Shown here: positions 1 through 64,000 of the stretch, piece by piece | Numbering within the stretch: the first letter of the stretch is position 1 | Layout: every line of letters begins with the position of its first letter | Source: an uncultured Ruminococcus sp. | Lineage (GTDB): Bacteria > Bacillota > Clostridia > Oscillospirales > Ruminococcaceae | Assembly (NCBI GenBank): GCA_902780505.1 | Contig: CACZFN010000004.1 | Coordinates: 1 to 64,000 of the forward strand | Direction: 5' to 3' | DNA length: 64,000 nt | Translations under genes and position numbers: made by a program | Notes under the pieces: generated by a model | Seen by the model: only the letters and a program-made list of their open reading frames with translations | Database searches by the model: none | What the model was told of the DNA's origin: nothing

Positions 1-60
1 CCCTGCTAAGGGAGTAGGTCTCGAAAGGGGCGCGAGAGTTCAAATCTCTCAATCCGCGCC
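1..60 (+). tRNA. tRNA-Ser(GCU), 3' part only
   Basis: The window opens inside a tRNA. The anticodon region reads CTGCTAA (anticodon GCT). It is followed by a long class II variable arm, a T-arm with the TTCAAAT loop flanked by GAGAG and CTCTC, and an acceptor end ATCCGCGCC. The 5' half lies outside the window. The last 22 bases also form the left copy of the integration repeat, so this gene is the attachment site of the outer element and keeps a complete 3' end. Confidence 0.85.
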
Positions 61-62
61 AA
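39..62. repeat. attL copy of the integration repeat
   Basis: This 24-bp stretch is identical to 14620-14643 and contains the T-loop to 3' end of tRNA-Ser plus two A residues. The identity stops abruptly on both sides (AG versus GA before it, G versus A after it), which defines the core. Confidence 0.85.
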
Positions 63-70
63 GAAAAAAT

Positions 71-116
71 GCTCTCAAATGGCGTAAATACGCTGTTTGG
101 GAGCTTTTGATTTTTT
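71..116 (+). terminator. Hairpin after tRNA-Ser at the left end
   Basis: GCTCTCAAA (71-79) pairs with TTTGGGAGC (96-104), with an inner GCGTAAATACGC, and is followed by a T-rich run to 116. It is a rho-independent terminator for the tRNA in its integrated state. The tRNA probably used the hairpin at 14652-14685 before integration. Confidence 0.7.
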
Positions 117-127
117 GGAATTTCGTG

Positions 128-152
128 TTTTGTGCGTTGTTTGTGCGTTATT
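128..152. repeat. Left copy of a 25-bp arm-type repeat
   Basis: It is identical to 14480-14504 and in the same orientation. It consists of two TTTGTGCGTT decamers (129-138 and 140-149) with one base between them, an 11-bp period of about one helical turn. It lies 65 bp inside the left core, and its partner 115 bp inside the right core. Candidate arm-type binding site of the tyrosine integrase or its excisionase. Confidence 0.6.
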
Positions 153-167
153 GATTAAAAATTACAG

Positions 168-204
168 AAAAAGCAGGCTTTATAATTCTGAATAAGCCTG
201 CTTT
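168..204 (-). terminator. Original terminator of the tyrosine integrase
   Basis: AAAGCAGGCTT (170-180) pairs with AAGCCTGCTTT (194-204). On the minus strand the stem is followed by a T run. It sits directly after the stop codon (210-212) of the displaced integrase tail. Confidence 0.75.
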
Positions 205-209
205 AATTA

Positions 210-323
210 TTATTCTGCTTTAATGTCTTTGTTATCAAGCTGATTGTCAAGCAAAGCTGCGAGGGCATTAGATGCCGCTGCTTCGGCTGATTGTATTTCA
301 TGAGCGTATATACTCATTGTTGT
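210..323 (-). pseudogene. int: Displaced C-terminal tail of the tyrosine integrase
   Basis: Read on the minus strand from 323, this frame gives TTMSIYAHEIQ followed by an Ala-rich helix and a stop at 210-212, 37 residues in all. The TTxxIYxH pattern is the catalytic-tyrosine block of tyrosine recombinases. The integrase body at 7241-8599 ends its native sequence at LLGHSTAVTT and then becomes unrelated. The last bases of both pieces share GTTGT on the plus strand. Joining them there gives GHSTAV-TTMSIYAH, which puts the Tyr at His+10 as expected, in frame, for a 465-residue protein. This is therefore the missing end of that gene, separated by the nested transposon. It has no start or RBS of its own and is not expected to make a protein. 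Confidence 0.85.
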
Positions 324-331
324 CCTCTTGT

Positions 332-344
332 CAAATAGTAACAC
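332..344 (+). repeat. Left terminal inverted repeat of the nested transposon
   Basis: CAAATAGTAACAC is perfectly inverted at 7287-7299. The similarity extends outwards with mismatches (TGTCCTCTTGT here against TATCCCCGTTC). It lies 9 bp from the GTTGT crossover copy, as expected for a serine recombinase half-site. Confidence 0.75.
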
Positions 345-379
345 ACTTTCGTATGATGTGTAAACAACGTAAATACGCC

Positions 380-2026
380 TTAAAACAGGCTTCTCTTGTC
401 CTTGAGCGGTTCATCGAGCAGCTTGTAGTAGATGTAGATCTCACGGGGCTGTCCCTCCACATAGGCATCAAGGGTGATATACTCGATAAGTTCCAAGCAC
501 ATCTCACGGGTAAGCTCATGCACATCGGTATACTTTCTCAGGCGCTCCATGAACATAGCCACATCTTCTTCATCCTGCCTGATTGTGGAGAATCTTTCTT
601 CGAGGTCAGCAACTTCTGCGGACAGCTCTTTCTGTTCGGCTTCATATTTTGCTATCAGCTTCATCGCCACGTCCTCTGATACCTTTCCGAGGACTTTGTC
701 CTCATAGATGTTCTGAATCAGCGTGTCAAGCTCCTGCAAGCGGTATCTGCCCTCTGTGAGCTTCTTGGTATCAACGAAATACTGCTCCTCATGATGCTTC
801 GCCTTGCGTGCAAGAAATTCCGCTTTTGCCTTTTTCTCGTCCTCTACAACAAGCTGAGCAAGACTGCGAATATCTTCAAGCACAATAGCATCCATATCCT
901 GCATTTTGATGTAATGGCTGGGACAGTAACGCTTTCCGAACTTCATGTAGGAAGTGCAGTTGTAATTGTGGCGGATGTACTTTCTCGGCTTTTTCTTACT
1001 GCCGTTCGTGGTATTGTTCCACGCAAGACGGACTTTGTTTCCGCAATCCTGACAGTAGATCAAACCGCTGAGATTGGCTACATATCCGCTGCTGTTACGC
1101 TTGCCCTGCGACACTGACTGCTCCATCTCACGAACCCTGTCCCAAAGCTCCTGAGAAACAATCGGCTCGTGAGTATTCTTCACAACGATCATATCTTCCT
1201 CGTCATTTTTGATGACCTTGTGATTTTTGTAACTGACAGTTCTTGTGCGGAGCTGAACAAGGTGTCCGAGGTAGGTGTAATTGTGAAGTATTTGCCTTAC
1301 CGTTTCAGGACTCCACAAATGCCTTGTACGGCGAGGATTAGGCTTGCCGAGTTTTGCGTAGTAGTAGTCAGAGGGTATCGGCACACCGTCCTCATTTAGC
1401 TTATCAGCAATGTGGTGCGGACTGATACCGCTTGCTCGCATTTCAAAGATGTTGCGGACGATAGGTGCAGCATCGGGATCGATCACAGGCAGGTGATTCG
1501 GATCATCGCCTTTCGTGTAACCGAACGGAGCGCAGGTCGTGCGATACTTGCCAGCCTTTGCGTTTGCTTCGATAACTGCCTTAATCTTCTTGGAAGTCGA
1601 AGCAGCGTGCCACTCGTTGAACAAGTTGACGATTGGCATCATGTCAAGTGCTGAGGTATCCTTGCTTGCAGTATCCACATTATCGTTGAGAGCGATGAAG
1701 CGGATATTGTAACTCGGAAAAATGTAATCCACATATCTGCCGACTTCGATGTAATTACGACCGAAGCGTGAGAGGTCTTTGCAGATGATAAGATTTATCT
1801 TCCCAGACTGAGCATCGGACAGCAATCTCTGCACCGCAGGTCTGTCGAAGTCCGTACCGCTCCAACCGTCATCAACATAGGTGTCCACAAGATTCCACCC
1901 CTGCTCTTTGACATACTTTGTGAGGATAAGTTTCTGGTTTTCTATTGACAGGGATTCGCCGACTCTCATATCCTCCTGCGAGAGGCGGACGTAAATTCCT
2001 GCATTGTAAATGGTCTGCTTTGCCAT
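380..2026 (-). CDS. tnpX: Large serine recombinase, TnpX type
   Basis: A 548-residue enzyme predicted to excise and insert the nested transposon by strand exchange. The N-terminal resolvase domain has the catalytic serine in YVRLSQED (Ser16) and the conserved KDLSRFGRN block (about 83-91). The recombinase DNA-binding domain follows (about 165-300). A zinc ribbon uses C324/C327 and C356/C367, and a charged coiled coil occupies about 390-500. Length and order match the TnpX/TndX family. I start at 2026 (MAKQT) because AAAGGAG sits just upstream; the reading frame extends 24 codons further without such a site. Its stop is only 36 bp from the left terminal repeat, the usual end location for such a gene. 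It appears intact. Confidence 0.93.
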   Translation of the reverse strand: MAKQTIYNAGIYVRLSQEDMRVGESLSIENQKLILTKYVKEQGWNLVDTYVDDGWSGTDFDRPAVQRLLSDAQSGKINLIICKDLSRFGRNYIEVGRYVDYIFPSYNIRFIALNDNVDTASKDTSALDMMPIVNLFNEWHAASTSKKIKAVIEANAKAGKYRTTCAPFGYTKGDDPNHLPVIDPDAAPIVRNIFEMRASGISPHHIADKLNEDGVPIPSDYYYAKLGKPNPRRTRHLWSPETVRQILHNYTYLGHLVQLRTRTVSYKNHKVIKNDEEDMIVVKNTHEPIVSQELWDRVREMEQSVSQGKRNSSGYVANLSGLIYCQDCGNKVRLAWNNTTNGSKKKPRKYIRHNYNCTSYMKFGKRYCPSHYIKMQDMDAIVLEDIRSLAQLVVEDEKKAKAEFLARKAKHHEEQYFVDTKKLTEGRYRLQELDTLIQNIYEDKVLGKVSEDVAMKLIAKYEAEQKELSAEVADLEERFSTIRQDEEDVAMFMERLRKYTDVHELTREMCLELIEYITLDAYVEGQPREIYIYYKLLDEPLKDKRSLF

Positions 2027-2114
2027 AGTAACTCCTTTCAGATCAAAGCAGTACCATACCGACATCTTCAGTATAGCGCAAAATGCCGGTATAGTCAATG
2101 CTTTGCCGACAAAA

Positions 2115-2327
2115 TTACGCCAGTGTTTCTTTCATGGCTCTTTCAAAGGCGAGCCTGCCGATCACTTCGTCGATATTTTTCTCTCCGACGAAGCGGCTGT
2201 GAACGATGTACTTCTTCCCGTCGATCTCATATTCTGAGACACGCTCAGGGAAATCCTTGTACTTCTCGTTCAGCTCAAACATCTTTCCTGCCTTCTCTCT
2301 TTCTACGGCAGTATCATTTTTATTCAT
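2115..2327 (-). CDS. tnpW: Transposon-encoded protein TnpW
   Basis: A 70-residue protein of the TnpW family found next to serine recombinases in Tn4451-like transposons; its role is not established. The conserved part is YEIDGKKYIVHSRF followed by a C-terminal helix ending in ERAMKETLA. It lies 88 bp upstream of tnpX on the same strand and is preceded by AAAGGAG about 11 bases before the ATG. The pair is probably co-transcribed from the promoter near 2908-2937. Confidence 0.8.
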   Translation of the reverse strand: MNKNDTAVEREKAGKMFELNEKYKDFPERVSEYEIDGKKYIVHSRFVGEKNIDEVIGRLAFERAMKETLA

Positions 2328-2406
2328 AGCGAATTTTACTCCTTTAGCTTCTCTGTCTCTATGCTTTAGAGTCGAGGGCTTCGCTTTCTATCTCTCACCC
2401 TCATAA

Positions 2407-2457
2407 TAGCCGTAAGATCGGCTCAGTGTTTTGAGCCGACTGAGTATTTTACGGCTA
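2407..2457. repeat. Compound inverted repeat upstream of tnpW
   Basis: An outer stem TAGCCGTAA (2407-2415) with TTACGGCTA (2449-2457) encloses an inner stem TCGGCTCA (2418-2425) with TGAGCCGA (2432-2439). There is no T-run on either side, so a simple terminator is unlikely. It could be an RNA structure in the tnpW leader or a protein-binding site. Confidence 0.5.
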
Positions 2458-2479
2458 CACTTTTTGTTACCGGATAGTT

Positions 2480-2833
2480 TTAATCCTCATAGGGATTCAC
2501 TTTACCCGTAAAGCTCATTTGCTGTCCGAAGTCAGCGGCAAGATCGTCAGTATCGCTTTTCTCATTCTCAGCATTTCCACTCCCGACCAGTTTCAGAAGA
2601 TCTTCATCGGAAAGACCGCTTGCTCTCAGTTTCTCCAGAAGCAGATGCTCCGAGGTGATGATCTCATCAAGCTCTCTGGGTTTGCAGTTGTATTCTTCCG
2701 CCATCGCCAGACGGGAAACTTCTTTCAGCTTGTCCTCCAGCGTTTTCTTCTTCGCCGTATCGTTGGTGATACGCTTTTCCAAACCTTTGATCTTCTCGAT
2801 GAGCTGATCTCTTTTCTCTGTATAGATGCCCAT
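2480..2833 (-). CDS. Coiled-coil mobile-element protein (DUF4315-like)
   Basis: A 117-residue hydrophilic protein of unknown function. Residues 1-50 form a heptad-rich coiled coil of Lys/Glu/Leu/Ile, followed by a short helical domain with SGLSDEDLLKLV and an acidic tail ending in VNPYED. Small proteins of this layout, such as DUF4315, are common in Firmicutes mobilizable and conjugative elements; the family match is from general resemblance. The start at 2833 (MGIYTEK) has AAAGG upstream, though slightly far. The frame is open for 25 more codons, and MKGCDF at 2854 is the alternative. It is first in the minus-strand run leading to tnpW and tnpX. Confidence 0.6.
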   Translation of the reverse strand: MGIYTEKRDQLIEKIKGLEKRITNDTAKKKTLEDKLKEVSRLAMAEEYNCKPRELDEIITSEHLLLEKLRASGLSDEDLLKLVGSGNAENEKSDTDDLAADFGQQMSFTGKVNPYED

Positions 2834-2907
2834 AGAAAAATCACAACCTTTCATTTTTGTTCTCAGCAGGCAGAGCCGAGTGACCGAAGCCCACCTGCTA
2901 TGATCCA

Positions 2908-2937
2908 ATTATAGCGCGCTCTACATTTGAAATACAA
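2908..2937 (-). promoter_or_regulatory. Promoter for the tnpX-side genes
   Basis: On the minus strand there is an exact -10 TATAAT (2908-2913) and a TTGTAT-like -35 (2932-2937) with an 18-bp spacer. It faces the coiled-coil gene, tnpW and tnpX. Confidence 0.45.
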
Positions 2938-3094
2938 GCCGCAATGCGCACAAACTTTTGTTCATGGAATGTTAATAATAAACCGAGGAAAATTGAGATT
3001 CAAAAAACAAAAACAACGCTATTACGCCGTTTATGCTATCCGGTCATTTTGACGAAGCCATTTTGAGCGATCATAAGAAATCTAAAATTAGTTA

Positions 3095-3123
3095 TTGACG
3101 TGATCGGGAAAGTGCGCTATATT
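3095..3123 (+). promoter_or_regulatory. Promoter towards oriT and mobC
   Basis: TTGACG (3095-3100) and TATATT (3118-3123) are separated by exactly 17 bp. Transcription would cross the candidate oriT and enter mobC, giving a structured leader of over 200 bases. Confidence 0.55.
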
Positions 3124-3187
3124 GATAATGGGGAGCGACGATATAGAGAAATTCGCACAGCTCCAATTCTCGGAATCGAGAAAAAAA

Positions 3188-3345
3188 GACCGAGCCGAAA
3201 GGCTCGGAAATGACATTCGCCCCACAGGGGCGAAACTAGAGTAGCTAGAGTAGCAAGCACGGTACTATGTGGGCGCAAATTGCGACTTTACACATAGTAC
3301 AAGGCTTGGCAGAGGGCGCTGCCCCTACGACCCCGAATTGAGAAA
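3188..3345. other. Candidate oriT with three hairpins
   Basis: Three clustered hairpins precede mobC: CCGAGCC/GGCTCGG (3190-3196, 3201-3207), TTCGCCCC/GGGGCGAA with a 3-base loop (3216-3223, 3227-3234) and GTACTATGTG/CACATAGTAC (3262-3271, 3291-3300). A GGGCGCTGCCCC stretch and CTACGACCCC follow at about 3313-3334. Inverted repeats next to a mobC-type gene plus a GC-rich CGACCCC segment are typical of transfer origins in Firmicutes mobilizable elements. The nick site cannot be placed. Confidence 0.6.
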
Positions 3346-3367
3346 AATAAAAAGGAGAACAATAAGA

Positions 3368-3712
3368 ATGAAAGATGAAAAGAAGCGTACATTGTACCTG
3401 AAAGTTCGTGTCAGCCCCGAAGAAATGGCGGCTATCAAGAAGAAGTTTGCTAACAGCGGTATGAGCAGTCTCAGTACATTTGTGAGAGCCATGATCTTCG
3501 AGGGTTACATCGTCCATATCGACGAGAACGAGCTAAAACGGCTCACTGTACTTGCGAATAATATCGCAAACAATATCAACCAAATTGCCCACCGAGCAAA
3601 TGTCACAAACAAAGTTTACAAGGAAGATATTGAGGAGATTAAGGAGCTTGGCGATAAGCTCTGGCGTCCGCTGATGTTTCTGCAAACAAAGGTGGCTCAG
3701 CTAAAGCATTGA
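3368..3712 (+). CDS. mobC: MobC-like relaxosome accessory protein
   Basis: A 114-residue basic DNA-binding protein expected to help a relaxase open oriT. The N-terminal half looks like a ribbon-helix-helix fold (KKRTLYLKVRVSPEEMAAIK). The C-terminal helices carry the family pattern LARLGNNINQIA, here as LANNIANNINQIAHRAN. It starts at 3368, with AAGGAG nine bases upstream; the frame is open further up but runs through the oriT hairpins. The candidate oriT lies immediately upstream, the usual place. No MobA/relaxase gene follows, so the element has kept the accessory protein and site but lost the nuclease, or borrows one. Confidence 0.82.
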   Translation: MKDEKKRTLYLKVRVSPEEMAAIKKKFANSGMSSLSTFVRAMIFEGYIVHIDENELKRLTVLANNIANNINQIAHRANVTNKVYKEDIEEIKELGDKLWRPLMFLQTKVAQLKH

Positions 3713-3719
3713 GCAGAAA

Positions 3720-3818
3720 TTGAAAATCGCCGTCAGGATAATTCCCGACGGCGATGAAATACAATATGTGCGCTATGAACTGGACTGGCTTTTGAAATTG
3801 CTGCGCCTTTCACAATAA
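3720..3818 (+). CDS. Possible 32-residue peptide after mobC
   Basis: A TTG-started frame eight bases after mobC encodes a peptide beginning KIAVRIIPDGDEIQYVRYEL and ending in a Leu-rich segment. Its first codons overlap a 9-bp stem (ATCGCCGTC 3726-3734 with GACGGCGAT 3747-3755). There is no convincing ribosome-binding site. It could equally be the remains of a larger mobilization gene. Unrecognised. Confidence 0.3.
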   Translation: MKIAVRIIPDGDEIQYVRYELDWLLKLLRLSQ

Positions 3819-3903
3819 TGGTTACAATTATTCCGATATGCTGGACTCTGGTGCTATTATGGTATATACTGTATCTACAATATTGATTTGGAGGTACACA
3901 GCT

Positions 3904-4116
3904 ATGTTGAAAACACCTGAATTGGCAATGCCGAGAACAAACAAGGTCACTACCGTCTGCATCGGCAAACGTGAGGTCTGGACGAATTACGAAGAAGCAA
4001 AGGCATATTTTCTTGAAATGATGATGACCGCCGAGGGCGAGGAGCGTGACCGAGCAGAGTGCGTATACATTCAGCTCCTGAACGGTCTTGGCGAGTGCAG
4101 TGACGAGGATGAATAA
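3904..4116 (+). CDS. Small acidic hypothetical protein
   Basis: A 70-residue protein, not assigned to a family with confidence. It begins MLKTPELAMPRTNKVTTVCI, continues with a helix around NYEEAKAYFLEMMMTAEGEE and ends with an acidic tail (GECSDEDE). The start at 3904 is chosen for TTTGGAGG nine bases upstream. A strong terminator follows at 4124. Proteins of this size and style accompany mobilization modules in Clostridia, but the function here is unknown. Confidence 0.55.
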   Translation: MLKTPELAMPRTNKVTTVCIGKREVWTNYEEAKAYFLEMMMTAEGEERDRAECVYIQLLNGLGECSDEDE

Positions 4117-4123
4117 GCAGCAC

Positions 4124-4153
4124 AAGGGCTTTGCAGAAATGCAGAGCCTTTTG
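4124..4153 (+). terminator. Terminator of the mobC-side genes
   Basis: A 12-bp stem AAGGGCTTTGCA (4124-4135) pairs, with wobble, with TGCAGAGCCTTT (4140-4151) around a GAAA loop and ends in TTTTG. A separate 9-bp inverted repeat, CTCAGACGA (4161-4169) with TCGTCTGAG (4190-4198), lies just beyond and has no T-run. Confidence 0.75.
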
Positions 4154-4231
4154 CAATATCCTCAGACGAACGGAAAAGTTTCCTCAAAGTCGTCTGAGTC
4201 TATGTGTATAAACTAAAACGATAAGGAAAGT

Positions 4232-4258
4232 ACCCTCTCAGAAATGCTCCGAGAGGGT
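4232..4258 (-). terminator. Terminator of the cargo operon
   Basis: ACCCTCTC (4232-4239) pairs with GAGAGGGT (4251-4258), located 12 bases after the stop of the last cargo gene. The minus-strand tail is only moderately T-rich (ACTTTCCTT). Confidence 0.55.
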
Positions 4259-4270
4259 GCTTTATGATTA

Positions 4271-5422
4271 TTATGTGCCTGCTATAGAAAACGTTATCTC
4301 TTTTTGTCCATTATCAGAACTCATTATTTCAAGAGTATCATCATATAGTTTTGCCTCAAAACTTATTACTACAGGTTCTTCAGAGAGTATTTCTCCTGTT
4401 TCTTCTCTAATGTCATCTGATTCACCCTTTTGAAGCTTAACTTTAAGCTTAATTATCCCCGACACTGTGATCAATGAATTATTGAGTTCAAATTGAGTTA
4501 ATGATATTCTTGATGCTTCTAATAGTTCAACATGATCTGCAAGATGATTCACACAATCTATGGGGTTATTCATTACATAATCTACTATTGGATTTTCATC
4601 AATTTCACATAATGAGAAGATCCTATAAACTGTATCAATGCAAATATCGCTGATCTTTTTAAGGATAAGATATGCTGATTTGAAAATAAGCTGCCAATCC
4701 TCATCGAGAGGACTTATTATTTCATGAAATAGAGCGTTTCTTAATGAATATACAAAACTTGCAAACCACTCAATTCCATTAGTTTGTAAAAGCCTATGAT
4801 AAAAATATTGTTCTTTATTAATCAAACCATCAATATATGATTTGGAAAACAAGTTATACGGTAATTGCTTGAAAACGGCATAAGTGTTAATCTCATAAAT
4901 GCCGTTTGTTTCATTTGGGAACCGGTAGTTTTTCTCGAAATTCAGTCGAATACTTGTAAAGAAACGGTTAAGTTGTGATTGTATCTTTCTGCATATGGTT
5001 ATGTTGTATTTATTTGTATAGTCCTTATTAGATAATTTATCACCTATCTTTTCAAGTAGTTTATCATATAATTCTTTTAGAATGGAAAGTTCATCTATAC
5101 TCTTATTTGCTTTTATGTATTCGGTGGTATGTTTAAAAATATCACGGGTAACCTCTCTTCCAAAATGTATATGGCGTTCAAGCTCCATTTGATCAACAGA
5201 GTAGCCGTAATCATGTACAAGCGAATAGATATATAGCTGACGTACAGCTTCTTCAGGAGTGAGTTTTATATCTTTATTTCTTACCTGACACTTTATATAA
5301 GGCGAATCATTTCCCTTTACCTTTTTCATAAAAATCATTGCTTCGATTGCACTTATTGCCTCATCTGAAAACAATGTTCCCTTATGAATACTGTCTTTAA
5401 ACAAATCATCGAGTTTATACAT
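4271..5422 (-). CDS. HsdR-N-like / HEPN-motif protein, third cargo gene
   Basis: A 383-residue protein, not characterised. Residues about 53-95 (LTPEEAVRQLYIY, then GY, then FGREVTRDI) resemble the start of the type I restriction HSDR_N_2 fold. The run stops where the PD-(D/E)xK catalytic strands would begin, so nuclease activity from that fold is unlikely. Residues 228-233 read RNALFH inside a helical stretch, which is the R(N)x3-4H signature of HEPN RNases. The last 70 residues look like a beta-rich domain. ATG at 5422 has GGAGG seven bases upstream and follows the previous stop by two bases, so translation is probably coupled. A role as toxin or effector in phage defence is inferred from motif and operon. 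Confidence 0.6.
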   Translation of the reverse strand: MYKLDDLFKDSIHKGTLFSDEAISAIEAMIFMKKVKGNDSPYIKCQVRNKDIKLTPEEAVRQLYIYSLVHDYGYSVDQMELERHIHFGREVTRDIFKHTTEYIKANKSIDELSILKELYDKLLEKIGDKLSNKDYTNKYNITICRKIQSQLNRFFTSIRLNFEKNYRFPNETNGIYEINTYAVFKQLPYNLFSKSYIDGLINKEQYFYHRLLQTNGIEWFASFVYSLRNALFHEIISPLDEDWQLIFKSAYLILKKISDICIDTVYRIFSLCEIDENPIVDYVMNNPIDCVNHLADHVELLEASRISLTQFELNNSLITVSGIIKLKVKLQKGESDDIREETGEILSEEPVVISFEAKLYDDTLEIMSSDNGQKEITFSIAGT

Positions 5423-5424
5423 AA

Positions 5425-6216
5425 TCAATCCTCCGAATTCTTTTTTGGGCGTTCATCTACTATACGTTGTATCTCGTCCATATACACCTGTAAACGTAAT
5501 TTAAACTCATCAGTCTCATTGTATTGCTCATCTTTACCTATACGAGCAATGGGAAGGAACATATCTCCATAGGAATACAGTTTTGGAGAATAGTCGCTTG
5601 TATCGGCACATATAATCCTGTTATGATTCTTTCCCTTTTCATCTCCAAGACGTAACCTTACTTCTCTTAATGATAATTTCTTGAAGCCGTGTTCAAAGAA
5701 AAGAAAATTCATACTTCCTTTGCGAGCCTCTGATTCATATGCTAAACAATCCGGCTCCTGATAAGCAATCTCATCTATAAGCTCTCTTTCACCTTTTGTT
5801 ATGCGCTCGTGTTTTTCGAGTTTCTTCAGTATTTTATTGAACTCCAATTGAGTACCATCAATTATTTGTAACTCCTTACGTGGATAAACCGTTGGAATAA
5901 AACTGCTTCCATCATCATAAGCCCAAAATGTTATAATATTATTCCCTGATCCCCATCGTTTGATCTCAGCTCGGCTTGTTTCAGGGCTATCAGCCCAATA
6001 TGAGAGTTTCTGCCCCCGAAATAAATTTGAATAACGATTATCAGTTCTGCTAAGACGAAGATTTCCTGCATGAAGTTCACTCACAGTCTTGCCATACATA
6101 CTTGGATCAAATTCAATACATCTAAAAAAATCGAACTCACCTGTCATAATCATAGGAAGAGTTCTGTGCTTTAGAACAGATAAATTACCTGTGTGATTTA
6201 TAAACGTTAATCCCAT
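5425..6216 (-). CDS. RES-like domain protein, second cargo gene
   Basis: A 263-residue cytosolic protein. Residues 54-88 contain LRLSR, then FRGQ, then YWADSPETSRAEIKRW. The spacing of Arg57/Arg67, Tyr73, Ser-Pro and Glu84 resembles the conserved Arg, Tyr and Glu of RES-domain toxins, which degrade NAD+. The third RES residue, a later serine, cannot be placed with confidence. A second conserved-looking block is FFEHGFKKLSLREV (174-187). The start at 6216 is preferred because AAAGGA sits six bases upstream; a TTG overlapping the previous stop is the alternative. The next gene begins two bases after this stop. The RES assignment is pattern-based and tentative; no other fold is proposed. Confidence 0.55.
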   Translation of the reverse strand: MGLTFINHTGNLSVLKHRTLPMIMTGEFDFFRCIEFDPSMYGKTVSELHAGNLRLSRTDNRYSNLFRGQKLSYWADSPETSRAEIKRWGSGNNIITFWAYDDGSSFIPTVYPRKELQIIDGTQLEFNKILKKLEKHERITKGERELIDEIAYQEPDCLAYESEARKGSMNFLFFEHGFKKLSLREVRLRLGDEKGKNHNRIICADTSDYSPKLYSYGDMFLPIARIGKDEQYNETDEFKLRLQVYMDEIQRIVDERPKKNSED

Positions 6217-6227
6217 AGTTAATCCTT

Positions 6228-7082
6228 TCAAGATAATTCTTTGTCCAAAAGCTCTTTAATGAAGCCAAAGTCCTTATTAGAGAAAAGCATTCTTGTGCAT
6301 TCACGTTCAATATACATATTGTAAAGAGCTATATTTTTAATATCGTACTCATCAAAGCAAAATAAATCGTTCCATTTAACAGATTTAGGATACATCTCAA
6401 TAGCAAATAACGGCGAAATCGGAATGTAATATGTGAGATCATCAGATGCAGCCGAAACATGGACATTCTTACCGTGATTTATTGCTATTAACGGGTTATC
6501 AGATGTAAGGAACGGTAATTCTGTGTGATTGACTATAATAACCCATTTTTTGTCATTGAACATATTGGCATAAAAATGAGCTAAGTCAAAAGATAAGATT
6601 TGAGTATTCTGCAACCTCTTAAAGTCTGACTTGTCGTAATCAGGAATAGAACCATAAGGAACATGGGCTTTTAATTGATCATAGATGTACTCAAACTGCT
6701 TACGTAATAAATTAGTGCGCTGTATTTGCATCGCAAATTGGGCACTTAATGCCTGTCGCTTTGAAAGAGGATAATCAACATAACATCCCTTACGATCTTT
6801 TTTCTCAAATGTTATAGAACATATTAGCTCTTTCAACAAATCCGATAAATCAGTTTCAATTTTCTGAAAAAGCAGCTCAAGGATTTTCTTGTTTTCACCT
6901 AATTCCGGTATATCATAATAATTGCCTTCAACTGGAAAGTCTCCTGCACAACCGCATCCTGAAATTCCTTTTTCTTTTAAATAGTAATAGATACTGCTCT
7001 TTCTGCCCTCGTTACCATTTGCTCCGAAGTTAGCAATATAACAAGATGGAACAATATGCTGTTTCGTATACTCTTTTCCCAT
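6228..7082 (-). CDS. DUF4238 protein, first cargo gene
   Basis: A 284-residue protein with the DUF4238 hallmarks: HIVPSCYIANF near the N-terminus (9-19), a helical middle with QFAMQIQRT (115-123), FLTSDNPLIAINHG (191-204) and YYIPISPLFAIEM (218-230). The biochemical role of the family is unknown to me; members often sit on mobile elements. The start at 7082 has AGAGGTG upstream. It is the first gene behind the promoter at 7151-7179, and its stop is 11 bases before the next start. The His and the SDNP segment could belong to an active site, but that is speculation. Confidence 0.8.
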   Translation of the reverse strand: MGKEYTKQHIVPSCYIANFGANGNEGRKSSIYYYLKEKGISGCGCAGDFPVEGNYYDIPELGENKKILELLFQKIETDLSDLLKELICSITFEKKDRKGCYVDYPLSKRQALSAQFAMQIQRTNLLRKQFEYIYDQLKAHVPYGSIPDYDKSDFKRLQNTQILSFDLAHFYANMFNDKKWVIIVNHTELPFLTSDNPLIAINHGKNVHVSAASDDLTYYIPISPLFAIEMYPKSVKWNDLFCFDEYDIKNIALYNMYIERECTRMLFSNKDFGFIKELLDKELS

Positions 7083-7150
7083 ATAGCACCTCTTTCAAAG
7101 GTGAAAATAATTAATTATTATATTTACAATCATTCGCTATTTATCTTTTT

Positions 7151-7179
7151 ATTATATCATATTTTGTGCAAATAGTCAA
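7151..7179 (-). promoter_or_regulatory. Promoter of the three-gene cargo operon
   Basis: On the minus strand, TTGACT (7174-7179) and TATAAT (7151-7156) are separated by exactly 17 bp. It is one of the best matches in the window. It lies inside the transposon, so the cargo carries its own constitutive-looking promoter. Confidence 0.75.
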
Positions 7180-7209
7180 TTAGAAATCGAACATTATTCT
7201 ATTATTGCG

Positions 7210-7239
7210 AAAAAAATGCTTCCCATTATCTGAGAAGCA
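7210..7239 (-). terminator. Terminator insulating the transposon end
   Basis: On the minus strand, TGCTTC (complement of 7234-7239) pairs with GAAGCA (complement of 7217-7222), followed by seven T. It lies between the right transposon end and the cargo promoter and would stop transcripts from the interrupted integrase entering the cargo operon. Confidence 0.8.
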
Positions 7240-7240
7240 C

Positions 7241-8599
7241 TTATATTATTTGAATTATTCTATCGGTAGGTACTGCATGGGGTCTCGTGTTACTATTTGG
7301 AACGGGGATAGTTGTGACGGCTGTCGAATGACCTAAAAGCGCCTGCACTGTTTTGGGATTTGCACCGCTATTGATTAGTAAAGTAGCGTTTAAATGTCGC
7401 ATACTATGAACCGACACGCGAGGGAGATCATATTGTTCACAGAATTTCTTTAAAAAAGTATATGGAGTTGACATTGACATTTGAGCGCCTTTATCAGTCG
7501 TGAATAAAAGATCTTGTATGTTATTCCAATAATCGCCATAGTTTAAAGCGGCAGATAATTGTTCATTTTTAAGCTGCTTTAAAATAAGTAATACCCTATC
7601 GCTTATCCGTACAGTCCTTTTTGATTTTGTGGTTTTAGGGTCTGTATAGTAGTATCCCTTTGATTTATTCCAATGTACAGCCCGGTTTATATGAACAACA
7701 TTGTTTTCAAAGTCAATATCTTTCCATGTAAGTGCGAGTATTTCTCCACGCCTGAAACCGCCATATATAGCGAGATTAAAGAAAGCCCTGTATTTTAATT
7801 CGGCATGTTCATCAAGAAGTTGTAACAACTTTTGAGTTTCCTCAATTGTTAGTATCTTATGTTCAATTGCATTAACTTTTGGTAGTGTACAATTATTGCA
7901 GGGGTTTACTGCTATTTCCCCTATTTTCACAGCATAGCTAAATACTGTTGATAAAAAGCCATGATAACCTCTTATTGTTTTGGCGGAAAGCTTTCTATCG
8001 TCCGTTTCCTTTTCAAATATCGTTTCCGGTCTCTTTTCAAGAGCTTTTGCTATTTTTACAGCGCTTTCCCATACAATTCGATCTTTTTTATAACAGCTAC
8101 GAATACAATTATCTGATACCTCAGCTCTGGCGGCAAACGCTTTTTGTGTTTCGCCCATATCTTTTAAAACCTTTGCCATGTCTATTTTGCACTTTGCTAA
8201 GGGGGCGGCACAACGCTCATTTGCAAGCCATACTAAAAAGTTGTCAATATCTCTTGTTTTTATCCTATCTATGCGAAAATGACCGAGCTGAGAATATATT
8301 CGAGGGCATAACGCCCTATATTTCTTTATTGTCGAGATCGTCAGCGCTGTTTCGTGAACTGTAAACCAGTCCTCAATAAACGCCTGCAATTTCCTGACGT
8401 TTACAATTTTACCATTGTTGCAAGCCGCCTCAAATTCTGTGGCAGCTTTATTTAGCGCTCTTGCAAGCTGTTTTTCGGTCATATTTTCCTTTGGCGGTTT
8501 CCATGTCATTGACTGAGTAATCTGTTTTGTACCGTCTGCGGAATATCCACAACTTACACGAATTAAATAGCCCGATTTACGCTTAACTATTTGTGCCAT
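7241..8599 (-). pseudogene. int: Tyrosine integrase, interrupted before the catalytic Tyr
   Basis: As written this is a 452-residue ORF. Residues 1-428 are a tyrosine integrase: N-terminal arm-binding region, core-binding domain, then a catalytic domain with Arg in GGFRRGEI (about 283-284), HSMRH (His398, Arg401) and LLGHS (His424). After AVTT430 the sequence is transposon-end DNA (IPVPNSNTRP and on), with no tyrosine. The true tail is at 210-323. Precise removal of the nested element restores Tyr434 in frame. A second oddity is that residues about 138-200 contain an Xre-like HTH (TQKAFAARAEVSDNCIRSCY) inserted in the core-binding domain. The start at 8599 has AGGAGG about eight bases upstream. 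It lies 14 bases after the zinc-cluster gene, as one operon. Confidence 0.9.
7287..7299 (-). repeat. Right terminal inverted repeat of the nested transposon
   Basis: The inverse of CAAATAGTAACAC at 332-344, located 11 bp from the second GTTGT copy (7311-7315). It is translated as part of the foreign tail of the interrupted integrase. Confidence 0.75.
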
Positions 8600-8613
8600 T
8601 AGCATTTCCTCCT

Positions 8614-9453
8614 TTATAACCAGCCTTTTTCTTTATATTTTTGTTTTAAATATGTATAATATGCCGTGAGATTGCCTATTGAGGGCATTATCTGAGTTGG
8701 TTTGTCCGTATCACAGTATTTACTACATTCATTATTAAAATCTATTATATAATTATTATTTTCACCGCGTTGCCCTTTTACTGTGTTAATTGCATTGTTA
8801 TATATTCTGTTTCGTATCCTCCGGCACTGTTGCCGTATATTCTGCACCGCCTCATAACAATTAAGGTGAGAATACTTTTCAATGGGTGATCTTCTATCAC
8901 AATATTCATTTTTTAATGATGATGTTGCAAACCAGCGCCCACAATGCACACATTTTACAAGTTTAAGATTATTCTTTGTATAGTAGTATATCAAAGCCAT
9001 TAAAACATCATCAATATTGTTCACTATAAACGAGTAGCCTTTTTCCGTAACATTTGATAAATGTTTGGGGGTTATGTTAAACTGACCGTTCAGTCTGAGA
9101 TCCTCAATATCATTAAGTGAAAATGTCTGTATATCTTTTTCCCCTAATATAGAAAATACGTTATTTAAAGATGTTGGAGATATAGGAAAGCCGCATAAAT
9201 ACTTGTTATCTTCTCTCCGTTCAAATATGCTGTTTTTAATATAATCAATGCTGAAATAATCATCAGAGGGATAAATTCTTATATACTCATCTATTATATC
9301 TCCCAAAGCGTTTAAAACATTATTAGATTTATATGGGTATTCATATAATATAGGCGGTTTAGTCGGACTCCATTTTTGTACAAAAACATAATTGTCTTTT
9401 ATAAACAGCTCGTTATACATTTCAATCTCCACTCTTTTTATGCTATCTGTCAT
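8614..9453 (-). CDS. Zinc-cluster hypothetical protein (DUF6076-like)
   Basis: A 279-residue protein that precedes the integrase in the same operon. The N-terminal 150 residues have no recognisable motif. Around 165-195 there is a treble-clef-like cluster: CVHCGRWF, then a Cys (EYCDRR) and a further Cys (LNCYEAVQ), followed by a basic helix QCRRIRNRIYN. This layout occurs in Firmicutes element-borne DUF6076-type proteins, whose function is unknown. The start at 9453 has GGAGGT eight bases upstream. Its promoter (9488-9516) carries two candidate operators. The location suggests a part in integration control, but nothing in the sequence proves it. Confidence 0.65.
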   Translation of the reverse strand: MTDSIKRVEIEMYNELFIKDNYVFVQKWSPTKPPILYEYPYKSNNVLNALGDIIDEYIRIYPSDDYFSIDYIKNSIFERREDNKYLCGFPISPTSLNNVFSILGEKDIQTFSLNDIEDLRLNGQFNITPKHLSNVTEKGYSFIVNNIDDVLMALIYYYTKNNLKLVKCVHCGRWFATSSLKNEYCDRRSPIEKYSHLNCYEAVQNIRQQCRRIRNRIYNNAINTVKGQRGENNNYIIDFNNECSKYCDTDKPTQIMPSIGNLTAYYTYLKQKYKEKGWL

Positions 9454-9487
9454 TCAATGTACCTCCGAAATGTTTGGTTTCAAATAT

Positions 9488-9516
9488 ATTATATCACAAC
9501 AATTCGTTATTGTCAA
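9488..9516 (-). promoter_or_regulatory. Promoter of the zinc-cluster/integrase operon
   Basis: On the minus strand, TTGACA (9511-9516) and TATAAT (9488-9493) are separated by exactly 17 bp, a full consensus match. ACAAT(5)ATTGT at 9499-9513 overlaps the spacer and the -35, so a bound repressor would block it. Confidence 0.75.
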
Positions 9517-9529
9517 GAGCAACAATTGC
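9499..9529. promoter_or_regulatory. Two candidate repressor operators
   Basis: ACAAT with ATTGT around TCGTT (9499-9513) and GCAA with TTGC around CAA (9519-9529) lie about two helical turns apart in the divergent control region between the integrase operon and the small HTH gene. No separate CI-type repressor gene is seen; the HTH inside the integrase or the protein at 9559 are candidates. Confidence 0.5.
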
Positions 9530-9558
9530 GATAAAATATAATCAAAGGGGGTGAGAAT

Positions 9559-9738
9559 TTGAAAAATGTTGAAATCAGAACGCTTATAAAGTGTAAACGC
9601 TTGTATTTCTACGAAATTGCGGCGAAAATCGGAATCAGCGAGTTTACCTTTACACGTTGGCTGCGTGAAGAACTTGACGAAGACAAACGAAAAAGAGTCT
9701 TAAATGCTATTAACGAACTATCTGGAAAGGAGAGCTAA
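9559..9738 (+). CDS. Small HTH regulator (59 residues)
   Basis: This short TTG-started gene has GGGGGTG about six bases upstream. The protein has a clear helix-turn-helix, YEIAAKIGISEFTFTRWLRE, followed by a basic helix. Similar minimal Xre/AlpA-like proteins are the first gene opposite the integrase in many Firmicutes integrative elements and act as early regulators. It is transcribed divergently from the integrase operon across the operator region, and the next gene starts two bases after its stop. A regulator of the rightward operon or of excision is the likely role. Confidence 0.75.
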   Translation: MKNVEIRTLIKCKRLYFYEIAAKIGISEFTFTRWLREELDEDKRKRVLNAINELSGKES

Positions 9739-9740
9739 AA

Positions 9741-9914
9741 ATGTATAACCTCAAATTGTGTTTTGTAGGATTGGGCGTTCACGAGGGAGTTAACGATGAG
9801 CTAATAAAAAGCGTCACAAGCTTTGAGGCTGCACTTGCATACTTGCAGGGCATATCATCTTTTGACACTGACCGCAAACTCGCGAGCATTTCAATCGAGC
9901 TTGCAGACAATTAA
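9741..9914 (+). CDS. Small hypothetical protein (57 residues)
   Basis: A 57-residue frame with AAAGGAG nine bases before its ATG, starting two bases after the HTH gene. It begins MYNLKLCFVGLGVHEGVNDE and ends in SISIELADN. No motif is recognised. Spacing and RBS make it a likely real, co-transcribed gene. Confidence 0.6.
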   Translation: MYNLKLCFVGLGVHEGVNDELIKSVTSFEAALAYLQGISSFDTDRKLASISIELADN

Positions 9915-10049
9915 AAACCGCCCAAGTGGTGACGCACTCAGACGGTGGCAGGCGTGAAGCCTGAAAGAACATTCGTAACTAACAAAAATGTCCTTGCCTA
10001 TATTATAACACATTTCGGGCGAGGACGCAAGAGGAAAGAGAGGTAAATT

Positions 10050-10241
10050 TTGAATACTATTTCAGTCGAAAAAACTACGCCCCGAATGAGGTGTATCAAG
10101 GCGGCAGCCCACGAGCTGAACATCTCGGAGTACGCTTTGCGCCGTTGGGTAAAGCGGGGGCTTGTTCCTGCGGTTTACACAGGTAGGAAAGCGCTTGTCA
10201 ACCTTGATAATGTTGTTGATTTTTTGAGGGGTGGTGAGTAG
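10050..10241 (+). CDS. xis: Excisionase-like HTH protein
   Basis: A 63-residue basic protein with a winged-helix/MerR-like DNA-binding layout: IKAAAHELNISEYALRRWVK followed by the wing GLVPAVYTGRKALVNLDNVVDFL. This is the standard excisionase (HTH_17) pattern, so it probably binds the arm sites and steers the integrase to excision. It starts at TTG 10050, with GAGAGGT seven bases upstream. The 135 bases before it contain no gene but include short hairpins and an AT-rich stretch that could hold a promoter. It is followed two bases later by the winged-helix gene. Confidence 0.75.
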   Translation: MNTISVEKTTPRMRCIKAAAHELNISEYALRRWVKRGLVPAVYTGRKALVNLDNVVDFLRGGE

Positions 10242-10243
10242 GC

Positions 10244-10579
10244 GTGAGTGATTTTATAAAGCTTATCCCCACCGGCGAGGAGAATGCTATAAAGTTATCG
10301 GATATTATGGCACTTACGGGGCTTGACAGGCGAGATGCATATAAAATAGTAGAGGGGCTAAGAAAGCAAGGAACTGTTATCTGTGCCACAAATAACGGTT
10401 ATTTTCTGCCGTCAAATGTTATGGAGTTGGAATGCTATATAAAGCGTGCTGGGGCAAGGATAAAAGCCGAAAGTGTTGTTTTATCGCCTGCCAAAAAGCT
10501 ATTGAAAGAGTGGCGGCTCAATGCTGAATTTGCGTCATTGTCAAGGCTTGATGATTTCGGGGGCGGTGCTGATGAATAA
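10244..10579 (+). CDS. Winged-helix hypothetical protein
   Basis: A 111-residue protein. The N-terminal region, with IKLSDIMALTGLDRRDAYKI (about 16-35) and KQGTVICATNNGYFLP, has the helix-turn-helix plus wing arrangement of small phage regulators or replication accessory proteins. A C-terminal charged helix follows. It starts at GTG 10244, with GGGGTG upstream, and its stop overlaps the next start. Exact function unknown. Confidence 0.6.
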   Translation: MSDFIKLIPTGEENAIKLSDIMALTGLDRRDAYKIVEGLRKQGTVICATNNGYFLPSNVMELECYIKRAGARIKAESVVLSPAKKLLKEWRLNAEFASLSRLDDFGGGADE

Positions 10580-10847
10580 TGATGAACGTAAAATACCGCC
10601 TGCGCTAAATATATACATTGACGGCTGTGAGTTGCTTTTGCAGCTTGAAATGACAGAAATCGGAAACGTTGTAAAGGCGGCGATTCAGTATTACATTTTC
10701 GGAGAAATGCCGGACGGGCTTTCAAGGTTAGAGGGGCTTGCATTTACAACTATCAAAGGCGGCATAGATCGTTCGGCTAAAACTTATCAAGAGCGTTGTG
10801 AAAGAAACAAAAAAGCCGCTGAAAAGCGGTGGAATGAAGAAGAATGA
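10572..10847 (+). CDS. DUF6291-like phage/element protein
   Basis: A 91-residue protein. The central part, MTEIGNVVKAAIQYYIFGEM, followed by LAFTTIKGGIDRSAKTYQER and a basic tail, matches the DUF6291 pattern found beside replication genes of Firmicutes phages and integrative elements. ATG 10572 overlaps the previous stop and has GGGGCGG upstream; the longer frame starting at 10521 runs through the preceding gene. The role is unknown. An 11-bp inverted repeat follows directly. Confidence 0.65.
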   Translation: MNNDERKIPPALNIYIDGCELLLQLEMTEIGNVVKAAIQYYIFGEMPDGLSRLEGLAFTTIKGGIDRSAKTYQERCERNKKAAEKRWNEEE

Positions 10848-10854
10848 TTCAGAT

Positions 10855-10894
10855 TTGTATGCACTTGAATGCAAGTGTATGCGAGTGCATACAA
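10855..10894. repeat. 11-bp inverted repeat after the DUF6291-like gene
   Basis: TTGTATGCACT (10855-10865) and AGTGCATACAA (10884-10894) are perfect inverses, with GAATGCAAGTGTATGCG between them that repeats the TATGC theme. There is no T-run. The next 150 bases are AT-rich with repeated TTTAGTTTAC-like segments and no gene. Candidate protein-binding cluster, possibly a replication or packaging site. Confidence 0.45.
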
Positions 10895-11078
10895 CTGAAT
10901 GCTTTAATTTACTTTAGTTTAGTTTACTTTCATATCATTTACATTTATATTTGCTTTAGTTTGTGTTTACTATCAATTTGTATTTGATTTATAGGTATTA
11001 AAGGGATTTTTTGAGAAAAAATCGCCTGCGTTGAAATGACGTAACGTTTTGTTACCACCTTTTTTTACGGAGGTTATT

Positions 11079-11429
11079 ATGGACTATGATATTTTCAAAC
11101 GACAACTAAAAAAGGCATATAGTCAAAGCTGTTGCAGTTTTACTATTAATGAATGTTGGGATATACTTGTTTACTATTTTCTATGCTATGAAGAGTATAC
11201 CAAGCATTCACACCCACCTATAAAAACGGAATTATTGACAGATATTCTTGATAAAATGGGCGGTAATGATGATATTGAATTTGATGCTGAGTGTTACCGG
11301 GATATGATAATTCTATATTTCACTACACCATTCAAGAACTGTGATAGAAACATTTGTCATTTTTTCAGCGGAAAAATACGGGAACTGCGATATTATGAGC
11401 TTGAAAAAGAGGGGGCGATAAATTTATGA
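11079..11429 (+). CDS. Hypothetical protein of the outer element
   Basis: A 116-residue acidic protein with several Cys and Tyr residues (SCCSFTINECWDILVYYFLC). No family is recognised. ATG 11079 is preferred to the longer frame because ACGGAGG lies six bases upstream. Its stop overlaps the start of the next small gene (ATGA), so both are translated together. Confidence 0.6.
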   Translation: MDYDIFKRQLKKAYSQSCCSFTINECWDILVYYFLCYEEYTKHSHPPIKTELLTDILDKMGGNDDIEFDAECYRDMIILYFTTPFKNCDRNICHFFSGKIRELRYYELEKEGAINL

Positions 11430-11566
11430 TCGATTATAACAAAATGCTGATTGACCTATTAAATGAAAAAATACAGCGTCTTGAAAACGAAAAGGACAGA
11501 CAAAGGAAAGAAATCAACCGTTTACAGCGTGAGCTTTCAAAGCTAAAGAAACAGATCAAGAGCTAA
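11426..11566 (+). CDS. Small coiled-coil protein (46 residues)
   Basis: The ATG overlaps the previous TGA. The 46-residue product is nearly all one charged heptad helix (LLNEKIQRLENEKDRQRKEI and on). It is too short for a domain; a small adaptor or structural peptide is possible. Overlap coupling supports it as real. Confidence 0.5.
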   Translation: MIDYNKMLIDLLNEKIQRLENEKDRQRKEINRLQRELSKLKKQIKS

Positions 11567-11636
11567 TTTCACGAATTTCCGCACACCTAAAAAAGAAAAC
11601 AATAGAATTTTGTAGAAAAAATGGGGGGATAAAAAA

Positions 11637-11996
11637 ATGACCGACGAAAAATTGATAGCTGCTTTGTTATCAGCGCCGACAATTCGAGACGCGGCGAAAG
11701 CGGCAGGCGTGAGCGAAAGTCTTATGTATTCAAGGTTAAAAGAATACAATTTCCGCAAAACGCTTAATGAACAACGGGCGCTTGTTTTAGAAGACGTGAG
11801 AACGGCTCTGCAAGCCCATTTAACAAATGCTGTTCGTGTTATGGGTGAGATATGCAACGATAAGAAAGCACCGCCTCAGACACGTTTAAATGCGGCTCAG
11901 GGCATTCTAAAAAGCGCCTTGAAACTTGCTGAGGTAATTGAACTTGATACGGCGAAAACTCAGTCTTTTGCCGATGCGTTTGACGAACTGATTTAA
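11637..11996 (+). CDS. Terminase-small-subunit-like HTH protein
   Basis: A 119-residue protein. Residues about 14-36 (TIRDAAKAAGVSESLMYSRL) form a helix-turn-helix of the phage terminase small subunit / phBC6A51 type. A long helical C-terminal half (LQAHLTNAVRVMGEICND and on) could oligomerise. In phage satellites a TerS homologue redirects helper-phage packaging. No large terminase subunit is present here. It could instead be a plain DNA-binding regulator, since the HTH is all that can be recognised. Confidence 0.6.
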   Translation: MTDEKLIAALLSAPTIRDAAKAAGVSESLMYSRLKEYNFRKTLNEQRALVLEDVRTALQAHLTNAVRVMGEICNDKKAPPQTRLNAAQGILKSALKLAEVIELDTAKTQSFADAFDELI

Positions 11997-12012
11997 AGAA
12001 AGGATTGACATT

Positions 12013-12681
12013 ATGAGTTATACACACGATTTTTACTGGGAAATACGATATTTCCGAAAAGAGCTTAATGATATTAACGAGGAATATGCAGAACGCCTTG
12101 AAAGCCTTGATAAATACAAAGGCTCAGGAGGCTATGAAGATGAATGCACAAAGCTTGAAACGGAGCGCAAAGCGGCTATAAAGGCGGCTCAGGATAAGGC
12201 AAGAGAGAGGCTGAATGCCATTTGTGATGATATGGAAAAGTCGTTAAAAAGCAGACCTCTGAAAGCCCCTACAAGTGAGCAGCTCAATATATTGACACTG
12301 TTCAAAATGCGTGAGGATATTCCGCTTGAAGATTTTAAGGCGGCTGAAAAGGTGCTTGAAGATTGCCCGGCGGCGCTTTCTGCGCTTGAAGAAATGGCAA
12401 GAAAAACTCACCCGTCATATACTTCAAGCAAACCCTCAGCGGCGGCATATCGTCAGGCGATTGCAGCGCTTAAAGAGAGTGTAAACAGGATCACGGCGAT
12501 TGAAAAACCAAACAGCAGGCGTGAATATGTTTCAAGGTCGCTAACACATTCACCCGATTATGACGGCGGCGAGAGCTTAAAGTTGTTTCAGTTTGACAAG
12601 GACTATAAATCGGAACGTGACTGCATTACAGATCTTGCCGGCGTTAATTATGATGACTTTACAGCGGCGGTAAATATATAA
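12013..12681 (+). CDS. Helical hypothetical protein
   Basis: A 222-residue protein with an N-terminal coiled coil (about 15-80, rich in Glu, Lys and Ala) and a helical middle. It has no signal peptide, membrane segment or recognised motif. It follows the TerS-like gene by 16 bases and precedes the sigma-like gene, all on the plus strand. The position is where phage or satellite elements carry scaffold- or packaging-associated genes, but no homology can be claimed. Confidence 0.55.
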   Translation: MSYTHDFYWEIRYFRKELNDINEEYAERLESLDKYKGSGGYEDECTKLETERKAAIKAAQDKARERLNAICDDMEKSLKSRPLKAPTSEQLNILTLFKMREDIPLEDFKAAEKVLEDCPAALSALEEMARKTHPSYTSSKPSAAAYRQAIAALKESVNRITAIEKPNSRREYVSRSLTHSPDYDGGESLKLFQFDKDYKSERDCITDLAGVNYDDFTAAVNI

Positions 12682-12700
12682 TATTAGGGCGGTGGGCTTG

Positions 12701-13549
12701 ATGACAAATGAGCAAATGTGCATAGCTATTCAAAACGGCGATAAAACGCTTATCCCCGAACTATGGAAAGCAACAAAGCACCTTTGCTATTCGATAGCAG
12801 GGCGATATTTCCGAAAGTGTCAAGCCCACTTTACCGCCTGCGGTGTTACTATTGAGGATTACCGGCAGGAGAGCTATTTTGCATTCTTGCAGGCTGTGAG
12901 GGCATACAAGCCCGATAAAGACACTCTGTTTACATCTTATCTTACATACCCTATCATTAACGCCGGGCAGCGTCTTATTTGCCTGAGAGGTGCAGACGAT
13001 GCTATAAACCACGCCGAAAGCCTTGATAAAGAAAAAGAGTTTAGCGATGACGGTGCACCGCTTACTTTGCTTGAAACGGTAGATGACAAAACCGCACTGC
13101 AAGCGATAGAAACCACACTTAAAGCAATTGAGGACGATGATACAAGGGCGGCTCTTACAGCGGCTATAAAGCGCCTTGACATCAAAGCACAGATCATCAT
13201 CACAGAGTGTTATTTCAGCGGAAAGAGTTTAAAGCAAATAGGCGCTGATATAGGGCTGACGGGTGCGAGGGTTGGGCAGATAAGAAACAAGGCTCTGAAA
13301 CAAATGCGTACTGATCCCGAATTGGTGTTGTTTGTCAAAGGTCAGAAGATTGAGAGGACGCTGCACAAAAAGCATAATCCTTGCAGTGCAAGCTATTATT
13401 ACAAACAGCGCCTTGCAAACAGAATTATCAAACAAGGGGGATATTTCACTTTGTCGGAAATACAAAACGTGTATGAAGAATGCCGGATAGAAAGAAAAGC
13501 TCTTGAAAGCCCTGAGTATATTTTATGGGACAGCATATCACGCCCATAG
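12701..13549 (+). CDS. Sigma-70-like protein of the outer element
   Basis: A 282-residue protein with a sigma region-2-like part (residues about 20-90: IEDYRQESYFAFLQAVRAYK, FTSYLTYPI) and a region-4-like HTH near 180-205 (YFSGKSLKQIGADIGLTGARVGQIRNKALKQM). This layout is that of sigma factors or sigma-like late regulators on Firmicutes phages and elements. ATG 12701 follows GGGCGGTG; GTG 12692 is the alternative. It is the last gene of the rightward run. It may activate element genes or interfere with host or helper transcription; the direction cannot be told. Confidence 0.7.
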   Translation: MTNEQMCIAIQNGDKTLIPELWKATKHLCYSIAGRYFRKCQAHFTACGVTIEDYRQESYFAFLQAVRAYKPDKDTLFTSYLTYPIINAGQRLICLRGADDAINHAESLDKEKEFSDDGAPLTLLETVDDKTALQAIETTLKAIEDDDTRAALTAAIKRLDIKAQIIITECYFSGKSLKQIGADIGLTGARVGQIRNKALKQMRTDPELVLFVKGQKIERTLHKKHNPCSASYYYKQRLANRIIKQGGYFTLSEIQNVYEECRIERKALESPEYILWDSISRP

Positions 13550-13659
13550 ACAAAGAGTAAAGCCCTCTGACGGCTTTTAGGTCAAAAAGTGATAAACTAC
13601 ACACTATATATAAAAACGCCTGAAACGTGCGTTATATTTGCAATTTAGGCATAAGAAAA

Positions 13660-13680
13660 CCCCTCAATTGGACTGAGGGG
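13660..13680 (-). terminator. Terminator of the DUF6809-like gene
   Basis: CCCCTCA (13660-13666) pairs with TGAGGGG (13674-13680). The minus-strand product ends in GGGGTTTTC. It may also catch plus-strand readthrough from the sigma-like gene, which has its own weaker hairpin at 13559-13577. Confidence 0.65.
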
Positions 13681-13712
13681 CTGCTTATGCTCTTTTTATT
13701 ATTGGGAAAGTA

Positions 13713-13940
13713 TTATCTCATTAGCTGTGTGGCTGCGTGAAATCCTGCTCTGAATGCAAGCTCTCTTTCGTCATATACAACTGTTATAAAATCCTCTAAT
13801 AGGTCATCTATGTCTGATTGCTTTTCGATCTTTTCAAGCGTTCTTTCGTATTCACTCCAATGTGGCGAGTGATCGAAAGTGTTTTCTTCAAATTCACGGC
13901 ATATAGCGCTGATAAGTGTTTCATAGTTTAAATCTGTCAT
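13713..13940 (-). CDS. Small DUF6809-like protein
   Basis: A 75-residue acidic helical protein (MTDLNYETLISAICREFEEN and on; FRAGFHAATQLM near the C-terminus). It resembles small DUF6809-type proteins of Clostridia elements, whose function is unknown. GGAGGT stands upstream of ATG 13940. It is divergent from the RHH gene, and the three shared operators lie in between. Confidence 0.55.
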   Translation of the reverse strand: MTDLNYETLISAICREFEENTFDHSPHWSEYERTLEKIEKQSDIDDLLEDFITVVYDERELAFRAGFHAATQLMR

Positions 13941-14010
13941 TTTTCAAAACCTCCATTTATTATTGTATAGTGTTTTGCAATAACCTTTATTGCTATTTAA
14001 TAGTATAGCA

Positions 14011-14090
14011 TATTGAGGACAATATATCAATATAAAATGTACACAAGAATACTGAGGACAATATGTGCAAAATGTATATTGAGGACAATA
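14011..14090. promoter_or_regulatory. Three-copy operator of the RHH regulator
   Basis: TATTGAGGACAATA occurs at 14011-14024 and 14077-14090, and with one change (TACTGAGGACAATA) at 14050-14063. Each copy is a partial palindrome, TATTG/CAATA around AGGA. The third copy covers the -35 of the RHH promoter. This arrangement suggests cooperative autoregulation. Confidence 0.75.
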
Positions 14091-14107
14091 GCTTGATATG
14101 CTATAAT
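14079..14107 (+). promoter_or_regulatory. Promoter of the RHH gene
   Basis: TTGAGG (14079-14084) and TATAAT (14102-14107) are separated by 17 bp. The -35 lies inside the third operator copy. Confidence 0.7.
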
Positions 14108-14130
14108 ATAAATGAAAGGGTGATTTTAAA

Positions 14131-14331
14131 ATGGCATATACACAAGCAAGTAATAAAGCTGTGCAGAGATACAATAAAAAAGTATACGATGATTTAAGAA
14201 TTAGAGTTAAAAAAGGAAATGGCGATAGAATAAAAACCCATGCTGCTCAAATGGGGGAAAGTATTAACGCTTTTGTTACAAGAGCGATAGATGAAACGAT
14301 AGAAAGGGATAATAAAACGGCTGACAAATAA
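14131..14331 (+). CDS. Ribbon-helix-helix regulator (Arc-like)
   Basis: A 66-residue basic protein. The strand-helix-helix pattern is visible: YDDLRIRVKKGNGDRIKTHA, then QMGESINAFVTRAIDETI. This is the Arc/MetJ fold used by antitoxins and small element repressors. GAAAGGGTG stands upstream of ATG 14131. No toxin partner follows: the stop is embedded in a terminator and the right att repeat comes next. With the operator triplet it is most likely a self-repressing regulator that may also control the divergent gene. Confidence 0.75.
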   Translation: MAYTQASNKAVQRYNKKVYDDLRIRVKKGNGDRIKTHAAQMGESINAFVTRAIDETIERDNKTADK

Positions 14332-14346
14332 TCAGCCGTTTACTCA
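14315..14346 (+). terminator. Terminator overlapping the RHH stop codon
   Basis: AAACGGCTGA (14315-14324) pairs with TCAGCCGTTT (14332-14341) and is followed by ACTCATTTTATT. The stop codon lies in the loop. Confidence 0.7.
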
Positions 14347-14479
14347 TTTTATTGGGAAAGTATAATTTCTCAATTAAATCAAGCTATAAAAGAAGTGATG
14401 ATATATGCCAATAGATATTTTAATATTTTGGTATTCTGCTCTGTTTACTCACCAAAAAACGCGTATTGAGAGTTGCAAT

Positions 14480-14504
14480 TTTTGTGCGTTGTTTGTGCGT
14501 TATT
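14480..14504. repeat. Right copy of the 25-bp arm-type repeat
   Basis: Identical to 128-152, with two TTTGTGCGTT decamers at 14481-14490 and 14492-14501. Its presence at both ends shows that the nested transposon lies entirely inside the outer element. Confidence 0.6.
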
Positions 14505-14619
14505 AGTTGCAAAAACACACAAAATAATACTTGATAATACTCAAATGACATTTTATAAAACCGCGTAAAATTGGCGTTTTCCGAGCGTTACAAAATGTTA
14601 CAAAATGAAAAAAAGTGAA

Positions 14620-14643
14620 TTCAAATCTCTCAATCCGCGCCAA
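14620..14643. repeat. attR copy of the integration repeat
   Basis: Identical to 39-62. The upstream tRNA-Ser arms are missing here, so this is the duplicated 3' end only. It marks the right border of the accessory region. Confidence 0.85.
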
Positions 14644-14651
14644 ACGGAAAA

Positions 14652-14697
14652 CCGCCTATTTACGTTAAACTGCGTAAATGGGCGGCTTTGTTATTTG
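14652..14697 (+). terminator. Ancestral tRNA-Ser terminator
   Basis: A 13-bp stem (14652-14664 with 14673-14685, one G-U pair) is followed by CTTTGTTATTT, directly after attR. From about 14700 to 15016 there is no credible gene, only short AT-rich hairpin-forming sequence such as TAACAGG/CCTGTTA near 14772-14798. Confidence 0.75.
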
Positions 14698-15016
14698 GAA
14701 AAAATACACGTAAAATGCATAAAAATACTGTATTTTTATAAAAGCCGGACACGAATTTGCTTTACAAAAAAATAACAGGAGTATTGGCGTACCCCTGTTA
14801 CTATCTCAGAATATGCTATGATTCCAAACATTGCTGCCTGAACCTCTACTGGTTAAGTATACCATGCCAGTATACAAATATCAATAGCCGCCGGGTATTA
14901 TCTCAGCGGCACTCTGTTATGCAGCTTTTTGTTTTACCTAAAAACGCCGGGGTAAATACACTGTTTACTCGTAGTGCCCTGTTTGCTTATATTTATTCTT
15001 TATTATTAATAATTTA

Positions 15017-15040
15017 GCCCCATAGCGTTAGCTATGGGGC
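15017..15040 (-). terminator. Hairpin after tRNA-Leu
   Basis: GCCCCATAGC (15017-15026) and GCTATGGGGC (15031-15040) form a perfect 10-bp stem with a 4-base loop, six bases after the CCA of tRNA-Leu on the minus strand. The T-run is weak. Confidence 0.6.
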
Positions 15041-15045
15041 GCTGT

Positions 15046-15130
15046 TGGTGCGGGTGACAGGACTTGAACCTGCACACCATACGGCATTAGAACCTAAATC
15101 TAACGTGTCTGCCAATTTCACCACACCCGC
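15046..15130 (-). tRNA. tRNA-Leu(UAG)
   Basis: On the minus strand the acceptor GCGGGTG (15124-15130) pairs with CACCCGC (15050-15056), followed by A and an encoded CCA (15046-15048). The anticodon loop is ATTTAGG (anticodon TAG), the variable arm is long, and the T-loop is TTCAAGT. It is a complete class II tRNA of 85 bases with CCA. Confidence 0.9.
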
Positions 15131-15162
15131 ATAAAAATATGCCGCTTAAATAACGGCGTTTA

Positions 15163-15225
15163 GTGATGCCGCTGACCGGAATTGAACCGATACACTGTTT
15201 CCGGCAAAGGATTATAGATCCATAT
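15163..15225 (-). pseudogene. tRNA-like remnant (3' half)
   Basis: Read on the minus strand, this stretch has a T-arm (ATCGG, TTCAATT loop, CCGGT), an acceptor-like AGCGGCA end and a GGATCTATAATCC segment resembling a collapsed anticodon arm. No matching 5' acceptor strand is present upstream. It is probably the 3' fragment left at the far end of an old tRNA-targeted insertion, or a decayed tRNA. From here to 15555 there is otherwise only the possible broken ORF at 15308. Confidence 0.45.
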
Positions 15226-15307
15226 TGTGAAGATGAACCTGTTTAACACGTGAACATTGAATATTATACTACGTTTAGATTTCAATAAAAAGTCTATTCT
15301 TTAAATC

Positions 15308-15469
15308 TTATGTAAACATACAATCGAACATATGCACAGCTTCGGCGCAGCTCGTGTTATCGTTCCTGTCATTGTACCATGCAAAGCTGTACTAAAAGAA
15401 TATTACTATCCCTACGCTTTCAAGCGCCTGCTCGATCGTTGTGTCTGTGCGTGTGTTTTTCTTGACCAT
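15308..15469 (-). pseudogene. Possible small ORF with an in-frame TAG
   Basis: ATG at 15469 opens a frame beginning MVKKNTRTDTTIEQALESVG and running to TAG at 15392-15394. The same frame then stays open for 27 codons (YSFAWYNDRNDNTSCAEAVH and on) to TAA at 15308. Coding-like composition on both sides of the TAG suggests a recent nonsense mutation. There is no good RBS and no recognised family. Confidence 0.3.
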
Positions 15470-15555
15470 ATAATTCAATATTCTTATATCAAATGAATCT
15501 TAAAAGATACAGAATTATTTGGTTGTTCTGCTTAGTTTGATGATATAATAATGTA

Positions 15556-15891
15556 CTATTTGTTTGGTCTAATGCTGAGTGATTTTTTGATGAAACCAAT
15601 TGATATTCCACATATGATTGATATAGCTGAAAGTGCAATAAATAAGAAGCTAAAAGTATTAAACATTAAAAGTGGTAGAATTGACTGACATAGTATGCAA
15701 ATAATTATAGTTATTATACCGCTTTTATAATCAAATACTTTTATTGATGAAATGAAAGAAAAAACTATTGGAACAATATAAAACGCAATTGACTGATACA
15801 GCATTTCGTTTCCGGTTATACCGAGCAAATACCAAACAATTAACAAAGCATACATAAGTATAGTTACGATAAGTAAATAATAATTCTTCAT
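15556..15891 (-). CDS. Four-helix membrane protein, unknown
   Basis: A 111-residue hydrophobic protein with about four membrane segments (starting MKNYYLLIVTILMYALLIVW) and a short basic C-terminus. The start at 15891 has GGGAGG five bases upstream. It is AT-rich compared with the neighbouring housekeeping genes, which hints at acquisition. No family recognised. Confidence 0.55.
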   Translation of the reverse strand: MKNYYLLIVTILMYALLIVWYLLGITGNEMLYQSIAFYIVPIVFSFISSIKVFDYKSGIITIIICILCQSILPLLMFNTFSFLFIALSAISIICGISIGFIKKSLSIRPNK

Positions 15892-16059
15892 ATTATCCTC
15901 CCAAAAAGTTTTATTCAACTATTTGTAATTAATTATCTTTAACAAATTTGTCTTTTGAAAAATCAAGATAATATGGTTTATTAAGCTGGGCTTTAATAAA
16001 ATATGTTATTTTACTTTGCTTCTTTGAAGTCAAATTTTTACATTGCAACAGCCCCTATT

Positions 16060-16716
16060 TTATATATCATTATCTCTCAGACTATATACTGCACCCGCCA
16101 TATTCTGCGCAGAAAACAGGTACGATCCCGAAACAAGCACATCTGCCCCTGCCGCCCTTGCAAGAACAGCTGTCTGATCGTTTATACCGCCGTCCACCTG
16201 AACATGGGTATTCAAGCCGATACGCTCAATAAACTCTCTGGCTTCTGTAACCTTCTTTAGCGTAGCAGGTATAAAACTCTGCCCGCCAAATCCGGGGTAA
16301 ACTGTCATTATAAGCACATTTTCAACGGCGGGTATAAGCGATTCGATATCATCGACCGGTGTATCAGGCTTAACGGCAATGCCCGCCTTTTTTCCGAGTG
16401 AGTGTATCTTATCCACAACTGCACGCGGATTATCTGTAGCCTCAACATGAAATGTTATCATATCAGAACCAGCTTTAGCATAATGTTCGATATACCTTTC
16501 AGGTCTTGTTATCATAAGGTGAGTATCAACAAAACCCTTCGCGCACTTTCTGACATATTTAAGCAAAGGTTCGCCAAAGCTGATATTCGGTACAAAAACA
16601 CCGTCCATTACATCAAAATGAATCCAGTCACAGCCTGCCTGCTCGGCACGGTTTATCTCCCTTCCAAGCTCTGAAAAATCACAGGATAGAAGTGATGCTG
16701 AAATAACAGTTGCCAT
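16060..16716 (-). CDS. rpe: Ribulose-phosphate 3-epimerase
   Basis: A 218-residue cytosolic TIM-barrel enzyme that interconverts ribulose 5-phosphate and xylulose 5-phosphate in the pentose phosphate pathway. Key motifs are ISASLLSCDF at the start, HFDVMDGVFVPNISFG (His and Asp metal/acid-base residues), HLMITRPERYI, MTVYPGFGGQSF, VDGGIN (second catalytic Asp) and GADVLVSGSYLF (phosphate binding). The length is standard. GGGGGAGG lies before the ATG. It follows yfbR by 14 bases on the same strand. Confidence 0.95.
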   Translation of the reverse strand: MATVISASLLSCDFSELGREINRAEQAGCDWIHFDVMDGVFVPNISFGEPLLKYVRKCAKGFVDTHLMITRPERYIEHYAKAGSDMITFHVEATDNPRAVVDKIHSLGKKAGIAVKPDTPVDDIESLIPAVENVLIMTVYPGFGGQSFIPATLKKVTEAREFIERIGLNTHVQVDGGINDQTAVLARAAGADVLVSGSYLFSAQNMAGAVYSLRDNDI

Positions 16717-16730
16717 TGAACCTCCCCCTT

Positions 16731-17312
16731 TTATGCCTGTTCGTCAAGTGTGAGCCCATATGCAGGCAGGAATTCTTCAAGAAATTCGTCTGCTTCTGCA
16801 CAGCCAAGCTTTTTAATGGAAGCAAGCGTTGAGCTTTCAGCCTTGACAAAATCATTATTGCCCATATTGCGTTCATCAAGGCACTTTATCAGTGCTGAGA
16901 TCTTGTCTGCTGCTTTTACAAGCTGCCATAATTCCTTCTCCCCTTCTGTCGGAACAAAAAGGTCGCTGTATTCGTCTTTAAGATCATCAGGCAGGTAGCT
17001 TAAAAGCTTATTCTTGGCATTTTCCTCAATTTCACCATAAGCATCACGGATCTCGGGGTTATAATACTTTATAGGCGTGGGAAGATCGCCTGTTATTATT
17101 TCGGTACAGTCATGATACATTGCAAGCAAAGCACAGCGTTCCGGGTTCACACGGCCGTTATGCCTTTTATTGCGCATTACAGCAAGAACGTGGGCTATAT
17201 AAGCTGTTTCAAGGCTATGCTCGCTCAGGTTTTCCTGAATCGTATTTCGCATAAGTGCCCATCGGTTGATATATTTCATTCTTGATATCACAGCGAAAAA
17301 ATTATAATTCAT
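16731..17312 (-). CDS. yfbR: 5'-deoxynucleotidase, HD domain
   Basis: A 193-residue HD-domain phosphohydrolase expected to dephosphorylate deoxynucleoside 5'-monophosphates. The metal site is visible: ENLSEHSLETAYIAH (first His), MYHDCTEIITGDLPTPIKYY (HD pair) and KAADKISALIKC (last Asp). These match the YfbR/YfdR family, as does the length. AAAGGAG stands upstream of ATG 17312. Probably co-transcribed with rpe. Confidence 0.88.
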   Translation of the reverse strand: MNYNFFAVISRMKYINRWALMRNTIQENLSEHSLETAYIAHVLAVMRNKRHNGRVNPERCALLAMYHDCTEIITGDLPTPIKYYNPEIRDAYGEIEENAKNKLLSYLPDDLKDEYSDLFVPTEGEKELWQLVKAADKISALIKCLDERNMGNNDFVKAESSTLASIKKLGCAEADEFLEEFLPAYGLTLDEQA

Positions 17313-17350
17313 TAAATTCTCCTTTTATACTTCAGCTTGCAAAACGCCTG

Positions 17351-17983
17351 TTATTTCTTACCGATCACCTTAGCTTCGGTGCATTTTGTCAGCAGATATT
17401 CATACGTGCCTTCAGGAACATCATTGTACATAGCATAAAAGCCACGGTCATTTTTATCAACAAGCACAATACAATCTTCTGTATCCACAAGCTTCACAAT
17501 TGCCGAATATGGGATAACTTCCAATCCCTTTATCATAAACGGCCATGCTTTCAGTCTGTCATGATAAGTAAAATGGCTGTCATATAAGACGATCTCGCAT
17601 ATTCTGTCATAGTGTACTTCATACTTTTTTCTTAAATGCCGTAAAAACGCGGGACTTTTCAGAAAAGATTCAATACAAAACAAGACCGCAAAGCCCAAAG
17701 GAACAGCTGCTATAATAACTATCTTGAAAAATGTATTTTCATCATCAAATTTACTTTGCCATAGCATATCAAAAAGTATAATAGATATCCCTACAGACAA
17801 AAACAGCAGTATAGGCAGCAGCATTTTATTTCTGTAAACAGAATATGTACTCAAAAAAACTTCTTCGTCAACACTGGTGCGTATGTCAGCAAACGGTGAT
17901 TCTTTATTATCTGATAAATACGCTTCTTCCTCAACAAGTTTATATCTTGTATTATAAACAAAAGCTCTTTCACGTTTTTGCAT
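17351..17983 (-). CDS. YcxB-like membrane protein
   Basis: A 210-residue protein with two adjacent membrane helices (about 55-105: MLLPILLFLSVGISIILFDM and IVIIAAVPLGFAVLFCIE) and a C-terminal cytosolic domain with WPFMIKGLEVIPYSAIVKL and a two-strand repeat, resembling YcxB-type proteins. Function unknown. ATG 17983 is chosen for AAGGGTG six bases upstream; ATG 17989 and GTG 17992 are alternatives. It is followed by yfbR after 38 bases. Confidence 0.6.
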   Translation of the reverse strand: MQKRERAFVYNTRYKLVEEEAYLSDNKESPFADIRTSVDEEVFLSTYSVYRNKMLLPILLFLSVGISIILFDMLWQSKFDDENTFFKIVIIAAVPLGFAVLFCIESFLKSPAFLRHLRKKYEVHYDRICEIVLYDSHFTYHDRLKAWPFMIKGLEVIPYSAIVKLVDTEDCIVLVDKNDRGFYAMYNDVPEGTYEYLLTKCTEAKVIGKK

Positions 17984-18019
17984 AACCATCACCCTTGAAA
18001 CGGCATATGAATCATTATA

Positions 18020-18047
18020 AAAACAGGCGGATAGCTAAATATCCGCC
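18020..18047 (-). terminator. Terminator of oadG-oadB
   Basis: On the minus strand, GGCGGATA and TATCCGCC (18026-18033 and 18040-18047) form a stem followed by TGTTTTTAT, eight bases after the oadB stop. Confidence 0.8.
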
Positions 18048-18054
18048 GTTATTT

Positions 18055-19287
18055 TTAGTGAGCAACTACGCTTAAAAGCACACCAGCCGCAACTGCCGAG
18101 CCGATAACGCCCGCAACGTTCGGGCCCATAGCGTGCATAAGCAGATAGTTTGTAGGAACAGTTTCCTGCCCGACTTTCTGAGAAACACGCGCAGCCATAG
18201 GAACAGCAGAAACACCGGCCGAACCGATAAGCGGGTTTATCTTTCCGCCTGTTGCAACGCACATTACCTTACCAAGAAGAATGCCGCAGGCAGTACCGAT
18301 ACTGAATGCGATAACGCCAAGAACGATGACCTTTAAGAAAGATAATGTCATAATAGTATTCGCTGTAGTTGTTGCACCGACTGTAGTACCGAGGAATATA
18401 GTTATGATATTCATAAGCTCGTTCTGGGCAGTCTTTGCTATTCTGTCGCAGGCACCGCTTTCTTTAAGAACATTACCAAACATAAGCATACCAACAAGCG
18501 GAGCAGCAGATGGTATCATAAGCGCGATAACTACTGTAACAAGTATCGGGAAAATTATCTTTTCCACCTTTGAAACAGGCCTTAACTGGCCCATTACGAT
18601 AGAGCGTTCCTTCTTTGTAGTAAGAGCACGCATTATAGGCGGCTGAATAATAGGCACAAGTGCCATATAGGTATAAGCCGCAAGTGCGATAGTACCAACA
18701 CCGATAGAATCATCATTGGAAAGCAGCAGCGACGATACATAGATAGATGTAGGACCGTCTGCGCCGCCTATGATAGCAATGGAACCACATTCAGCAGCAC
18801 TCATGCCGAGGATAGCCGCACCTACAAAGGTAAAGAAGATACCGCCCTGCGCAGCAGCACCAAGCAGAAAACTCTTAGGATTGGCAATAAGAGGGCCGAA
18901 GTCTGTCATAGCACCGATACCGAGGAATATAAGCGGAGGATATATCTGCAGCTTTACGCCCATATACAGTATATCAAGAAGCCCCCCATGCTGCAATATC
19001 CGGCTATAGTTTATAAAGTGTTCGTTTACTGTACCGTCAGATTCTGTGACGGTTTCATATACCCAGAATTCCGAGTGATACATTCCTGCTTCCGGCAGAT
19101 TTGTAAGAAGCATACCGAATGATATAGGCAAAAGCAGAAGCGGTTCAAACCCCTTAGCTATCGCCAGATACATAAACAGGAATGATATAAGTATCATTAC
19201 AAGATTTTTCCAACCGCCCTCAACAAAGAAGCCGGCAAGACCGGAGGTATTTGCAAGGTCTGCAATAGTACCTAAAAACTGATCCAT
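18055..19287 (-). CDS. oadB: Na+-translocating decarboxylase, beta subunit
   Basis: A 410-residue polytopic membrane protein of the OadB/GcdB/MmdB family, which couples decarboxylation of carboxybiotin to Na+ export. The conserved membrane-embedded motif GSIAIIGGADGPTSIYVSS is present, as are GAMTDFGPLIANP near residue 125 and INPLIGSAGVSAVPMAARV near the C-terminus, regions known to carry Na+ and biotin-proton chemistry. The length is standard. It follows oadG by 38 bases. The substrate-specific alpha subunit and biotin carrier are not in the window, so oxaloacetate, malonyl-CoA or methylmalonyl-CoA specificity cannot be read here. Confidence 0.93.
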   Translation of the reverse strand: MDQFLGTIADLANTSGLAGFFVEGGWKNLVMILISFLFMYLAIAKGFEPLLLLPISFGMLLTNLPEAGMYHSEFWVYETVTESDGTVNEHFINYSRILQHGGLLDILYMGVKLQIYPPLIFLGIGAMTDFGPLIANPKSFLLGAAAQGGIFFTFVGAAILGMSAAECGSIAIIGGADGPTSIYVSSLLLSNDDSIGVGTIALAAYTYMALVPIIQPPIMRALTTKKERSIVMGQLRPVSKVEKIIFPILVTVVIALMIPSAAPLVGMLMFGNVLKESGACDRIAKTAQNELMNIITIFLGTTVGATTTANTIMTLSFLKVIVLGVIAFSIGTACGILLGKVMCVATGGKINPLIGSAGVSAVPMAARVSQKVGQETVPTNYLLMHAMGPNVAGVIGSAVAAGVLLSVVAH

Positions 19288-19325
19288 AGTTTCACTTTCC
19301 TTTCAAAATTGCTGATAAGCTGTCG

Positions 19326-19778
19326 TTAAAAAGGCCTTGTAAGTTCTGCCCATGCAGCCTGTGCCCATGCATTGCCGGCACGACCGCTTTCTGCTGATGC
19401 ACGCTTAATGCCTTTTAATACAAGCTTTTTCCCGGAAGCGGCACCAAAGGCCTCAACAGCCGCCATAATGACCGCAACTGTTTCCTCCTCTATCCCGCTT
19501 TCGATCACGGGAGGTATATCAGGCATTGCTTTCTGAACGGGCGGTGCTTTAAGAGCCTGCTGTGCAAGCATTGCGTTCTTTTCCGCTTCAGCCTTCTGTT
19601 CTTTCTTCTTATTGATGTGATCAAACATCTTGCCGTAAAGCATTACAAGCAAGATAAGAATAATAAGCCCTGCAAAAACAACACTAAGTCCTGTCAGGAC
19701 AACTGCAAGCACATCAAGGCCTGTAAAATCCTTACCGCTTAACTGTTTGGCAAGTACGGAAAGCGTATCATAAACCAT
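19326..19778 (-). CDS. oadG: Na+-translocating decarboxylase, gamma subunit
   Basis: A 150-residue protein with one N-terminal membrane helix (LAVVLTGLSVVFAGLIILIL), a Lys/Glu/Ala-rich linker and a C-terminal segment (IEEETVAVIMAAVEAFG, then GNAWAQAAWAELTRPF) typical of OadG-type subunits that hold the complex at the membrane. AAAGGAG lies before the ATG. It is first in the two-gene operon behind the promoter at 19836-19864. Confidence 0.85.
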   Translation of the reverse strand: MVYDTLSVLAKQLSGKDFTGLDVLAVVLTGLSVVFAGLIILILLVMLYGKMFDHINKKKEQKAEAEKNAMLAQQALKAPPVQKAMPDIPPVIESGIEEETVAVIMAAVEAFGAASGKKLVLKGIKRASAESGRAGNAWAQAAWAELTRPF

Positions 19779-19835
19779 ACGATTACTCCTTTATATATAA
19801 ATTTACAGATTTAGATAATTACACCAATCATATTT

Positions 19836-19864
19836 ATTATACTACAATTCAAAAAAAATTACAA
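19836..19864 (-). promoter_or_regulatory. Promoter of oadG-oadB
   Basis: On the minus strand, TTGTAA (19859-19864) and TATAAT (19836-19841) are separated by 17 bp. Confidence 0.6.
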
Positions 19865-19968
19865 GTAAAATCCCCAAGTTTTTTTTAAAATAATAAGAAT
19901 TTTTCTTATCTTTTTATTGATTTTTATTTCTAAAAAACAGCTTAATTGTTTGTTCATATTATTACAAG

Positions 19969-19997
19969 TTGACGTATCACAAAAACTATGCTATAAT
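19969..19997 (+). promoter_or_regulatory. Promoter of the MscS gene
   Basis: TTGACG (19969-19974) and TATAAT (19992-19997) are separated by 17 bp. The 110-base leader contains the hairpin ATGCAGG/CCTGCAT near 20025-20047, whose purpose is unknown. Confidence 0.8.
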
Positions 19998-20112
19998 GAG
20001 TGCAGACGTCAATAATCCTTATGCTCATGCAGGCAGAACTCCCTGCATTTACGGGCAATAACAGCATAGCACTTTTATGTTGTAAAATAACAAAAACAAG
20101 GGGCAGATAGTA

Positions 20113-20922
20113 ATGAGTGAAAAACTTTTTCAGAAGATGCTCGCATGGGCTGAGCATATCGCTCCCCTGCTGTTAGAAGCAATAGTCATACTTATTATAG
20201 GCAAGATAACCGCGACTCTTGTACTTAAAATAATGGCAAAGGGGCTTAAAAACAAACACATCGACAACACAGCACATACATTTATGATGTCGATCGTCAA
20301 AACGCTTATTTACACTTTTTCCGTGATAATAGCTCTTTCTGCGCTTAATGTTCCCATGTCGTCGATCGTTGCGACTGTCGGCGCGGCAGGTCTTACTATG
20401 GGACTTGCTTTGCAGGGAAGCCTTTCAAATGTTGCAGGCGGTTTCATAATCCTGTTTTCAAAGCCATTCCAGTGCGGTGATTATGTTGCGATAAACGGTA
20501 ATGAAGGCACAGTTGATGCAATATCTATACTTTACACACGTCTGCTTACCATTGACAACAAAGCTGTTTTTATACCGAACGGCACAGTTTCTTCCTCAAC
20601 CATCACAAACTTCACAAGGGAAAAGCAAAGGCGGCTTGAGATTGTATTTTCTATATCATACCCAAGTGATTTTGACATGGCGCGTGAGATAATATACAAA
20701 GTTATAAGCAGATCAGAATATGCAATACTTAACCCCGGCCCGCTTATAGTAATGTCAGACCATTCAGACAGTGCTGTAAAGATACTTACAAGGACATGGG
20801 TGAGAACAGAGGATTACTGGGATTTCAGGTTCTATATGTATGAAGCTGTCAAGAAAGCATTTGATGAAAACGGCATTGAGATCCCCTACAACCACGTTGA
20901 TGTAACTATACTCAACAAATAA
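20113..20922 (+). CDS. mscS: Small mechanosensitive channel, MscS type
   Basis: A 269-residue channel that opens under membrane tension to release solutes during osmotic downshock. Three membrane helices are visible (about 15-40, 58-80, 83-115). The pore helix has the Gly/Ala pattern AAGLTMGLALQGSLSNVAGGFIIL, followed by the cytoplasmic beta domain (FQCGDYVAINGNEGTVDAIS, VFIPNGTVSSSTITNFT). The length matches E. coli MscS. It is a single gene with its own promoter; convergent comFC lies 29 bases downstream. Confidence 0.93.
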   Translation: MSEKLFQKMLAWAEHIAPLLLEAIVILIIGKITATLVLKIMAKGLKNKHIDNTAHTFMMSIVKTLIYTFSVIIALSALNVPMSSIVATVGAAGLTMGLALQGSLSNVAGGFIILFSKPFQCGDYVAINGNEGTVDAISILYTRLLTIDNKAVFIPNGTVSSSTITNFTREKQRRLEIVFSISYPSDFDMAREIIYKVISRSEYAILNPGPLIVMSDHSDSAVKILTRTWVRTEDYWDFRFYMYEAVKKAFDENGIEIPYNHVDVTILNK

Positions 20923-20951
20923 TATAATAAGCGGCACAGCTAAGCTATAGC

Positions 20952-21701
20952 TCACTGTGCCGGTTTTATATCTTCATTTTCCTTTTGCAGAGGAGTAACG
21001 CAAATTGATGCACATATCACCCTTTCAAACCCCGCCTGTTTCAGAATATCAGCACAGGCATTAAGCGTTGAGCCTGTAGTAAGTACATCATCAACAAGAA
21101 TAACCGTTTTGAAGCCTTTATCCCACTTTGACTTAGGATTAAGTGAATAGGTGCTTTTTGCAGCAAGCTTTCTTTCGTCTGCCGAAAGGTTATGCTGACT
21201 GGTCTGTGTCTTTTTATGCACAAGCATCTCCCTGACAAGCGGCACGCCTGTTGAATAAGACACATAGCGTGCAAGTTCCCGCGCCTGATTATAGCCGCGT
21301 CTGAACTCTTTCTTTTTATACATTGGCACATATGTGACACAGTCAGCAGTTTTGAGCAAGTCGTTTTCTTCAAGCGCCTTATATATGTACGGTGCCGAAA
21401 ACTCTGCAAGGTTAAGGGCATACCTGTTTTTGAAATTATATATTGCGCGTTTAGCGTTTCCCTTATACTTCATTACACTTACAGCGTTATCATAACTATT
21501 CTTGCTCTGACAAGGCTCACCCTCGGGGTGAAGCTTACCGCAGAATATGCACTGCTCTGCACTTTCAAGCACAGGGAGCTTTTCAAGGCAATCATTACAG
21601 ATCAGCTTGTCCCACCTAATCGCCCTGCGGCAGACCGGGCATTTATTCGGAAAAAATATATCAAGCACAAACCTTTTTATCACCCTGCTGCGGTCATTCA
21701 T
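20952..21701 (-). CDS. comFC: ComF family phosphoribosyltransferase-like protein
   Basis: A 249-residue protein of the ComFC family, needed for DNA uptake or processing in competent Firmicutes and conserved more widely. An N-terminal zinc ribbon (CPVCRRAI, CNDCLEKL, then CIFCGKLH) precedes a type I PRTase fold with the PRPP loop VILVDDVLTTGSTLNAC. RRGYNQARELA is the second hallmark. ATG 21701 is preferred, with GAGGACGG upstream; ATG 21716 is also possible. Both overlap the end of recD2, so the two are translationally coupled. Confidence 0.88.
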   Translation of the reverse strand: MNDRSRVIKRFVLDIFFPNKCPVCRRAIRWDKLICNDCLEKLPVLESAEQCIFCGKLHPEGEPCQSKNSYDNAVSVMKYKGNAKRAIYNFKNRYALNLAEFSAPYIYKALEENDLLKTADCVTYVPMYKKKEFRRGYNQARELARYVSYSTGVPLVREMLVHKKTQTSQHNLSADERKLAAKSTYSLNPKSKWDKGFKTVILVDDVLTTGSTLNACADILKQAGFERVICASICVTPLQKENEDIKPAQ

Positions 21702-23928
21702 CTGTACCGTCCTCATTCCTCAGCATCTCCTTTAAACAGGTATACCTTATACTGCGCTTATCGTTGTTGATCATAAATTCAACCCGCTTGCTTGAACCTG
21801 CTATTATAAGCAGTTTTTTAGCCCTTGTAACAGCTGTATACAAAAGGTTTCTGTAGTATAGCTTATCAAACCCGCCGAACACTGTAAGAATGACCGCATC
21901 AAACTCACACCCCTGACTTTTATGTACTGTTATCGCATAGGCAAGGTCAATATTATCAAGCATTGCTTCGTTATAGACAGCTTCACGTCCGTCAAAGTCA
22001 ATAGTAAGCGTTTTGAGCACTTTATTGACATTTGTTATGATACCTATATCACCATTGAAAATACCGCTGCCCGACTCGGATACATCACCCGTTTTTTTCG
22101 TCCATATTATATCGTAATCATTCTTTGTCTGCATTACCTTATCGCCCTTGCGGAAGGTATAGATATATCCCTTGACTTCCGATCTCCCCGCAGAGGGCGG
22201 GTTCAATTCCTGCTGCAAACGTTTATTAAGCTCAACCGTACCCGCAACACCCTTTCTTGTCGGGGATATTACCTGTATATTCTGTATCGGATCATAGTCA
22301 TATGCTTTAGGCAGGCGTTCCTTGCACAGGTCAACCACAAGGTTTTGCAGTGCGCCGAATTCAAGCCTTTGAATAAAAAAGAAATCCCTGCTTTTATCGG
22401 TAAGGTCTATCATTTCACCGTTTACTATCTTGTGTGCATTCATGATTATAGCACTTTCCCTTGCCTGTCGGAATATCTCCGTAAGTCTTATTACAGGCAT
22501 AACACCGCTTTCGATTATATCCCTCAGAACATTGCCCGCACCGACAGACGGAAGCTGATCGCTGTCGCCTACAAGTATTAACTTTGAACTTATAGGCAGC
22601 GCCCTTAAAAGCGCTTCAAAAAGCAGTGCATCAACCATTGACATCTCGTCAACAATCATAACATCACAGTCAAGCTGGTTCTTTTCATTATGCACAAACA
22701 CAAGCTTGCCGTCCTTTGCATGGCCGACTTCAAGCATACGGTGGATAGTCTTTGCATCAAATCCTGTCAGGTCTGATATCCTTTTTGCCGCCCTGCCAGT
22801 CGGGGCAGCGATCATAACAGCCTTTGCCTGTTGTTCAAAAAGCGATATCATAGCATTAAGTGTTGTGGTCTTACCCGTACCCGGGCCGCCCGTCAGCACC
22901 AAAAACCCCTTTGAAAGCGCAAGATTTATTGCTTCACGCTGTTTTGATTCATAAGTAATACCGTTTTCTTCTTCGTCTATATCAATAATATCCGAATAGT
23001 CTATCCCGGTATCAAAGGATATACCCGCCATTATGGAAAGCCTTCGGGAAATATAATCCTCTGCCGTGAAATAGCATTTAAGTGACACATAAGGCACTTT
23101 CTTTTTATAATAATAAAACAGGTTTTCATCACTTATTTCTTCTTCAAGCACAGTTGAAAAAAGCTCACTGTCGATCTTCAGAAACTCACAGCTGATTCTT
23201 TCAAGTGTTTTAAGCGGCAGACAGGTGTGGCCTGCATCAGCGTTCTGCTTTAATATATACGTAATTCCCGAAGCGATACGCGACCTGCTTTTTGCATCAA
23301 TCCCAAGTTTTGACGCTATATCATCACAGGCTGCAAAATCAAGGTCAACATCATCACAGCAAAGCATATACGGATTTTTCTCTATATACTCCTGCGCAAA
23401 CGTCCCCCATAGTTTCCATGCACGAACGCTGTAAACCGAAGCCACGCCAAGCTTTGACAGATATATCATAAGGCTTCTTGCGGCAAAGGTATCCTTGAAA
23501 TCCTTTGAGAACTGTCTTGCGCTTTTTAAATTGATACCCTTTATCTCTGCAAGCTTTTCGGGTTCGTTTTCAAGGATCTCAAGCGTCTTTTCTCCGAACG
23601 TTTCAACAATCTTTTTAGCCATAGTATGCTTGATACCCTTTATAACACCGCTTGAAAGATATTTCTGTATAGCCGCGGTCGTTTCAGGCAAAGACCTTTC
23701 GCAGACTTCTGCTGCAAACTGTTCGCCGAACCGAGGGTGTGTAACAAACCTGCCATACACATCAAGCGATTCGCCCTTTTCAACATTACCCATTTCACCT
23801 ACAACAGTAACAGGCTCACCGCCGACATCAAGTGTCAGCACAGCGTAACCGGTGTTTTCGTTGCGGAATACTATATCGTCTATCTCTCCGCTTAATCTGG
23901 TGAGATCTTCATTATTCTTATTGATCAT
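21694..23928 (-). CDS. recD2: RecD2-type ATP-dependent DNA helicase
   Basis: A 744-residue SF1B 5'-3' helicase of the RecD2/YrrC family, which acts without RecBC in DNA repair. Order: N-terminal OB-like region (1-80), helix-hairpin-helix region (about 85-200, GVIKGIKHTMAKKIVETFG), Walker A LTGGPGTGKTTTLNAM (about 350), Walker B MIVDEMSMVD, motif III LVGDSDQLPSVGAG, and the C-terminal UvrD-like motif YAITVHKSQGCEFDAVIL with the final VTRAKK. The length is standard. Its start overlaps the upstream small gene by 11 bases and its end overlaps comFC. Confidence 0.93.
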   Translation of the reverse strand: MINKNNEDLTRLSGEIDDIVFRNENTGYAVLTLDVGGEPVTVVGEMGNVEKGESLDVYGRFVTHPRFGEQFAAEVCERSLPETTAAIQKYLSSGVIKGIKHTMAKKIVETFGEKTLEILENEPEKLAEIKGINLKSARQFSKDFKDTFAARSLMIYLSKLGVASVYSVRAWKLWGTFAQEYIEKNPYMLCCDDVDLDFAACDDIASKLGIDAKSRSRIASGITYILKQNADAGHTCLPLKTLERISCEFLKIDSELFSTVLEEEISDENLFYYYKKKVPYVSLKCYFTAEDYISRRLSIMAGISFDTGIDYSDIIDIDEEENGITYESKQREAINLALSKGFLVLTGGPGTGKTTTLNAMISLFEQQAKAVMIAAPTGRAAKRISDLTGFDAKTIHRMLEVGHAKDGKLVFVHNEKNQLDCDVMIVDEMSMVDALLFEALLRALPISSKLILVGDSDQLPSVGAGNVLRDIIESGVMPVIRLTEIFRQARESAIIMNAHKIVNGEMIDLTDKSRDFFFIQRLEFGALQNLVVDLCKERLPKAYDYDPIQNIQVISPTRKGVAGTVELNKRLQQELNPPSAGRSEVKGYIYTFRKGDKVMQTKNDYDIIWTKKTGDVSESGSGIFNGDIGIITNVNKVLKTLTIDFDGREAVYNEAMLDNIDLAYAITVHKSQGCEFDAVILTVFGGFDKLYYRNLLYTAVTRAKKLLIIAGSSKRVEFMINNDKRSIRYTCLKEMLRNEDGTDE

Positions 23929-24259
23929 CTGAAAATTCCTTTTTCAAAAAATAATCCGAAAGCCCGTCTGTTTCTACTGTTATTACTGAAGAAAACTCAC
24001 TGCACAGCTTCAATACCGTTTTATTATCATCAATATCTATTCCCGTGATAATAATAGTACGCATATTATCAAGGCCGTTAAAAGACTCCTCAAAGTATGC
24101 TCTTTTAACAGCTTTGGCAAGCTTCTTTTCGGTCATATCCTTATTTACGGGAATGATGATATACCCCGACTTTTTGCTGTTTTCTTCACAAGCCTTTAAC
24201 ACAAAGAATGCAAACAGCACAATAAGCATAACAGTAATTATCGACAAAGCTATATACAT
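23918..24259 (-). CDS. Single-pass membrane protein, unknown
   Basis: A 113-residue protein with one N-terminal membrane helix (YIALSIITVMLIVLFAFFVL) and a cytosolic alpha/beta domain (GYIIIPVNKDMTEKKLAKAV, TIIITGID). No family is recognised. ATG 24259 is preferred, with GGGGTG seven bases upstream; GTG 24268 is too close to that site. It overlaps recD2, so it heads a recD2-comFC operon. Confidence 0.6.
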   Translation of the reverse strand: MYIALSIITVMLIVLFAFFVLKACEENSKKSGYIIIPVNKDMTEKKLAKAVKRAYFEESFNGLDNMRTIIITGIDIDDNKTVLKLCSEFSSVITVETDGLSDYFLKKEFSDDQ

Positions 24260-24310
24260 CACACTCACCCCTTAAAGCATAATATGCAAAAGGAAGTATA
24301 AATGTTTACA

Positions 24311-24339
24311 AAAACACCGCAAGGAATACCCTTGCGGTG
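24311..24339 (-). terminator. Terminator of pnp
   Basis: A 10-bp stem, CACCGCAAGG (24315-24324) with CCTTGCGGTG (24330-24339). On the minus strand it is followed by TTTTTG. It starts nine bases after the pnp stop. Confidence 0.88.
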
Positions 24340-24347
24340 CAAGTTTA

Positions 24348-26465
24348 TTAAGCCTGAGCGTTCTTCTTTGCTTCTATATCAGCAAGAGCGTCCTTCCTTG
24401 AAAGGTTGATCCTGCCCTGATCGTCTATTTCCATTACCTTGACAACTACCTCGTCGCCTACGGAAACAACGTCCTCGACCTTGCCAACCCTCTGCTTATC
24501 AAGCTTTGAGATATGCACAAGGCCTTCCTTGCCGGGGGCTATCTCAACAAATGCGCCGAAGTTCATCAGTCTTGTTACTTTACCCCTGTATATAGCACCT
24601 ATTTCAGGATCGTTGCCAATAGTATTAATTATGGATATAGCCTGCTGTGCCTTAGCAAGGTCAAGACCGGATACAAATACATTACCGTCCTCGTTGATGT
24701 CGATCTTGACGTCACACTCAGCACTGATCTTCTGGATGATCTTGCCGCCTGAACCGATAACCTCACGTATTTTATCAACAGGCACCTTAGTTGTAAGCAT
24801 CTTGGGTGCCCACTTATTGACTGTAGGTCTGACCTCGGGTATAGCTTTGAGCATGATCTCGTCAAGGATATACATTCTTGCCTTATAAGTTTTTTCAAAT
24901 GCTTCTGCAATTATATCATAGGTAAGTCCGTCCACCTTGATATCGACCTGTATAGCTGTGATACCGTTCTTTGTACCGCCGACCTTAAAGTCCATATCGC
25001 CGTAGAAATCCTCAAGCCCCTGGATATCGACCATTGTCATATAGCTTCCGTCATCCTTGGTGATAAGTCCGCAGGAGATACCTGCCACGGGGTTCTTGAT
25101 CGGAACGCCGGCGTCCATAAGTGCAAGTGTCGAACCGCAGATAGAGCCCTGAGATGTAGAACCGTTTGAAGAAAGAACCTCTGACACACATCTGATAGCA
25201 TAGGGGAATTCCTCAACACTTGGCAATACAGGAACAAGCGCCCTTTCCGCAAGTGCGCCGTGGCCAATCTCACGCCTGCCGGGGCCCCTTGAAGGCTTGG
25301 TTTCGCCTACAGAATATGACGGGAAGTTATACTGATGCATATATCTCTTTGAAGTTTCTTCATCAAGGCCGTCAAGCTTCTGCGCATCAGAAACCGGGCC
25401 GAGTGTAGCGATAGTCAGGACCTGTGTCTGACCTCTTGTAAACATACCCGAACCATGCACTCTCGGAAGAAGCCCTACTTCAGCGGCAAGCGGTCTTATC
25501 TCGTCGATACCTCTGCCGTCAACTCTCTTGCCTTCATAAAGCCAGTCCCTTACGATATTCTTCTGAAGCTTATACATAACCTCGCCGATTATCTCGGGAA
25601 GGTTTTCATATTTCTCACTGAACTTTTCAAGTACCTCGTCCTGAATAGGAACAAGCCTTGCATCTCTTACATTCTTATCGTCTGTATCAAGAGCATATTT
25701 AAGCTTCTCGCCCACCTCTGCATTGATCTCGTCAAGCATATCATGGTCAAGTTCCTGAGATTCAAATTCAAACTTAGGTTTGCCTATCTGCGCCTTGATA
25801 TCATTTATGAATGCTACCATTTTCTTGATCTCTGCATGGCCGAACTTGATAGCATCAAGCATAAGGTCATTAGGGATCTCCTTAGCGCCGGCTTCGATCA
25901 TAACGATCTTTTCTGCCGAGCCTGCCACTGTGAGGTTAAGGTCATTCTTAGCCCTTTGTTCAAGCGTAGGGTTGAGCACAAGTTCACCGTCAACATAACC
26001 TACATTCATCGAAGCAACAGGGCCGTTCCACGGGATATCGGAAATGGAGAGCGCTATAGATGTCGCTATCATACCTGCAATCTCAGGTGAGTTATCGGGA
26101 TCAACAGCCATAACAGTCATAACGACAGAAACATCATTACGCATATCCTTCGGGAAAAGCGGACGGATAGGTCTGTCCACACATCTTGAAGTAAGTATAG
26201 CCTTTTCGGAAGCCTTGCCCTCGCGCTTTGTGAAAGATCCGGGAATACGGCCAACTGAATACATCTTTTCCTCAAAATCAACAGAAAGCGGGAAGAAATC
26301 AACGCCCTCCCTCGGCTTGGGGCTTGCTGTAACGTTGCCAAGGACAACAGTTTCGCCATATCTTACAAGGCAGGAACCGTTCGCAAGGCCGCACATCTTA
26401 CCAGTTTCAACAACTACAGGTCTGCCCGCATAGGTTGTTTCAAAAGTTCTGAAATTTTCAAACAT
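24348..26465 (-). CDS. pnp: Polyribonucleotide nucleotidyltransferase
   Basis: A 705-residue trimeric 3'-5' phosphorolytic exoribonuclease central to mRNA turnover. Two RNase PH domains are visible: the first with KMCGLANGSCLVRYGET near the start, the second with GLLPRVHGSGMFTRGQTQVL and SSNGSTSQGSICGSTLALMD. A KH domain (REVIGSGGKIIQKI) and an S1 domain (GAIYRGKVTRLMNFGAFVEI) follow. The length is typical. ATG 26465 is chosen for GGAGG eight bases upstream; the 19 extra codons of the longer frame lack an RBS. It follows rpsO, the conserved pair. Confidence 0.96.
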   Translation of the reverse strand: MFENFRTFETTYAGRPVVVETGKMCGLANGSCLVRYGETVVLGNVTASPKPREGVDFFPLSVDFEEKMYSVGRIPGSFTKREGKASEKAILTSRCVDRPIRPLFPKDMRNDVSVVMTVMAVDPDNSPEIAGMIATSIALSISDIPWNGPVASMNVGYVDGELVLNPTLEQRAKNDLNLTVAGSAEKIVMIEAGAKEIPNDLMLDAIKFGHAEIKKMVAFINDIKAQIGKPKFEFESQELDHDMLDEINAEVGEKLKYALDTDDKNVRDARLVPIQDEVLEKFSEKYENLPEIIGEVMYKLQKNIVRDWLYEGKRVDGRGIDEIRPLAAEVGLLPRVHGSGMFTRGQTQVLTIATLGPVSDAQKLDGLDEETSKRYMHQYNFPSYSVGETKPSRGPGRREIGHGALAERALVPVLPSVEEFPYAIRCVSEVLSSNGSTSQGSICGSTLALMDAGVPIKNPVAGISCGLITKDDGSYMTMVDIQGLEDFYGDMDFKVGGTKNGITAIQVDIKVDGLTYDIIAEAFEKTYKARMYILDEIMLKAIPEVRPTVNKWAPKMLTTKVPVDKIREVIGSGGKIIQKISAECDVKIDINEDGNVFVSGLDLAKAQQAISIINTIGNDPEIGAIYRGKVTRLMNFGAFVEIAPGKEGLVHISKLDKQRVGKVEDVVSVGDEVVVKVMEIDDQGRINLSRKDALADIEAKKNAQA

Positions 26466-26585
26466 ATAAAAGTCCTCCGTTTTTAGATTTATCGGACAAG
26501 ACTTTAGCAATAAATACAGCACACAAACTGATCATGCACTCTATTTAATGCTAACACCTCACCCGATTTGTTTAAAATAAACACC

Positions 26586-26615
26586 AAAAGGCAAAGGCGA
26601 CAAAACGCCCTTGCC
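26586..26615 (-). terminator. Terminator between rpsO and pnp
   Basis: On the minus strand, GGCAAGGGCG and CGCCTTTGCC (26606-26615 and 26590-26599) form a stem followed by TTTTGG. It would limit readthrough from rpsO into pnp. Confidence 0.75.
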
Positions 26616-26633
26616 CTTCGGGAATATTCTTTC

Positions 26634-26900
26634 TTAACCTCTGATACCGAGCTTTTCGATTATCGCTCTGTACCTGTTGATATCCTTCTTCTTCAGATAA
26701 GCAAGAAGGTTTCTTCTCTTACCGATCATCTGGAACATACCCCTTCTGGAGTGGTGGTCATTCTTGTGAGTCTTGAGGTGCTCGGTAAGGTCAGCGATCC
26801 TCTTGGAAAGGATAGCTATCTGGACTTCAGGCGAACCTGTGTCCTTTTCGCTTGTTCTGTTAGCTTCGATAACAGCTGTTTTTTCTTCTTTACGCATCAT
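26634..26900 (-). CDS. rpsO: 30S ribosomal protein S15
   Basis: An 88-residue S15 that binds 16S rRNA early in 30S assembly. Family signatures are [40 protein letters not shown] and [12 protein letters not shown]. The length is standard. AAAGGGG lies ten bases before ATG 26900. The leader contains inverted repeats that may form the autoregulatory S15 site. Confidence 0.97.
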
Positions 26901-26910
26901 GGTTTTTTAC

Positions 26911-26979
26911 CCCTTTTCTTGAATTTCCGGCGTAAAAGGGTACGGCAGGTAAATTTCCCGTCCAGGGCTTAACCCGTAC
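26911..26979 (-). promoter_or_regulatory. Structured rpsO leader, candidate S15 binding site
   Basis: Two stems are visible on the minus strand: GTACGG with CCGTAC (26974-26979 and 26940-26945) and CCCTTTT with AAAAGGG (26934-26940 and 26911-26917). The second includes the Shine-Dalgarno AAAGGGG, so its folding would block initiation. Several unrelated S15 leader classes are known; the class here cannot be assigned. Confidence 0.5.
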
Positions 26980-27015
26980 TCTGTTGCGCGGATATATGTT
27001 TTCACAACAAGTAAT

Positions 27016-27044
27016 ATTATACTATAATTATATCTCTTTGTAAA
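27016..27044 (-). promoter_or_regulatory. Promoter of rpsO
   Basis: TTTACA (27039-27044) and TATAAT (27016-27021) on the minus strand are separated by 17 bp. Confidence 0.65.
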
Positions 27045-27073
27045 TAGAGTTTACAAAAAGTTTACATTGTTTA

Positions 27074-27520
27074 TTAAGTCTTTGAACTATCTTCTGTTGC
27101 TTTTTCTTTTACTACTTTTATATCATCCTTATCGAGTCTGCCTAACGATATAATATATTTTCCGTCTTCATTTCTGATTGCTTGTGGGAAAAAGGAAACT
27201 TTAAGTTCATCATCAGCTTTATATGTCAGCCCTTCTTCGGGAAGCTTGTCGATTTGTATTATGACATCATCATCGGTTCCTATATTATAAACTGCCCCAT
27301 CTTCGTCTATTTTACGGTTTTCATTACTCTTGCAGACAATTTCGCTGTCCGAGCATGATACAACGCGAACTTTCAAATAGATTAAGTAATCACCGTACAG
27401 TACACCGGTCACTTCGGGCTCCTGCTTTTTATATTTGTCTTTATTTATATATAAAAATGTAAAAAGTGCGGCAACAGCAAGAACAAGTATTGCACCTATT
27501 GTTATTTTTATCGTTTTCAT
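27074..27520 (-). CDS. Membrane-anchored extracytoplasmic protein
   Basis: A 148-residue protein with an uncleaved-looking N-terminal helix (IKITIGAILVLAVAALFTFL) and an outside beta-rich domain of Asp/Glu-rich strands (VVSCSDSEIVCKSNENRKID, VIIQIDKLPEEGL). It resembles the protein at 27663-28040 in layout (one helix, then a small acidic beta domain in which an SDxEFIC/SDSEIVC motif recurs), so the two may be distant paralogues. Function unknown. Confidence 0.6.
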   Translation of the reverse strand: MKTIKITIGAILVLAVAALFTFLYINKDKYKKQEPEVTGVLYGDYLIYLKVRVVSCSDSEIVCKSNENRKIDEDGAVYNIGTDDDVIIQIDKLPEEGLTYKADDELKVSFFPQAIRNEDGKYIISLGRLDKDDIKVVKEKATEDSSKT

Positions 27521-27662
27521 AAATGATCACCTTAACCTTATTTTACTTGAAATACTAAACCAAAGCGATTAAAAATATCAGCTTCGTTATAATTGATATA
27601 CCTAACGTTTTTTCAAAAGCCATCTGCGACTAAAATATACGTAGCTTTATTTTTAATCTATC

Positions 27663-28040
27663 TCAGTTTCTTATCTTATGTATATCGCTGCGGTCAGTTG
27701 TAACGGTTATCGTGCCGTTTTCATTTTCATATTTATATACCATAAACTCGATTATATCACCGCTTTGAAATTTAAGTCCCGAAAAATCGGTGCTGTTTTC
27801 TTCAGGTCTGACTATTATCCTGCTTCCCTTATCAAACTGCCTGAAGCCGAGTTTTTTATCAGCCTTTATCTCCTCGTCGTTTACGCATATAAATTCATTG
27901 TCCGAAACATCTTCTATTCTTACTGTTACAGACTGCCTTGCCGAAGGTCCGAGTGAGTTGTTTTTTATAAACAAGCATACACCCACAAACAACAAAAATA
28001 ATAATACCGCACTGCATGATAAAACATATCTCTTATTCAC
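27663..28040 (-). CDS. Membrane-anchored extracytoplasmic protein, possible paralogue
   Basis: A 125-residue protein beginning at GTG 28040 (GAAGGTGAGC upstream). One N-terminal helix (YVLSCSAVLLFLLFVGVCLF) is followed by a beta-rich domain with VRIEDVSDNEFICVNDEEI and GSRIIVRPEE. A charge-rich small domain with the shared SDNEFIC-type motif links it to the gene downstream. The 142 bases between the two genes hold no ORF. The longer upstream frame has no RBS. Unknown function. Confidence 0.55.
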   Translation of the reverse strand: MNKRYVLSCSAVLLFLLFVGVCLFIKNNSLGPSARQSVTVRIEDVSDNEFICVNDEEIKADKKLGFRQFDKGSRIIVRPEENSTDFSGLKFQSGDIIEFMVYKYENENGTITVTTDRSDIHKIRN

Positions 28041-28050
28041 ACGCTCACCT

Positions 28051-28236
28051 TCAATTCTGTACAGGAAAATCAAGCGTTAAATCAACATCAGAATAAACTG
28101 TTTCGCACCAACTAAGTGCCTGCTCTGTAACAGTGCTCTCAACTGTAGCGTCGTCCTCTGCATAAACAGTAAAACAACCTATCAGGCACATAGCGATCAA
28201 AGAAACTAACACACCAATACTTTTTTTAATAACCAA
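28051..28236 (-). CDS. Small secreted peptide
   Basis: A 61-residue product from a TTG start (AAGGAG about ten bases upstream). Residues 1-26 form a typical signal peptide (KKSIGVLVSLIAMCLIGC, ending CFTVYAED), leaving about 35 acidic residues with one Cys. It sits ten bases before the membrane protein gene, so the two are probably co-transcribed. Role unknown. Confidence 0.5.
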   Translation of the reverse strand: MVIKKSIGVLVSLIAMCLIGCFTVYAEDDATVESTVTEQALSWCETVYSDVDLTLDFPVQN

Positions 28237-28381
28237 TTTAATTATCTCCTTAACAATTATTGTAAAGCCTTACATATATATTATACCCCTTTAAAAATAT
28301 ATGTCAAGGAAAAATTAAACAAAAATCAATGTAAAATTTTGTATAATACTATTTACTTTCTTGGTTTTTGGCGGTATTAAA

Positions 28382-28422
28382 AAGCATACCGGCAGCAGTG
28401 CCGCAAAGCTCTGCTGCCGGTA
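28382..28422 (-). terminator. Terminator of folD
   Basis: A 12-bp perfect stem, TACCGGCAGCAG (28387-28398) with CTGCTGCCGGTA (28411-28422). On the minus strand it is followed by TGCTTTTTAAT. Confidence 0.88.
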
Positions 28423-28447
28423 GGTATATGTACTTATTCTGCTTTTA

Positions 28448-29302
28448 TTATTTTATACCGTGATGCTCTTTACCTGCTGTAAGGGTGTTTTTCATAAGCA
28501 TTGCAATAGTCATAGGTCCCACGCCGCCCGGAACGGGGGTGATAAAGGAAGCCTTATCCTTGCAGTCATCAAAGTCAACGTCGCCGCAAAGCTTACCGTT
28601 TTCATCACGGTTCATGCCGACATCTATAACAACAGCACCTTCCTTTATATACTCCTTTGTTATCATCTTAGCCCTGCCGACTGCGGCAACAAGAATATCC
28701 GCGCGGGATGTGACATCTGCAAGATTTCTGGTCTTTGAATGGCATACTGTAACAGTCCCGTTTTTATGAAGCAGCAGCATAGCCTGCGGCTTACCGACGA
28801 TATTGCTTCTGCCGATAACGACACATTCCCTGCCCGATATCTCAGTCCCTGTCGAAGCGATAAGTTCCATTACCCCCGCAGGTGTGCAGGGCAGGAAGCT
28901 ATAATCCCCTATCATTATCTTGCCGACGTTTACAGGGTGGAAAGCATCAACGTCCTTATCAGGTCTTATATTGTCGATTATCACCTTATCGTTAATATGC
29001 TTTGGAACAGGCAGCTGTACAAGAATACCGTCCACCTTATCGTCATCATTGAGTCCCCGCACAAGTTCCAAAAGCTCCTGCTCGGTAGTTTCGGCAGGAA
29101 GTGCGTATTCATAGGAATTGAAACCCACATATTCACACGCAAGCTTTTTATTCCTTACATAGACCTTTGAAGCGGGATCATCCCCCACTATCACAACAGC
29201 AAGGCCTATTTCAATGCCCTTTTGTTTAAGCTGTGCAACTTCTGCCTTTATGCTGTCCTTAACGCTTTGCGATACTGCTTTTCCATCTATTATCTGTCCC
29301 AT
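28448..29302 (-). CDS. folD: Methylene-THF dehydrogenase / methenyl-THF cyclohydrolase
   Basis: A 284-residue cytosolic enzyme that interconverts 5,10-methylene-, methenyl- and 10-formyl-tetrahydrofolate with NADP. Seen are [14 protein letters not shown] (catalytic Tyr and Lys), [30 protein letters not shown], the nucleotide loop [18 protein letters not shown] and the C-terminal [15 protein letters not shown]. The length is standard. It follows lgt by 22 bases and ends in a strong terminator. Confidence 0.96.
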
Positions 29303-29324
29303 AATATAACTTACTCCTTATTTT

Positions 29325-30920
29325 TTAAGTGTTATTATTCATACCGCTTTCTGTACCGGGTTTTCTGTTCTGTTTATTCTTATTATTGCCCTTATTCCTG
29401 TTCTGACCGTTATTCTGTTGTTTATTCTTATTATTGCCGTTGTTTTTACTCTTGTTGTTATTCCTGTTTTTATTATTATTCTGCCTGTACCTGTTCTGGG
29501 AATTGTTTTTATTCCTTGCATTCACATTATCATTGGCAGTCTGTATCTGTTCAGTCTTGATACGTTCGTCTTTAAGCTTCTGGTCATCTGCTTTCTCTTT
29601 TTCAAGGATAACGTCTTCTCTTTCGATCGTTTTATCCTTTTCCTGCCTGACAGGTTCTTCAACGGGAAGCTCGGGATCTTTTATACCGTGACCGCCGCTT
29701 GTATCCTTATCGGAAGATTCATCAGTTTCATCATCATCAAGGATAGATTTATACTCGGGGTTTTCCTTGTCGTTCTTATCCTTATCTATCGCCTGTTTTT
29801 CCTTAGCCTTAGCGCCCTTGCCAAACTTTTCTTCATATTCGGCTTCAAGTTCAGCAAAGCTTTCCCCTTTTTCTTTTGCTTCTCTTATTTTTCTCTTTAG
29901 CTCTTTCTTTTCCTTTGTATCAGCCTCGTAATTATCATAGGCTTTGAGCTGCATTTTTGAAAGCTCGGTCTGGTAGAAGAATTTATAATCGCCGTCACGC
30001 TTTACCATACTTCTGAACACTATTATAAGGATAACTGATGCCACAAAGCAGGTGCCGGCAAGCAGCTGTGATACCTTTATATTCATAAGATAAAGGCTGT
30101 CTGTTCTTGTGGATTCGATAAAGAATCTTCCAAGACCGTAAAGGCCTGTATACATAAGGAAAAGTTCACCGTCGAACTTCCTGTGCTTTGAATAGAAGTG
30201 TATTATCACAAAGCAAAGAATGCACCAAAGCGATTCATACAAAAAGCATGGGTGTACAGGCGCAAAGCAGGAAACCGTCTTTCCTGAATTCAAAGCGATA
30301 GAATCGCCGTTATCGGCAAGGAAATACATAGTCTTATATGACATCATTCCCCAAGGAAGATCGGTATTTGCGCCAAATGCTTCCTGATTGAAGAAATTCC
30401 CCCAGCGGCCAATCGCCTGCCCTATCAGAAAGCAGGGTGCGACAACATCAAGCATAGCTGTAAGCTTTAGCTTTCTAAGCTTTACAACTATACCGCCCAC
30501 AAGTATAGCGCCGATAATACCGCCGTATATAGCAAGCCCGCCGTCACGGAATTTAAAGAAATCCGCAAAGGTAAGGCCGCTTGTATTAAATGCGATATAG
30601 TAAAGCCTTGCACCTGCAAGCGCACCGATAAGACCGCCTATAACGCCGTCAGTTGCCCTGTCAGGATCAATGCCGTAGCTGCGCATTCTCTTATAGCCGT
30701 ATATCATGGCAAGAAGTATGCCAAGTGCAATAAGAAAGCCATACCAGTAAATAGTAAAGTTTGTCCCGGGGATAGTGAACATCTCCCTGTCAACGGTAAT
30801 GCCGTTTGTAAGGATATTGTCACCGCCGAGATTCGGGAAATAGACCTTATCGGGGTTATCCCGCATAGTCTGCTGAAGTTCTTCAGATACGTCTTCAACT
30901 AAAGCTGTCGGTAAAAACAT
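29325..30920 (-). CDS. lgt: Prolipoprotein diacylglyceryl transferase with long Asn/Lys tail
   Basis: A 531-residue protein. Residues about 50-320 are a complete Lgt: seven membrane helices, YWYGFLIALGILLAM, GARLYYIAFN, GGLAIYGGIIGAI, the signature GQAIGRWGNFFNQEAFG and RFFIESTRTDSLYL. It transfers diacylglyceryl from phosphatidylglycerol to the lipobox Cys of prolipoproteins. Normal Lgt ends near residue 330. Here about 200 residues follow: a Lys/Glu coiled segment, an acidic stretch and a final Asn/Lys/Gln-rich low-complexity region (NNNKNRNNNKSKNNGNNKNK). The tail is presumably cytosolic and disordered. It is in an operon with the M16 pair and folD. Confidence 0.93.
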   Translation of the reverse strand: MFLPTALVEDVSEELQQTMRDNPDKVYFPNLGGDNILTNGITVDREMFTIPGTNFTIYWYGFLIALGILLAMIYGYKRMRSYGIDPDRATDGVIGGLIGALAGARLYYIAFNTSGLTFADFFKFRDGGLAIYGGIIGAILVGGIVVKLRKLKLTAMLDVVAPCFLIGQAIGRWGNFFNQEAFGANTDLPWGMMSYKTMYFLADNGDSIALNSGKTVSCFAPVHPCFLYESLWCILCFVIIHFYSKHRKFDGELFLMYTGLYGLGRFFIESTRTDSLYLMNIKVSQLLAGTCFVASVILIIVFRSMVKRDGDYKFFYQTELSKMQLKAYDNYEADTKEKKELKRKIREAKEKGESFAELEAEYEEKFGKGAKAKEKQAIDKDKNDKENPEYKSILDDDETDESSDKDTSGGHGIKDPELPVEEPVRQEKDKTIEREDVILEKEKADDQKLKDERIKTEQIQTANDNVNARNKNNSQNRYRQNNNKNRNNNKSKNNGNNKNKQQNNGQNRNKGNNKNKQNRKPGTESGMNNNT

Positions 30921-30942
30921 TGTAAAAATAGCCTCTTTTCGG

Positions 30943-32220
30943 TTAGTTTTTTATTATTGAAACTGATACTTTTTCAGTATCAAAAAGTATATCTATACAG
31001 TCCATAAGTTCTTGTTCGGTAAGTGAAGCAAGGTCATCCGTCATATCAAAAAGGTCGATATCAAGAAGCCCTGCCGAGGTAAGATTATTAGTACAAGCCT
31101 CAACGTTATTGAATTCCCTAACAAGAGAGCCGTACATTGATTTCCTGATTATCTCAAAGCGTTCTGTATCAATGCCGTCACGCTTTACACGTTTTATCTC
31201 GTCGATTATCATATCCCTGACTTTCAGCGGCTGCTGTGATTCGCCGTCAAATATGCAGGCAAAGAATCCATCGCCAAAAAAGACCTCACTTGAAAAAACA
31301 TTGTTTATAAGCCCCTGCTCATACATAGTTTTATACAGCGGACTTGCCGAATCTGCCAGAAGCTGTATCAGCACATTAGCGCAAAGCTGCATTTTCAGAA
31401 GTTCCCTGCCTTTGAACGGCCTGACTTTGAAGCCGATATTAAACAGCTCTGTACCGACAGAAAACTGTTCTTCAACGACTTTCTCGCTGACATTTTCGGG
31501 TTCTTCGGGTAAGCTTACTTCCACCCCGAGGTCTTTTGACGGCTTGAGGTGTTCGTCGCATATCGCAATGACTTCGTCCTCGTCTATATCGCCTGCAACA
31601 ACAAGTATCATATTATGCAGATCGTAAAACGCATTATAGCACCTGTAAAGCAGTGCGGGATCTATATCCTGTATCGACTCAACCGTTCCCGCGATATCTA
31701 TTCTTACGGGGTTATTCTTGTACATAGCTTTGAGCAGGTTATAAAAGCACTGGCGTTCCGGCGAATCAGAACACATCTTGATCTCCTGTGCTATTATACC
31801 CCTTTCCTTTTCAACGTTTTCTTCAGTAAAAAAAGGTGCCTGAACAAAATCAAGCAGTATACCGAGCGACTGCTGATAATTATCTGTACAGCTGAATGTA
31901 TATACAGTCTGGTCAAAAGAGGTATATGCGTTACCGCTTGCACCTGTCTTTGCATAAAGCTCAAAGACATCACAGTCCTCGTTTTCAAAAAGCTTATGTT
32001 CAAGGTAATGTGCAATACCCATAGGCACTGTCACAAAGTCCTTGTCCTCCCTTGTTCTGAAAGTTGTATTGACCGAACCGTATCTTGTTGCAAATGCGGC
32101 ATTGACTGTAGAAAACCCTTCCATTTTCATAAGCAGTACCGTCAGGCCGGTTTCATGTTTATAGACGGTATACTGTGCGCCAAGTTTATCATCAATGTGG
32201 ACTGTCTTTTCTGTTATCAT
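30943..32220 (-). CDS. M16 family metallopeptidase (YmfH-like)
   Basis: A 425-residue zinc peptidase of the insulinase family. It carries the inverted zinc motif HYLEHKLFE (HxxEH) and the downstream Glu region EKERGIIAQEIKM. It is the catalytic partner of the YmfF-like gene just upstream, and Firmicutes normally encode such a pair. ATG 32220 is chosen because GGGGAGG lies nine bases upstream and it nearly abuts the previous stop; the longer frame runs back into that gene. Its substrate is unknown. It may process peptides in the cytosol. Confidence 0.88.
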   Translation of the reverse strand: MITEKTVHIDDKLGAQYTVYKHETGLTVLLMKMEGFSTVNAAFATRYGSVNTTFRTREDKDFVTVPMGIAHYLEHKLFENEDCDVFELYAKTGASGNAYTSFDQTVYTFSCTDNYQQSLGILLDFVQAPFFTEENVEKERGIIAQEIKMCSDSPERQCFYNLLKAMYKNNPVRIDIAGTVESIQDIDPALLYRCYNAFYDLHNMILVVAGDIDEDEVIAICDEHLKPSKDLGVEVSLPEEPENVSEKVVEEQFSVGTELFNIGFKVRPFKGRELLKMQLCANVLIQLLADSASPLYKTMYEQGLINNVFSSEVFFGDGFFACIFDGESQQPLKVRDMIIDEIKRVKRDGIDTERFEIIRKSMYGSLVREFNNVEACTNNLTSAGLLDIDLFDMTDDLASLTEQELMDCIDILFDTEKVSVSIIKN

Positions 32221-32221
32221 A

Positions 32222-33505
32222 TCAGGACACCTCCCCGCCGTCATTTTCGGGTGAAACGATATACACAGTATCAAGCTTCATAGCGGCGGCGGCCTGTGTT
32301 ATCTGCTCTCTTGTCACAGCATTTATCCTGCCGCATATCTCCTCGGGCGAGCAGCTCTCCCCCCTTGTAAGCTGGGTAAGATACCACGCCACCATATCTG
32401 AAATACTGTCATTATTGGATTTGAACCCCGAACACAGCGCAAGCTTTGTGTTTTCAAGTTCTTCGTCGGTAAAGTCACCGTCCGCAAGGCTTTTGAGCTG
32501 CAATAGTATTTCTTCCCTTGCCCTGCCGCAGTTTTCCTTATCAGTGCCGCTGTCAACGAACATAACGTTTTTGGTATCGGCAAACCCTGCCGAACAGTAA
32601 TAGCAAAGCGAAAGCTTTTCCCTTACATTTGCAAACAGCTTTGAAAACGGCACACCGCCGTAAAGCATTATCATAAGCTTGTTTACATATATATCGTCAT
32701 TGTCGGTCTTAAACGCCATACAAAGCTTTGTCTGCCTTACATCTATCTTTTCTTCTGTAAAGGACACCTCACTTTTAAGCGGTGACGGTGTTCTGAAAAC
32801 TATATCATCGTCAGGTTCTCTCTCTATCTTTGAAAATGCCTCAATAATGCGCGGGACATTTTTTTCTGCCTCACTGTTGCCTGCGACAAATATCTCGATC
32901 CTTGCTTTTTTGAGAAGTTCTTTGTATTCTTCGTACAATCCTTTCCTGTCAAGGCTCATTGCAAGGTCAAGACCGTCATAGTAAGTTACAGCGCTTGCTT
33001 CGCCTTCATATATCTTTTTTCTTGCCTGAATGATAGCATAGCTTCGTTTATCGTTTATAAGCGATTTTATAGAATCAACAACATCCTGCTGTGTTAATCC
33101 GAAATACTTTTCATTAAAGCCGCCGTCGGTGACATCGGGATAAAGTGCACAGTCAAGCAGGATATCCGTCAGCTGTCCGGATACATTTTCGTTATTGATC
33201 GTGAATTTATCAGCGAGGCTGTTTGCACAAAGCCCGAACATATGGTTATCGCCTGCCCTTGCGCTTGAAACGGCAACTGTCGAGCCATAAAGCTTCATAA
33301 GCCTTTTATTTAGTTCTGTCCTTGACCTTATCCTGCCGTTTGAAGTTATAAGCAGCTTAGGAATAAACCCGCTTGTTACGATATTATGTTCATCCGCCTT
33401 GTTAATAAAGAAAATATATGCAGAAACGGATTTGAATTTATCGTCATATATCCTTGTAAGTCCTATTCCTCTGCCAAGGTCTGTCCTGTTAAAGCTTGCA
33501 GACAT
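32222..33505 (-). CDS. M16 family peptidase-like protein (YmfF-like)
   Basis: A 427-residue M16-fold protein without an HxxEH motif, so it is the probable non-catalytic half of a heterodimer with the next gene. Recognisable parts are IPKLLITSNGRIRSRTELNK, KLYGSTV and YGGVPFSKLFANVREKLSLC with YYCSAGF, the region in which M16 partners carry the R/Y residues. The stop is shared by overlap with the start of the catalytic gene. First gene of the M16-M16-lgt-folD operon. Confidence 0.88.
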   Translation of the reverse strand: MSASFNRTDLGRGIGLTRIYDDKFKSVSAYIFFINKADEHNIVTSGFIPKLLITSNGRIRSRTELNKRLMKLYGSTVAVSSARAGDNHMFGLCANSLADKFTINNENVSGQLTDILLDCALYPDVTDGGFNEKYFGLTQQDVVDSIKSLINDKRSYAIIQARKKIYEGEASAVTYYDGLDLAMSLDRKGLYEEYKELLKKARIEIFVAGNSEAEKNVPRIIEAFSKIEREPDDDIVFRTPSPLKSEVSFTEEKIDVRQTKLCMAFKTDNDDIYVNKLMIMLYGGVPFSKLFANVREKLSLCYYCSAGFADTKNVMFVDSGTDKENCGRAREEILLQLKSLADGDFTDEELENTKLALCSGFKSNNDSISDMVAWYLTQLTRGESCSPEEICGRINAVTREQITQAAAAMKLDTVYIVSPENDGGEVS

Positions 33506-33559
33506 TTATCTACTCCTTTTCTATGATCATACAAAAATCAAATATACACTAACTATTTT

Positions 33560-33588
33560 ATTATACCACACTTTATATAGATTTTCCA
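33560..33588 (-). promoter_or_regulatory. Promoter of the M16-lgt-folD operon
   Basis: On the minus strand the -10 TATAAT (33560-33565) is exact. The -35 TGGAAA (33583-33588) is weak, with a 17-bp spacer. Confidence 0.45.
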
Positions 33589-33674
33589 TAGTTTTCACAA
33601 AAATTTCATACAATCAATAATAACGTATTAATCCGCAAGTCAGAAGTCGCATAATATCCCAATATAACAGTATT

Positions 33675-33713
33675 ACCCCGAAAAGCCTCAAATCTGCCGT
33701 TCGGGGTATTTTT
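33675..33713 (+). terminator. Hairpin after uvrA
   Basis: ACCCCGAA (33675-33682) pairs with TTCGGGGT (33700-33707). The T-run (ATTTTTTAC) is on the plus strand, so it terminates plus-strand transcripts best. It is the only hairpin near the uvrA stop and may act weakly in that direction. Confidence 0.5.
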
Positions 33714-36535
33714 TACAATAGTTTTTTCAGATAGCTGCCTGTATAGGACTGCTCACATCTGCTTATATCCTCAGGCGTACCCGCGCATACGACAGTTCCG
33801 CCGCCGCTTCCGCCCTCGGGGCCTAAGTCGATTATATGGTCACATACCTTTATCACATCAAGGTTATGCTCGATTATAAGCACTGTATTACCGCCGTCTG
33901 CAAGCTTTTGAAGCACATCAATAAGCTTATGGACATCAGCCGTATGCAGACCTGTTGTGGGTTCGTCAAGAATATATATAGTCTTTCCTGTTGACCTTTT
34001 TGAAAGCTCTGTTGCAAGCTTTACCCTCTGTGCTTCACCGCCGGAAAGCGTTGTGGCCGGCTGACCTATCTTTATATAGCCAAGCCCGACTTCATAGAGC
34101 GTTTCAAGCTTTCTTCTTATCTTCGGGTGGTTTGAAAAGAACTCTACACCCTCCTCAACTGTCATTTCAAGCACATCATAGATGCTTTTGCCCTTATACT
34201 TTATATCAAGTGTTTCCCTGTTATACCGCTGCCCCTTGCAGACCTCACACGGCACATAAACATCAGGTAAAAAATGCATCTCTATCTTGATGATACCGTC
34301 GCCCTCACAGGCTTCACATCTGCCGCCTTTGACATTGAACGAAAAACGCCCGCTGCCGTAGCCTTTCATTTTAGCGTCATTTGTCTGAGCAAACAGTTCC
34401 CTTATATCCGAGAACACACCCGTATATGTCGCAGGGTTTGAGCGCGGTGTCCTGCCTATCGGTGACTGGTCTATACATATGACCTTATCAAGATTTTCAG
34501 CACCCTTTATTTCCTTGAAAGCGCCCGAACGTATCCTTGCGCGGTTTAATCTGCACGCAAGTTCTTTATAGATTATCTCGTTTACAAGTGATGACTTGCC
34601 TGAACCCGAAACGCCTGTAACACAAGTCATTGTACCAAGCGGCACCTTTACTGTTATATCCTTCAGGTTATTCTGTGCCGCCCCCTTGACTGTAAGGAAC
34701 TTACCATTGCCCTTTCTGCGCTTATCGGGGACGGGTATCCTGCGTTTTCCGCTCAAATACTGCCCTGTCATGGATTTTTCGCACGCCTTTATATCGTCGA
34801 TAGTTCCCTGACAAACTATCTCCCCACCGTGAACGCCTGCACCGGGGCCGACATCTACAATATAATCGGCGGCATACATAGTATCCTCGTCATGCTCTAC
34901 CACGATAAGGGTATTTCCGAGGTCACGCAGGCGTTTAAGTGTCGCAATAAGCTTATCGTTATCACGCTGATGCAGACCTATAGAGGGTTCATCAAGTATA
35001 TACAGTACCCCCATAAGGTAAGAGCCTATCTGTGTCGCAAGTCTTATACGCTGACTTTCGCCGCCCGACAGAGTTCCGCTTGAACGTGAAAGCGTAAGAT
35101 ATTCAAGCCCTACGTTTTTAAGGAAACCGAGGCGTTCTTTTATCTCCTTGATTATACGTTCACCTATAAGCTTATCTCTGTCGGATATCTTTATGTTTTC
35201 AAAGAAATCAAACGCTTCTGTGACCGAAAGCCTTGTAAGTTCGGCAATATTCAGACCTCCCACCGTAACACAGAGCGATTCCTTTTTGAGCCTGTCACCA
35301 TGACAATGCGGGCAAACCTCGTCAGACATATAGTTTTCTATCTCCGCCTTTGAATACTCACTGGCGGTTTCCCTGTATCTTCTTTCAAGGTTGTTGATTA
35401 TCCCCTCAAACTCCGCAGTGAACTGTCCGCTGAAATAGCCGCTTTCCCTTGTCATCTTCAGCTTCTGCCCCTGTGTGCCGTACAGGAATATATCAAGTGC
35501 GTCCTTTTCCATATCCTTGACGGGTATATCAAGTGAAACACCGTAGGTTTCAGATATAGCGTTAAAATACATCATAGCTATCGAATTATCATCAAGGCTG
35601 TTCCAGCCGCTTGCTTTTATAGCACCCTCACGGATAGAAAGGTTCCTGTTAGGTATTATAAGTTCGGGATCAAGCTTCTTGAACACACCAAGCCCTGTAC
35701 AATGCTCACAGGCACCGAACGGGTTATTGAAAGAAAACATTCTCGGCGTAAGCTCGTCAATAGAGATGTTATGCTCAGGGCAGGCGTAATTGAGCGAAAA
35801 ATGCATTTCCTCGCCGTCTATAACATCAACTGTAAGCAGGCCGTCAGTAAGCGAAGTAACTATCTCACAGCTGTCTGCTATACGTGATTCTATCCCCTCT
35901 TTGACAACAAGTCTGTCAACTACTATATCAATATTATGCTTCTGGTTTTTATTAAGCTTTATAGTTTCGGAAAGGTCATAGTTTATCCCGTCGATACGCA
36001 CCCTGACATAACCTGATTTTCTTGCCTGATCAAGCTCTTTTACGTACTCGCCTTTTCTTCCCCTTACAATTGGTGCTAAAAGCTGCAGCTTTGTGCCCGC
36101 AGGAAGCTCCATAAGCTTGTCGACTATCTGGTCGATCGTCTGCTGACTTATCTCACGGCCGCAGACGGGGCAGTGCGGCACGCCTATCCTTGCGTACAAA
36201 AGGCGCAGATAATCATATATCTCCGTAACAGTGCCAACTGTGGACCGCGGGTTTTTTGACGTTGTTTTCTGGTCTATAGATATTGCAGGAGAAAGCCCTG
36301 ATATCGAATCGACATCAGGCTTTTCCATCTGACCGAGAAACATTCTCGCATAGCTTGAAAGCGATTCCATATATCTTCTCTGCCCGTCGGCATATATCGT
36401 ATCAAAGGCAAGTGAGGATTTACCCGAACCCGAAAGCCCCGTAAATACGATAAGCTTATCCCTCGGGATCGTAAGGTCAACATTTTTCAGGTTATGTTCC
36501 CTTGCGCCTTTGATAACAATTTCGGTATTCTGCAT
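33713..36535 (-). CDS. uvrA: Excinuclease ABC subunit A
   Basis: A 940-residue ABC-type ATPase that finds bulky DNA lesions with UvrB in nucleotide excision repair. Two ATP-binding modules are present: [20 protein letters not shown] near residue 30 with signature [11 protein letters not shown], and [19 protein letters not shown] with signature [14 protein letters not shown]. Zinc modules [25 protein letters not shown] and [23 protein letters not shown] are visible. The length is standard. Its start overlaps the uvrB stop (TAATG). Confidence 0.98.
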
Positions 36536-38502
36536 TATTTTTCCCCCTTGAGCTGTGCTATCTTGTCACGCAGGAATGCGGCGTGTTCAAATTCAAGCAG
36601 TTTTGCCGCTTCTTTCATCTGTTTTGTAAGCTTGTCTATCAAAGCCTGCTGTTCACGCTTTGACATCTTAGTCTTCTGCCTTGCAGAGTATTCCACTTCT
36701 TCCTTAGTGGAGATCTCTATTACATCTCTTATATCCTTGACTATTGTTTTGGGCGTTATACCGTGATCCTTATTGTATTTTTCCTGTATCTCGCGCCTTC
36801 TTGCGGTTTCGGTGATAGCAGCTTCCATTGACCTTGTAACGGTATCGGCATACATTATGACCTCGCCGCCTGCATTTCTTGCGGCACGCCCTATCGTCTG
36901 AATGAGCGAGCTTTCCGATCTTAAAAAGCCTTCCTTATCCGCATCAAGTATAGCCACAAGCGAAACTTCGGGCAAGTCAAGTCCCTCACGCAGAAGGTTT
37001 ATTCCGACAAGCACATCAAATTCACCGAGTCTGAGATCCCTTATTATCTCCATACGCTCGATAGTATCAATATCGTGGTGCATATATCTTACTTTTACGT
37101 CCATGCTTTTCAGATATGCAGTAAGATCCTCTGCCATTTTCTTGGTGAGAGTCGTAACGAGCACACGTTCGTTTTTTTCAGTACGTTTATTTACCTCACT
37201 TAACAAGTCATCTATCTGCCCCTCGGTAGGCTTGACCGTTATAAGCGGATCAAGCAGACCTGTCGGCCTGATAAGCTGTTCGACTATCTGCGCCGAACGT
37301 TCCTTTTCAAACGGCCCGGGGGTTGCAGAAACAAACACTGCCTGCCCTATATGGCTGTAGAATTCATCAAAGGTCAGCGGCCTGTTATCAAGCGCGGAGG
37401 GCAGTCTGAAGCCGTAATTGACAAGCGTTTCCTTTCTTGCTCTGTCACCTGCATACATACCCCTCACCTGAGGGAGTGATACATGGGATTCGTCAACCAT
37501 TAGCAGAAAATCATCCGGCAGGTGGTCAAGCAGGGTATACGGGACAGCCCCCGGCTCACGCCTTGCAAGCACCCTCGAATAATTCTCTATTCCAGAGCAG
37601 AACCCGACTTCTTCGAGCATTTCGATATCGTAGTTGGTGCGCTGTTCTATCCTCTGCGCTTCTATAAGCATATCCCGGTCTTTGAAATACTTTATACGCT
37701 GATCAAGTTCCTGCCTTATCTCCTCGATAGCCTCACGCATTTTATCCTTTCCTACGATATAGTGCGATGCGGGGAATATGACCGTATGCGAAAGGAAGCT
37801 GAGCACTTCACCGGTTATAACGTTTATCTCGCATATCCTGTCTACTTCATCGCCGAAAAACTCGACTCTTATAGCCGTATCCGTAGAAGCAGCGGGATAT
37901 ATCTCCACAACATCACCGCGTACACGGAATTTATTCCTCACAAAATTCACATCATTGCGTTCGTACTGTATACCTACAAGTTCGGCTATAAGCTGTTCAC
38001 GGGATTTTTCCTGCCCCTTGCGGATCGACACGCACATAGAGCGATACTCCTCGGGATCACCGAGAGAGTATATACAGGAAACAGATGCAACTATTATAAC
38101 ATCACGGCGTTCATACAAAGCAGAAGTCGCCGAATGGCGGAGTTTATCTATCTCATCGTTTACAGAGCTGTCCTTTTCGATATAAACGTCCTTGCTCGGG
38201 ACATATGCTTCGGGCTGGTAATAATCGTAGTAGGAAACGAAATACTCAACAGCGTTTTCAGGGAAAAACTCCTTGAATTCAGAGCAAAGCTGGGCGGCAA
38301 GTATCTTATTATGGGCAAGCACAAGTGTCGGGCGGTTGACACGTTCGATAACGTTAGCCATTGTAAAGGTCTTGCCTGAACCTGTAACACCCAGGAGTGT
38401 CTGCTCTTTCATACCGCTTTGTATGCCCTTTACGAGCTTATCCACCGCTTCGGGCTGGTCACCCGAAAGCTTATAATCGGAAACGAGCTTGAATCTGTCC
38501 AC
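36535..38502 (-). CDS. uvrB: Excinuclease ABC subunit B
   Basis: A 655-residue helicase-like DNA damage verifier. Order: [15 protein letters not shown] Walker A (about 40-54), the beta-hairpin region [20 protein letters not shown], motif [43 protein letters not shown], and a C-terminal UVR motif that binds UvrC ([20 protein letters not shown]). The length is standard. First gene of a two-gene operon with uvrA. Confidence 0.98.
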
Positions 38503-38546
38503 TAAGAACTTCCCCTTTCAGCAAATAATAGAACAATCGTTTTTAC

Positions 38547-38575
38547 ATTATACCATATTTATTTTTAAATGTAAA
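38547..38575 (-). promoter_or_regulatory. Promoter of uvrBA
   Basis: TTTACA (38570-38575) and TATAAT (38547-38552) on the minus strand are separated by 17 bp. No obvious LexA/DinR box (GAAC-N4-GTTC) was seen around it. Confidence 0.6.
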
Positions 38576-38606
38576 GGGTTTTTTATGAACAGAAATATAA
38601 GTCTGT

Positions 38607-38635
38607 TTGACTGAAAGGGAAAGATATGGTATAAT
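38607..38635 (+). promoter_or_regulatory. Promoter of the GNAT/rluA operon
   Basis: TTGACT (38607-38612) and TATAAT (38630-38635) are separated by 17 bp. It lies back to back with the uvrBA promoter. Confidence 0.8.
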
Positions 38636-38663
38636 TAGAAAAAAGATATACGGGAGTAAAAAT

Positions 38664-39122
38664 ATGGAAAAGAAAGTATTATTTAAAGAGCTTGATGAAA
38701 GCAGTCTGCCAATGGCAACAAGGCTTTACAAAGAGGCATTCGGCGGTGAGCCGTGGAACGATGACTGGAGCGATGAAGAGCAGCTGCTATGCTACATAAG
38801 GGATATAGCCTGCGGCTTTAATGCGCTTAATTTCGGGCTTTTTATCGACGGGGAGCTTACTGCGGTGTCGATAGGCAGTATCAGGCATTGGTGGGAAGGA
38901 ACAAATTACAACATTGAGGAATTCTTTGTTTCCCCCGAGATGCAGGGGCAGGGCTTGGAAACAAGCTTTATGAAGATGATAGAAAACAACATAAAAAAGC
39001 GCGGACTTAGCGGAATATTCCTGCAAACAGACAGCGACAAGCCCTCATACGGTTTTTACAAGAAAAACGGCTTTAATGAGCTGAGCGCTCATGTAAGCTT
39101 TTACAAAAGCGTAAAGGAATGA
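38664..39122 (+). CDS. GNAT family N-acetyltransferase
   Basis: A 152-residue acetyl-CoA-dependent transferase of unknown substrate. Central strands (FGLFIDGELTAVSIGSIRHW) lead to the acetyl-CoA loop VSPEMQGQGLETSFMKMIEN (the Q/RxxGxG/A-type motif here is QGQGLE) and the late GFYKKNGFNELS motif. The start at 38664 has GGGAG seven bases upstream; the longer frame begins inside the promoter. It is followed seven bases later by a second GNAT gene. Confidence 0.82.
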   Translation: MEKKVLFKELDESSLPMATRLYKEAFGGEPWNDDWSDEEQLLCYIRDIACGFNALNFGLFIDGELTAVSIGSIRHWWEGTNYNIEEFFVSPEMQGQGLETSFMKMIENNIKKRGLSGIFLQTDSDKPSYGFYKKNGFNELSAHVSFYKSVKE

Positions 39123-39129
39123 CAGCAGA

Positions 39130-39579
39130 ATGAACCAAAGCATAAGACACGCGACAGCCGCTGACGCATCAAGGATAGCGGAAATAATCATCACAAACTA
39201 CAGAGTGAACTTTTACCCGTTCTTTAAAAATGACGAGTATTATTTTAAGGAGCTGAATGTCGTTGATATGGCAAAGGAATATGCAAGCGGCGAAAAGGCA
39301 CTTAAAAACTGCTTTGTCTATGATGACGGGGTAATAAAAGGGATCATAAGGATAAATGGAAAAGAGATAGAAAAGCTGTTTATTGAGCCGCAGTTTCAAT
39401 CAAACGGGATAGGGGCGCAGCTTTTGGAATTTGCGGTCAGGGAAAGAAAGGCAAATTGGCTGTGGGTGCTTGAATACAACAAACGAGGTATAGCCTTTTA
39501 TGAAAGAAACGGCTTTAAGCTGACGGGCGAAAAAATGACAGAGGACGGCTGGGTGCCGCTGCTAAAAATGGAGTGCTGA
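39130..39579 (+). CDS. GNAT family N-acetyltransferase
   Basis: A 149-residue GNAT enzyme with IRHATAADASRIAEIII at the start, FIEPQFQSNGIGAQLLEFAV (acetyl-CoA loop QSNGIG) and the typical C-terminal VLEYNKRGIAFYERNGFKLT. Substrate unknown. It is the second gene of a three-gene operon. Sequence similarity to the first GNAT is low, so they are not a recent duplication. Confidence 0.87.
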   Translation: MNQSIRHATAADASRIAEIIITNYRVNFYPFFKNDEYYFKELNVVDMAKEYASGEKALKNCFVYDDGVIKGIIRINGKEIEKLFIEPQFQSNGIGAQLLEFAVRERKANWLWVLEYNKRGIAFYERNGFKLTGEKMTEDGWVPLLKMEC

Positions 39580-39584
39580 AAAAG

Positions 39585-40547
39585 ATGAAAGAATTCAGGA
39601 TAAACAAAAACGACGCAGGGCAAAGGGTTGACAAGTTTATAACAAAAGCTGTGCCGGCCCTGCCGAAAAATCTCATTTACAAATACATTCGCTTAAAAAG
39701 GATAAAGCTCAACGGCAAAAGGTGCGAGATATCAGCAAAACTTAACGAGGGCGATATCATGCAGTTATACATAAACGACGAATTCTTTGATAATGCAGAC
39801 AGCAAAACAGCCTTTTTAAGTGCACCTGCAAAGATAGATATAGTTTACGAGGACGAGAACATTATCCTTGCAGACAAGAAGACAGGGCTTGTGGTACACG
39901 AGGACGAAAGCGGCAGCGCGGATACACTTATAAACAGAATAACCCATTATCTTTATAATAAAGGCGAATACTCCCCCGAAGCCGAGCACAGCTTTGCACC
40001 TGCATTATGCAACAGGATAGACAGAAATACCGGCGGGATAGTTATATGCGCCAAAAACGCCGAAGCGTTAAGGGTGATGAGTCAGAAAATAAAGGACAGG
40101 GAACTGCACAAAAAATACCTTTGCGTTACCGTAGGCATACCAGAAGCAAAGCAGGCTGAGCTTAAAGCATATATGATAAAGGACGAAAAAACAAAGAAGG
40201 TAACGGTTTTTGACTCCCCCGCCGAAGGCACAAAGACAATGATAACAAAATACCGTGTACTGGCCGAAAACAAACAGCTTGACATCGCACTGCTCGAAGT
40301 TGACCTTATAACAGGGCGAACCCACCAGATAAGGGCGCATATGGCACATATCGGCTATCCGCTTTTAGGCGACGGCAAATACGGCTCAAACAGGGTGAAC
40401 AGGCAATTCGGCGTAAAAACACAGGCGCTTTATTCCTATTATCTGAAGTTTGATTTCAAGACTGAAAGCGGAAGCCTCGCCTGCCTTGACAAAAAGGAAT
40501 TCATCGTAAAAGATATATGGTTTAAGGATAAATATTTTGATATTTAG
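39585..40547 (+). CDS. RluA family pseudouridine synthase
   Basis: A 320-residue enzyme that converts uridine to pseudouridine in rRNA or tRNA. An N-terminal S4-like domain (AGQRVDKFITKAVPALPKNL) precedes the catalytic domain with the CNRIDRNTGGIVICAKN motif (catalytic Asp in R-x-D) and LITGRTHQIRAHMAHIGYPLLGDGKYG. It belongs to the RluC/RluD/YjbO type; the target nucleotide cannot be told. The start at 39585 is inferred; the previous gene ends six bases before it. Confidence 0.9.
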   Translation: MKEFRINKNDAGQRVDKFITKAVPALPKNLIYKYIRLKRIKLNGKRCEISAKLNEGDIMQLYINDEFFDNADSKTAFLSAPAKIDIVYEDENIILADKKTGLVVHEDESGSADTLINRITHYLYNKGEYSPEAEHSFAPALCNRIDRNTGGIVICAKNAEALRVMSQKIKDRELHKKYLCVTVGIPEAKQAELKAYMIKDEKTKKVTVFDSPAEGTKTMITKYRVLAENKQLDIALLEVDLITGRTHQIRAHMAHIGYPLLGDGKYGSNRVNRQFGVKTQALYSYYLKFDFKTESGSLACLDKKEFIVKDIWFKDKYFDI

Positions 40548-40692
40548 AAATATGGTCATATACTTGACACGCCACGATCATGACTGCAAATAATGCTAAT
40601 GCATTCAGCACTTTGCCATAGCCCCCTCCCTTTCGTAAGAGGAGGTGCTGGGGGTGGGGTTGTCCACTATATACAATGCATGGTTATTGTGT

Positions 40693-40740
40693 CGGCTGCG
40701 CAGACCTGTGCCCGTCCGGGCAAGCGGCGCAGCCGTTTTT
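40693..40740 (+). terminator. Strong terminator after the rluA-type gene
   Basis: CGGCTGCGC (40693-40701) pairs with GCGCAGCCG (40727-40735), enclosing TGCCCG/CGGGCA, and ends in TTTTTAT. The rest of the gap 40548-41064 has no credible gene. It includes a pyrimidine-rich/purine-rich segment at 40620-40660, (CCCCCTCCCTTTCG and GGTGCTGGGGGTGGGG), of the kind seen in intergenic repeats, and an AT-rich promoter zone. Confidence 0.85.
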
Positions 40741-40959
40741 ATAACAAGTGCGCAAAGCGCAATCCCCGGTCGTTCATTGTTATCGTTCATTAAAATAGCT
40801 TCTGTTATACTCAGCAGCAATATAAAAGAGAATAGAAACTTAGAAAAAACTGTCAAATAACGGCCGTCAAATAGCATAAAAACGAGATAATTTATTTGTT
40901 AAGAATAAACAAAAAATGTGACATTTTAATAATATTTATGTCGTTTTGAATAATTTCTA

Positions 40960-40988
40960 TTGTTTTTTTTAAGAAAATGTGATATAAT
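40960..40988 (+). promoter_or_regulatory. Promoter of the PHP gene
   Basis: TTGTTT (40960-40965) and TATAAT (40983-40988) are separated by 17 bp. Confidence 0.5.
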
Positions 40989-41064
40989 TATTCGTGATAT
41001 TTTTTGAGATCAGGAAATAATATCAAACATATATATAATACAAAGCTGAAAGGGGCTATTTAAA

Positions 41065-41937
41065 ATGGCAGGAGATCTGCATTGTCACACAACACTTTCC
41101 GACGGTTCTCTCGGTATTGAAGAAGTCATAGCGCAGGCTAAAAGAGTAGGGCTTGACTATCTTGCTATAACAGACCATGATACACTTTCATCATCAAACA
41201 GGGCTAAGATACTTGCTGAAAGGTACAATATCAGCGTTATACCCGCAGTTGAACTCTCTGCGTGGGACAAGACAAGGAACAACAAGGTCCATATCCTTTG
41301 CTATGCACCGCAGAAGCCTGACAGATTAGAAGGCCTATGCCTTAAATGCTGCCAGATAAGAAAGGAATGTGCAAAGGAAATGCTTGCAAAGGTAATGGAT
41401 ATATATCCCATTACCGAGGATATGGTATACAAGTATGCCAAAAGCTCAAAAAGCCTTTACAAATCCCACATAATGCGTGCGCTTGTAAATTACGGCTATG
41501 CTACGGAATTCTACGGGCCGGTAAACGACAGCCTGTTCAAATACCCTGACGGCAAATGTCTTGTTCAGCGTGAATACCCTGATGTCAATTTCGTTATAGA
41601 CCTTATCCATTCGGCAAAGGGCGTGGCTGTATTGGCACACCCGTATCATTTCGGCAATATCGAACTGCTTGAAGAACTTGTCAGGGCAGGCAAGCTTGAC
41701 GGGATAGAGGTGAACCACCACTCGGCAAATGAGGAAGAAAGGGCTTATCTCAGAAAGATATGTCAGGAAAATGACCTTATAATGACAGGCGGTTCGGACT
41801 TCCACGGGCTTTATAATGACAGGGTGACATACATCGGGAGTAATGTATGTGATGACGAAAACATCGAAAAGCTCAAAAAGCTTATTCATATAAATTCACA
41901 AAAAGCTAACAATAAAGCTGTTAAATCTGACGAATAA
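41065..41937 (+). CDS. PHP-domain phosphoesterase
   Basis: A 290-residue metal-dependent phosphatase. Metal ligands are visible as DLHCHTTLSDGSL near the N-terminus, ITDHDTLSS, IPAVELSAW, VLAHPYHFG and GGSDFHG. The architecture matches the YciV/RNase AM family (3',5'-nucleotide phosphatase and 5'-3' RNA trimming). GAAAGGGG lies before the ATG. Malic enzyme follows 50 bases later. It could also be read as a histidinol phosphatase-type PHP, but the order of motifs favours the YciV group. Confidence 0.8.
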   Translation: MAGDLHCHTTLSDGSLGIEEVIAQAKRVGLDYLAITDHDTLSSSNRAKILAERYNISVIPAVELSAWDKTRNNKVHILCYAPQKPDRLEGLCLKCCQIRKECAKEMLAKVMDIYPITEDMVYKYAKSSKSLYKSHIMRALVNYGYATEFYGPVNDSLFKYPDGKCLVQREYPDVNFVIDLIHSAKGVAVLAHPYHFGNIELLEELVRAGKLDGIEVNHHSANEEERAYLRKICQENDLIMTGGSDFHGLYNDRVTYIGSNVCDDENIEKLKKLIHINSQKANNKAVKSDE

Positions 41938-41987
41938 AAGTGGTATAATATATTGGTAAAAATTATACCGAAAGGAAGTATATTTTA

Positions 41988-43160
41988 ATGGATATTATGC
42001 AGCAAGCCCTTAAAAAGCATGAAGAATGGCAGGGCAAGATAGAAGTCATATCACGTACACGCATAAATGACAGGGAAACCCTTTCACTTGCATACACCCC
42101 CGGGGTTGCAAAGCCCTGCCTTGAAATACAGGAAAAGCCTGAACTTTCATATGTTTACACAAGGCGTTCAAACCTTGTGGCTGTTATAACAGACGGCTCG
42201 GCTGTGCTCGGCCTCGGAAACATCGGCGGGCTTGCAGGAATGCCTGTAATGGAGGGTAAATGTGCACTTTTCAAGGAGTTTGCAGATGTTGATGCCTTCC
42301 CGCTGTGCATTAAGAGCAATGACGTTGACGAGATAGTGAGAACTATCGAGCTTTTATCCGACAGCTTCGGGGGGATAAACCTTGAAGATATATCTGCACC
42401 AAGGTGCTTTGAAATAGAAAAGCGCCTTAAAGAAAAGCTTGATATACCGGTTTTCCATGATGACCAGCATGGTACTGCGGTTGTAGTTACTGCTGCTATG
42501 ATCAATGCCTGCAAGTTTGCAGGAAAGAAGATGGAAGATCTGACTATAGTTATAAACGGCGCAGGCGCGGCCGGTATAGCTATATGCAAAATGCTGCTCG
42601 CTATGAATGTAAAGGAAATAATCATGTGCGGCAGTCAGGGCATAATCTGCGAGGGTGAAAAGCAGAAATATGACACACACGTTGAAATATCAAAAATAAC
42701 AAACAGGCAGAAGAAAACAGGCAAGCTTGCAGATGCACTCAAAGGTGCAGATGTTTTTGTGGGTGTTTCAAAGCCGGGACTTGTTACAAAAGAAATGGTC
42801 GAAAGCATGAACGAGAAGCCTTTCATCTTTGCCATGGCTAACCCCACACCTGAAATAATGCCCGACGAAGCTAAAGCAGGCGGCGCTTATGTTATAGGCA
42901 CAGGAAGATCCGACTTCCCGAACCAGATAAACAATGTGGTCTGCTTCCCCGGTATCTTCAAGGGGGCACTTAGTGTAAGGGCAACGGAGATAAACGAAGC
43001 TATGAAGATCGCTGCTGCACACGCAATTGCAGGGTGTGTAAGTGATGATAGGCTGAGCGCTGAATATATACTGCCTGATGCATTTGATAAATCTATCGCT
43101 TTGGCGGTTTCAAAGGCTGTTGCACAGGCAGCAAGGGATACAGGCGTAGCAAGGATATAA
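41988..43160 (+). CDS. NAD(P)-dependent malic enzyme
   Basis: A 390-residue enzyme that converts malate to pyruvate and CO2. It is of the short bacterial type. Seen are SLAYTPGVAKPCLEI, ITDGSAVLGLGNIGGLAGMPVMEGKCALFK, VFHDDQHGTAVV (metal ligands), the NAD(P) loop NGAGAAGIAICKML and FAMANPTPEIMPDEA. The length matches the roughly 390-residue form. With the OadB/OadG pump it could serve C4-acid metabolism, although the two are far apart. GAAAGGAAG stands before the ATG. Confidence 0.93.
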   Translation: MDIMQQALKKHEEWQGKIEVISRTRINDRETLSLAYTPGVAKPCLEIQEKPELSYVYTRRSNLVAVITDGSAVLGLGNIGGLAGMPVMEGKCALFKEFADVDAFPLCIKSNDVDEIVRTIELLSDSFGGINLEDISAPRCFEIEKRLKEKLDIPVFHDDQHGTAVVVTAAMINACKFAGKKMEDLTIVINGAGAAGIAICKMLLAMNVKEIIMCGSQGIICEGEKQKYDTHVEISKITNRQKKTGKLADALKGADVFVGVSKPGLVTKEMVESMNEKPFIFAMANPTPEIMPDEAKAGGAYVIGTGRSDFPNQINNVVCFPGIFKGALSVRATEINEAMKIAAAHAIAGCVSDDRLSAEYILPDAFDKSIALAVSKAVAQAARDTGVARI

Positions 43161-43173
43161 CGGAGTGATGTAA

Positions 43174-43431
43174 ATGGCAAAATTCCAGTATTTACCCCAC
43201 GGTGTATGTTCAAGAATGATAGACATTGATTTAAGCGACGACGGTATAATAAACGAAGTACGCTTTACGGGCGGCTGCAACGGCAATACAAGCGGGATAT
43301 CACAGCTTGTAAAGGGAATGTATGCCGAGGACGTTATCGAAAAGCTCAAAGACGTTAAGTGCGGAATGAAAGGGACATCATGCCCTGCACAGCTTGCACT
43401 TGCACTTGAACAGGCTCTTGAGGAGATCTGA
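43174..43431 (+). CDS. TSCPD domain protein
   Basis: An 85-residue protein of the stand-alone TSCPD type (TIGR03905-like). Conserved cysteines are in HGVCSRMIDI, FTGGCNGNTSGI, VKCGMKGTSCPAQLA. The domain is named for a C-terminal part of adenosylcobalamin-dependent ribonucleotide reductase and may bind metal or redox partners. Its specific role is unknown. It lies between malic enzyme and the CpsB-type gene with short gaps. Confidence 0.85.
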   Translation: MAKFQYLPHGVCSRMIDIDLSDDGIINEVRFTGGCNGNTSGISQLVKGMYAEDVIEKLKDVKCGMKGTSCPAQLALALEQALEEI

Positions 43432-43464
43432 CACAGAGCGCAGAAATAGAAAGGCTAAAACAAA

Positions 43465-44181
43465 ATGATAACAGATATCCACTGCCACTGCCTGCCGGGT
43501 ATTGATGACGGTGCGCAGGACATAAAGACTTCAAAGCAGATACTTGACACTATGCGTGACAACGGCATAGAAAGGCTTGTATGCACACCGCATTTCTACC
43601 CGCATGAAAATACTATAGAGCGATTTGTCACAAACCGCAGCAATGCATACGAAAGTCTGAAGCAGCACCTTGAGGCGGGCTACCCTAAGCTTTATTTTGG
43701 GGCAGAGGTATTGTTTTCACGTTCGCTGATAGATAACCCGAAACTGCATGACCTTTGTCTGGAGGGGACTGATTATCTTTTCCTTGAAATGCCGTATAAA
43801 AAGCTTACAAGTCAGATAATCAGGGGCGTTGAGCAGATAGTAGACAATATGGAGGTAAAAGTCCTTATCGTGCATATTGAAAGATATCTGAACTTCACCA
43901 GCTGGGAAAGCCTGATGGAACTTATGTCGCTTGATGTGCTTGGGCAGATAAATGCAAAATCGCTTATGTCAATGCGTTCAAGAAAGTATGCGATAAAGCT
44001 TTTTGACGGCAATTATGCACAATTCCTCGGCAGTGATATGCATAACATGACAAGGGGCGACGTAACTGTAAACAATGCCGAAAAATACGTTGAGAAAAAA
44101 GTCGGCAAGGGGTTTTATAAGCATATAATGCATAACTGCGATAAGCTTTTTGCAAATAAGGATATTTATGATATCCGTTAA
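43465..44181 (+). CDS. CpsB/CapC-type tyrosine-protein phosphatase
   Basis: A 238-residue PHP-fold enzyme. Motifs are DIHCHCLPGIDDGAQ at the N-terminus, VCTPHFYPHENT, LYFGAEVLF, LIVHIERYLNF and FLGSDMHNM. These are the metal ligands of the manganese-dependent phosphotyrosine phosphatases (CpsB, YwqE) that control capsule-type tyrosine kinases. No Wzc/CpsD kinase or polysaccharide genes are in the window, so the partner is elsewhere or the substrate differs. Confidence 0.85.
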   Translation: MITDIHCHCLPGIDDGAQDIKTSKQILDTMRDNGIERLVCTPHFYPHENTIERFVTNRSNAYESLKQHLEAGYPKLYFGAEVLFSRSLIDNPKLHDLCLEGTDYLFLEMPYKKLTSQIIRGVEQIVDNMEVKVLIVHIERYLNFTSWESLMELMSLDVLGQINAKSLMSMRSRKYAIKLFDGNYAQFLGSDMHNMTRGDVTVNNAEKYVEKKVGKGFYKHIMHNCDKLFANKDIYDIR

Positions 44182-44195
44182 TAGAAAATTTACAT

Positions 44196-44235
44196 ACTCA
44201 CCTTTGTCGTATATTGACAAGGGTGAGTATTTGTT
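44196..44235 (+). terminator. Hairpin ending the CpsB-type gene
   Basis: A 13-bp stem, ACTCACCTTTGTC (44196-44208) with GACAAGGGTGAGT (44216-44228) and one G-U pair, followed by ATTTGTT. It contains the -35 box of the metK promoter, so the two signals overlap. Confidence 0.7.
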
Positions 44236-44242
44236 GTATAAT
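44214..44242 (+). promoter_or_regulatory. Promoter of the S-box/metK transcript
   Basis: TTGACA (44214-44219) and TATAAT (44237-44242) are separated by 17 bp: a full consensus. The -35 lies in the 3' arm of the upstream terminator hairpin. Confidence 0.88.
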
Positions 44243-44307
44243 GTTTATGTTAAATTTATCAGGCAATGCGTACAAGGCTAACGTGCGCTTTTGTGGTATT
44301 GCCGTAA

Positions 44308-44412
44308 CACCTTATCAAGAGTGGCTGAGGGAACAGGCCCGTTGAAGCCCGGCAACCTGACGAAAGTAAAGGTGCTAAATCCTGCGGAAATTTCCGGAAG
44401 ATGAGGAATTAT
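44308..44412 (+). ncRNA. SAM-I riboswitch (S-box)
   Basis: The S-box core is plain: CTTATCAAGAG, GCTGAGGGA, GGCCC, TGAAGCCCGGCAACC and the GGTGCTAAATCC segment. The closing P1 stem is CCTTATC (44310-44316) with GATGAGG (44400-44406). It lies 80 bases before metK and is followed by a terminator at 44428. When SAM is plentiful the terminator forms, so it turns off SAM synthetase expression. Confidence 0.95.
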
Positions 44413-44427
44413 TAAAACTAATTCAGG

Positions 44428-44457
44428 GCACTTCGGAATGAAGTGCTTTTTTGTTTT
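44428..44457 (+). terminator. Riboswitch-controlled terminator
   Basis: GCACTTC (44428-44434) and GAAGTGC (44440-44446) are followed by TTTTTTGTTTT. It stands between the S-box and the metK RBS, the expected expression platform. Confidence 0.9.
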
Positions 44458-44490
44458 CCGAAAAAAAACACAAGAAAGTGAGGAAAAAAA

Positions 44491-45663
44491 ATGTCAAGAT
44501 TTTTATTCACATCAGAATCAGTCACGGAGGGACACCCGGATAAAATATGTGACAGGGTTTCCGACGCGATACTCGACGCTATGCTTGAACAGGATCCTAT
44601 GTCAAGGGTGGCGTGCGAAACTGTAACAACGACCGGTATGGTAATGTGCATGGGCGAGATAACAACTAAAGCACTTGTTGATATACCGCAGATAGTAAGG
44701 GATACGGTAGTCGAGATAGGCTATGACAGGGCAAAATACGGCTTTGACGGCCATACCTGCTCGGTGTTCACAACTATAGACAAGCAGTCGCCAGATATCG
44801 CTATGGGCGTTGACAATGCCCTTGAAGGCAGGGAAGAAAATGCATTTGATACAGGCGCAGGCGATCAGGGCATAATGTTCGGCTATGCCTGCAACGAAAC
44901 GCCTGAGCTTATGCCTATGCCTATTTCCCTTGCACACAAGCTTGCAAAGAAGCTGACCGATGTAAGAAAAAACGGCACACTCCCCTATTTAAGGCCTGAC
45001 GGAAAGACGCAGGTGACTGTTGAATACGTTGACGGCAAGCCTGAAAGGATAGATGCTGTAGTTGTATCTTCACAGCATGACAGCGCTGTTACACTTGATC
45101 AGATAAGAAAAGACATAATCGAAAAAGTTATTAAGACGGTTATCCCCGAAAACCTGCTTGATGAAAACACAAAGTATTTTATCAACCCTACAGGCAGGTT
45201 CGTTGTAGGCGGGCCGCAGGGCGACAGCGGGCTGACAGGAAGAAAGATAATAGTTGATACATACGGCGGCTATTCAAGACACGGCGGCGGTGCATTCTCG
45301 GGCAAGGATCCGACAAAGGTAGACCGTTCTGCCGCATATGCCGCAAGACACGTTGCAAAGAATATCGTAGCTGCGGGGCTTGCTGACAAGTGCGAAGTTG
45401 AGCTCGCTTATGCAATAGGTGTTGCAAACCCGGTATCTATTATGGTAGACACCTTTGGGACAGGAAAGGTTTCAGACGAGAAGCTTTCGCAAGCCGTAAA
45501 AAAGGTGTTTGACCTCAGACCTTCGGCTATAATCAAGGCGCTTGACCTAAGAAAACCGCAGTACAAGGCACTTTCCGCCTATGGTCATATGGGCAGAGAG
45601 GATCTTGGCGTTGCATGGGAAAAGACAGACAAGACAGAAGAACTTTTAGCCGCTGTTGAATAA
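44491..45663 (+). CDS. metK: S-adenosylmethionine synthetase
   Basis: A 390-residue enzyme that makes SAM from methionine and ATP. Motifs are [20 protein letters not shown] (ATP/metal), the [12 protein letters not shown] loop, [20 protein letters not shown] and the phosphate-binding [19 protein letters not shown]. The length is standard. GTGAGG lies before the ATG. Control by the upstream S-box is clear. Confidence 0.98.
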
Positions 45664-45671
45664 AAACAAAT

Positions 45672-45706
45672 CAACCCCTGCCCGGTAAGATACCAGGCGG
45701 GGGTTG
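45672..45706 (+). terminator. Hairpin after metK
   Basis: An 11-bp stem with one wobble pair (CAACCCCTGCC 45672-45682 with 45696-45706). The following TACAAAAG is not T-rich, so it may act mainly as a 3'-end stabiliser. Confidence 0.5.
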
Positions 45707-45818
45707 TACAAAAGTAACAAATAAATACTGCAAGCTAAATAATAATTTATTTACTATTCATAATATATTAACAGTATTATGCTATAATGTCCTTAATGTA
45801 AGATCTGGGGGGATATTT

Positions 45819-46304
45819 ATGAAAAAAATGGGCATACAAATGGGGCTGCTTATGGGTGTAACGCTAAGCTTCTTTCTGTCACTGACGGGGCTTTTAAGTG
45901 CGGGGCAGTTTAAGATACCGGCATTTATAACAAGCTTTCTTATAAGCTTTGTAATAAGCATGGTGATAGGTCTTATAGTTCCCATGAAAAAAGTCGGCGA
46001 CGCCGCTGTTGCAAAGGCAGGCTTACAGCCGAGAACACTTAAAGCAAGACTGCTTGAAAGCCTTATTTCTGACCTTATATACACGCCGATAATCACCTTC
46101 TGTATGGTATTTATGGCATACAGGCAGGCAACGAGCCACGGTGCGAATATACCCTTACCTGCTATGCTTATTAAATCCGAGGTGATAAGCCTTATCGTGG
46201 GATATGTGCTGATATTCATATTCCAGCCGCTGTTTTTGAAGATAGTAATGAAAAACAGCGGTATCGGCGGTCCGCCCGCAGGAAGACCGCCCGAAGACAG
46301 ATAA
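45819..46304 (+). CDS. Four-helix membrane protein, unknown
   Basis: A 161-residue membrane protein. Four hydrophobic helices are clear (MGLLMGVTLSFFLSLTGLLS; FITSFLISFVISMVIGLIVP; LIYTPIITFCMVFMAY; LIVGYVLIFIFQPLFLKIVM). It ends with a Gly/Pro tail, GIGGPPAGRPPEDR. The repeated hydrophobic pairs resemble DUF2798-type proteins, without certainty. GGGGGGAT lies before the ATG. Confidence 0.65.
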   Translation: MKKMGIQMGLLMGVTLSFFLSLTGLLSAGQFKIPAFITSFLISFVISMVIGLIVPMKKVGDAAVAKAGLQPRTLKARLLESLISDLIYTPIITFCMVFMAYRQATSHGANIPLPAMLIKSEVISLIVGYVLIFIFQPLFLKIVMKNSGIGGPPAGRPPEDR

Positions 46305-46315
46305 ATAATACAATA

Positions 46316-46342
46316 CCCCGCAGGATAGCTATTCCTGCGGGG
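46316..46342. terminator. Bidirectional hairpin between convergent genes
   Basis: CCCCGCAGGA (46316-46325) pairs with TCCTGCGGGG (46333-46342) between the membrane protein (plus) and the C39-like gene (minus). Neither side has a strong T-run. Confidence 0.65.
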
Positions 46343-46347
46343 ATGAT

Positions 46348-47901
46348 TTATTTTATATAGACACTTTGCTTGCCGAGGTCATTGTAGCGCTGTTTAAGCT
46401 TTGAATAATCATATGCCACATTGCCTTCAAGCGGATCGGATACATAAATAAGCTTTTTAACGCTGTCATAGCCTGTAAGAACTACACAGTGTTCATTATT
46501 AGGCCAGTAAACGACCTTGCCTGATGATGTATACCAGTATGTACTGTAGCTTACGGGCAGAAGTCCGTCACTCGTTATCCAAATAAGCACGGGCTTATCG
46601 TAATTGATATAATCGGTAAGAAGTGTATCAAGCTCGACACCCTTGTTCTGATATGCTTTAAGTGAAGATTTTACTGCCGAAAGGTAGCTGTTGCCAGCCT
46701 TGACTATTGCACCTGAGAAGCAGCCATAGCCGTAGTAGGATTCAGGATCGCCCGCAAAGGCTTCATCGAGGTCAGCACCGTACATAACACCGCCTGACCA
46801 CCAGAAGTTCTGCTTTGAAAGGAAATTCTTTTCCATTGTCATGATATCTACATTATAACCATAGTGTCTGAGAAGAATTGTAAGAGAGGTTATCTCACAC
46901 CCGGTCGGCAGCAGCGGCATCTGAAGAATATTTGTCACATTTATGGTCTTTTTGTCATACAGCCCGCCTAAAATATCGGCTGAAACGATGACCTTTGATG
47001 AAAGATTTGTTTTGCCCTTATATGTATTGTATGTCCTTATACAGAAATCATACTTTGTATCCTTTAGAAGATTTTTAACGTTATAGCTTGTTTGTTTAGA
47101 TATTGCAAGCGCCTTATAAGATGTGTCGGTGTGTTTTTTATAGTAGAGCTTATACCCCTCAGCACCGCTTACCTTTGCCCAGCTAAGCTTTGCACTGTAG
47201 TTTGCACCCACGACATTAAGTGACGCCTTTGCGGGGGCTGTCATTACCCATATACAGTCTGCGGTAACACTCCACGCATATTTTGAACCGTTTTTGACAT
47301 ATGCTTTTACTGTATACGCATACTTTGTATTGGAACTGCGGGAAGTATCGGTATATTTAAGAACATTGCCGAGCGTAGCTGTTATCTCCCACTTTTTTGA
47401 TGATGTATTATATCTGTACAGTCTATAGCCGCTTGCATTTTTAACCTTATTCCATGTGACTGTCACGCTCTTTTCATCAGAAGAAGCATCTGACATAACA
47501 GGCTTTGCAAGTGTGAGTCTGGGCTTTACTTCGGTTTTGTATTCATTACCGCAGCGTGTACATTTATGAAGCGTATAGCCTTTGCTGAAATAGGTAGCAT
47601 TCACAGTCGAAGTATTATAGCTGTGGCCAAGTGCGGGTATCTGTTTACCCATATAGATATCACTGTTTTCGTCAAGCCTTCGCATCTCGCCTGCTTCGGT
47701 ACAGGTAGCTGCCTTGAAGGTCTGCCATTTGGAAAACGAATGGACCGTCGTTTCCTGTTCGGCTTCACTGCTGTCTATATAAACAGTGACAGCTGTTTTG
47801 GAATCATTCTGTGCTGCGTAAGCCTTGTTTGCATCGGCACAAAAGAACGTCCCGCCCACAAGTGCAAGACACAGGCAGGCTGTTTTGAGTAGTTTTTGCA
47901 T
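46348..47901 (-). CDS. Secreted C39-like cysteine peptidase with two Fn3-like domains
   Basis: A 517-residue secreted protein. Residues 1-30 form a signal peptide (CLALVGGTFFCADANKAYAA). A Cys-rich segment follows (TCTEAGEMRR; HKCTRCGNEYKTEVKPR), then two fibronectin type III-like repeats (about 130-215, SVTVTWNKVKNASGYRLYRY; about 225-305, KLSWAKVSGAEGYKLYYKK). The C-terminal C39_2-type domain has the catalytic Cys in LPTGCEITSLTILLRHYGY, His in NNEHCVVLTGYD and Asp in VSDPLEG. Repeated TC-A-G patterns with RCG suggest a cell-wall-associated enzyme. The substrate, whether peptidoglycan peptides or a secreted leader, is not known. No ABC transporter is adjacent. Confidence 0.85.
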   Translation of the reverse strand: MQKLLKTACLCLALVGGTFFCADANKAYAAQNDSKTAVTVYIDSSEAEQETTVHSFSKWQTFKAATCTEAGEMRRLDENSDIYMGKQIPALGHSYNTSTVNATYFSKGYTLHKCTRCGNEYKTEVKPRLTLAKPVMSDASSDEKSVTVTWNKVKNASGYRLYRYNTSSKKWEITATLGNVLKYTDTSRSSNTKYAYTVKAYVKNGSKYAWSVTADCIWVMTAPAKASLNVVGANYSAKLSWAKVSGAEGYKLYYKKHTDTSYKALAISKQTSYNVKNLLKDTKYDFCIRTYNTYKGKTNLSSKVIVSADILGGLYDKKTINVTNILQMPLLPTGCEITSLTILLRHYGYNVDIMTMEKNFLSKQNFWWSGGVMYGADLDEAFAGDPESYYGYGCFSGAIVKAGNSYLSAVKSSLKAYQNKGVELDTLLTDYINYDKPVLIWITSDGLLPVSYSTYWYTSSGKVVYWPNNEHCVVLTGYDSVKKLIYVSDPLEGNVAYDYSKLKQRYNDLGKQSVYIK

Positions 47902-47914
47902 AGTGTTCCTCCAT

Positions 47915-48460
47915 CTAATCTGTAATTATTTTACCGCTAAGCGGCGAATACAAAACGACTTCACCGCACTCAAGCGATTTTTTAACATCAATTATCCGCT
48001 GATTATCAGATCCGCAGAATTGCAAAGATATATTCTTACGTTCAAGAATAAACTCGCCGTCAACAAGAACGTCGATATATCTTAGCATTTCATCAGTAAC
48101 TTCACAGCGGGCGCGGCTCTCACCAAGCAGTTCTGTATCAAAGGTATAGCCCGTATAGCACCAGACTGTCTTTTCGGGGTAAAACTGCCTTACCTTCTGC
48201 AAAAGCGGCAGAAGTGCACGCTGATTGTCAGGCTCCATAGGCTCACCGCCGAGCAGTGTAAGGCCTGTGATATAATCGGGGGCAAGCATTGATATTATCC
48301 TTTCGATAGTCTGTGCGGTAAATTCCTCACCATAGGAAAAATCCCATGTCATAGGGTTAAAGCAGCCTTTACAGTGGTGTGTACAGCCGGAAACAAACAG
48401 TGTCACCCTGACACCTTCGCCGTTTGCGATATCACAATTTTTTATCTCGCCATAGTTCAT
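47915..48460 (-). CDS. nrdG: Anaerobic ribonucleotide reductase activase
   Basis: A 181-residue radical-SAM enzyme that installs the glycyl radical on NrdD. The radical-SAM cysteines are in SGCTHHCKGCFNPMTWDF (CxxxCxxC, as is typical), with LLGGEPMEPDN for SAM binding. ATG 48460 is chosen for AAGGGGG six bases upstream; the longer frame has no RBS. nrdD is not adjacent in this window. Confidence 0.92.
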   Translation of the reverse strand: MNYGEIKNCDIANGEGVRVTLFVSGCTHHCKGCFNPMTWDFSYGEEFTAQTIERIISMLAPDYITGLTLLGGEPMEPDNQRALLPLLQKVRQFYPEKTVWCYTGYTFDTELLGESRARCEVTDEMLRYIDVLVDGEFILERKNISLQFCGSDNQRIIDVKKSLECGEVVLYSPLSGKIITD

Positions 48461-48553
48461 ATTTATCCCCCTTTTACTAAGATTTGACAAATGCTGAAAT
48501 TATATATATTATTATAACACATTTCACAGATTATTTCAATATCAATAATAAAC

Positions 48554-48582
48554 AAAAAGCCCCGCCTTGAATACGGGGCTTT
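48554..48582 (-). terminator. Terminator of the Cys-rich protein gene
   Basis: AAAGCCCCG (48556-48564) pairs with CGGGGCTTT (48574-48582), and the minus strand continues in TTTTTG. Confidence 0.85.
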
Positions 48583-48587
48583 GAAAA

Positions 48588-49370
48588 CTATCTCCTGCCG
48601 CTTTCGGGCTGGGGGGCGTCTTGTTCATTATTCTGCGGCTCGTCGCAGCAGCAGTTATTCTGAATTGCCTTCGGGAAAAATTCATTTGTCGGGAATTGCA
48701 GGTTTTCAAACAGTTCGCAGGGCGTATCTGTATTTGACGAGCATTCCTTACCCGGCAGGCAATAATCATATGAGGGTATCAGTATAGGCACAGGGCGGGA
48801 AAGCGAAACTATGGCAAATATGCCGATAGTTATAAGCACATTCTGTTCACCCTCGGTAACAGTTGACTCAACAAGCTTGGCATCAAGGCACATAGGTGAC
48901 GCCACATTTACAGATGCCACGGGAACGCTGCCGCAGTCGCAGTTGCAGGCACAGCCGCTGACAGCAGATGCCGCAGGAACAACTGCGCTCTCATTTGAAA
49001 CAAATCGCTGTGTACTGCCCTCACTGCCGTAGAGAATCACTTTTTTGCTGAATGTAGATGTGCCGTAAACAGTTTCGGGGAGAGCCTGTTCAGCCGAGTA
49101 AACATCTACTTCGGCGCGGAAAGCGTAGGTTATCTCGACTGTGTAGAACCCCTTATTGAACGGCACGGGATCGATAGTAAAGGTAACACCGGTTATAGTG
49201 ATATCCTTTGTTTTGATGTAAGCGGCATCATTGATAGTTGCCTGATCGTCAGCGCTGAAGACAAATTCAAGGTCTTCAAGGCAATCCTGTGCCGAGCAGG
49301 AATCAAACACACGCATGGCATCTACACAAACAGCCTCTTTAAAATTCCTGTTAATGCTTTGTTCGTTCAT
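48588..49370 (-). CDS. Cys-rich hypothetical protein
   Basis: A 260-residue protein with 17 or more cysteines and no signal peptide. The N-terminal CVDAMRVFDSCSAQDCLEDL is a distinctive pattern. A beta-rich middle (VTFTIDPVPFNKGFYTVEIT) follows, then CACNCDCG and a final NNCCCDEP. Proteins with this N-terminal signature are conserved in Clostridia and are often thought to be spore- or envelope-associated, a link I cannot verify. There is a strong RBS (GAGGATCTGAAT region) upstream and a terminator downstream. Monocistronic. Confidence 0.7.
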   Translation of the reverse strand: MNEQSINRNFKEAVCVDAMRVFDSCSAQDCLEDLEFVFSADDQATINDAAYIKTKDITITGVTFTIDPVPFNKGFYTVEITYAFRAEVDVYSAEQALPETVYGTSTFSKKVILYGSEGSTQRFVSNESAVVPAASAVSGCACNCDCGSVPVASVNVASPMCLDAKLVESTVTEGEQNVLITIGIFAIVSLSRPVPILIPSYDYCLPGKECSSNTDTPCELFENLQFPTNEFFPKAIQNNCCCDEPQNNEQDAPQPESGRR

Positions 49371-49390
49371 ATTCAGATCCTCCTGATAAT

Positions 49391-49419
49391 AAAATAGAGA
49401 AGTATTTTTTACTTCTCTA
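49391..49419 (-). terminator. Terminator of the his-side operon
   Basis: TAGAGAAGTA (49395-49404) pairs with TACTTCTCTA (49410-49419). The minus strand then reads TTTTATTAT. It lies after the two-helix membrane gene and probably ends the his operon transcript. Confidence 0.75.
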
Positions 49420-49454
49420 AATTATATTCAAAAGTATCTTTTTGTGTGCGTGTT

Positions 49455-49832
49455 TTATTCATTTTTGCAGGCATAAACACATAAACCGCCTATGAAAGTT
49501 ATGATAAGCCCCAGAACAAGCATAGTGCCGTTATAAGTAACAGACGGTGCAAACTTTAAGTATCTTACCGTTATACTGTCTGTAGAAACAGCAGTGCCCT
49601 TTGAAACACGCTTTGTGTACTCATGATCCTTGCCCTCAGCATTATAGGTATAGTGAACGGTATACTTCTGCTTAGCCGGTGTGATACCGGTATAATAAGC
49701 ATCGGTCTTTTGCCCGAATACAAGAATAAAAACACAAAACAGCACCATAAGCAGACCGACAGCCGCTGCAACTATACCGCACAGCTTTATACTAAACTTG
49801 CTTCCCTTAGCTGAACCTCTTATAAGCCCCAT
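49455..49832 (-). CDS. Two-helix membrane protein, DUF3592-like
   Basis: A 125-residue protein with two membrane helices (GIVAAAVGLLMVLFCVFILV; LVLGLIITFIGGLCVYAC) flanking an extracytoplasmic beta domain (YTVHYTYNAEGKDHEYTKRV), the layout of DUF3592. It begins 17 bases after the hisE stop and probably shares the his transcript. Its role is unknown. Confidence 0.6.
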   Translation of the reverse strand: MGLIRGSAKGSKFSIKLCGIVAAAVGLLMVLFCVFILVFGQKTDAYYTGITPAKQKYTVHYTYNAEGKDHEYTKRVSKGTAVSTDSITVRYLKFAPSVTYNGTMLVLGLIITFIGGLCVYACKNE

Positions 49833-49849
49833 ACGAACTCCCCTATTGA

Positions 49850-50188
49850 TCAGGTGTTTTTGTCAACGGTTTTGAACTGCTTGAGGTTGCCGATCTTTTC
49901 ATTTCTTTCATCAAGGACTTTTTCGACATCTGCCCAGTCAAGCCCCTGATTTACAGCAAGCACCATCACATGATAAAGCAGGTCATTTATTTCGTTTTTA
50001 AGCTCGTCATTATCACCGTTTTTTGCGGCGATTATAGTTTCGGCGGCTTCCTCGCCTACCTTTTTGCATATCTTATCAACGCCCTGACTGTACAGGTAGC
50101 AGGTGTATGACTTTTCGGGGGCTTCACCCTTATCATACTGCCCCTTTCTTGCCTTCAGCACCTCAAATATTTCCTGATAAACTGTCAT
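49850..50188 (-). CDS. hisE: Phosphoribosyl-ATP diphosphatase
   Basis: A 112-residue enzyme of the second step of histidine synthesis. The all-alpha pyrophosphohydrolase motifs are GVDKICKKVGEEAAETIIAA and NEINDLLYHVMVLAV. The hisI stop is next to its ATG. In this organism HisI and HisE are separate proteins, not the fused form. Confidence 0.95.
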   Translation of the reverse strand: MTVYQEIFEVLKARKGQYDKGEAPEKSYTCYLYSQGVDKICKKVGEEAAETIIAAKNGDNDELKNEINDLLYHVMVLAVNQGLDWADVEKVLDERNEKIGNLKQFKTVDKNT

Positions 50189-50536
50189 TTAATTGTCCTC
50201 CTCGTTATACATCTCGTTAAAAAAGCAGCTATAAGAACCTGTATGGCAGGCAGCGCCCGTCTGTCTGACATTCAAAAGCAGAGTGTCGTCATCACAATCG
50301 GAATATATCGACACCACCTTTTGCAGATGACCGCTTGTAGCACCTTTATTCCAAAGCTCCTGCCTTGACCTGCTGTAGTACCATGTATAGCCTGTTTCAA
50401 GTGTCTTTTTTAAGCTTTCCTTATTCATATACGCAAGCATCAAAACCGTTTTGGTATCCACTTCGTATGCTATTGCGGGGATAAGCTCGCCTTTTTTAAA
50501 ATACTTATCAAGATCATTTATATCTATCTTTACCAT
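50189..50536 (-). CDS. hisI: Phosphoribosyl-AMP cyclohydrolase
   Basis: A 115-residue zinc enzyme opening the purine ring of PR-AMP. Motifs are [31 protein letters not shown] (metal Asp cluster) and [13 protein letters not shown] (zinc Cys). It begins 18 bases after cdd and ends at the hisE start. Confidence 0.96.
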
Positions 50537-50554
50537 TATTTCATACCTTTCACA

Positions 50555-50953
50555 TCAGTAATCTATCCACCACTCAGGCGTTATATCTCCGAGTCTGACT
50601 ACTTTTCCCTTACTGTAGTCAAGCATTATTTCGATATCCTTATAGCTATCTGGCATAAGCTGCACCATAAGCTCACGACAAGCACCGCAGGGGGCGCCCC
50701 TGCCTTCATTTGGCGGGATACAAAGCACCCTTTCTATTCTTTGCTCGCCGTTTGTTATCATATTGAATACAGCGTTTCGCTCAGCGCATATACCAAGTGT
50801 CGAGCAGGTGTCGATACACACACCCGTATATATTTTTCCTGTGCTGCTGAGTACAGCTGCCGAAACCTCACCTGCTGTGACATATCCTGAAATACGTCTT
50901 GGCGAAAGTACCGATTCAGCCGCAGCATACATATCCTGCCATATCTTATCCAC
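50555..50953 (-). CDS. cdd: Cytidine deaminase
   Basis: A 132-residue zinc hydrolase of the small homotetrameric type, converting cytidine and deoxycytidine to uridine and deoxyuridine. The motifs are complete: TLGICAERNAVFNM (Cys-Ala-Glu) and GAPCGACRELM (PCxxC). It lies inside the histidine operon between hisF (3-base gap) and hisI (18 bases), an unusual place for a pyrimidine salvage enzyme. It could act on another substrate there, but the catalytic residues are standard. Confidence 0.88.
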   Translation of the reverse strand: MDKIWQDMYAAAESVLSPRRISGYVTAGEVSAAVLSSTGKIYTGVCIDTCSTLGICAERNAVFNMITNGEQRIERVLCIPPNEGRGAPCGACRELMVQLMPDSYKDIEIMLDYSKGKVVRLGDITPEWWIDY

Positions 50954-50956
50954 GAT

Positions 50957-51712
50957 CTACCTCACTATGATCCCCTTAGACCTGCAATCGTCCTTGACCT
51001 GTGAAACTGTAAGCTCCTTAAAATGGAAAAGTGACGCTGCAAGTGCAGCTGAACAGTCGGTTTCAAGGAAAGCATCTGCAAAATCGGAAAGCTTACCCGC
51101 ACCGCCGGATGCTATAACAGGTATCTTTACTGCATCAACAACAGCCTTCAGCATCGGCAGGTCAAAACCGCCCCTTACGCCGTCGGTGTCAATTGAGTTT
51201 AGGCATATCTCGCCTGCCCCGAGCGCTTCACATTCCTTTACCCATTCGATAAGGTCGCGCTTCATATCTATCCTGCCGCCGTTTATAAACACAGTCCACT
51301 TATTTTCTCCGACAGCCTTTGCATCAACGCCTACACAGATACACTGGCTGCCGAATACATCAGCCCCCTGCTTGATAAGCGAAGGGTTCTGCACTGCCTG
51401 AGAATTGACCGATACCTTATCCGCACCCGCCCTGAGCGTATCGCGGATATCGTCAACAGTTTTTATCCCTCCCCCGACAGTAAGCGGGACAAATACCTTC
51501 TTTGCGGTTTCCCTTACCACATCAAGCATAACGCCCCTGCCCTCGTGGGAAGCGGTTATATCATAAAAAACTATTTCATCAGCGCCCTGAAGGTTATATT
51601 CATAAGCACATTCAACGGGATCGCCGACTTCCTTTATTCCTTCAAAATTGACACCCTTTACTACCTTGCCGTCCCTGACATCAAGGCAAGGGATAATTCT
51701 TTTTGCAAGCAT
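50957..51712 (-). CDS. hisF: Imidazole glycerol phosphate synthase subunit HisF
   Basis: A 251-residue TIM barrel cyclase that combines PRFAR with ammonia from HisH to form imidazole glycerol phosphate and AICAR. Key parts are [20 protein letters not shown] (catalytic Asp11), [29 protein letters not shown] (catalytic Asp130) and [13 protein letters not shown]. The length is standard. The partner hisH lies two genes upstream, separated by a methyltransferase. Confidence 0.96.
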
Positions 51713-51727
51713 AATTATTCTCCTGTT

Positions 51728-52519
51728 TTATTTCTTTTCAAGCAATGCAAAACAAGCATAGTGCGCCACATCAAATTCCCCGGGGTATTGTGACAGCATA
51801 GCAAGGTGCTCACTTTCCCACTGTGACCTCTGCTCGTCAGTCAGGTCAGATGCGCCTATACCGCGGCAGGCTTTTATCCTGCCGTTCCAGCTTTCCCTTG
51901 TAAAATGCACAGGCAGCCTGTATGATACGTTTTCCTTTTCGGTAAAATACTCTGTATATTCCTGCGGCAGTATCAGGCTTTTGAACGTATCATTTGCGCC
52001 TGACCATGCGGGGTTATATTTTAGCACGAGCTGTTCGGTCTTATGCGCTATCTCGTCCTCAAACGGCAGCCAGTTCATCATACATATCAAAAGCCTGCCG
52101 CCTGCTTTTAGCACACGGGAAAACTCCGCGGCTGTACGCTTATGGTCAAAATACCAGTAGCACTGACAGGCAGTTACAGCATCAAAGCATTCATTATCAA
52201 ACGGCAGTTTATCAGCGGGGCAGACACGGTAATCAATATCAAGCCCCTGAGCATTTGTCAGCATGATCGCCTGCTTTATCTGATCATCACTTATATCGCA
52301 CCCCGTCCACACAGCGCCGAAATGCGCCATATTCCTTGGCAAAACGCCTGTGCCGCTGCCGATATCGAGCACCCTCTGCCCGGCTTTTCCGACACCGAGT
52401 GAATAAAGCGTATCATAAAACCTTTCAGGGTAAATATCACGGAACTTAGCATAATCGTTAGATGCCCTGCCCCAGTCAAAGGCTTTGCCGCCGTCTATTC
52501 TTTTATCAGATATTTCCAT
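51728..52519 (-). CDS. Class I SAM-dependent methyltransferase
   Basis: A 263-residue methyltransferase. Motif I is RVLDIGSGTGVLPRNMAHFG, the acidic motif II follows (WTGCDISDDQIKQAIML), motif IV is DAVTACQCYWYFDHKRTAAE and post-IV is VLKAGGRLLICMMNWLP. It resembles UbiE/COQ5-like small-molecule enzymes. The substrate is unknown. It is wedged between hisH and hisF with no gap before hisH, so it is co-expressed with histidine genes, but no histidine-pathway role is known for it. Confidence 0.85.
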   Translation of the reverse strand: MEISDKRIDGGKAFDWGRASNDYAKFRDIYPERFYDTLYSLGVGKAGQRVLDIGSGTGVLPRNMAHFGAVWTGCDISDDQIKQAIMLTNAQGLDIDYRVCPADKLPFDNECFDAVTACQCYWYFDHKRTAAEFSRVLKAGGRLLICMMNWLPFEDEIAHKTEQLVLKYNPAWSGANDTFKSLILPQEYTEYFTEKENVSYRLPVHFTRESWNGRIKACRGIGASDLTDEQRSQWESEHLAMLSQYPGEFDVAHYACFALLEKK

Positions 52520-53128
52520 TTAGCTTTTTAACTCCGCAAAATTTTTAAGTATCCTAAGCCCTGTTTCGCCGCTTTTTTCGGGGTGGAACTGGCAGCCGTA
52601 GACATAGCCGCCGTCAGTTACCACTGCGGGAACTTTAGTGCCGTATGTGCTGTAGGCACAAAGATTTTTATCCTGCAAAAACGCCTTGTACGAATGAACG
52701 AAATACACATACTCGTTATCCGAAAGCCCGTCAAACAGCGGGCAGTTATGGTTATATTCAAGCTTATTCCAGCCCATATGCGGTATAACAAGCCCGGGAT
52801 CGCTTATTTTATCGACGTAGCCGTTTATAAGCGACAGCCCCTGACATTCTTCAAATTCATAGCTTTTTTCAAAAAGCAGCTGCATACCAAGACATATACC
52901 GAGAAACGGCTTGAAACGCGCTTCACTCTTTATCGTATCGACAAGGCCGCTTAATTTCAGCATATTCATAGCCCACGGGAATGCACCGACACCCGGCAGT
53001 ATAAGTGCATCGGCACGCTCGATATCCTCAGCTTTATCGGTAAGCTTGTTTTCATAGCCGAGGTAATCAAGCGCATTCTTTACCGAAAAGATATTGCCTG
53101 CGCCGTAATCAATTATCGCTATCATCAC
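52520..53128 (-). CDS. hisH: Imidazole glycerol phosphate synthase subunit HisH
   Basis: A 202-residue class I glutamine amidotransferase supplying ammonia to HisF. Motifs are IIDYGAGNIFSVKNAL, LILPGVGAFPWAM, the nucleophile loop LGICLGMQLLFEKS (Cys) and GCQFHPEKSGETGL (His/Glu). Its start overlaps the hisB stop by four bases. Confidence 0.97.
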   Translation of the reverse strand: MMIAIIDYGAGNIFSVKNALDYLGYENKLTDKAEDIERADALILPGVGAFPWAMNMLKLSGLVDTIKSEARFKPFLGICLGMQLLFEKSYEFEECQGLSLINGYVDKISDPGLVIPHMGWNKLEYNHNCPLFDGLSDNEYVYFVHSYKAFLQDKNLCAYSTYGTKVPAVVTDGGYVYGCQFHPEKSGETGLRILKNFAELKS

Positions 53129-53712
53129 AGCACCCCTTTGGTAGAGAGCACCCCGCTGCCGTTTGTGCTTACTGCGGCTTTAAGTGCGTGTGCGAACGCC
53201 TTGAACATAGCTTCGATTATATGGTGGTCATTTTTGCCGTATTCTTCTCTTAAATGTAGTGTCACTCCCGAATTCATCGCAAATGCCCTGAAGAATTCTT
53301 CCGTAAGGCAGGTGTCAAATTCGCCGACACGCTCGTTTGTAAAGCAAGCATTAAACGCCAAAAACGGCCTGCCGCTTATATCAAGCGAACAGAAACACAG
53401 TGCTTCGTCCATAGGGATAAAGAAACTGCCGTAGCGCTCTATTCCCGATCTGTCGCCAATTGCCTTTGCAAAAGCCTGACCGAGCACGATCCCTGTATCC
53501 TCAACGCTGTGGTGAGGATCTACATACAGATCTCCCTTACAGCTGACGTCAAGGTCAAACCCTGCGTGCACGCCAAGTGCCGTGAGCATATGGTCAAAAA
53601 AGCCTATGCCTGTATCAATATTCACACTGCCCTGACCGTCAAGGTCAAGCTTTACTGTAATATCTGTTTCCTTTGTTTTTCTGCTGAGTTCACATCTTCG
53701 CATAATAATCAC
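53125..53712 (-). CDS. hisB: Imidazoleglycerol-phosphate dehydratase
   Basis: A 195-residue metal enzyme. Metal ligand clusters are GFFDHMLTALGVHAGFDL, DPHHSVEDTGIVLG, FNACFTNERVGEFDTCL and NDHHIIEAMFKAFAHAL. It is the stand-alone dehydratase without a phosphatase domain. The start at 53712 overlaps the preceding membrane gene by four bases, so translation is coupled. Confidence 0.97.
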   Translation of the reverse strand: MIIMRRCELSRKTKETDITVKLDLDGQGSVNIDTGIGFFDHMLTALGVHAGFDLDVSCKGDLYVDPHHSVEDTGIVLGQAFAKAIGDRSGIERYGSFFIPMDEALCFCSLDISGRPFLAFNACFTNERVGEFDTCLTEEFFRAFAMNSGVTLHLREEYGKNDHHIIEAMFKAFAHALKAAVSTNGSGVLSTKGVL

Positions 53713-54179
53713 CTGAACATTTCAAGATACAAAAGCGCCACTACCTCGACAGATATCAGGCAAAGGCTCACAAGCATAAGCTTGACGCCGATACCGACTG
53801 CACGCTTTTTATATTCTTTTGTTATTATATACCCCGTTTCAGGGGAAGAACTGCTGTACAGAACATCTGCCGTCTGTCCTTCAAAAAGTCTGTCAAGGCT
53901 TTCCTTATCATACTGATAACGGCTCAGCACCCTGACTGTCCTGTCACCCGCCTGAAACTCTATAATTGCTTTTAAGGGAAGCTCCTCCTCGTCCTTTTCG
54001 CTGAGCTTATAAGACGAGCTGTATATCTTATTCTTATAGCCGATATCCCTGCCTGTTATCCTGCCCTCGGCCTTTTTCCAGAAAAAGGAGAGCATTATCC
54101 TGTAAAGAAGCATAAACAAAGCAGGCAATATACCCGCGGCAGCAGTTACAGCAACAGCTGCGATAAGCGTATCGGGCAT
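53709..54179 (-). CDS. Membrane protein within the his operon
   Basis: A 156-residue protein with one N-terminal helix (IAAVAVTAAAGILPALFMLL) and a final one (LMLVSLCLISVEVVALLYLE) around a soluble segment (LPLKAIIEFQAGDRTVRVLS). The shape resembles DUF3592, like the gene at 49455, so the operon carries two proteins of this type. Coupled by overlap to hisD upstream and hisB downstream. No histidine-related role is known. Confidence 0.55.
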   Translation of the reverse strand: MPDTLIAAVAVTAAAGILPALFMLLYRIMLSFFWKKAEGRITGRDIGYKNKIYSSSYKLSEKDEEELPLKAIIEFQAGDRTVRVLSRYQYDKESLDRLFEGQTADVLYSSSSPETGYIITKEYKKRAVGIGVKLMLVSLCLISVEVVALLYLEMFR

Positions 54180-55474
54180 CAGTCCTCAAACCTTACCTTG
54201 ATCGCGTTGGCGTGTGCTGTAAGGCCTTCACGCTCGGCAACGAGCACGATATCGTCCTTGGCGTTTCTCAGTGCATCTTCGGTATAGTAGATAAACGAAG
54301 AACGTTTTTCAAAGCTGTTCACGCCAAGCGGCGAGAAAAACCTTGCAGTACCGCTTGTAGGAAGAACATGGTTAGGCCCTGCATAGTAATCGCCAAGCGG
54401 TTCGGAAGCATATGCGCCTAAAAATACCGAGCCTGCGTTATCAAGTCTGCCGACATATTCCATCGGGTTTTCAAACAGCACCTCAAGGTGTTCCGGCGCA
54501 AAGCGGTTAGCCATTTCAACTGCCGTATCCTTATCGGGGGCTATCATGATAGCGCCGTAGTTTTCAAGCGAATACCTGATTATATCTGCCCTTTCAAGGT
54601 ATGAAAGCTGCCTTTCAAACTCGGCATTGACCTTATCTGCAAGGGCCTCACTTGTTGTAACGAGCACAGCCGATGCAAGCTTATCGTGTTCAGCCTGCGA
54701 CATAAGGTCTGCGGCAACGAATTTCGGATCAGCCGTTTCATCTGCAAGCACAAGGACCTCACTCGGCCCTGCGACCATATCTATATCAACTGTTCCGTAC
54801 AGAAGCTTCTTGGCAGTTGCCACGAATATATTCCCGGGGCCTACTATCTTATCCACCTTCGGGATAGATTCTGTACCGTAAGCAAGAGCAGCTATCGCCT
54901 GTGCACCGCCTGCAAGGAACACCCTGTCTACACCGCAAAGTGCCGCAGCAACGAGGATATCCTTATTCGGCGTACCGTCTTTAAGGGGCGGGGTTATCAT
55001 GATGATCTCGCCGACGCCCGCTATTTTAGCAGGGACAGCATTCATAAGGACCGATGACGGGTAAGCTGCCGTACCGCCGGGCACATAAAGCCCAACCCTG
55101 TGCAGTCCCCTGACTCTCTGCCCGAGGATAACGCCGTTGTCCTTTGCATCAACAAAGCTTCTTGACTTCTGCTGACTGTGGAAGGCGGTTATATTCTCTA
55201 TACAGTTTAAAAGCGCATCTACAAAGCCCTGATCCGCTTCTGTAAGCGCATCATTTATAACATCACGCGGTACTTCAAAATATTCGGGGAGCTTACCGTC
55301 AAATTTAAGGGTATATTCGTTTACGGCCTTATCACCGTTTTGCCTTACATTATCTATTATTTCATTTACTGTCGCCGTTACCTTTTTATCAGTTTCTCCC
55401 GAGCGTTTTTCAAGGCTTTTGAAAAACTCCGCTTCGTCCCTGCCGTTGACAAATATCTTTTCTACAAGTGCCAT
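54179..55474 (-). CDS. hisD: Histidinol dehydrogenase
   Basis: A 431-residue zinc enzyme that makes histidine from histidinol in two NAD steps. Motifs are RVGLYVPGGTAAYPSSVLMN, DMVAGPSEVLVLADETADP, SQAEHDKLASAVLV, APEHLEVL and GPNHVLPTSGTARFFSP. ATG 55474 is preferred, with AAAAGGA nine bases upstream; ATG 55483 has no usable RBS. It overlaps the membrane gene by one base and follows hisG by five bases. Confidence 0.97.
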   Translation of the reverse strand: MALVEKIFVNGRDEAEFFKSLEKRSGETDKKVTATVNEIIDNVRQNGDKAVNEYTLKFDGKLPEYFEVPRDVINDALTEADQGFVDALLNCIENITAFHSQQKSRSFVDAKDNGVILGQRVRGLHRVGLYVPGGTAAYPSSVLMNAVPAKIAGVGEIIMITPPLKDGTPNKDILVAAALCGVDRVFLAGGAQAIAALAYGTESIPKVDKIVGPGNIFVATAKKLLYGTVDIDMVAGPSEVLVLADETADPKFVAADLMSQAEHDKLASAVLVTTSEALADKVNAEFERQLSYLERADIIRYSLENYGAIMIAPDKDTAVEMANRFAPEHLEVLFENPMEYVGRLDNAGSVFLGAYASEPLGDYYAGPNHVLPTSGTARFFSPLGVNSFEKRSSFIYYTEDALRNAKDDIVLVAEREGLTAHANAIKVRFED

Positions 55475-55479
55475 TTTTA

Positions 55480-56118
55480 TCATTCCTTTTCCAAGTTCTT
55501 GTCTATAAGTTCCACAAGTTCCTCAATTTCCTTCTGTTTAAGCTTCATTGATACCATATTAACTATAAGCCTTGCCGATATCGGCACGATATCCTCGATG
55601 ACCTCAAGGCCGTTTTCTTTAAGCGTTGTGCCTGTTTCAACGATATCAACTATACCGTCGGATAGTTCAAGCAGCGGTGCAAGCTCGACGGATCCTTCTA
55701 TCTTGACTATCTCAACGTCCATACCCTTGCTTTCAAAGAAGCTTCTTGTTATATTCGGGTATTTGGTCGCAATTGTCTTGACACCGTAGCCGCCGTAGAA
55801 CTTATTGCCCTTTTTGGTTGCAAGTGCAAATTTACACCTGCCGAAGCCGAGGTCTGCAAGTTCGTAAAATTTACCCTGCATTTCCATTATAGTATCCTTA
55901 CCGACAACGCCCATATCACAAACGCCATGTTCAACATATGTAATAACGTCATTGGCCTTTGCAAGAACTACCTCTATCCTGCCGCCGTCAACAGGGAGTA
56001 TAAGCTTTCTGCCCTTTTCCCTGACAGCCGTACAGTCAAAGCCCATCTTTTCAAAAAGGCCTACTGTATCCTTTTCAAGTCTGCCCTTTGTAAGGGCTAT
56101 CCTAAGTGGTCTATTCAT
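55480..56118 (-). CDS. hisG: ATP phosphoribosyltransferase, short catalytic subunit
   Basis: A 212-residue short-form HisG that starts the pathway by joining ATP and PRPP. Seen are LRIALTKGRLEKDTVGLFEK, DMGVVGKDTIMEM and DIVETGTTLKENGLEVIED (PRPP loop). The short form lacks the C-terminal regulatory ACT-like domain, which matches the presence of hisZ directly upstream. Confidence 0.96.
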   Translation of the reverse strand: MNRPLRIALTKGRLEKDTVGLFEKMGFDCTAVREKGRKLILPVDGGRIEVVLAKANDVITYVEHGVCDMGVVGKDTIMEMQGKFYELADLGFGRCKFALATKKGNKFYGGYGVKTIATKYPNITRSFFESKGMDVEIVKIEGSVELAPLLELSDGIVDIVETGTTLKENGLEVIEDIVPISARLIVNMVSMKLKQKEIEELVELIDKNLEKE

Positions 56119-56133
56119 ATTTTTATTTCCTCT

Positions 56134-57327
56134 TTACTTATCGGTATTTTCCTTACCTATTCTTATTACTTCGCCTATACCCTTTTTCTTTGCATATTCC
56201 TGTGCCTGTTCAAAGGTATCAAAGAGCGAATACTCAACTATAAGCCCGTTTTCGGATAGTTCCTTCACATAATTGAAGCCCTCGACACCGTAGCCCTCAT
56301 CTGCATGGACGAGCACAGCGGGTGGGTTCGGTTCAAACGTAACGCCTATCCTGTTTAAATGCCTTACAACGGCATCAACATCAACGCCGAAGCCTACTGC
56401 CGGGCTGTCAAGCCCGAATTCAGATATAAGGTTATCGTACCTGCCGCCGTTTAAAACATACTTGCCGACTTCCGAAAGATAGCCCTTGAAGACCACGCCT
56501 GTATAGTAATCGGTATGGCTGACGATACCGAGGTCAAGCGATATCTTATCTTCATACCCGAGGGAAGCGAGCCTTTCGTACTGTGCCCTGAGTTCATCAA
56601 GTATACTGCTTATATTATCATCTGTATATACCGCAGCCGCTTTTTCAAAGACCTCCCTGCCGCCGAAAAGTCTTGGAAGCTGCCTTAAAGCACGTGTTAC
56701 TTCATTATCGCCGAATGTCGAAAGAAGATCATTAAGTGCGGGATAATTCTTTTGTGAGATAAGCATTCTTATCTCCTCTTTTGTATCATCATCAGCGCCG
56801 AGCCTGCCGACAAGTTCTTTGAAATACCCGATATGACCGAGTTCAAGCCTGTAATTATCCTTATCAAACATTGAAAGTGCTTCTATTGCTATACACAGCA
56901 CCTCATGGTCAGCGCGCTTTTTATTGGGGCTGCCTATAAGCTCGATACCCGCCTGAACAGTTTCGTCGGAACGGCCTTTGAGCAGGGCGTTGTTTTCGTA
57001 AATACGCTGGTTATAGTAAAGTCTTAGCGGCATTACTGCGTTTTTTAGCCTTGTTGCCACAAGCCTTGCTATCGGTATAGTGGAATCGGGGCGCATAACG
57101 ATTATCCTGCCCTTTGAATCAAAGGTCTTATACAGGTTTTCAGTCCTGAAATTCCTTGTTGAGCCGCTGAAGGCATCAAAAAATTCAAGCCCCGGGGTAA
57201 CTACTTCACTGTAGCCAAAGCGCACAAAAAGCTCTTTTATCTTCTTTTCAACTGTACGCCTTGCAAAAGCTTCCTCAAAGAGCAGATCTCTTGTGCCCTC
57301 CGGGGTTATAAGGTCATATCTTTTCAT
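56134..57327 (-). CDS. hisZ: ATP phosphoribosyltransferase regulatory subunit
   Basis: A 397-residue histidyl-tRNA synthetase-like protein lacking synthetase activity. It pairs with short HisG and gives it feedback control. Class II motifs are TPEGTRDLLFEEAF, VMRPDSTIPIARLVATRLK and YYTGVVFKGYLSEVG, FGLDSPAVGFGVDVD. First gene of the histidine operon, behind the promoter at 57391-57419. A true HisS would be somewhat longer with an anticodon-binding end. Confidence 0.93.
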   Translation of the reverse strand: MKRYDLITPEGTRDLLFEEAFARRTVEKKIKELFVRFGYSEVVTPGLEFFDAFSGSTRNFRTENLYKTFDSKGRIIVMRPDSTIPIARLVATRLKNAVMPLRLYYNQRIYENNALLKGRSDETVQAGIELIGSPNKKRADHEVLCIAIEALSMFDKDNYRLELGHIGYFKELVGRLGADDDTKEEIRMLISQKNYPALNDLLSTFGDNEVTRALRQLPRLFGGREVFEKAAAVYTDDNISSILDELRAQYERLASLGYEDKISLDLGIVSHTDYYTGVVFKGYLSEVGKYVLNGGRYDNLISEFGLDSPAVGFGVDVDAVVRHLNRIGVTFEPNPPAVLVHADEGYGVEGFNYVKELSENGLIVEYSLFDTFEQAQEYAKKKGIGEVIRIGKENTDK

Positions 57328-57376
57328 AAAATCAATCCTTTTACTTTCACGTATTAAAGTGTTAGCATAATATCAC

Positions 57377-57398
57377 GTTACTATATTAGTATAGTAAC
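57377..57398. promoter_or_regulatory. Palindromic operator over the his promoter
   Basis: GTTACTATA (57377-57385) and TATAGTAAC (57390-57398) are exact inverses around TTAG. It covers the -10 box of the his promoter, so binding would block transcription. A TrpR-superfamily (YerC/HisR-type) repressor is a candidate, known in Firmicutes for histidine genes, but the exact motif is not verified. Confidence 0.6.
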
Positions 57399-57419
57399 AT
57401 ATTACCTGTTTTTTGTCAA
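57391..57419 (-). promoter_or_regulatory. Promoter of the histidine operon
   Basis: TTGACA (57414-57419) and TACTAT (57391-57396) on the minus strand are separated by 17 bp. The -10 lies inside the palindrome 57377-57398. Confidence 0.75.
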
Positions 57420-57499
57420 GCCATATACGGCAGCAGCGGGGATATTTTCGGGCAAAGCTCTAAAATACAGCCCGCATCGGTCTTATAATTGGCTATTAT

Positions 57500-58168
57500 C
57501 TATAAAGCCGCAGCGACCTCACACGGATCGTCAAATGCGGGGAAGCGCTTATCTCTTATTATTACATTATTTGCGCTGTCATATGAATACCACATAGCCT
57601 GATAAGCCCTCATACCGATATTTTCCGCCGCTTCAAGTTCACAGCTGCCGCCGTCGCCGATATATATACAATCCTCCGCTTTGACGCCGAGGTTTTTAAT
57701 GCAGATATCAAATATAGCGGCATCGGGCTTTTTTATTTTAAGGTCATAGGAAAGGCAGGGCGCATCAAAGACTTTATAAAGTTCACTTGCCTTTATTATT
57801 TCGGCTTCCTCCGAAAAGCAATTGCTGATAAGGCCAAGCTTTACTCCCCTGCTTTTAAGCGCGCCGATCATTGGCATAATGCCCTCATGCATAGAATCAA
57901 GGCAGCGCTGTTTGGTAAGCTTTCGCTTTGACACTATAAGCTTATGTATCTTGTCGCTGTAAGCGCCGTTTTCTTCAAGGATAAGCCTTATCGTATCATC
58001 AAAAGTAATTCTGCCAAGTGTCCTGTCCGCTTCAAGTTCGCGCCAGCGGGAACGGAAACGCTCTGTATCTACGCCTGCATCAGCTGCCATTTCTTCGCTG
58101 AAATAAAGCGGCGTGCGGTAGTGTGTTATAAGCGTTTCAAACATATCAAAAATAACTGCTTTTGTCAT
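57500..58168 (-). CDS. HAD family hydrolase
   Basis: A 222-residue phosphatase-like HAD protein. Motif I is AVIFDMFETLITHY, motif II is LGLISNCFSEEAEI, motif III Lys is in IKKPDAAIF and motif IV is CIYIGDGGSCELEAA. The first motif reads DMFET, so the acid/base residue is not the common DxD; Phe replaces the second-position residue. The substrate is unknown. It follows polC by 11 bases and ends the polC-side operon. Confidence 0.82.
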   Translation of the reverse strand: MTKAVIFDMFETLITHYRTPLYFSEEMAADAGVDTERFRSRWRELEADRTLGRITFDDTIRLILEENGAYSDKIHKLIVSKRKLTKQRCLDSMHEGIMPMIGALKSRGVKLGLISNCFSEEAEIIKASELYKVFDAPCLSYDLKIKKPDAAIFDICIKNLGVKAEDCIYIGDGGSCELEAAENIGMRAYQAMWYSYDSANNVIIRDKRFPAFDDPCEVAAAL

Positions 58169-58179
58169 ATAATTTTCCT

Positions 58180-61100
58180 TTAGAAAAGCGTCATCTGGTT
58201 TTCAAGCGGCATATCGCCGAATGCGCCGTTTTCAACGAGCGTATCTATCACCGAACCCGAAACACCGCTTTGCAGCCTGAATTCCTCAACAGAGATAAAG
58301 TCGCCATGCTGTGCTTTTTCATAAAGGCTTTCCGCAGCTGCGCCGCCCACGCCTTTTATAGCGCAGAAAGGCAGACGTATCTTGCCGTCCTCTATCTGAT
58401 ATATCTTTGAATGTGACTTATGTATATCAACAGGCAGAAATTCATACCCGCGGGAAAGCATTTCGTTAATCAGCATAAGCGTTTCAAGAACACCGTCGTC
58501 CTTAGCTGTACGTTCCTCTTTGGGTTTATTCTTTATCTCCTCTATCTTGTTTCTTACCTGATACTTGCCCTTTACGGCGGTCTCGGCTTCAAAATCCTCA
58601 CCGCGCACAGTAAATATGGCTGCATAAAACACAAGCGGCTTATGCACCTTGAACCAGCAAAGCCTTATAGCCGCAGTGACATACGCAGCAGCATGGGCTT
58701 TCGGGAACATATACTTGATTTTAAGGCAGCTGTCGATATACCATTCAGGAACATTATGATCACGCATATTCTGCTTCATTTCTTCTGTAAGAAGCTTAGG
58801 TGCCTTACCCTTACGGGTTATCTCCATGATCTTGAAGGAAAGCTTAGGCTCTACCCCGTGATAGAGAAGGTAGGTCATAATAGAGTCACGGGTACCGATC
58901 ACGTTTGAGATATCGCATATTCCCTGCGCTATAAGCTCCTGTGCATTGCCAAGCCAAACGTCAGTACCGTGGGAAAGCCCCGATATCTGCAAAAGGTCGG
59001 AAAAATTCTTAGGCTTTGATTCAACAAGCATTCCCCTTACAAACGGTGTGCCCATTTCAGGTATGCCGAGGGTACCCGTCTGGCAGGATATATCCTCCTC
59101 CGTAACACCAAGGGCTTTGGGGGAAGTAAAGAGCGAATAAACATCCGGATCGGACATCGGGACTGTCGTTATATCAAGCCCCGAAAAGCCTTCAAGGTAT
59201 TTATATATCGTCGGCACATCATGGCCGAGCTCATCAAGTTTAAGTATAGTATCATGCAGTGAATGGAAGTCAAAGTGTGTAGTGACGATATCCGAATCAG
59301 CCTTTTCAGCAGGGTGCTGAACGGGTGTGAAGTCATAAACCTCGTAATCAGACGGGATAACGACCATGCCGCCCGGGTGCTGGCCTGTGGTACGCTTTAC
59401 ATTAAGGCAGCCGTTTATAAGGCGCTGGACTTCGGCTTTATGCACTGTGATATGGCGTTCTTCAAGGTAATTCTTGACATACCCGAACGCCGTCTTATCC
59501 GCCACGCCCGCTATCGTACCCGCTTTGAAAACGTGATCCTGACCGAAGAGTTCTTCTGTATACTTATGCGCTTTTGACTGGTAATCGCCCGAGAAGTTAA
59601 GGTCTATATCAGGCGCTTTATCGCCGTCAAAGCCGAGGAATGTTTCAAACGGGATATCATGGCCGTCCCTGTGCATTTCCTCACCGCATACGGGGCAGTT
59701 CTTGGGCGGAAGGTCAAAGCCTGAGCCTACAGAGCCGTCGTCTATAAACTCGCTGTGCCTGCACTTTCTGCAAACATAGTGCGGCTGAAGCGGGTTTACC
59801 TCAGAAATGCCCGACATCGAAGCCACGAACGACGAGCCGACAGAGCCACGGGAGCCCACCTGATAGCCGTTTTCGTTTGAGTTTGCAACAAGCTTCTGCG
59901 ATATCATATAAAGCACCGCAAAGCCGTGTTTGATGATAGAGTCAAGCTCACGTTTGAGTCTTTTGAACACTATTTCGGGGATATGCCCCTCAAAGAACTG
60001 TGAAACGTCGATATCCTCGCCTTCGGGTATCTCAATGCTTTCCGGTTCACAGTCGCCGTAAATAGAACAGCATTTCCTCCAGCAGATGACCTGAAGTTCC
60101 CTTACAGCGCCCTCGATAAACGGCGTATATGTGCCGTCGGGGAATGCTTTGAGGTCGGGATCTATCATATCGGCGATAAGGTTTGTGTTTGTTACAACAA
60201 CTTCATAAGCCTTTTCCTTGCCGAGGTATGCAAAGTCTTCAAGCATTTCCTCGGTGGTTTTAAGGTAAAGGGGCGGCTGGTTATCGCAATCCGAATACTT
60301 GACAGACTGCAAGATCGCCCTGAATATCGCATCACCCTTATCCATAAAGTGAACATCACCCGTAGCGCAGACAGGCTTGCCGAGCGCTTCACCGAGCTTA
60401 ACAATAGTGCGGTTGAATTCATGAAGCTGTTCTATATCGGTGATATCGCCCTTTCTGAGCATAAACATATTGTTGCCGTCAGGCTGTATTTCAAGGTAAT
60501 CATAGTAGCTTGCTATCTTGCAAAGTTCCTGCCACGGCCTTCCCGCATAGACAGCCCTGAAAAGCTCACCCGCTTCGCAGGCAGAGCCTACTATAAGACC
60601 TTCCCTGTACTTAGTCAGTTTTGATTTAGGTATACGCGGGTGGTTTTTATAGTAATCAAGGTTTGACATTGATATAAGCCTATACAGGTTTTTAAGCCCT
60701 GTATTATTTCTGACAAGTATTATCTGGTGGAAGCTGCCCTTTATGCTTGAAGGATCGCTTATCTTCAGCATATCGTTCAAGTCATTGCAGGTAAGCTCAC
60801 TGCCGCCCGACTGTTCTATAAGCCGCCCGCAGAGCTTTGCAAAGATCTTACTTAAAACCTCCGCATCATCACAGGCGCGGTGGTGGTTGAAATCACCGAC
60901 TTCAAGGGCTTTTGCGACAGTATCAAGCTTATGCCTTGAAAGTTCCGGCAGCATACATCTTGACATAGGAAGCGTATCGATCGCGGAAAACTCAAACCCT
61001 ATATTATGCCTTGCAGCGCACGCCATTACAAAGCCTGTATCAAAATCGGCATTATGCGCCACAAGCACAGGCTTCTCCCCGCAAAACTCCATAAACCTGC

Positions 61101-62649
61101 GAAGTGCGGCTTCCTCCTTGTCAGCGCCCGCCACCATTTCGTTTGAAATGCCTGTAAGTTTGGTTATAAAAGGGGTTATCTCACGTTCGGGATCAACGAA
61201 TATATCAAACCTGTCAACAACTTCAAGGTTTTTTATCTTAACAGCACCTATTTCTATCATACGTTCATTTGCAGCGGCGGTGCCTGTGGTCTCAAGGTCA
61301 AAAACGATTATCTCGTCAGTAAGCTTTCTGTCGTCGTCGCCCTTCATTATAATTATATCGTCGTTTATCTCGTAAGCTTCGATACCGTATATAGTCTTGA
61401 AATTACCGCCGCTTTTTCTTATAGCGGCCGTTTCGGTCATAGCGTCGGGGTAGCCCTGAACAACACCATGGTCTGTTATGGCAAGTGCCCTGTGCCCCCA
61501 TTCATATGCACGTCTGACAAGTTTATTTGCGGGGGTAAGGGCGTCCATACTTGACATATTGGTATGGCAGTGTAGTTCAACGCGCTTTACTTCACTGTTA
61601 TCGGTACGCTTCTTCTTGCCGACTGCCATTATATTTTCGGGTATGATATTGAAGGAGTGGTCAAAGTCGTCATTTTCAACATTGCCTGTTACTATGACGG
61701 TCTTGCCCGTTTTAAGTTCTGTCAATGCGGCTTCAAGCTGAGTTTTGGTATACCTTACATACTTGCCCTTTTTATTTGAGCCTATGATCTTCAGCGAGAA
61801 CGAACCCGTATAATCGGTTATGTAAATCGTTGCTATAAGCATACCCGTTTTTGTTTCCTTAGTTTCAACGCTGAAGATATCGCCCCAAACTGTTATGTTC
61901 TCGGCTTCCTCCATATGCACATTTTTAAGCTCTGTAACAACTGTATCGGAAGGTATGGGAGCGCCCTTGACAACAGTTGCATTTTCAGCAAGCAGTGACA
62001 GCCTTGTAAAATCGGCGCTGTATGTGCGGAATTTGATCTCCTCGCCGTTAGGCATAACAGTCGGCTGCTTTGAAGCGCCTGCTGTACCCTTATCAGCGGC
62101 GGTATAAAGTGCCTGATTTGATGATGATGCCTTGCTTACAAGTTCATCATGCGCTTTATCTACAGCTTCGATATCCAGATCAAGCACACCGTCAAAGCTT
62201 ATCTCAATGCTCTGAGAGAAAAGCTCTCTCACAAGTGCGGGCAGTTCTTTTTGTATACCAAGCTTTGAAAGCACGCTGTAGCCGCCGTTTTTAAGGGTAA
62301 GCGTCATAACGCCGTTTTCGATATTGCACCCGCAGCCGTCAAAAAAGCCGTTTACAAGCGGGAAACGTGCTTTAAGGTGAGAAAGTATCGGCTGTATGTT
62401 CTCCCCAGTTAAAAGCGCAGGGGAAAACTTAGGGATAACACTTACGCCTTTTATCCCCATAGCTGATTTAAGCCGTCTTTCAAACATTTCTATATTATCA
62501 TAAGACACAACGCTGTCAAACACAGCTGTCAGTTCTATCTTGTTTTCTCTTTCAAAAAAAACAATTTTAAGCACCCTGCCGCTTTCCAGCTCAGCAGGGA
62601 TAATATCCCTGTATGATGCAAAGAGCTCACTTATTATTTTGTCCTGCAT
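58180..62649 (-). CDS. polC: DNA polymerase III alpha subunit, PolC type
   Basis: A 1489-residue Gram-positive replicative polymerase with proofreading. Order: an N-terminal region; an OB domain with [20 protein letters not shown] (about 265); a PHP domain ([20 protein letters not shown]); a DEDDh exonuclease inserted in PHP ([31 protein letters not shown]); second half of PHP; palm motif [14 protein letters not shown]; a zinc cluster ([17 protein letters not shown]) and the C-terminal region with [11 protein letters not shown]. Length is slightly above the usual 1430-1440. It follows ispG by 27 bases. Confidence 0.97.
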
Positions 62650-62676
62650 TATATCTTTCCTTTATACTTACAGTTA

Positions 62677-63714
62677 TCAAAGTTTATCAATTTCTTCAAG
62701 CAATGCCGCAAGTGCCTCGCTTTCTTCTACCTTTTTAAGCTTCTGACCGTGTTTAAACAGTACAGCGCAGCCATTGCCGCCGGCAATGCCTATATCAGCT
62801 TCGCCCGCTTCGCCTATACCGTTTACGACACAGCCCATTACAGCGACGGTTATGTTTTTGTTTATCCCCTTTACAGCATCTTCCACCTGTTTTGCAAGGG
62901 AAACAAGGTCTATCCTCGTTCTGCCGCAGGTAGGGCAGGATACTATCCTCACTCCCTCGCCCCTGCCGACTGCCATGAGGATATCCTTCGCAGCAGCTAC
63001 TTCCTTTACGGGATCATCGGTAAGGGAAACCCTTATCGTTTCCCCTATGCCGTCGCAAAGCAGCGAGCCGATACCGACAGCTGACTTTATTATACCCATT
63101 CTTTCCGTACCGGCTTCGGTAACGCCCAGATGCAGCGGATAATCACACATCTGAGAAAGCTGCCTGTACGCATTTATCATAACAGGCACATCTGAGGATT
63201 TGAGCGATATGACGATATCCTCAAACCCGCATTCTTCAAGTATCCTTACGTGTCCCGTAGCGCTTTCGCACAAAGCTTCGGCGCACGGGTGGCCGTATTT
63301 TGCAAGGATATCCTTTTCAAGTGAGCCGCCGTTGACACCTATCCTAATCGGGATATGGCGCGCCTTACATTCGTCAACAACAGCCTGTACCCTGTCTTTC
63401 CCGCCGATATTCCCGGGGTTTATACGTATCTTGTCGATCCCTGCCTTTGCCGAAGCTATGGCGAGCCTGTAGTCAAAATGTATATCCGCCACAAGCGGAA
63501 CGCTCACCTTCGCCTTTATCGCAGGGATAAGTGCTACAGCTTCCATATTCGGAATAGCCGCTCTGATTATATCACAGCCCGCAGCTTCAAGCGCCTGTGC
63601 CTGTCTGACAGAGCCTTCTATATCCGTTGAGGGGGTACTGAGCATAGACTGCACATATATTTTCTTTCCGTCAAGGGTAAGCCCGCCCACCCTTACAGGC
63701 CTTACATTACGCAT
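62677..63714 (-). CDS. ispG: 4-hydroxy-3-methylbut-2-en-1-yl diphosphate synthase
   Basis: A 345-residue [4Fe-4S] enzyme of the MEP isoprenoid pathway (GcpE). The N-terminal TIM barrel contains VQSMLSTPSTDIEGSVRQAQ and IRINPGNIGGKDR. The Fe-S Cys are in SCPTCGRTRIDLVSL and VMGCVVNGIGEAGEADIGIA. The length is standard. ATG 63714 is chosen for AAGGAG nine bases upstream; the 17 codons before it run into the broken small ORF. It lies upstream of polC as in many Clostridia. Confidence 0.96.
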   Translation of the reverse strand: MRNVRPVRVGGLTLDGKKIYVQSMLSTPSTDIEGSVRQAQALEAAGCDIIRAAIPNMEAVALIPAIKAKVSVPLVADIHFDYRLAIASAKAGIDKIRINPGNIGGKDRVQAVVDECKARHIPIRIGVNGGSLEKDILAKYGHPCAEALCESATGHVRILEECGFEDIVISLKSSDVPVMINAYRQLSQMCDYPLHLGVTEAGTERMGIIKSAVGIGSLLCDGIGETIRVSLTDDPVKEVAAAKDILMAVGRGEGVRIVSCPTCGRTRIDLVSLAKQVEDAVKGINKNITVAVMGCVVNGIGEAGEADIGIAGGNGCAVLFKHGQKLKKVEESEALAALLEEIDKL

Positions 63715-63733
63715 AAGTTTATTCTCCTTAAAA

Positions 63734-63945
63734 TCATATCGGTGTGGGGACACTGCCAAAAGCAAAGTTATATAACGCCATGAACATCAGCATGGCAGCA
63801 AGCACCGCCCCGATCATTATAAACACCGTCTGCTTTGCCGTAAGCTTCATTGATAACTTTTTACCGTCCTTATCACGTTTTAAAAGAACAGCAAACAGTA
63901 TTATTAAAACAAAAGCCCTATGACCGCAAAAGCGTTATAATGCAT
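63734..63945 (-). pseudogene. Frameshifted small membrane protein
   Basis: ATG 63945 (12 bases after the rseP stop) opens MHYNAFAVIGLLF then TAA. One base over, the frame continues from FVLIILFAVLLKRDKDGKKL through KQTVFIMIGAVLAAMLMFMA to PTPI and a TGA at 63734. The total is 212 bases, one short of 71 codons. Adding one G in the GGG run (63916-63918) gives a 70-residue protein with two hydrophobic segments. Either a real frameshift or a base-calling error. Function unknown. Confidence 0.5.
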
Positions 63946-63957
63946 ATTCTCACAAAA

Positions 63958-64000
63958 CTAAAACAGCTTTTTGATATCGTTAAAGGTTACTATCACCATA
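63958..64000 (-). CDS. rseP: RseP/RasP site-2 protease, C-terminal end only
   Basis: The last 14 codons on the minus strand read MVIVTFNDIKKLF and stop at 63958-63960. VTFNDIxxLF is the typical C-terminus of M50 intramembrane proteases of the RasP/RseP family (VTWNDIQRFF in Bacillus). The position before ispG and polC fits the conserved dxr-rasP-ispG-polC neighbourhood. The rest is outside the window. Confidence 0.6.
   Translation of the reverse strand, partial: MVIVTFNDIKKLF

Follow-up and report, generated by a model that had tools for sequence, protein, structure and literature searches.

The window analyzed here is a 64,000-nucleotide stretch from an uncultured Ruminococcus sp. (contig CACZFN010000004.1, positions 1 to 64,000). 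Near its left end, a mobile element of ~7.0 kb, which encodes a TnpX-type serine recombinase, a mobilisation protein and cargo, lies between two pieces of a tyrosine integrase gene. The features of the region are:

38..61, + strand: host-element attachment repeat, 3' end of tRNA-Ser; the contig starts inside the tRNA
210..323, – strand: C-terminal piece of the integrase (by translation), with the catalytic Tyr and the stop codon; the first Thr codon lies inside the element arm
321..344: tnpX-side arm, GTGTTACTATTTGACAAGAGGACA on the – strand, beside the AC core at 319-320; inverted repeat, conserved in relatives
383..2098, – strand: TnpX-type large serine recombinase (572 aa); domains are Resolvase, Recombinase, zinc ribbon and DUF4368
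2115..2327, – strand: 70-aa ORF beside tnpX, of no family; candidate recombinase helper
2480..2908, – strand: 142-aa ORF with no Pfam match; L017, L149 and L150 encode versions of 124-135 aa
3254..3308: inverted repeat before the NikA-like gene (inverted-repeat search), candidate oriT
3368..3712, + strand: NikA/MobC-like mobilisation protein (ORF 3269-3712, likely start 3368; PF21983, E 6.1e-18; PF05713, E 3.6e-8)
4271..7082, – strand: three-gene cargo, encoding proteins of 385, 268 and 284 aa
7241..7310, – strand: element-encoded tail IPVPNSNT..., lacking Tyr; the same or nearly the same tail follows the split in other upstream junctions
7287..7310: cargo-side arm, TATCCCCGTTCCAAATAGTAACAC on the – strand, beside the AC core at 7311-7312; inverted repeat
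7311..8605, – strand: integrase from its N-terminus through its middle region, ending with GHSTAVT and the AC of the following Thr codon; PF00589, homologues L116-L118
14619..14642, + strand: second host-element attachment repeat, with 1 mismatch

On the contig, 37 bases precede the first attachment repeat.

The ORF at 7241-8605 (– strand) encodes a tyrosine integrase (PF00589, E 8e-28; the match reaches profile position 162 of 172), with candidate starts at Met 8605 and Met 8599, the latter used in the original prediction. An HxxR box and LLGHS are retained, after which the reading frame enters the tail that lacks Tyr. Translation of 210-323 (– strand) gives TTMSIYAHEIQSAEAAASNALAALLDNQLDNKDIKAE followed by a stop. 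The profile match and translations thus confirm two earlier claims, that this integrase is broken with loss of its catalytic Tyr but not of HxxR, and that its missing C-terminus lies at 210-323. The break falls between the GH motif and the catalytic Tyr. In three natural homologues (L116-L118; 52, 50 and 47% identical to the N-terminal piece), LGHSQAS or LGHSQTS is joined directly to TTLDIYAAAF or TTLNIYAH. The split reading hinged on whether any homologue joins the LGHS block directly to the TT...Y block and, because these three do, it holds. The original prediction as a whole was supported in part: a TnpX-family serine-recombinase element precisely splits the integrase of another element, the halves matching uninterrupted homologues, and the proposed nesting is borne out by the host element's own att repeats. 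A terminator had also been placed after the integrase stop; a hairpin at ~170-206 is visible by eye, but it is absent from the terminator-scan list.

The recombinase had TnpX as its best solved-structure match (2mhc_A, E 1.6e-28). Its TnpX homology and its Resolvase, Recombinase, zinc-ribbon and DUF4368 domains are those of the TnpX/TndX type, as are the inverted ends with an apparent 2-bp crossover. No counterpart of the 142-aa ORF was present among the ORFs listed for L031. Both arms of the candidate oriT repeat were changed together in L149, as seen by eye in the upstream sequences of five elements. Neither a relaxase nor a resistance gene was found among the eight element ORFs scanned in the window. 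The 385-aa cargo protein resembles the type I MTase PDLC03034 at its N-terminus and has a weak nuclease match at its C-terminus; the 268-aa protein has no family, and the 284-aa protein is a DUF4238 protein. Genes for the latter two are also present in L017 and L149, and some relatives of the element carry DISARM or restriction-modification genes.

The ends of the element are inverted arms, paired at 323-344 and 7287-7308 by an inverted-repeat search. Both junctions contain AC (GT on the + strand, at 319-320 and 7311-7312) and, because the arms are symmetrical about it, this dinucleotide is the likely crossover, as judged from the junctions. AC occurred in 15/15 upstream and 30/30 downstream junctions compiled, the downstream search pattern favouring AC. 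The GTTGT noted in the original prediction at both broken ends (319-323 and 7311-7315) is present, but the crossover is placed at AC. In relatives the two junctions do not share the base that precedes AC; the longer GTTGT match is therefore due to chance, and we discarded it as a 5-bp crossover or target duplication. A palindromic target site was likewise set aside, there being no clear dyad by eye in the compiled half-sites, whose conserved bases are inseparable from conservation of the integrase protein itself.

Among 56 loci with a related recombinase, 38 encoded the end of an integrase in frame (T-xxx-Y) immediately past the element; ten (50-59% identical) did not, and eight were unreadable. 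Searches of whole genomes gave 29 downstream ends in 24 of 26 genomes, or 30 with the window, mostly the same insertions as in the 56-locus set. All 30 encoded TTxxxY and 28 encoded TTxxxYxH; as background, of 3916 ACNAC sites in L017-L071, 153 encoded TTxxxY and 33 TTxxxYxH, real ends included. The first Thr codon in these ends belongs to the arm, which leaves T-xxx-Y as the target sequence proper. The 30 ends comprise 21 C-terminal sequence types.

Upstream ends gave 19 matches, one of them a downstream arm, in 10 of the 26 genomes, a number that contig breaks or diverged arms may have limited. A matching integrase half (GHxxxxxT) preceded 14 of the remaining 18, and the ten of these halves searched with Pfam all matched PF00589, with matches that stopped at positions 157-161 of the 172 in the profile. 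The other four lay outside a GHxxxxxT site, three in other sequence (L096, L105, L111) and one after ~25 codons resembling an integrase start (L112). At seven loci (the window, L017, L026, L031, L149, L150 and G139), both ends flanked apparent halves of one integrase. The split integrases are of many types, including Tn916-type proteins with PF02920 and others with phage-type domains, and several insertions occur per genome, with five different integrases hit in Ruminococcus albus 8. A single 26.6-kb element on contig C68 of R. albus 8, whose tnpX is a 306-aa C-terminal piece, was left uncounted. Because the same codon is hit in many different integrases, in other Ruminococcus-type genomes as well, the insertion site is, on these junctions, a target specificity of the recombinase clade and not a single event, and so wider than the one locus originally considered.

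Integrase targeting maps to one change on the recombinase tree, on a branch with support of only 87/93. Relatives at E ≤ 1e-150 were confined to the window's own genome among 391 genomes of the class, with at most three candidates scored per genome; a genus-level search found relatives at E ≤ 1e-200 in two of seven genomes. Viral contigs yielded one relative, at 27% identity, and the plasmid (400) and phage (1092) records matched were all below 60% identity.

Occupied and empty sites could be compared directly. One chromosome (G139) carries two such integrases, one occupied and the other uninterrupted, and both are 98% identical to a single query taken from the genome of the window. Elsewhere, DNA of the occupied L052 and L057 was 95.7% identical to the empty L039 over 115 bp, as against 94.8% over 115 bp for L028 and 82% over 118 bp for L020; L156 matched the empty L012 at 89.5% over 276 bp, and L056 the empty L014 at 83% over 557 bp. 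Every such match begins at AC. These pairs fit a model in which TnpX excises the element precisely in circular form. Upstream halves were examined for 15 split integrases: nine, the window's included, are open for at least 348 codons, and that of G139 is also open; five (L099, L100, L101, L104 and L110) have a stop, frameshift or truncation, and the state of L102 is ambiguous because of N. With five of 15 decayed, a good share of the insertions look like dead ends.

The explanation that best covers these data as a whole, and in which we have high confidence, is a Tn4451/TnpX-type, mobilizable-looking element whose clade targets the DNA for GH-xxxxx-T-xxx-Y of tyrosine integrases. The recombinase would bring attP (a 24-bp arm, AC and a 24-bp arm) to the Thr codon four residues before the catalytic Tyr. 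Strand exchange at AC would then part the N-terminal half, now ending in a short tail that the element encodes, from the catalytic Tyr, which stays at the opposite end of the element. The junctions show, at the level of sequence, a precise insertion at the integrase active-site segment; lying between the halves, it would inactivate the integrase and lock the host element in place. By analogy with the family, TnpX-mediated excision would rejoin both halves as before, making it plausible that the integrase could be re-enabled. Because some relatives carry anti-phage cargo, the element probably profits from its choice of target: the site is conserved, the cell can do without it, and other mobile elements provide many copies of it. 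Putting a rival element out of action may itself be useful or may be no more than a by-product. A further reading, which we put forward tentatively and consider possible but doubtful, is that a clade with defence genes in some members evolved to use integrase active-site codons as a universal landing site, serially immobilising prophages, satellites and conjugative elements and releasing them upon excision.

Other explanations fare less well. The DUF4368 domain, typical of a multi-targeting clade (part of PMC10083194), might suggest that a TnpX transposon of low specificity hit an integrase gene once by chance, yet all 30 downstream ends, of 21 C-terminal types, share the codon and the trait lies in one clade, so this is very improbable. 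We give still less credence to the C-terminal piece being element DNA, such as a decoy or replacement tail: it directly adjoins the element end in the copies read, but the pieces differ (21 types) among copies with nearly identical recombinases, and at empty sites the same DNA continues from an uninterrupted integrase. Nor is an assembly artefact joining the element to integrase fragments at all credible. Many contigs do break inside the element, and the window's own starts 37 bases before an att repeat, but insertions occur in 26 genomes (24 from the whole-genome searches, the window's and G139), isolates among them going by record titles, and both ends lie within one 3.56-Mb contig.

A reversible gene-interrupting switch of the skin, nif/fdxN or phage-in-comK type, in which controlled excision re-enables the host integrase, is compatible with targeting. 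The open halves in the window, its matching element ends and full-length recombinase, and the open upstream halves elsewhere all agree with it. We nonetheless regard it as unlikely, given the decay in a third of the split integrases examined and the many different integrases, several per genome, with defence cargo in some elements, a pattern that fits a selfish or defensive element better than a developmental switch.

Under the targeting explanation, a mobile element uses the catalytic core of other elements' integrases, of many types and several times per genome, as its insertion site. This provides a recombinase whose evolved target spans a whole family, a way of silencing integrases that exists in nature, and a case of conflict between elements of rumen and gut bacteria that can be put to the test. 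What looks like a truncated, decayed integrase in such genomes may in fact be a split gene.

Like Tn4451/Tn4453, the element has a TnpX-related large serine recombinase, a 2-bp crossover between att sites and a mobilisation gene. The core of Tn4451 is GA, whereas here it is AC; further differences are that an integrase active-site sequence is recognised here in many genes, and that the eight ORFs scanned lack a relaxase or resistance gene while some relatives carry defence cargo. Inteins and homing introns are also selfish elements, and the codons they occupy are the most conserved ones in a gene family; settling in active-site codons is similar, but nothing is spliced here, and the target gene stays broken for as long as the element is present. 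TnpX systems have a 2-bp core, with excision and integration independent of a directionality factor (part of PMC5704250). Among 16 streptococcal serine IMEs, 12 are specific for genes that belong to other mobile elements and disrupt them (part of PMC5357655), including the conserved ICE genes traG, maff2 and snf2. As in such ICE-gene-specific IMEs, the present clade hits one conserved gene site, in integrases whose hosts are presumed mobile elements; their targets, however, are conjugation-region genes of one ICE superfamily, and here the target is the integrase active site of many integrase types. The DUF4368 domain also links the recombinase to multi-targeting large serine recombinases, one cluster of which hits many target gene clusters, and some recombinases may have evolved towards a sequence present at many sites (Durrant et al. 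2022; part of PMC10083194). Integrase genes are not among the targets named in the relevant main-text parts of that paper, whose target-gene Pfam enrichment excluded the multi-targeting clade. In a Streptococcus suis IME, a smaller element has truncated the gene for the serine integrase, so that there too the recombinase gene of one mobile element is inactivated by another; this is a single case, with an inserted element of another kind and no excision in that study's tests (part of PMC7168690). PMC8301612, from the part considered, was unrelated as a precedent. In the literature covered, mostly the main text of open-access journal articles and so no proof of absence, we found no account of a serine recombinase family that targets integrase genes. 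Mobilizable elements that have a serine recombinase and insert in genes of other elements are already known, and the integrase active site appears to be a new target for them.

The window opens contig C4; the genome it comes from totals 2.82 Mb, spread over 51 contigs. Here we find a tyrosine integrase in two parts, as follows:

38-61 and 14619-14642: att copies (tRNA-Ser 3' end) that bound the host element
210-323: Tyr-bearing integrase end, TTMSIYAHEIQ..., by translation
start 8605 or 8599, minus strand: N-terminal part of the host-element integrase, which breaks off within the Thr codon that follows GHSTAVT

The original prediction, that a serine-recombinase element splits this gene, was borne out: the N-terminal part matches PF00589 up to profile position 162 of 172, the Tyr-bearing end lies at 210-323, and a 7.0-kb element with inverted repeats at its ends occupies the space between. 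This element encodes a serine recombinase of 572 aa (Resolvase, Recombinase, zinc-ribbon and DUF4368 domains; closest solved relative TnpX, 2mhc_A), a NikA/MobC-like protein and three cargo genes. No drug-resistance gene was seen in ORF lists checked by eye or in family scans of proteins in the first 15 kb. Three further recombinases in the same genome (L002, L003, L004) are 51-55% identical to TnpX.

For the host element, the tRNA identity was read from the anticodon arm; ARAGORN reports only a tRNA-Leu, at 15046. Its remaining part (8614-14642) encodes an excisionase-like protein, a weak terminase-small-subunit match and a sigma-like protein, with no structural gene among the proteins scanned. 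It could be a phage satellite. The same 62 bases open C4 (window 1-62) and close contig C11 (L094, 1464-1525). They run up to the tRNA-Ser att repeat and one further A, which is where an empty host-element site would be expected to diverge, a possible sign that some cells lack the host element.

If the two halves once formed a single gene, as had been proposed, intact relatives should join them directly, and they do. Searching 247 genomes of the family with the N-terminal piece alone (E <= 1e-80) gave matches in three, including its own. Two uninterrupted homologues in other genomes and a paralogue in its own (52, 50 and 47% identity) run without a break from LGHSQAS or LGHSQTS into TTLDIYAAAF or TTLNIYAH. 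Among solved structures, Int proteins come closest (6en0, which we take to be Tn1549 Int, and relatives).

Occupied and empty sites were found together in one genome of the same genus, G139. On its 3.56-Mb contig lie two integrase genes; aligned over 361-365 residues with one query from the window's genome, each shows 98% identity. The uninterrupted gene reads on as GHSAISTTTSIYLH; the occupied one breaks at AC into the element end, with a Tyr half 29.0 kb off, past the recombinase. To the left, the last 40 bases before the break are identical in occupied and empty copies (87.8% over 1100 ungapped bases). To the right, the match picks up again at AC and amounts to 90% identity over 60 bases, 92.5% over 120 and 80% over 240. 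Other occupied/empty pairs exist between different genomes.

A recombinase scan of genome_contigs (84,980 species genomes) gave 56 loci. At 38, an in-frame integrase C-terminus (TTxxxY or NTxxxY), on the same strand as the recombinase, lies just past the end of the element; the first residue of TT/NT comes from the element arm, and T-xxx-Y is the target's contribution. Compared with the window's recombinase over the best aligned segment, 29 of the 38 show 74-98% identity and nine 65-73%. At ten loci, with recombinases 50-59% identical, no integrase end was seen when as many as 330 bases (133 in L047) were read in three frames; the other eight are fragmentary or stop too soon (L027, L032, L039, L050, L066, L067, L071, L072). 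On a tree built from 45 recombinases, of which 28 target integrases, nine do not and eight are unlabelled (including L059), the integrase-targeting label requires one change; none of 500 shuffles gave a value as low. Branch support is 87/93 (86% of bootstrap trees). L017 and L053 carry recombinases of different subclades at the same AC in near-identical host DNA (96% over 1062 bp).

Searching whole genomes with the arms rather than the recombinase recovered mostly the same insertions. With <=3 mismatches allowed, the downstream arm was located at 29 positions, in 24 of 26 genomes. Including the window, all 30 downstream ends encode TTxxxY and 28 encode TTxxxYxH, compared with 153 and 33 of the 3916 ACNAC sites of loci L017-L071 (real ends kept in). 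One further downstream end, in G139, likewise encodes TTxxxY. The 30 ends represent 21 C-terminal types (within type, <=7 differences in 26 residues). For the upstream arm there were 19 matches, spread over 10 of 26 genomes; one of them (L109) is the downstream arm of L140, and 14 of the remaining 18 follow an integrase ending in GHxxxxxT. Ten of these 14 halves were submitted to Pfam, and every one matches PF00589, the alignment stopping at profile position 157-161 of 172. The upstream ends of L096, L105 and L111 are located elsewhere, not after GHxxxxxT. That of L112 (about 1501, R. albus 8) comes after ~25 codons resembling the start of another integrase, for which a second target or a deletion are the readings. 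In R. albus 8 there are six upstream ends, of which five lie in different integrases; three downstream ends were found.

The common arms, GTGTTACTATTTGGCAAGGGGACT and TATCCCCGTTCCAAATAGTAACAC, flank AC and are complementary at 20 of 24 positions (our own count). The base preceding AC is T or A downstream and varies upstream (A 7, T 3, G 3, C 2 of 15). Because the arms are complementary around AC and the preceding base is variable, AC, part of the Thr codon that precedes Tyr by four residues, is the most likely core for recombination, as judged from sequence. GTTGT was considered as the core and rejected: with A, T, G or C before AC upstream, it is only a chance extension of AC.

Is the split reversible? 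Of 15 upstream halves (the window and 14 others), nine are open for at least 348 codons, one is ambiguous (L102, containing N) and five look decayed (stop or frameshift in L099, L100 and L101; truncation in L104 and L110). Excision would be expected by analogy with the family (PMC5704250), and the element may then act as a switch that re-enables the integrase. The most economical view is that of a selfish or defence element that uses a clever landing site.

PADLOC was run on 14 cargo ORFs from four elements; four were unmatched and two gave weak matches only. In Ruminococcus flavefaciens FD-1, the integrase-splitting element (17.7 kb; L150, 1520-19178) carries a DISARM-like cluster of DrmA (E 2e-217), DrmB (2e-81) and a GajB-like (UvrD-type) helicase. 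The SAb67 element (11.5 kb) has a type I methyltransferase and specificity subunit, the L017 element (9.0 kb) a type IIG enzyme and specificity subunit, and the L031 element a subtilase-like protein. Some ORFs of the G139 element resemble ABC transporters by eye. The window's sole PADLOC match is a 385-aa protein, via its first 95 residues; its C-terminus gives a weaker nuclease match (E 0.026). A 268-aa protein (5425-6231) went unmatched in Pfam, NCBIfam and PADLOC at the thresholds applied; its gene sits between a DUF4238 gene and a restriction-type gene in the window, L017 and L149. It is possibly part of an unrecognised defence module.

By eye, five of the compared elements have a NikA-like gene with nearly the same starting residues and a preceding inverted repeat (weaker in L031); in L149, both arms of the repeat are altered together. 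The window's copy of this repeat (3254-3308), present in relatives, is a candidate oriT. The element likely borrows a relaxase from elsewhere, and such a class is described in PMC5704250.

Within the accessible text of the literature searched, the integrase active site is not named as the target of such a serine-recombinase family. Serine-recombinase IMEs in conserved ICE genes are already known (PMC5357655, PMC5704250, PMC7168690), disruption of an IME's integrase gene by another element is described in S. suis (PMC7168690), and DUF4368 recombinases are known to target many genes (PMC10083194).
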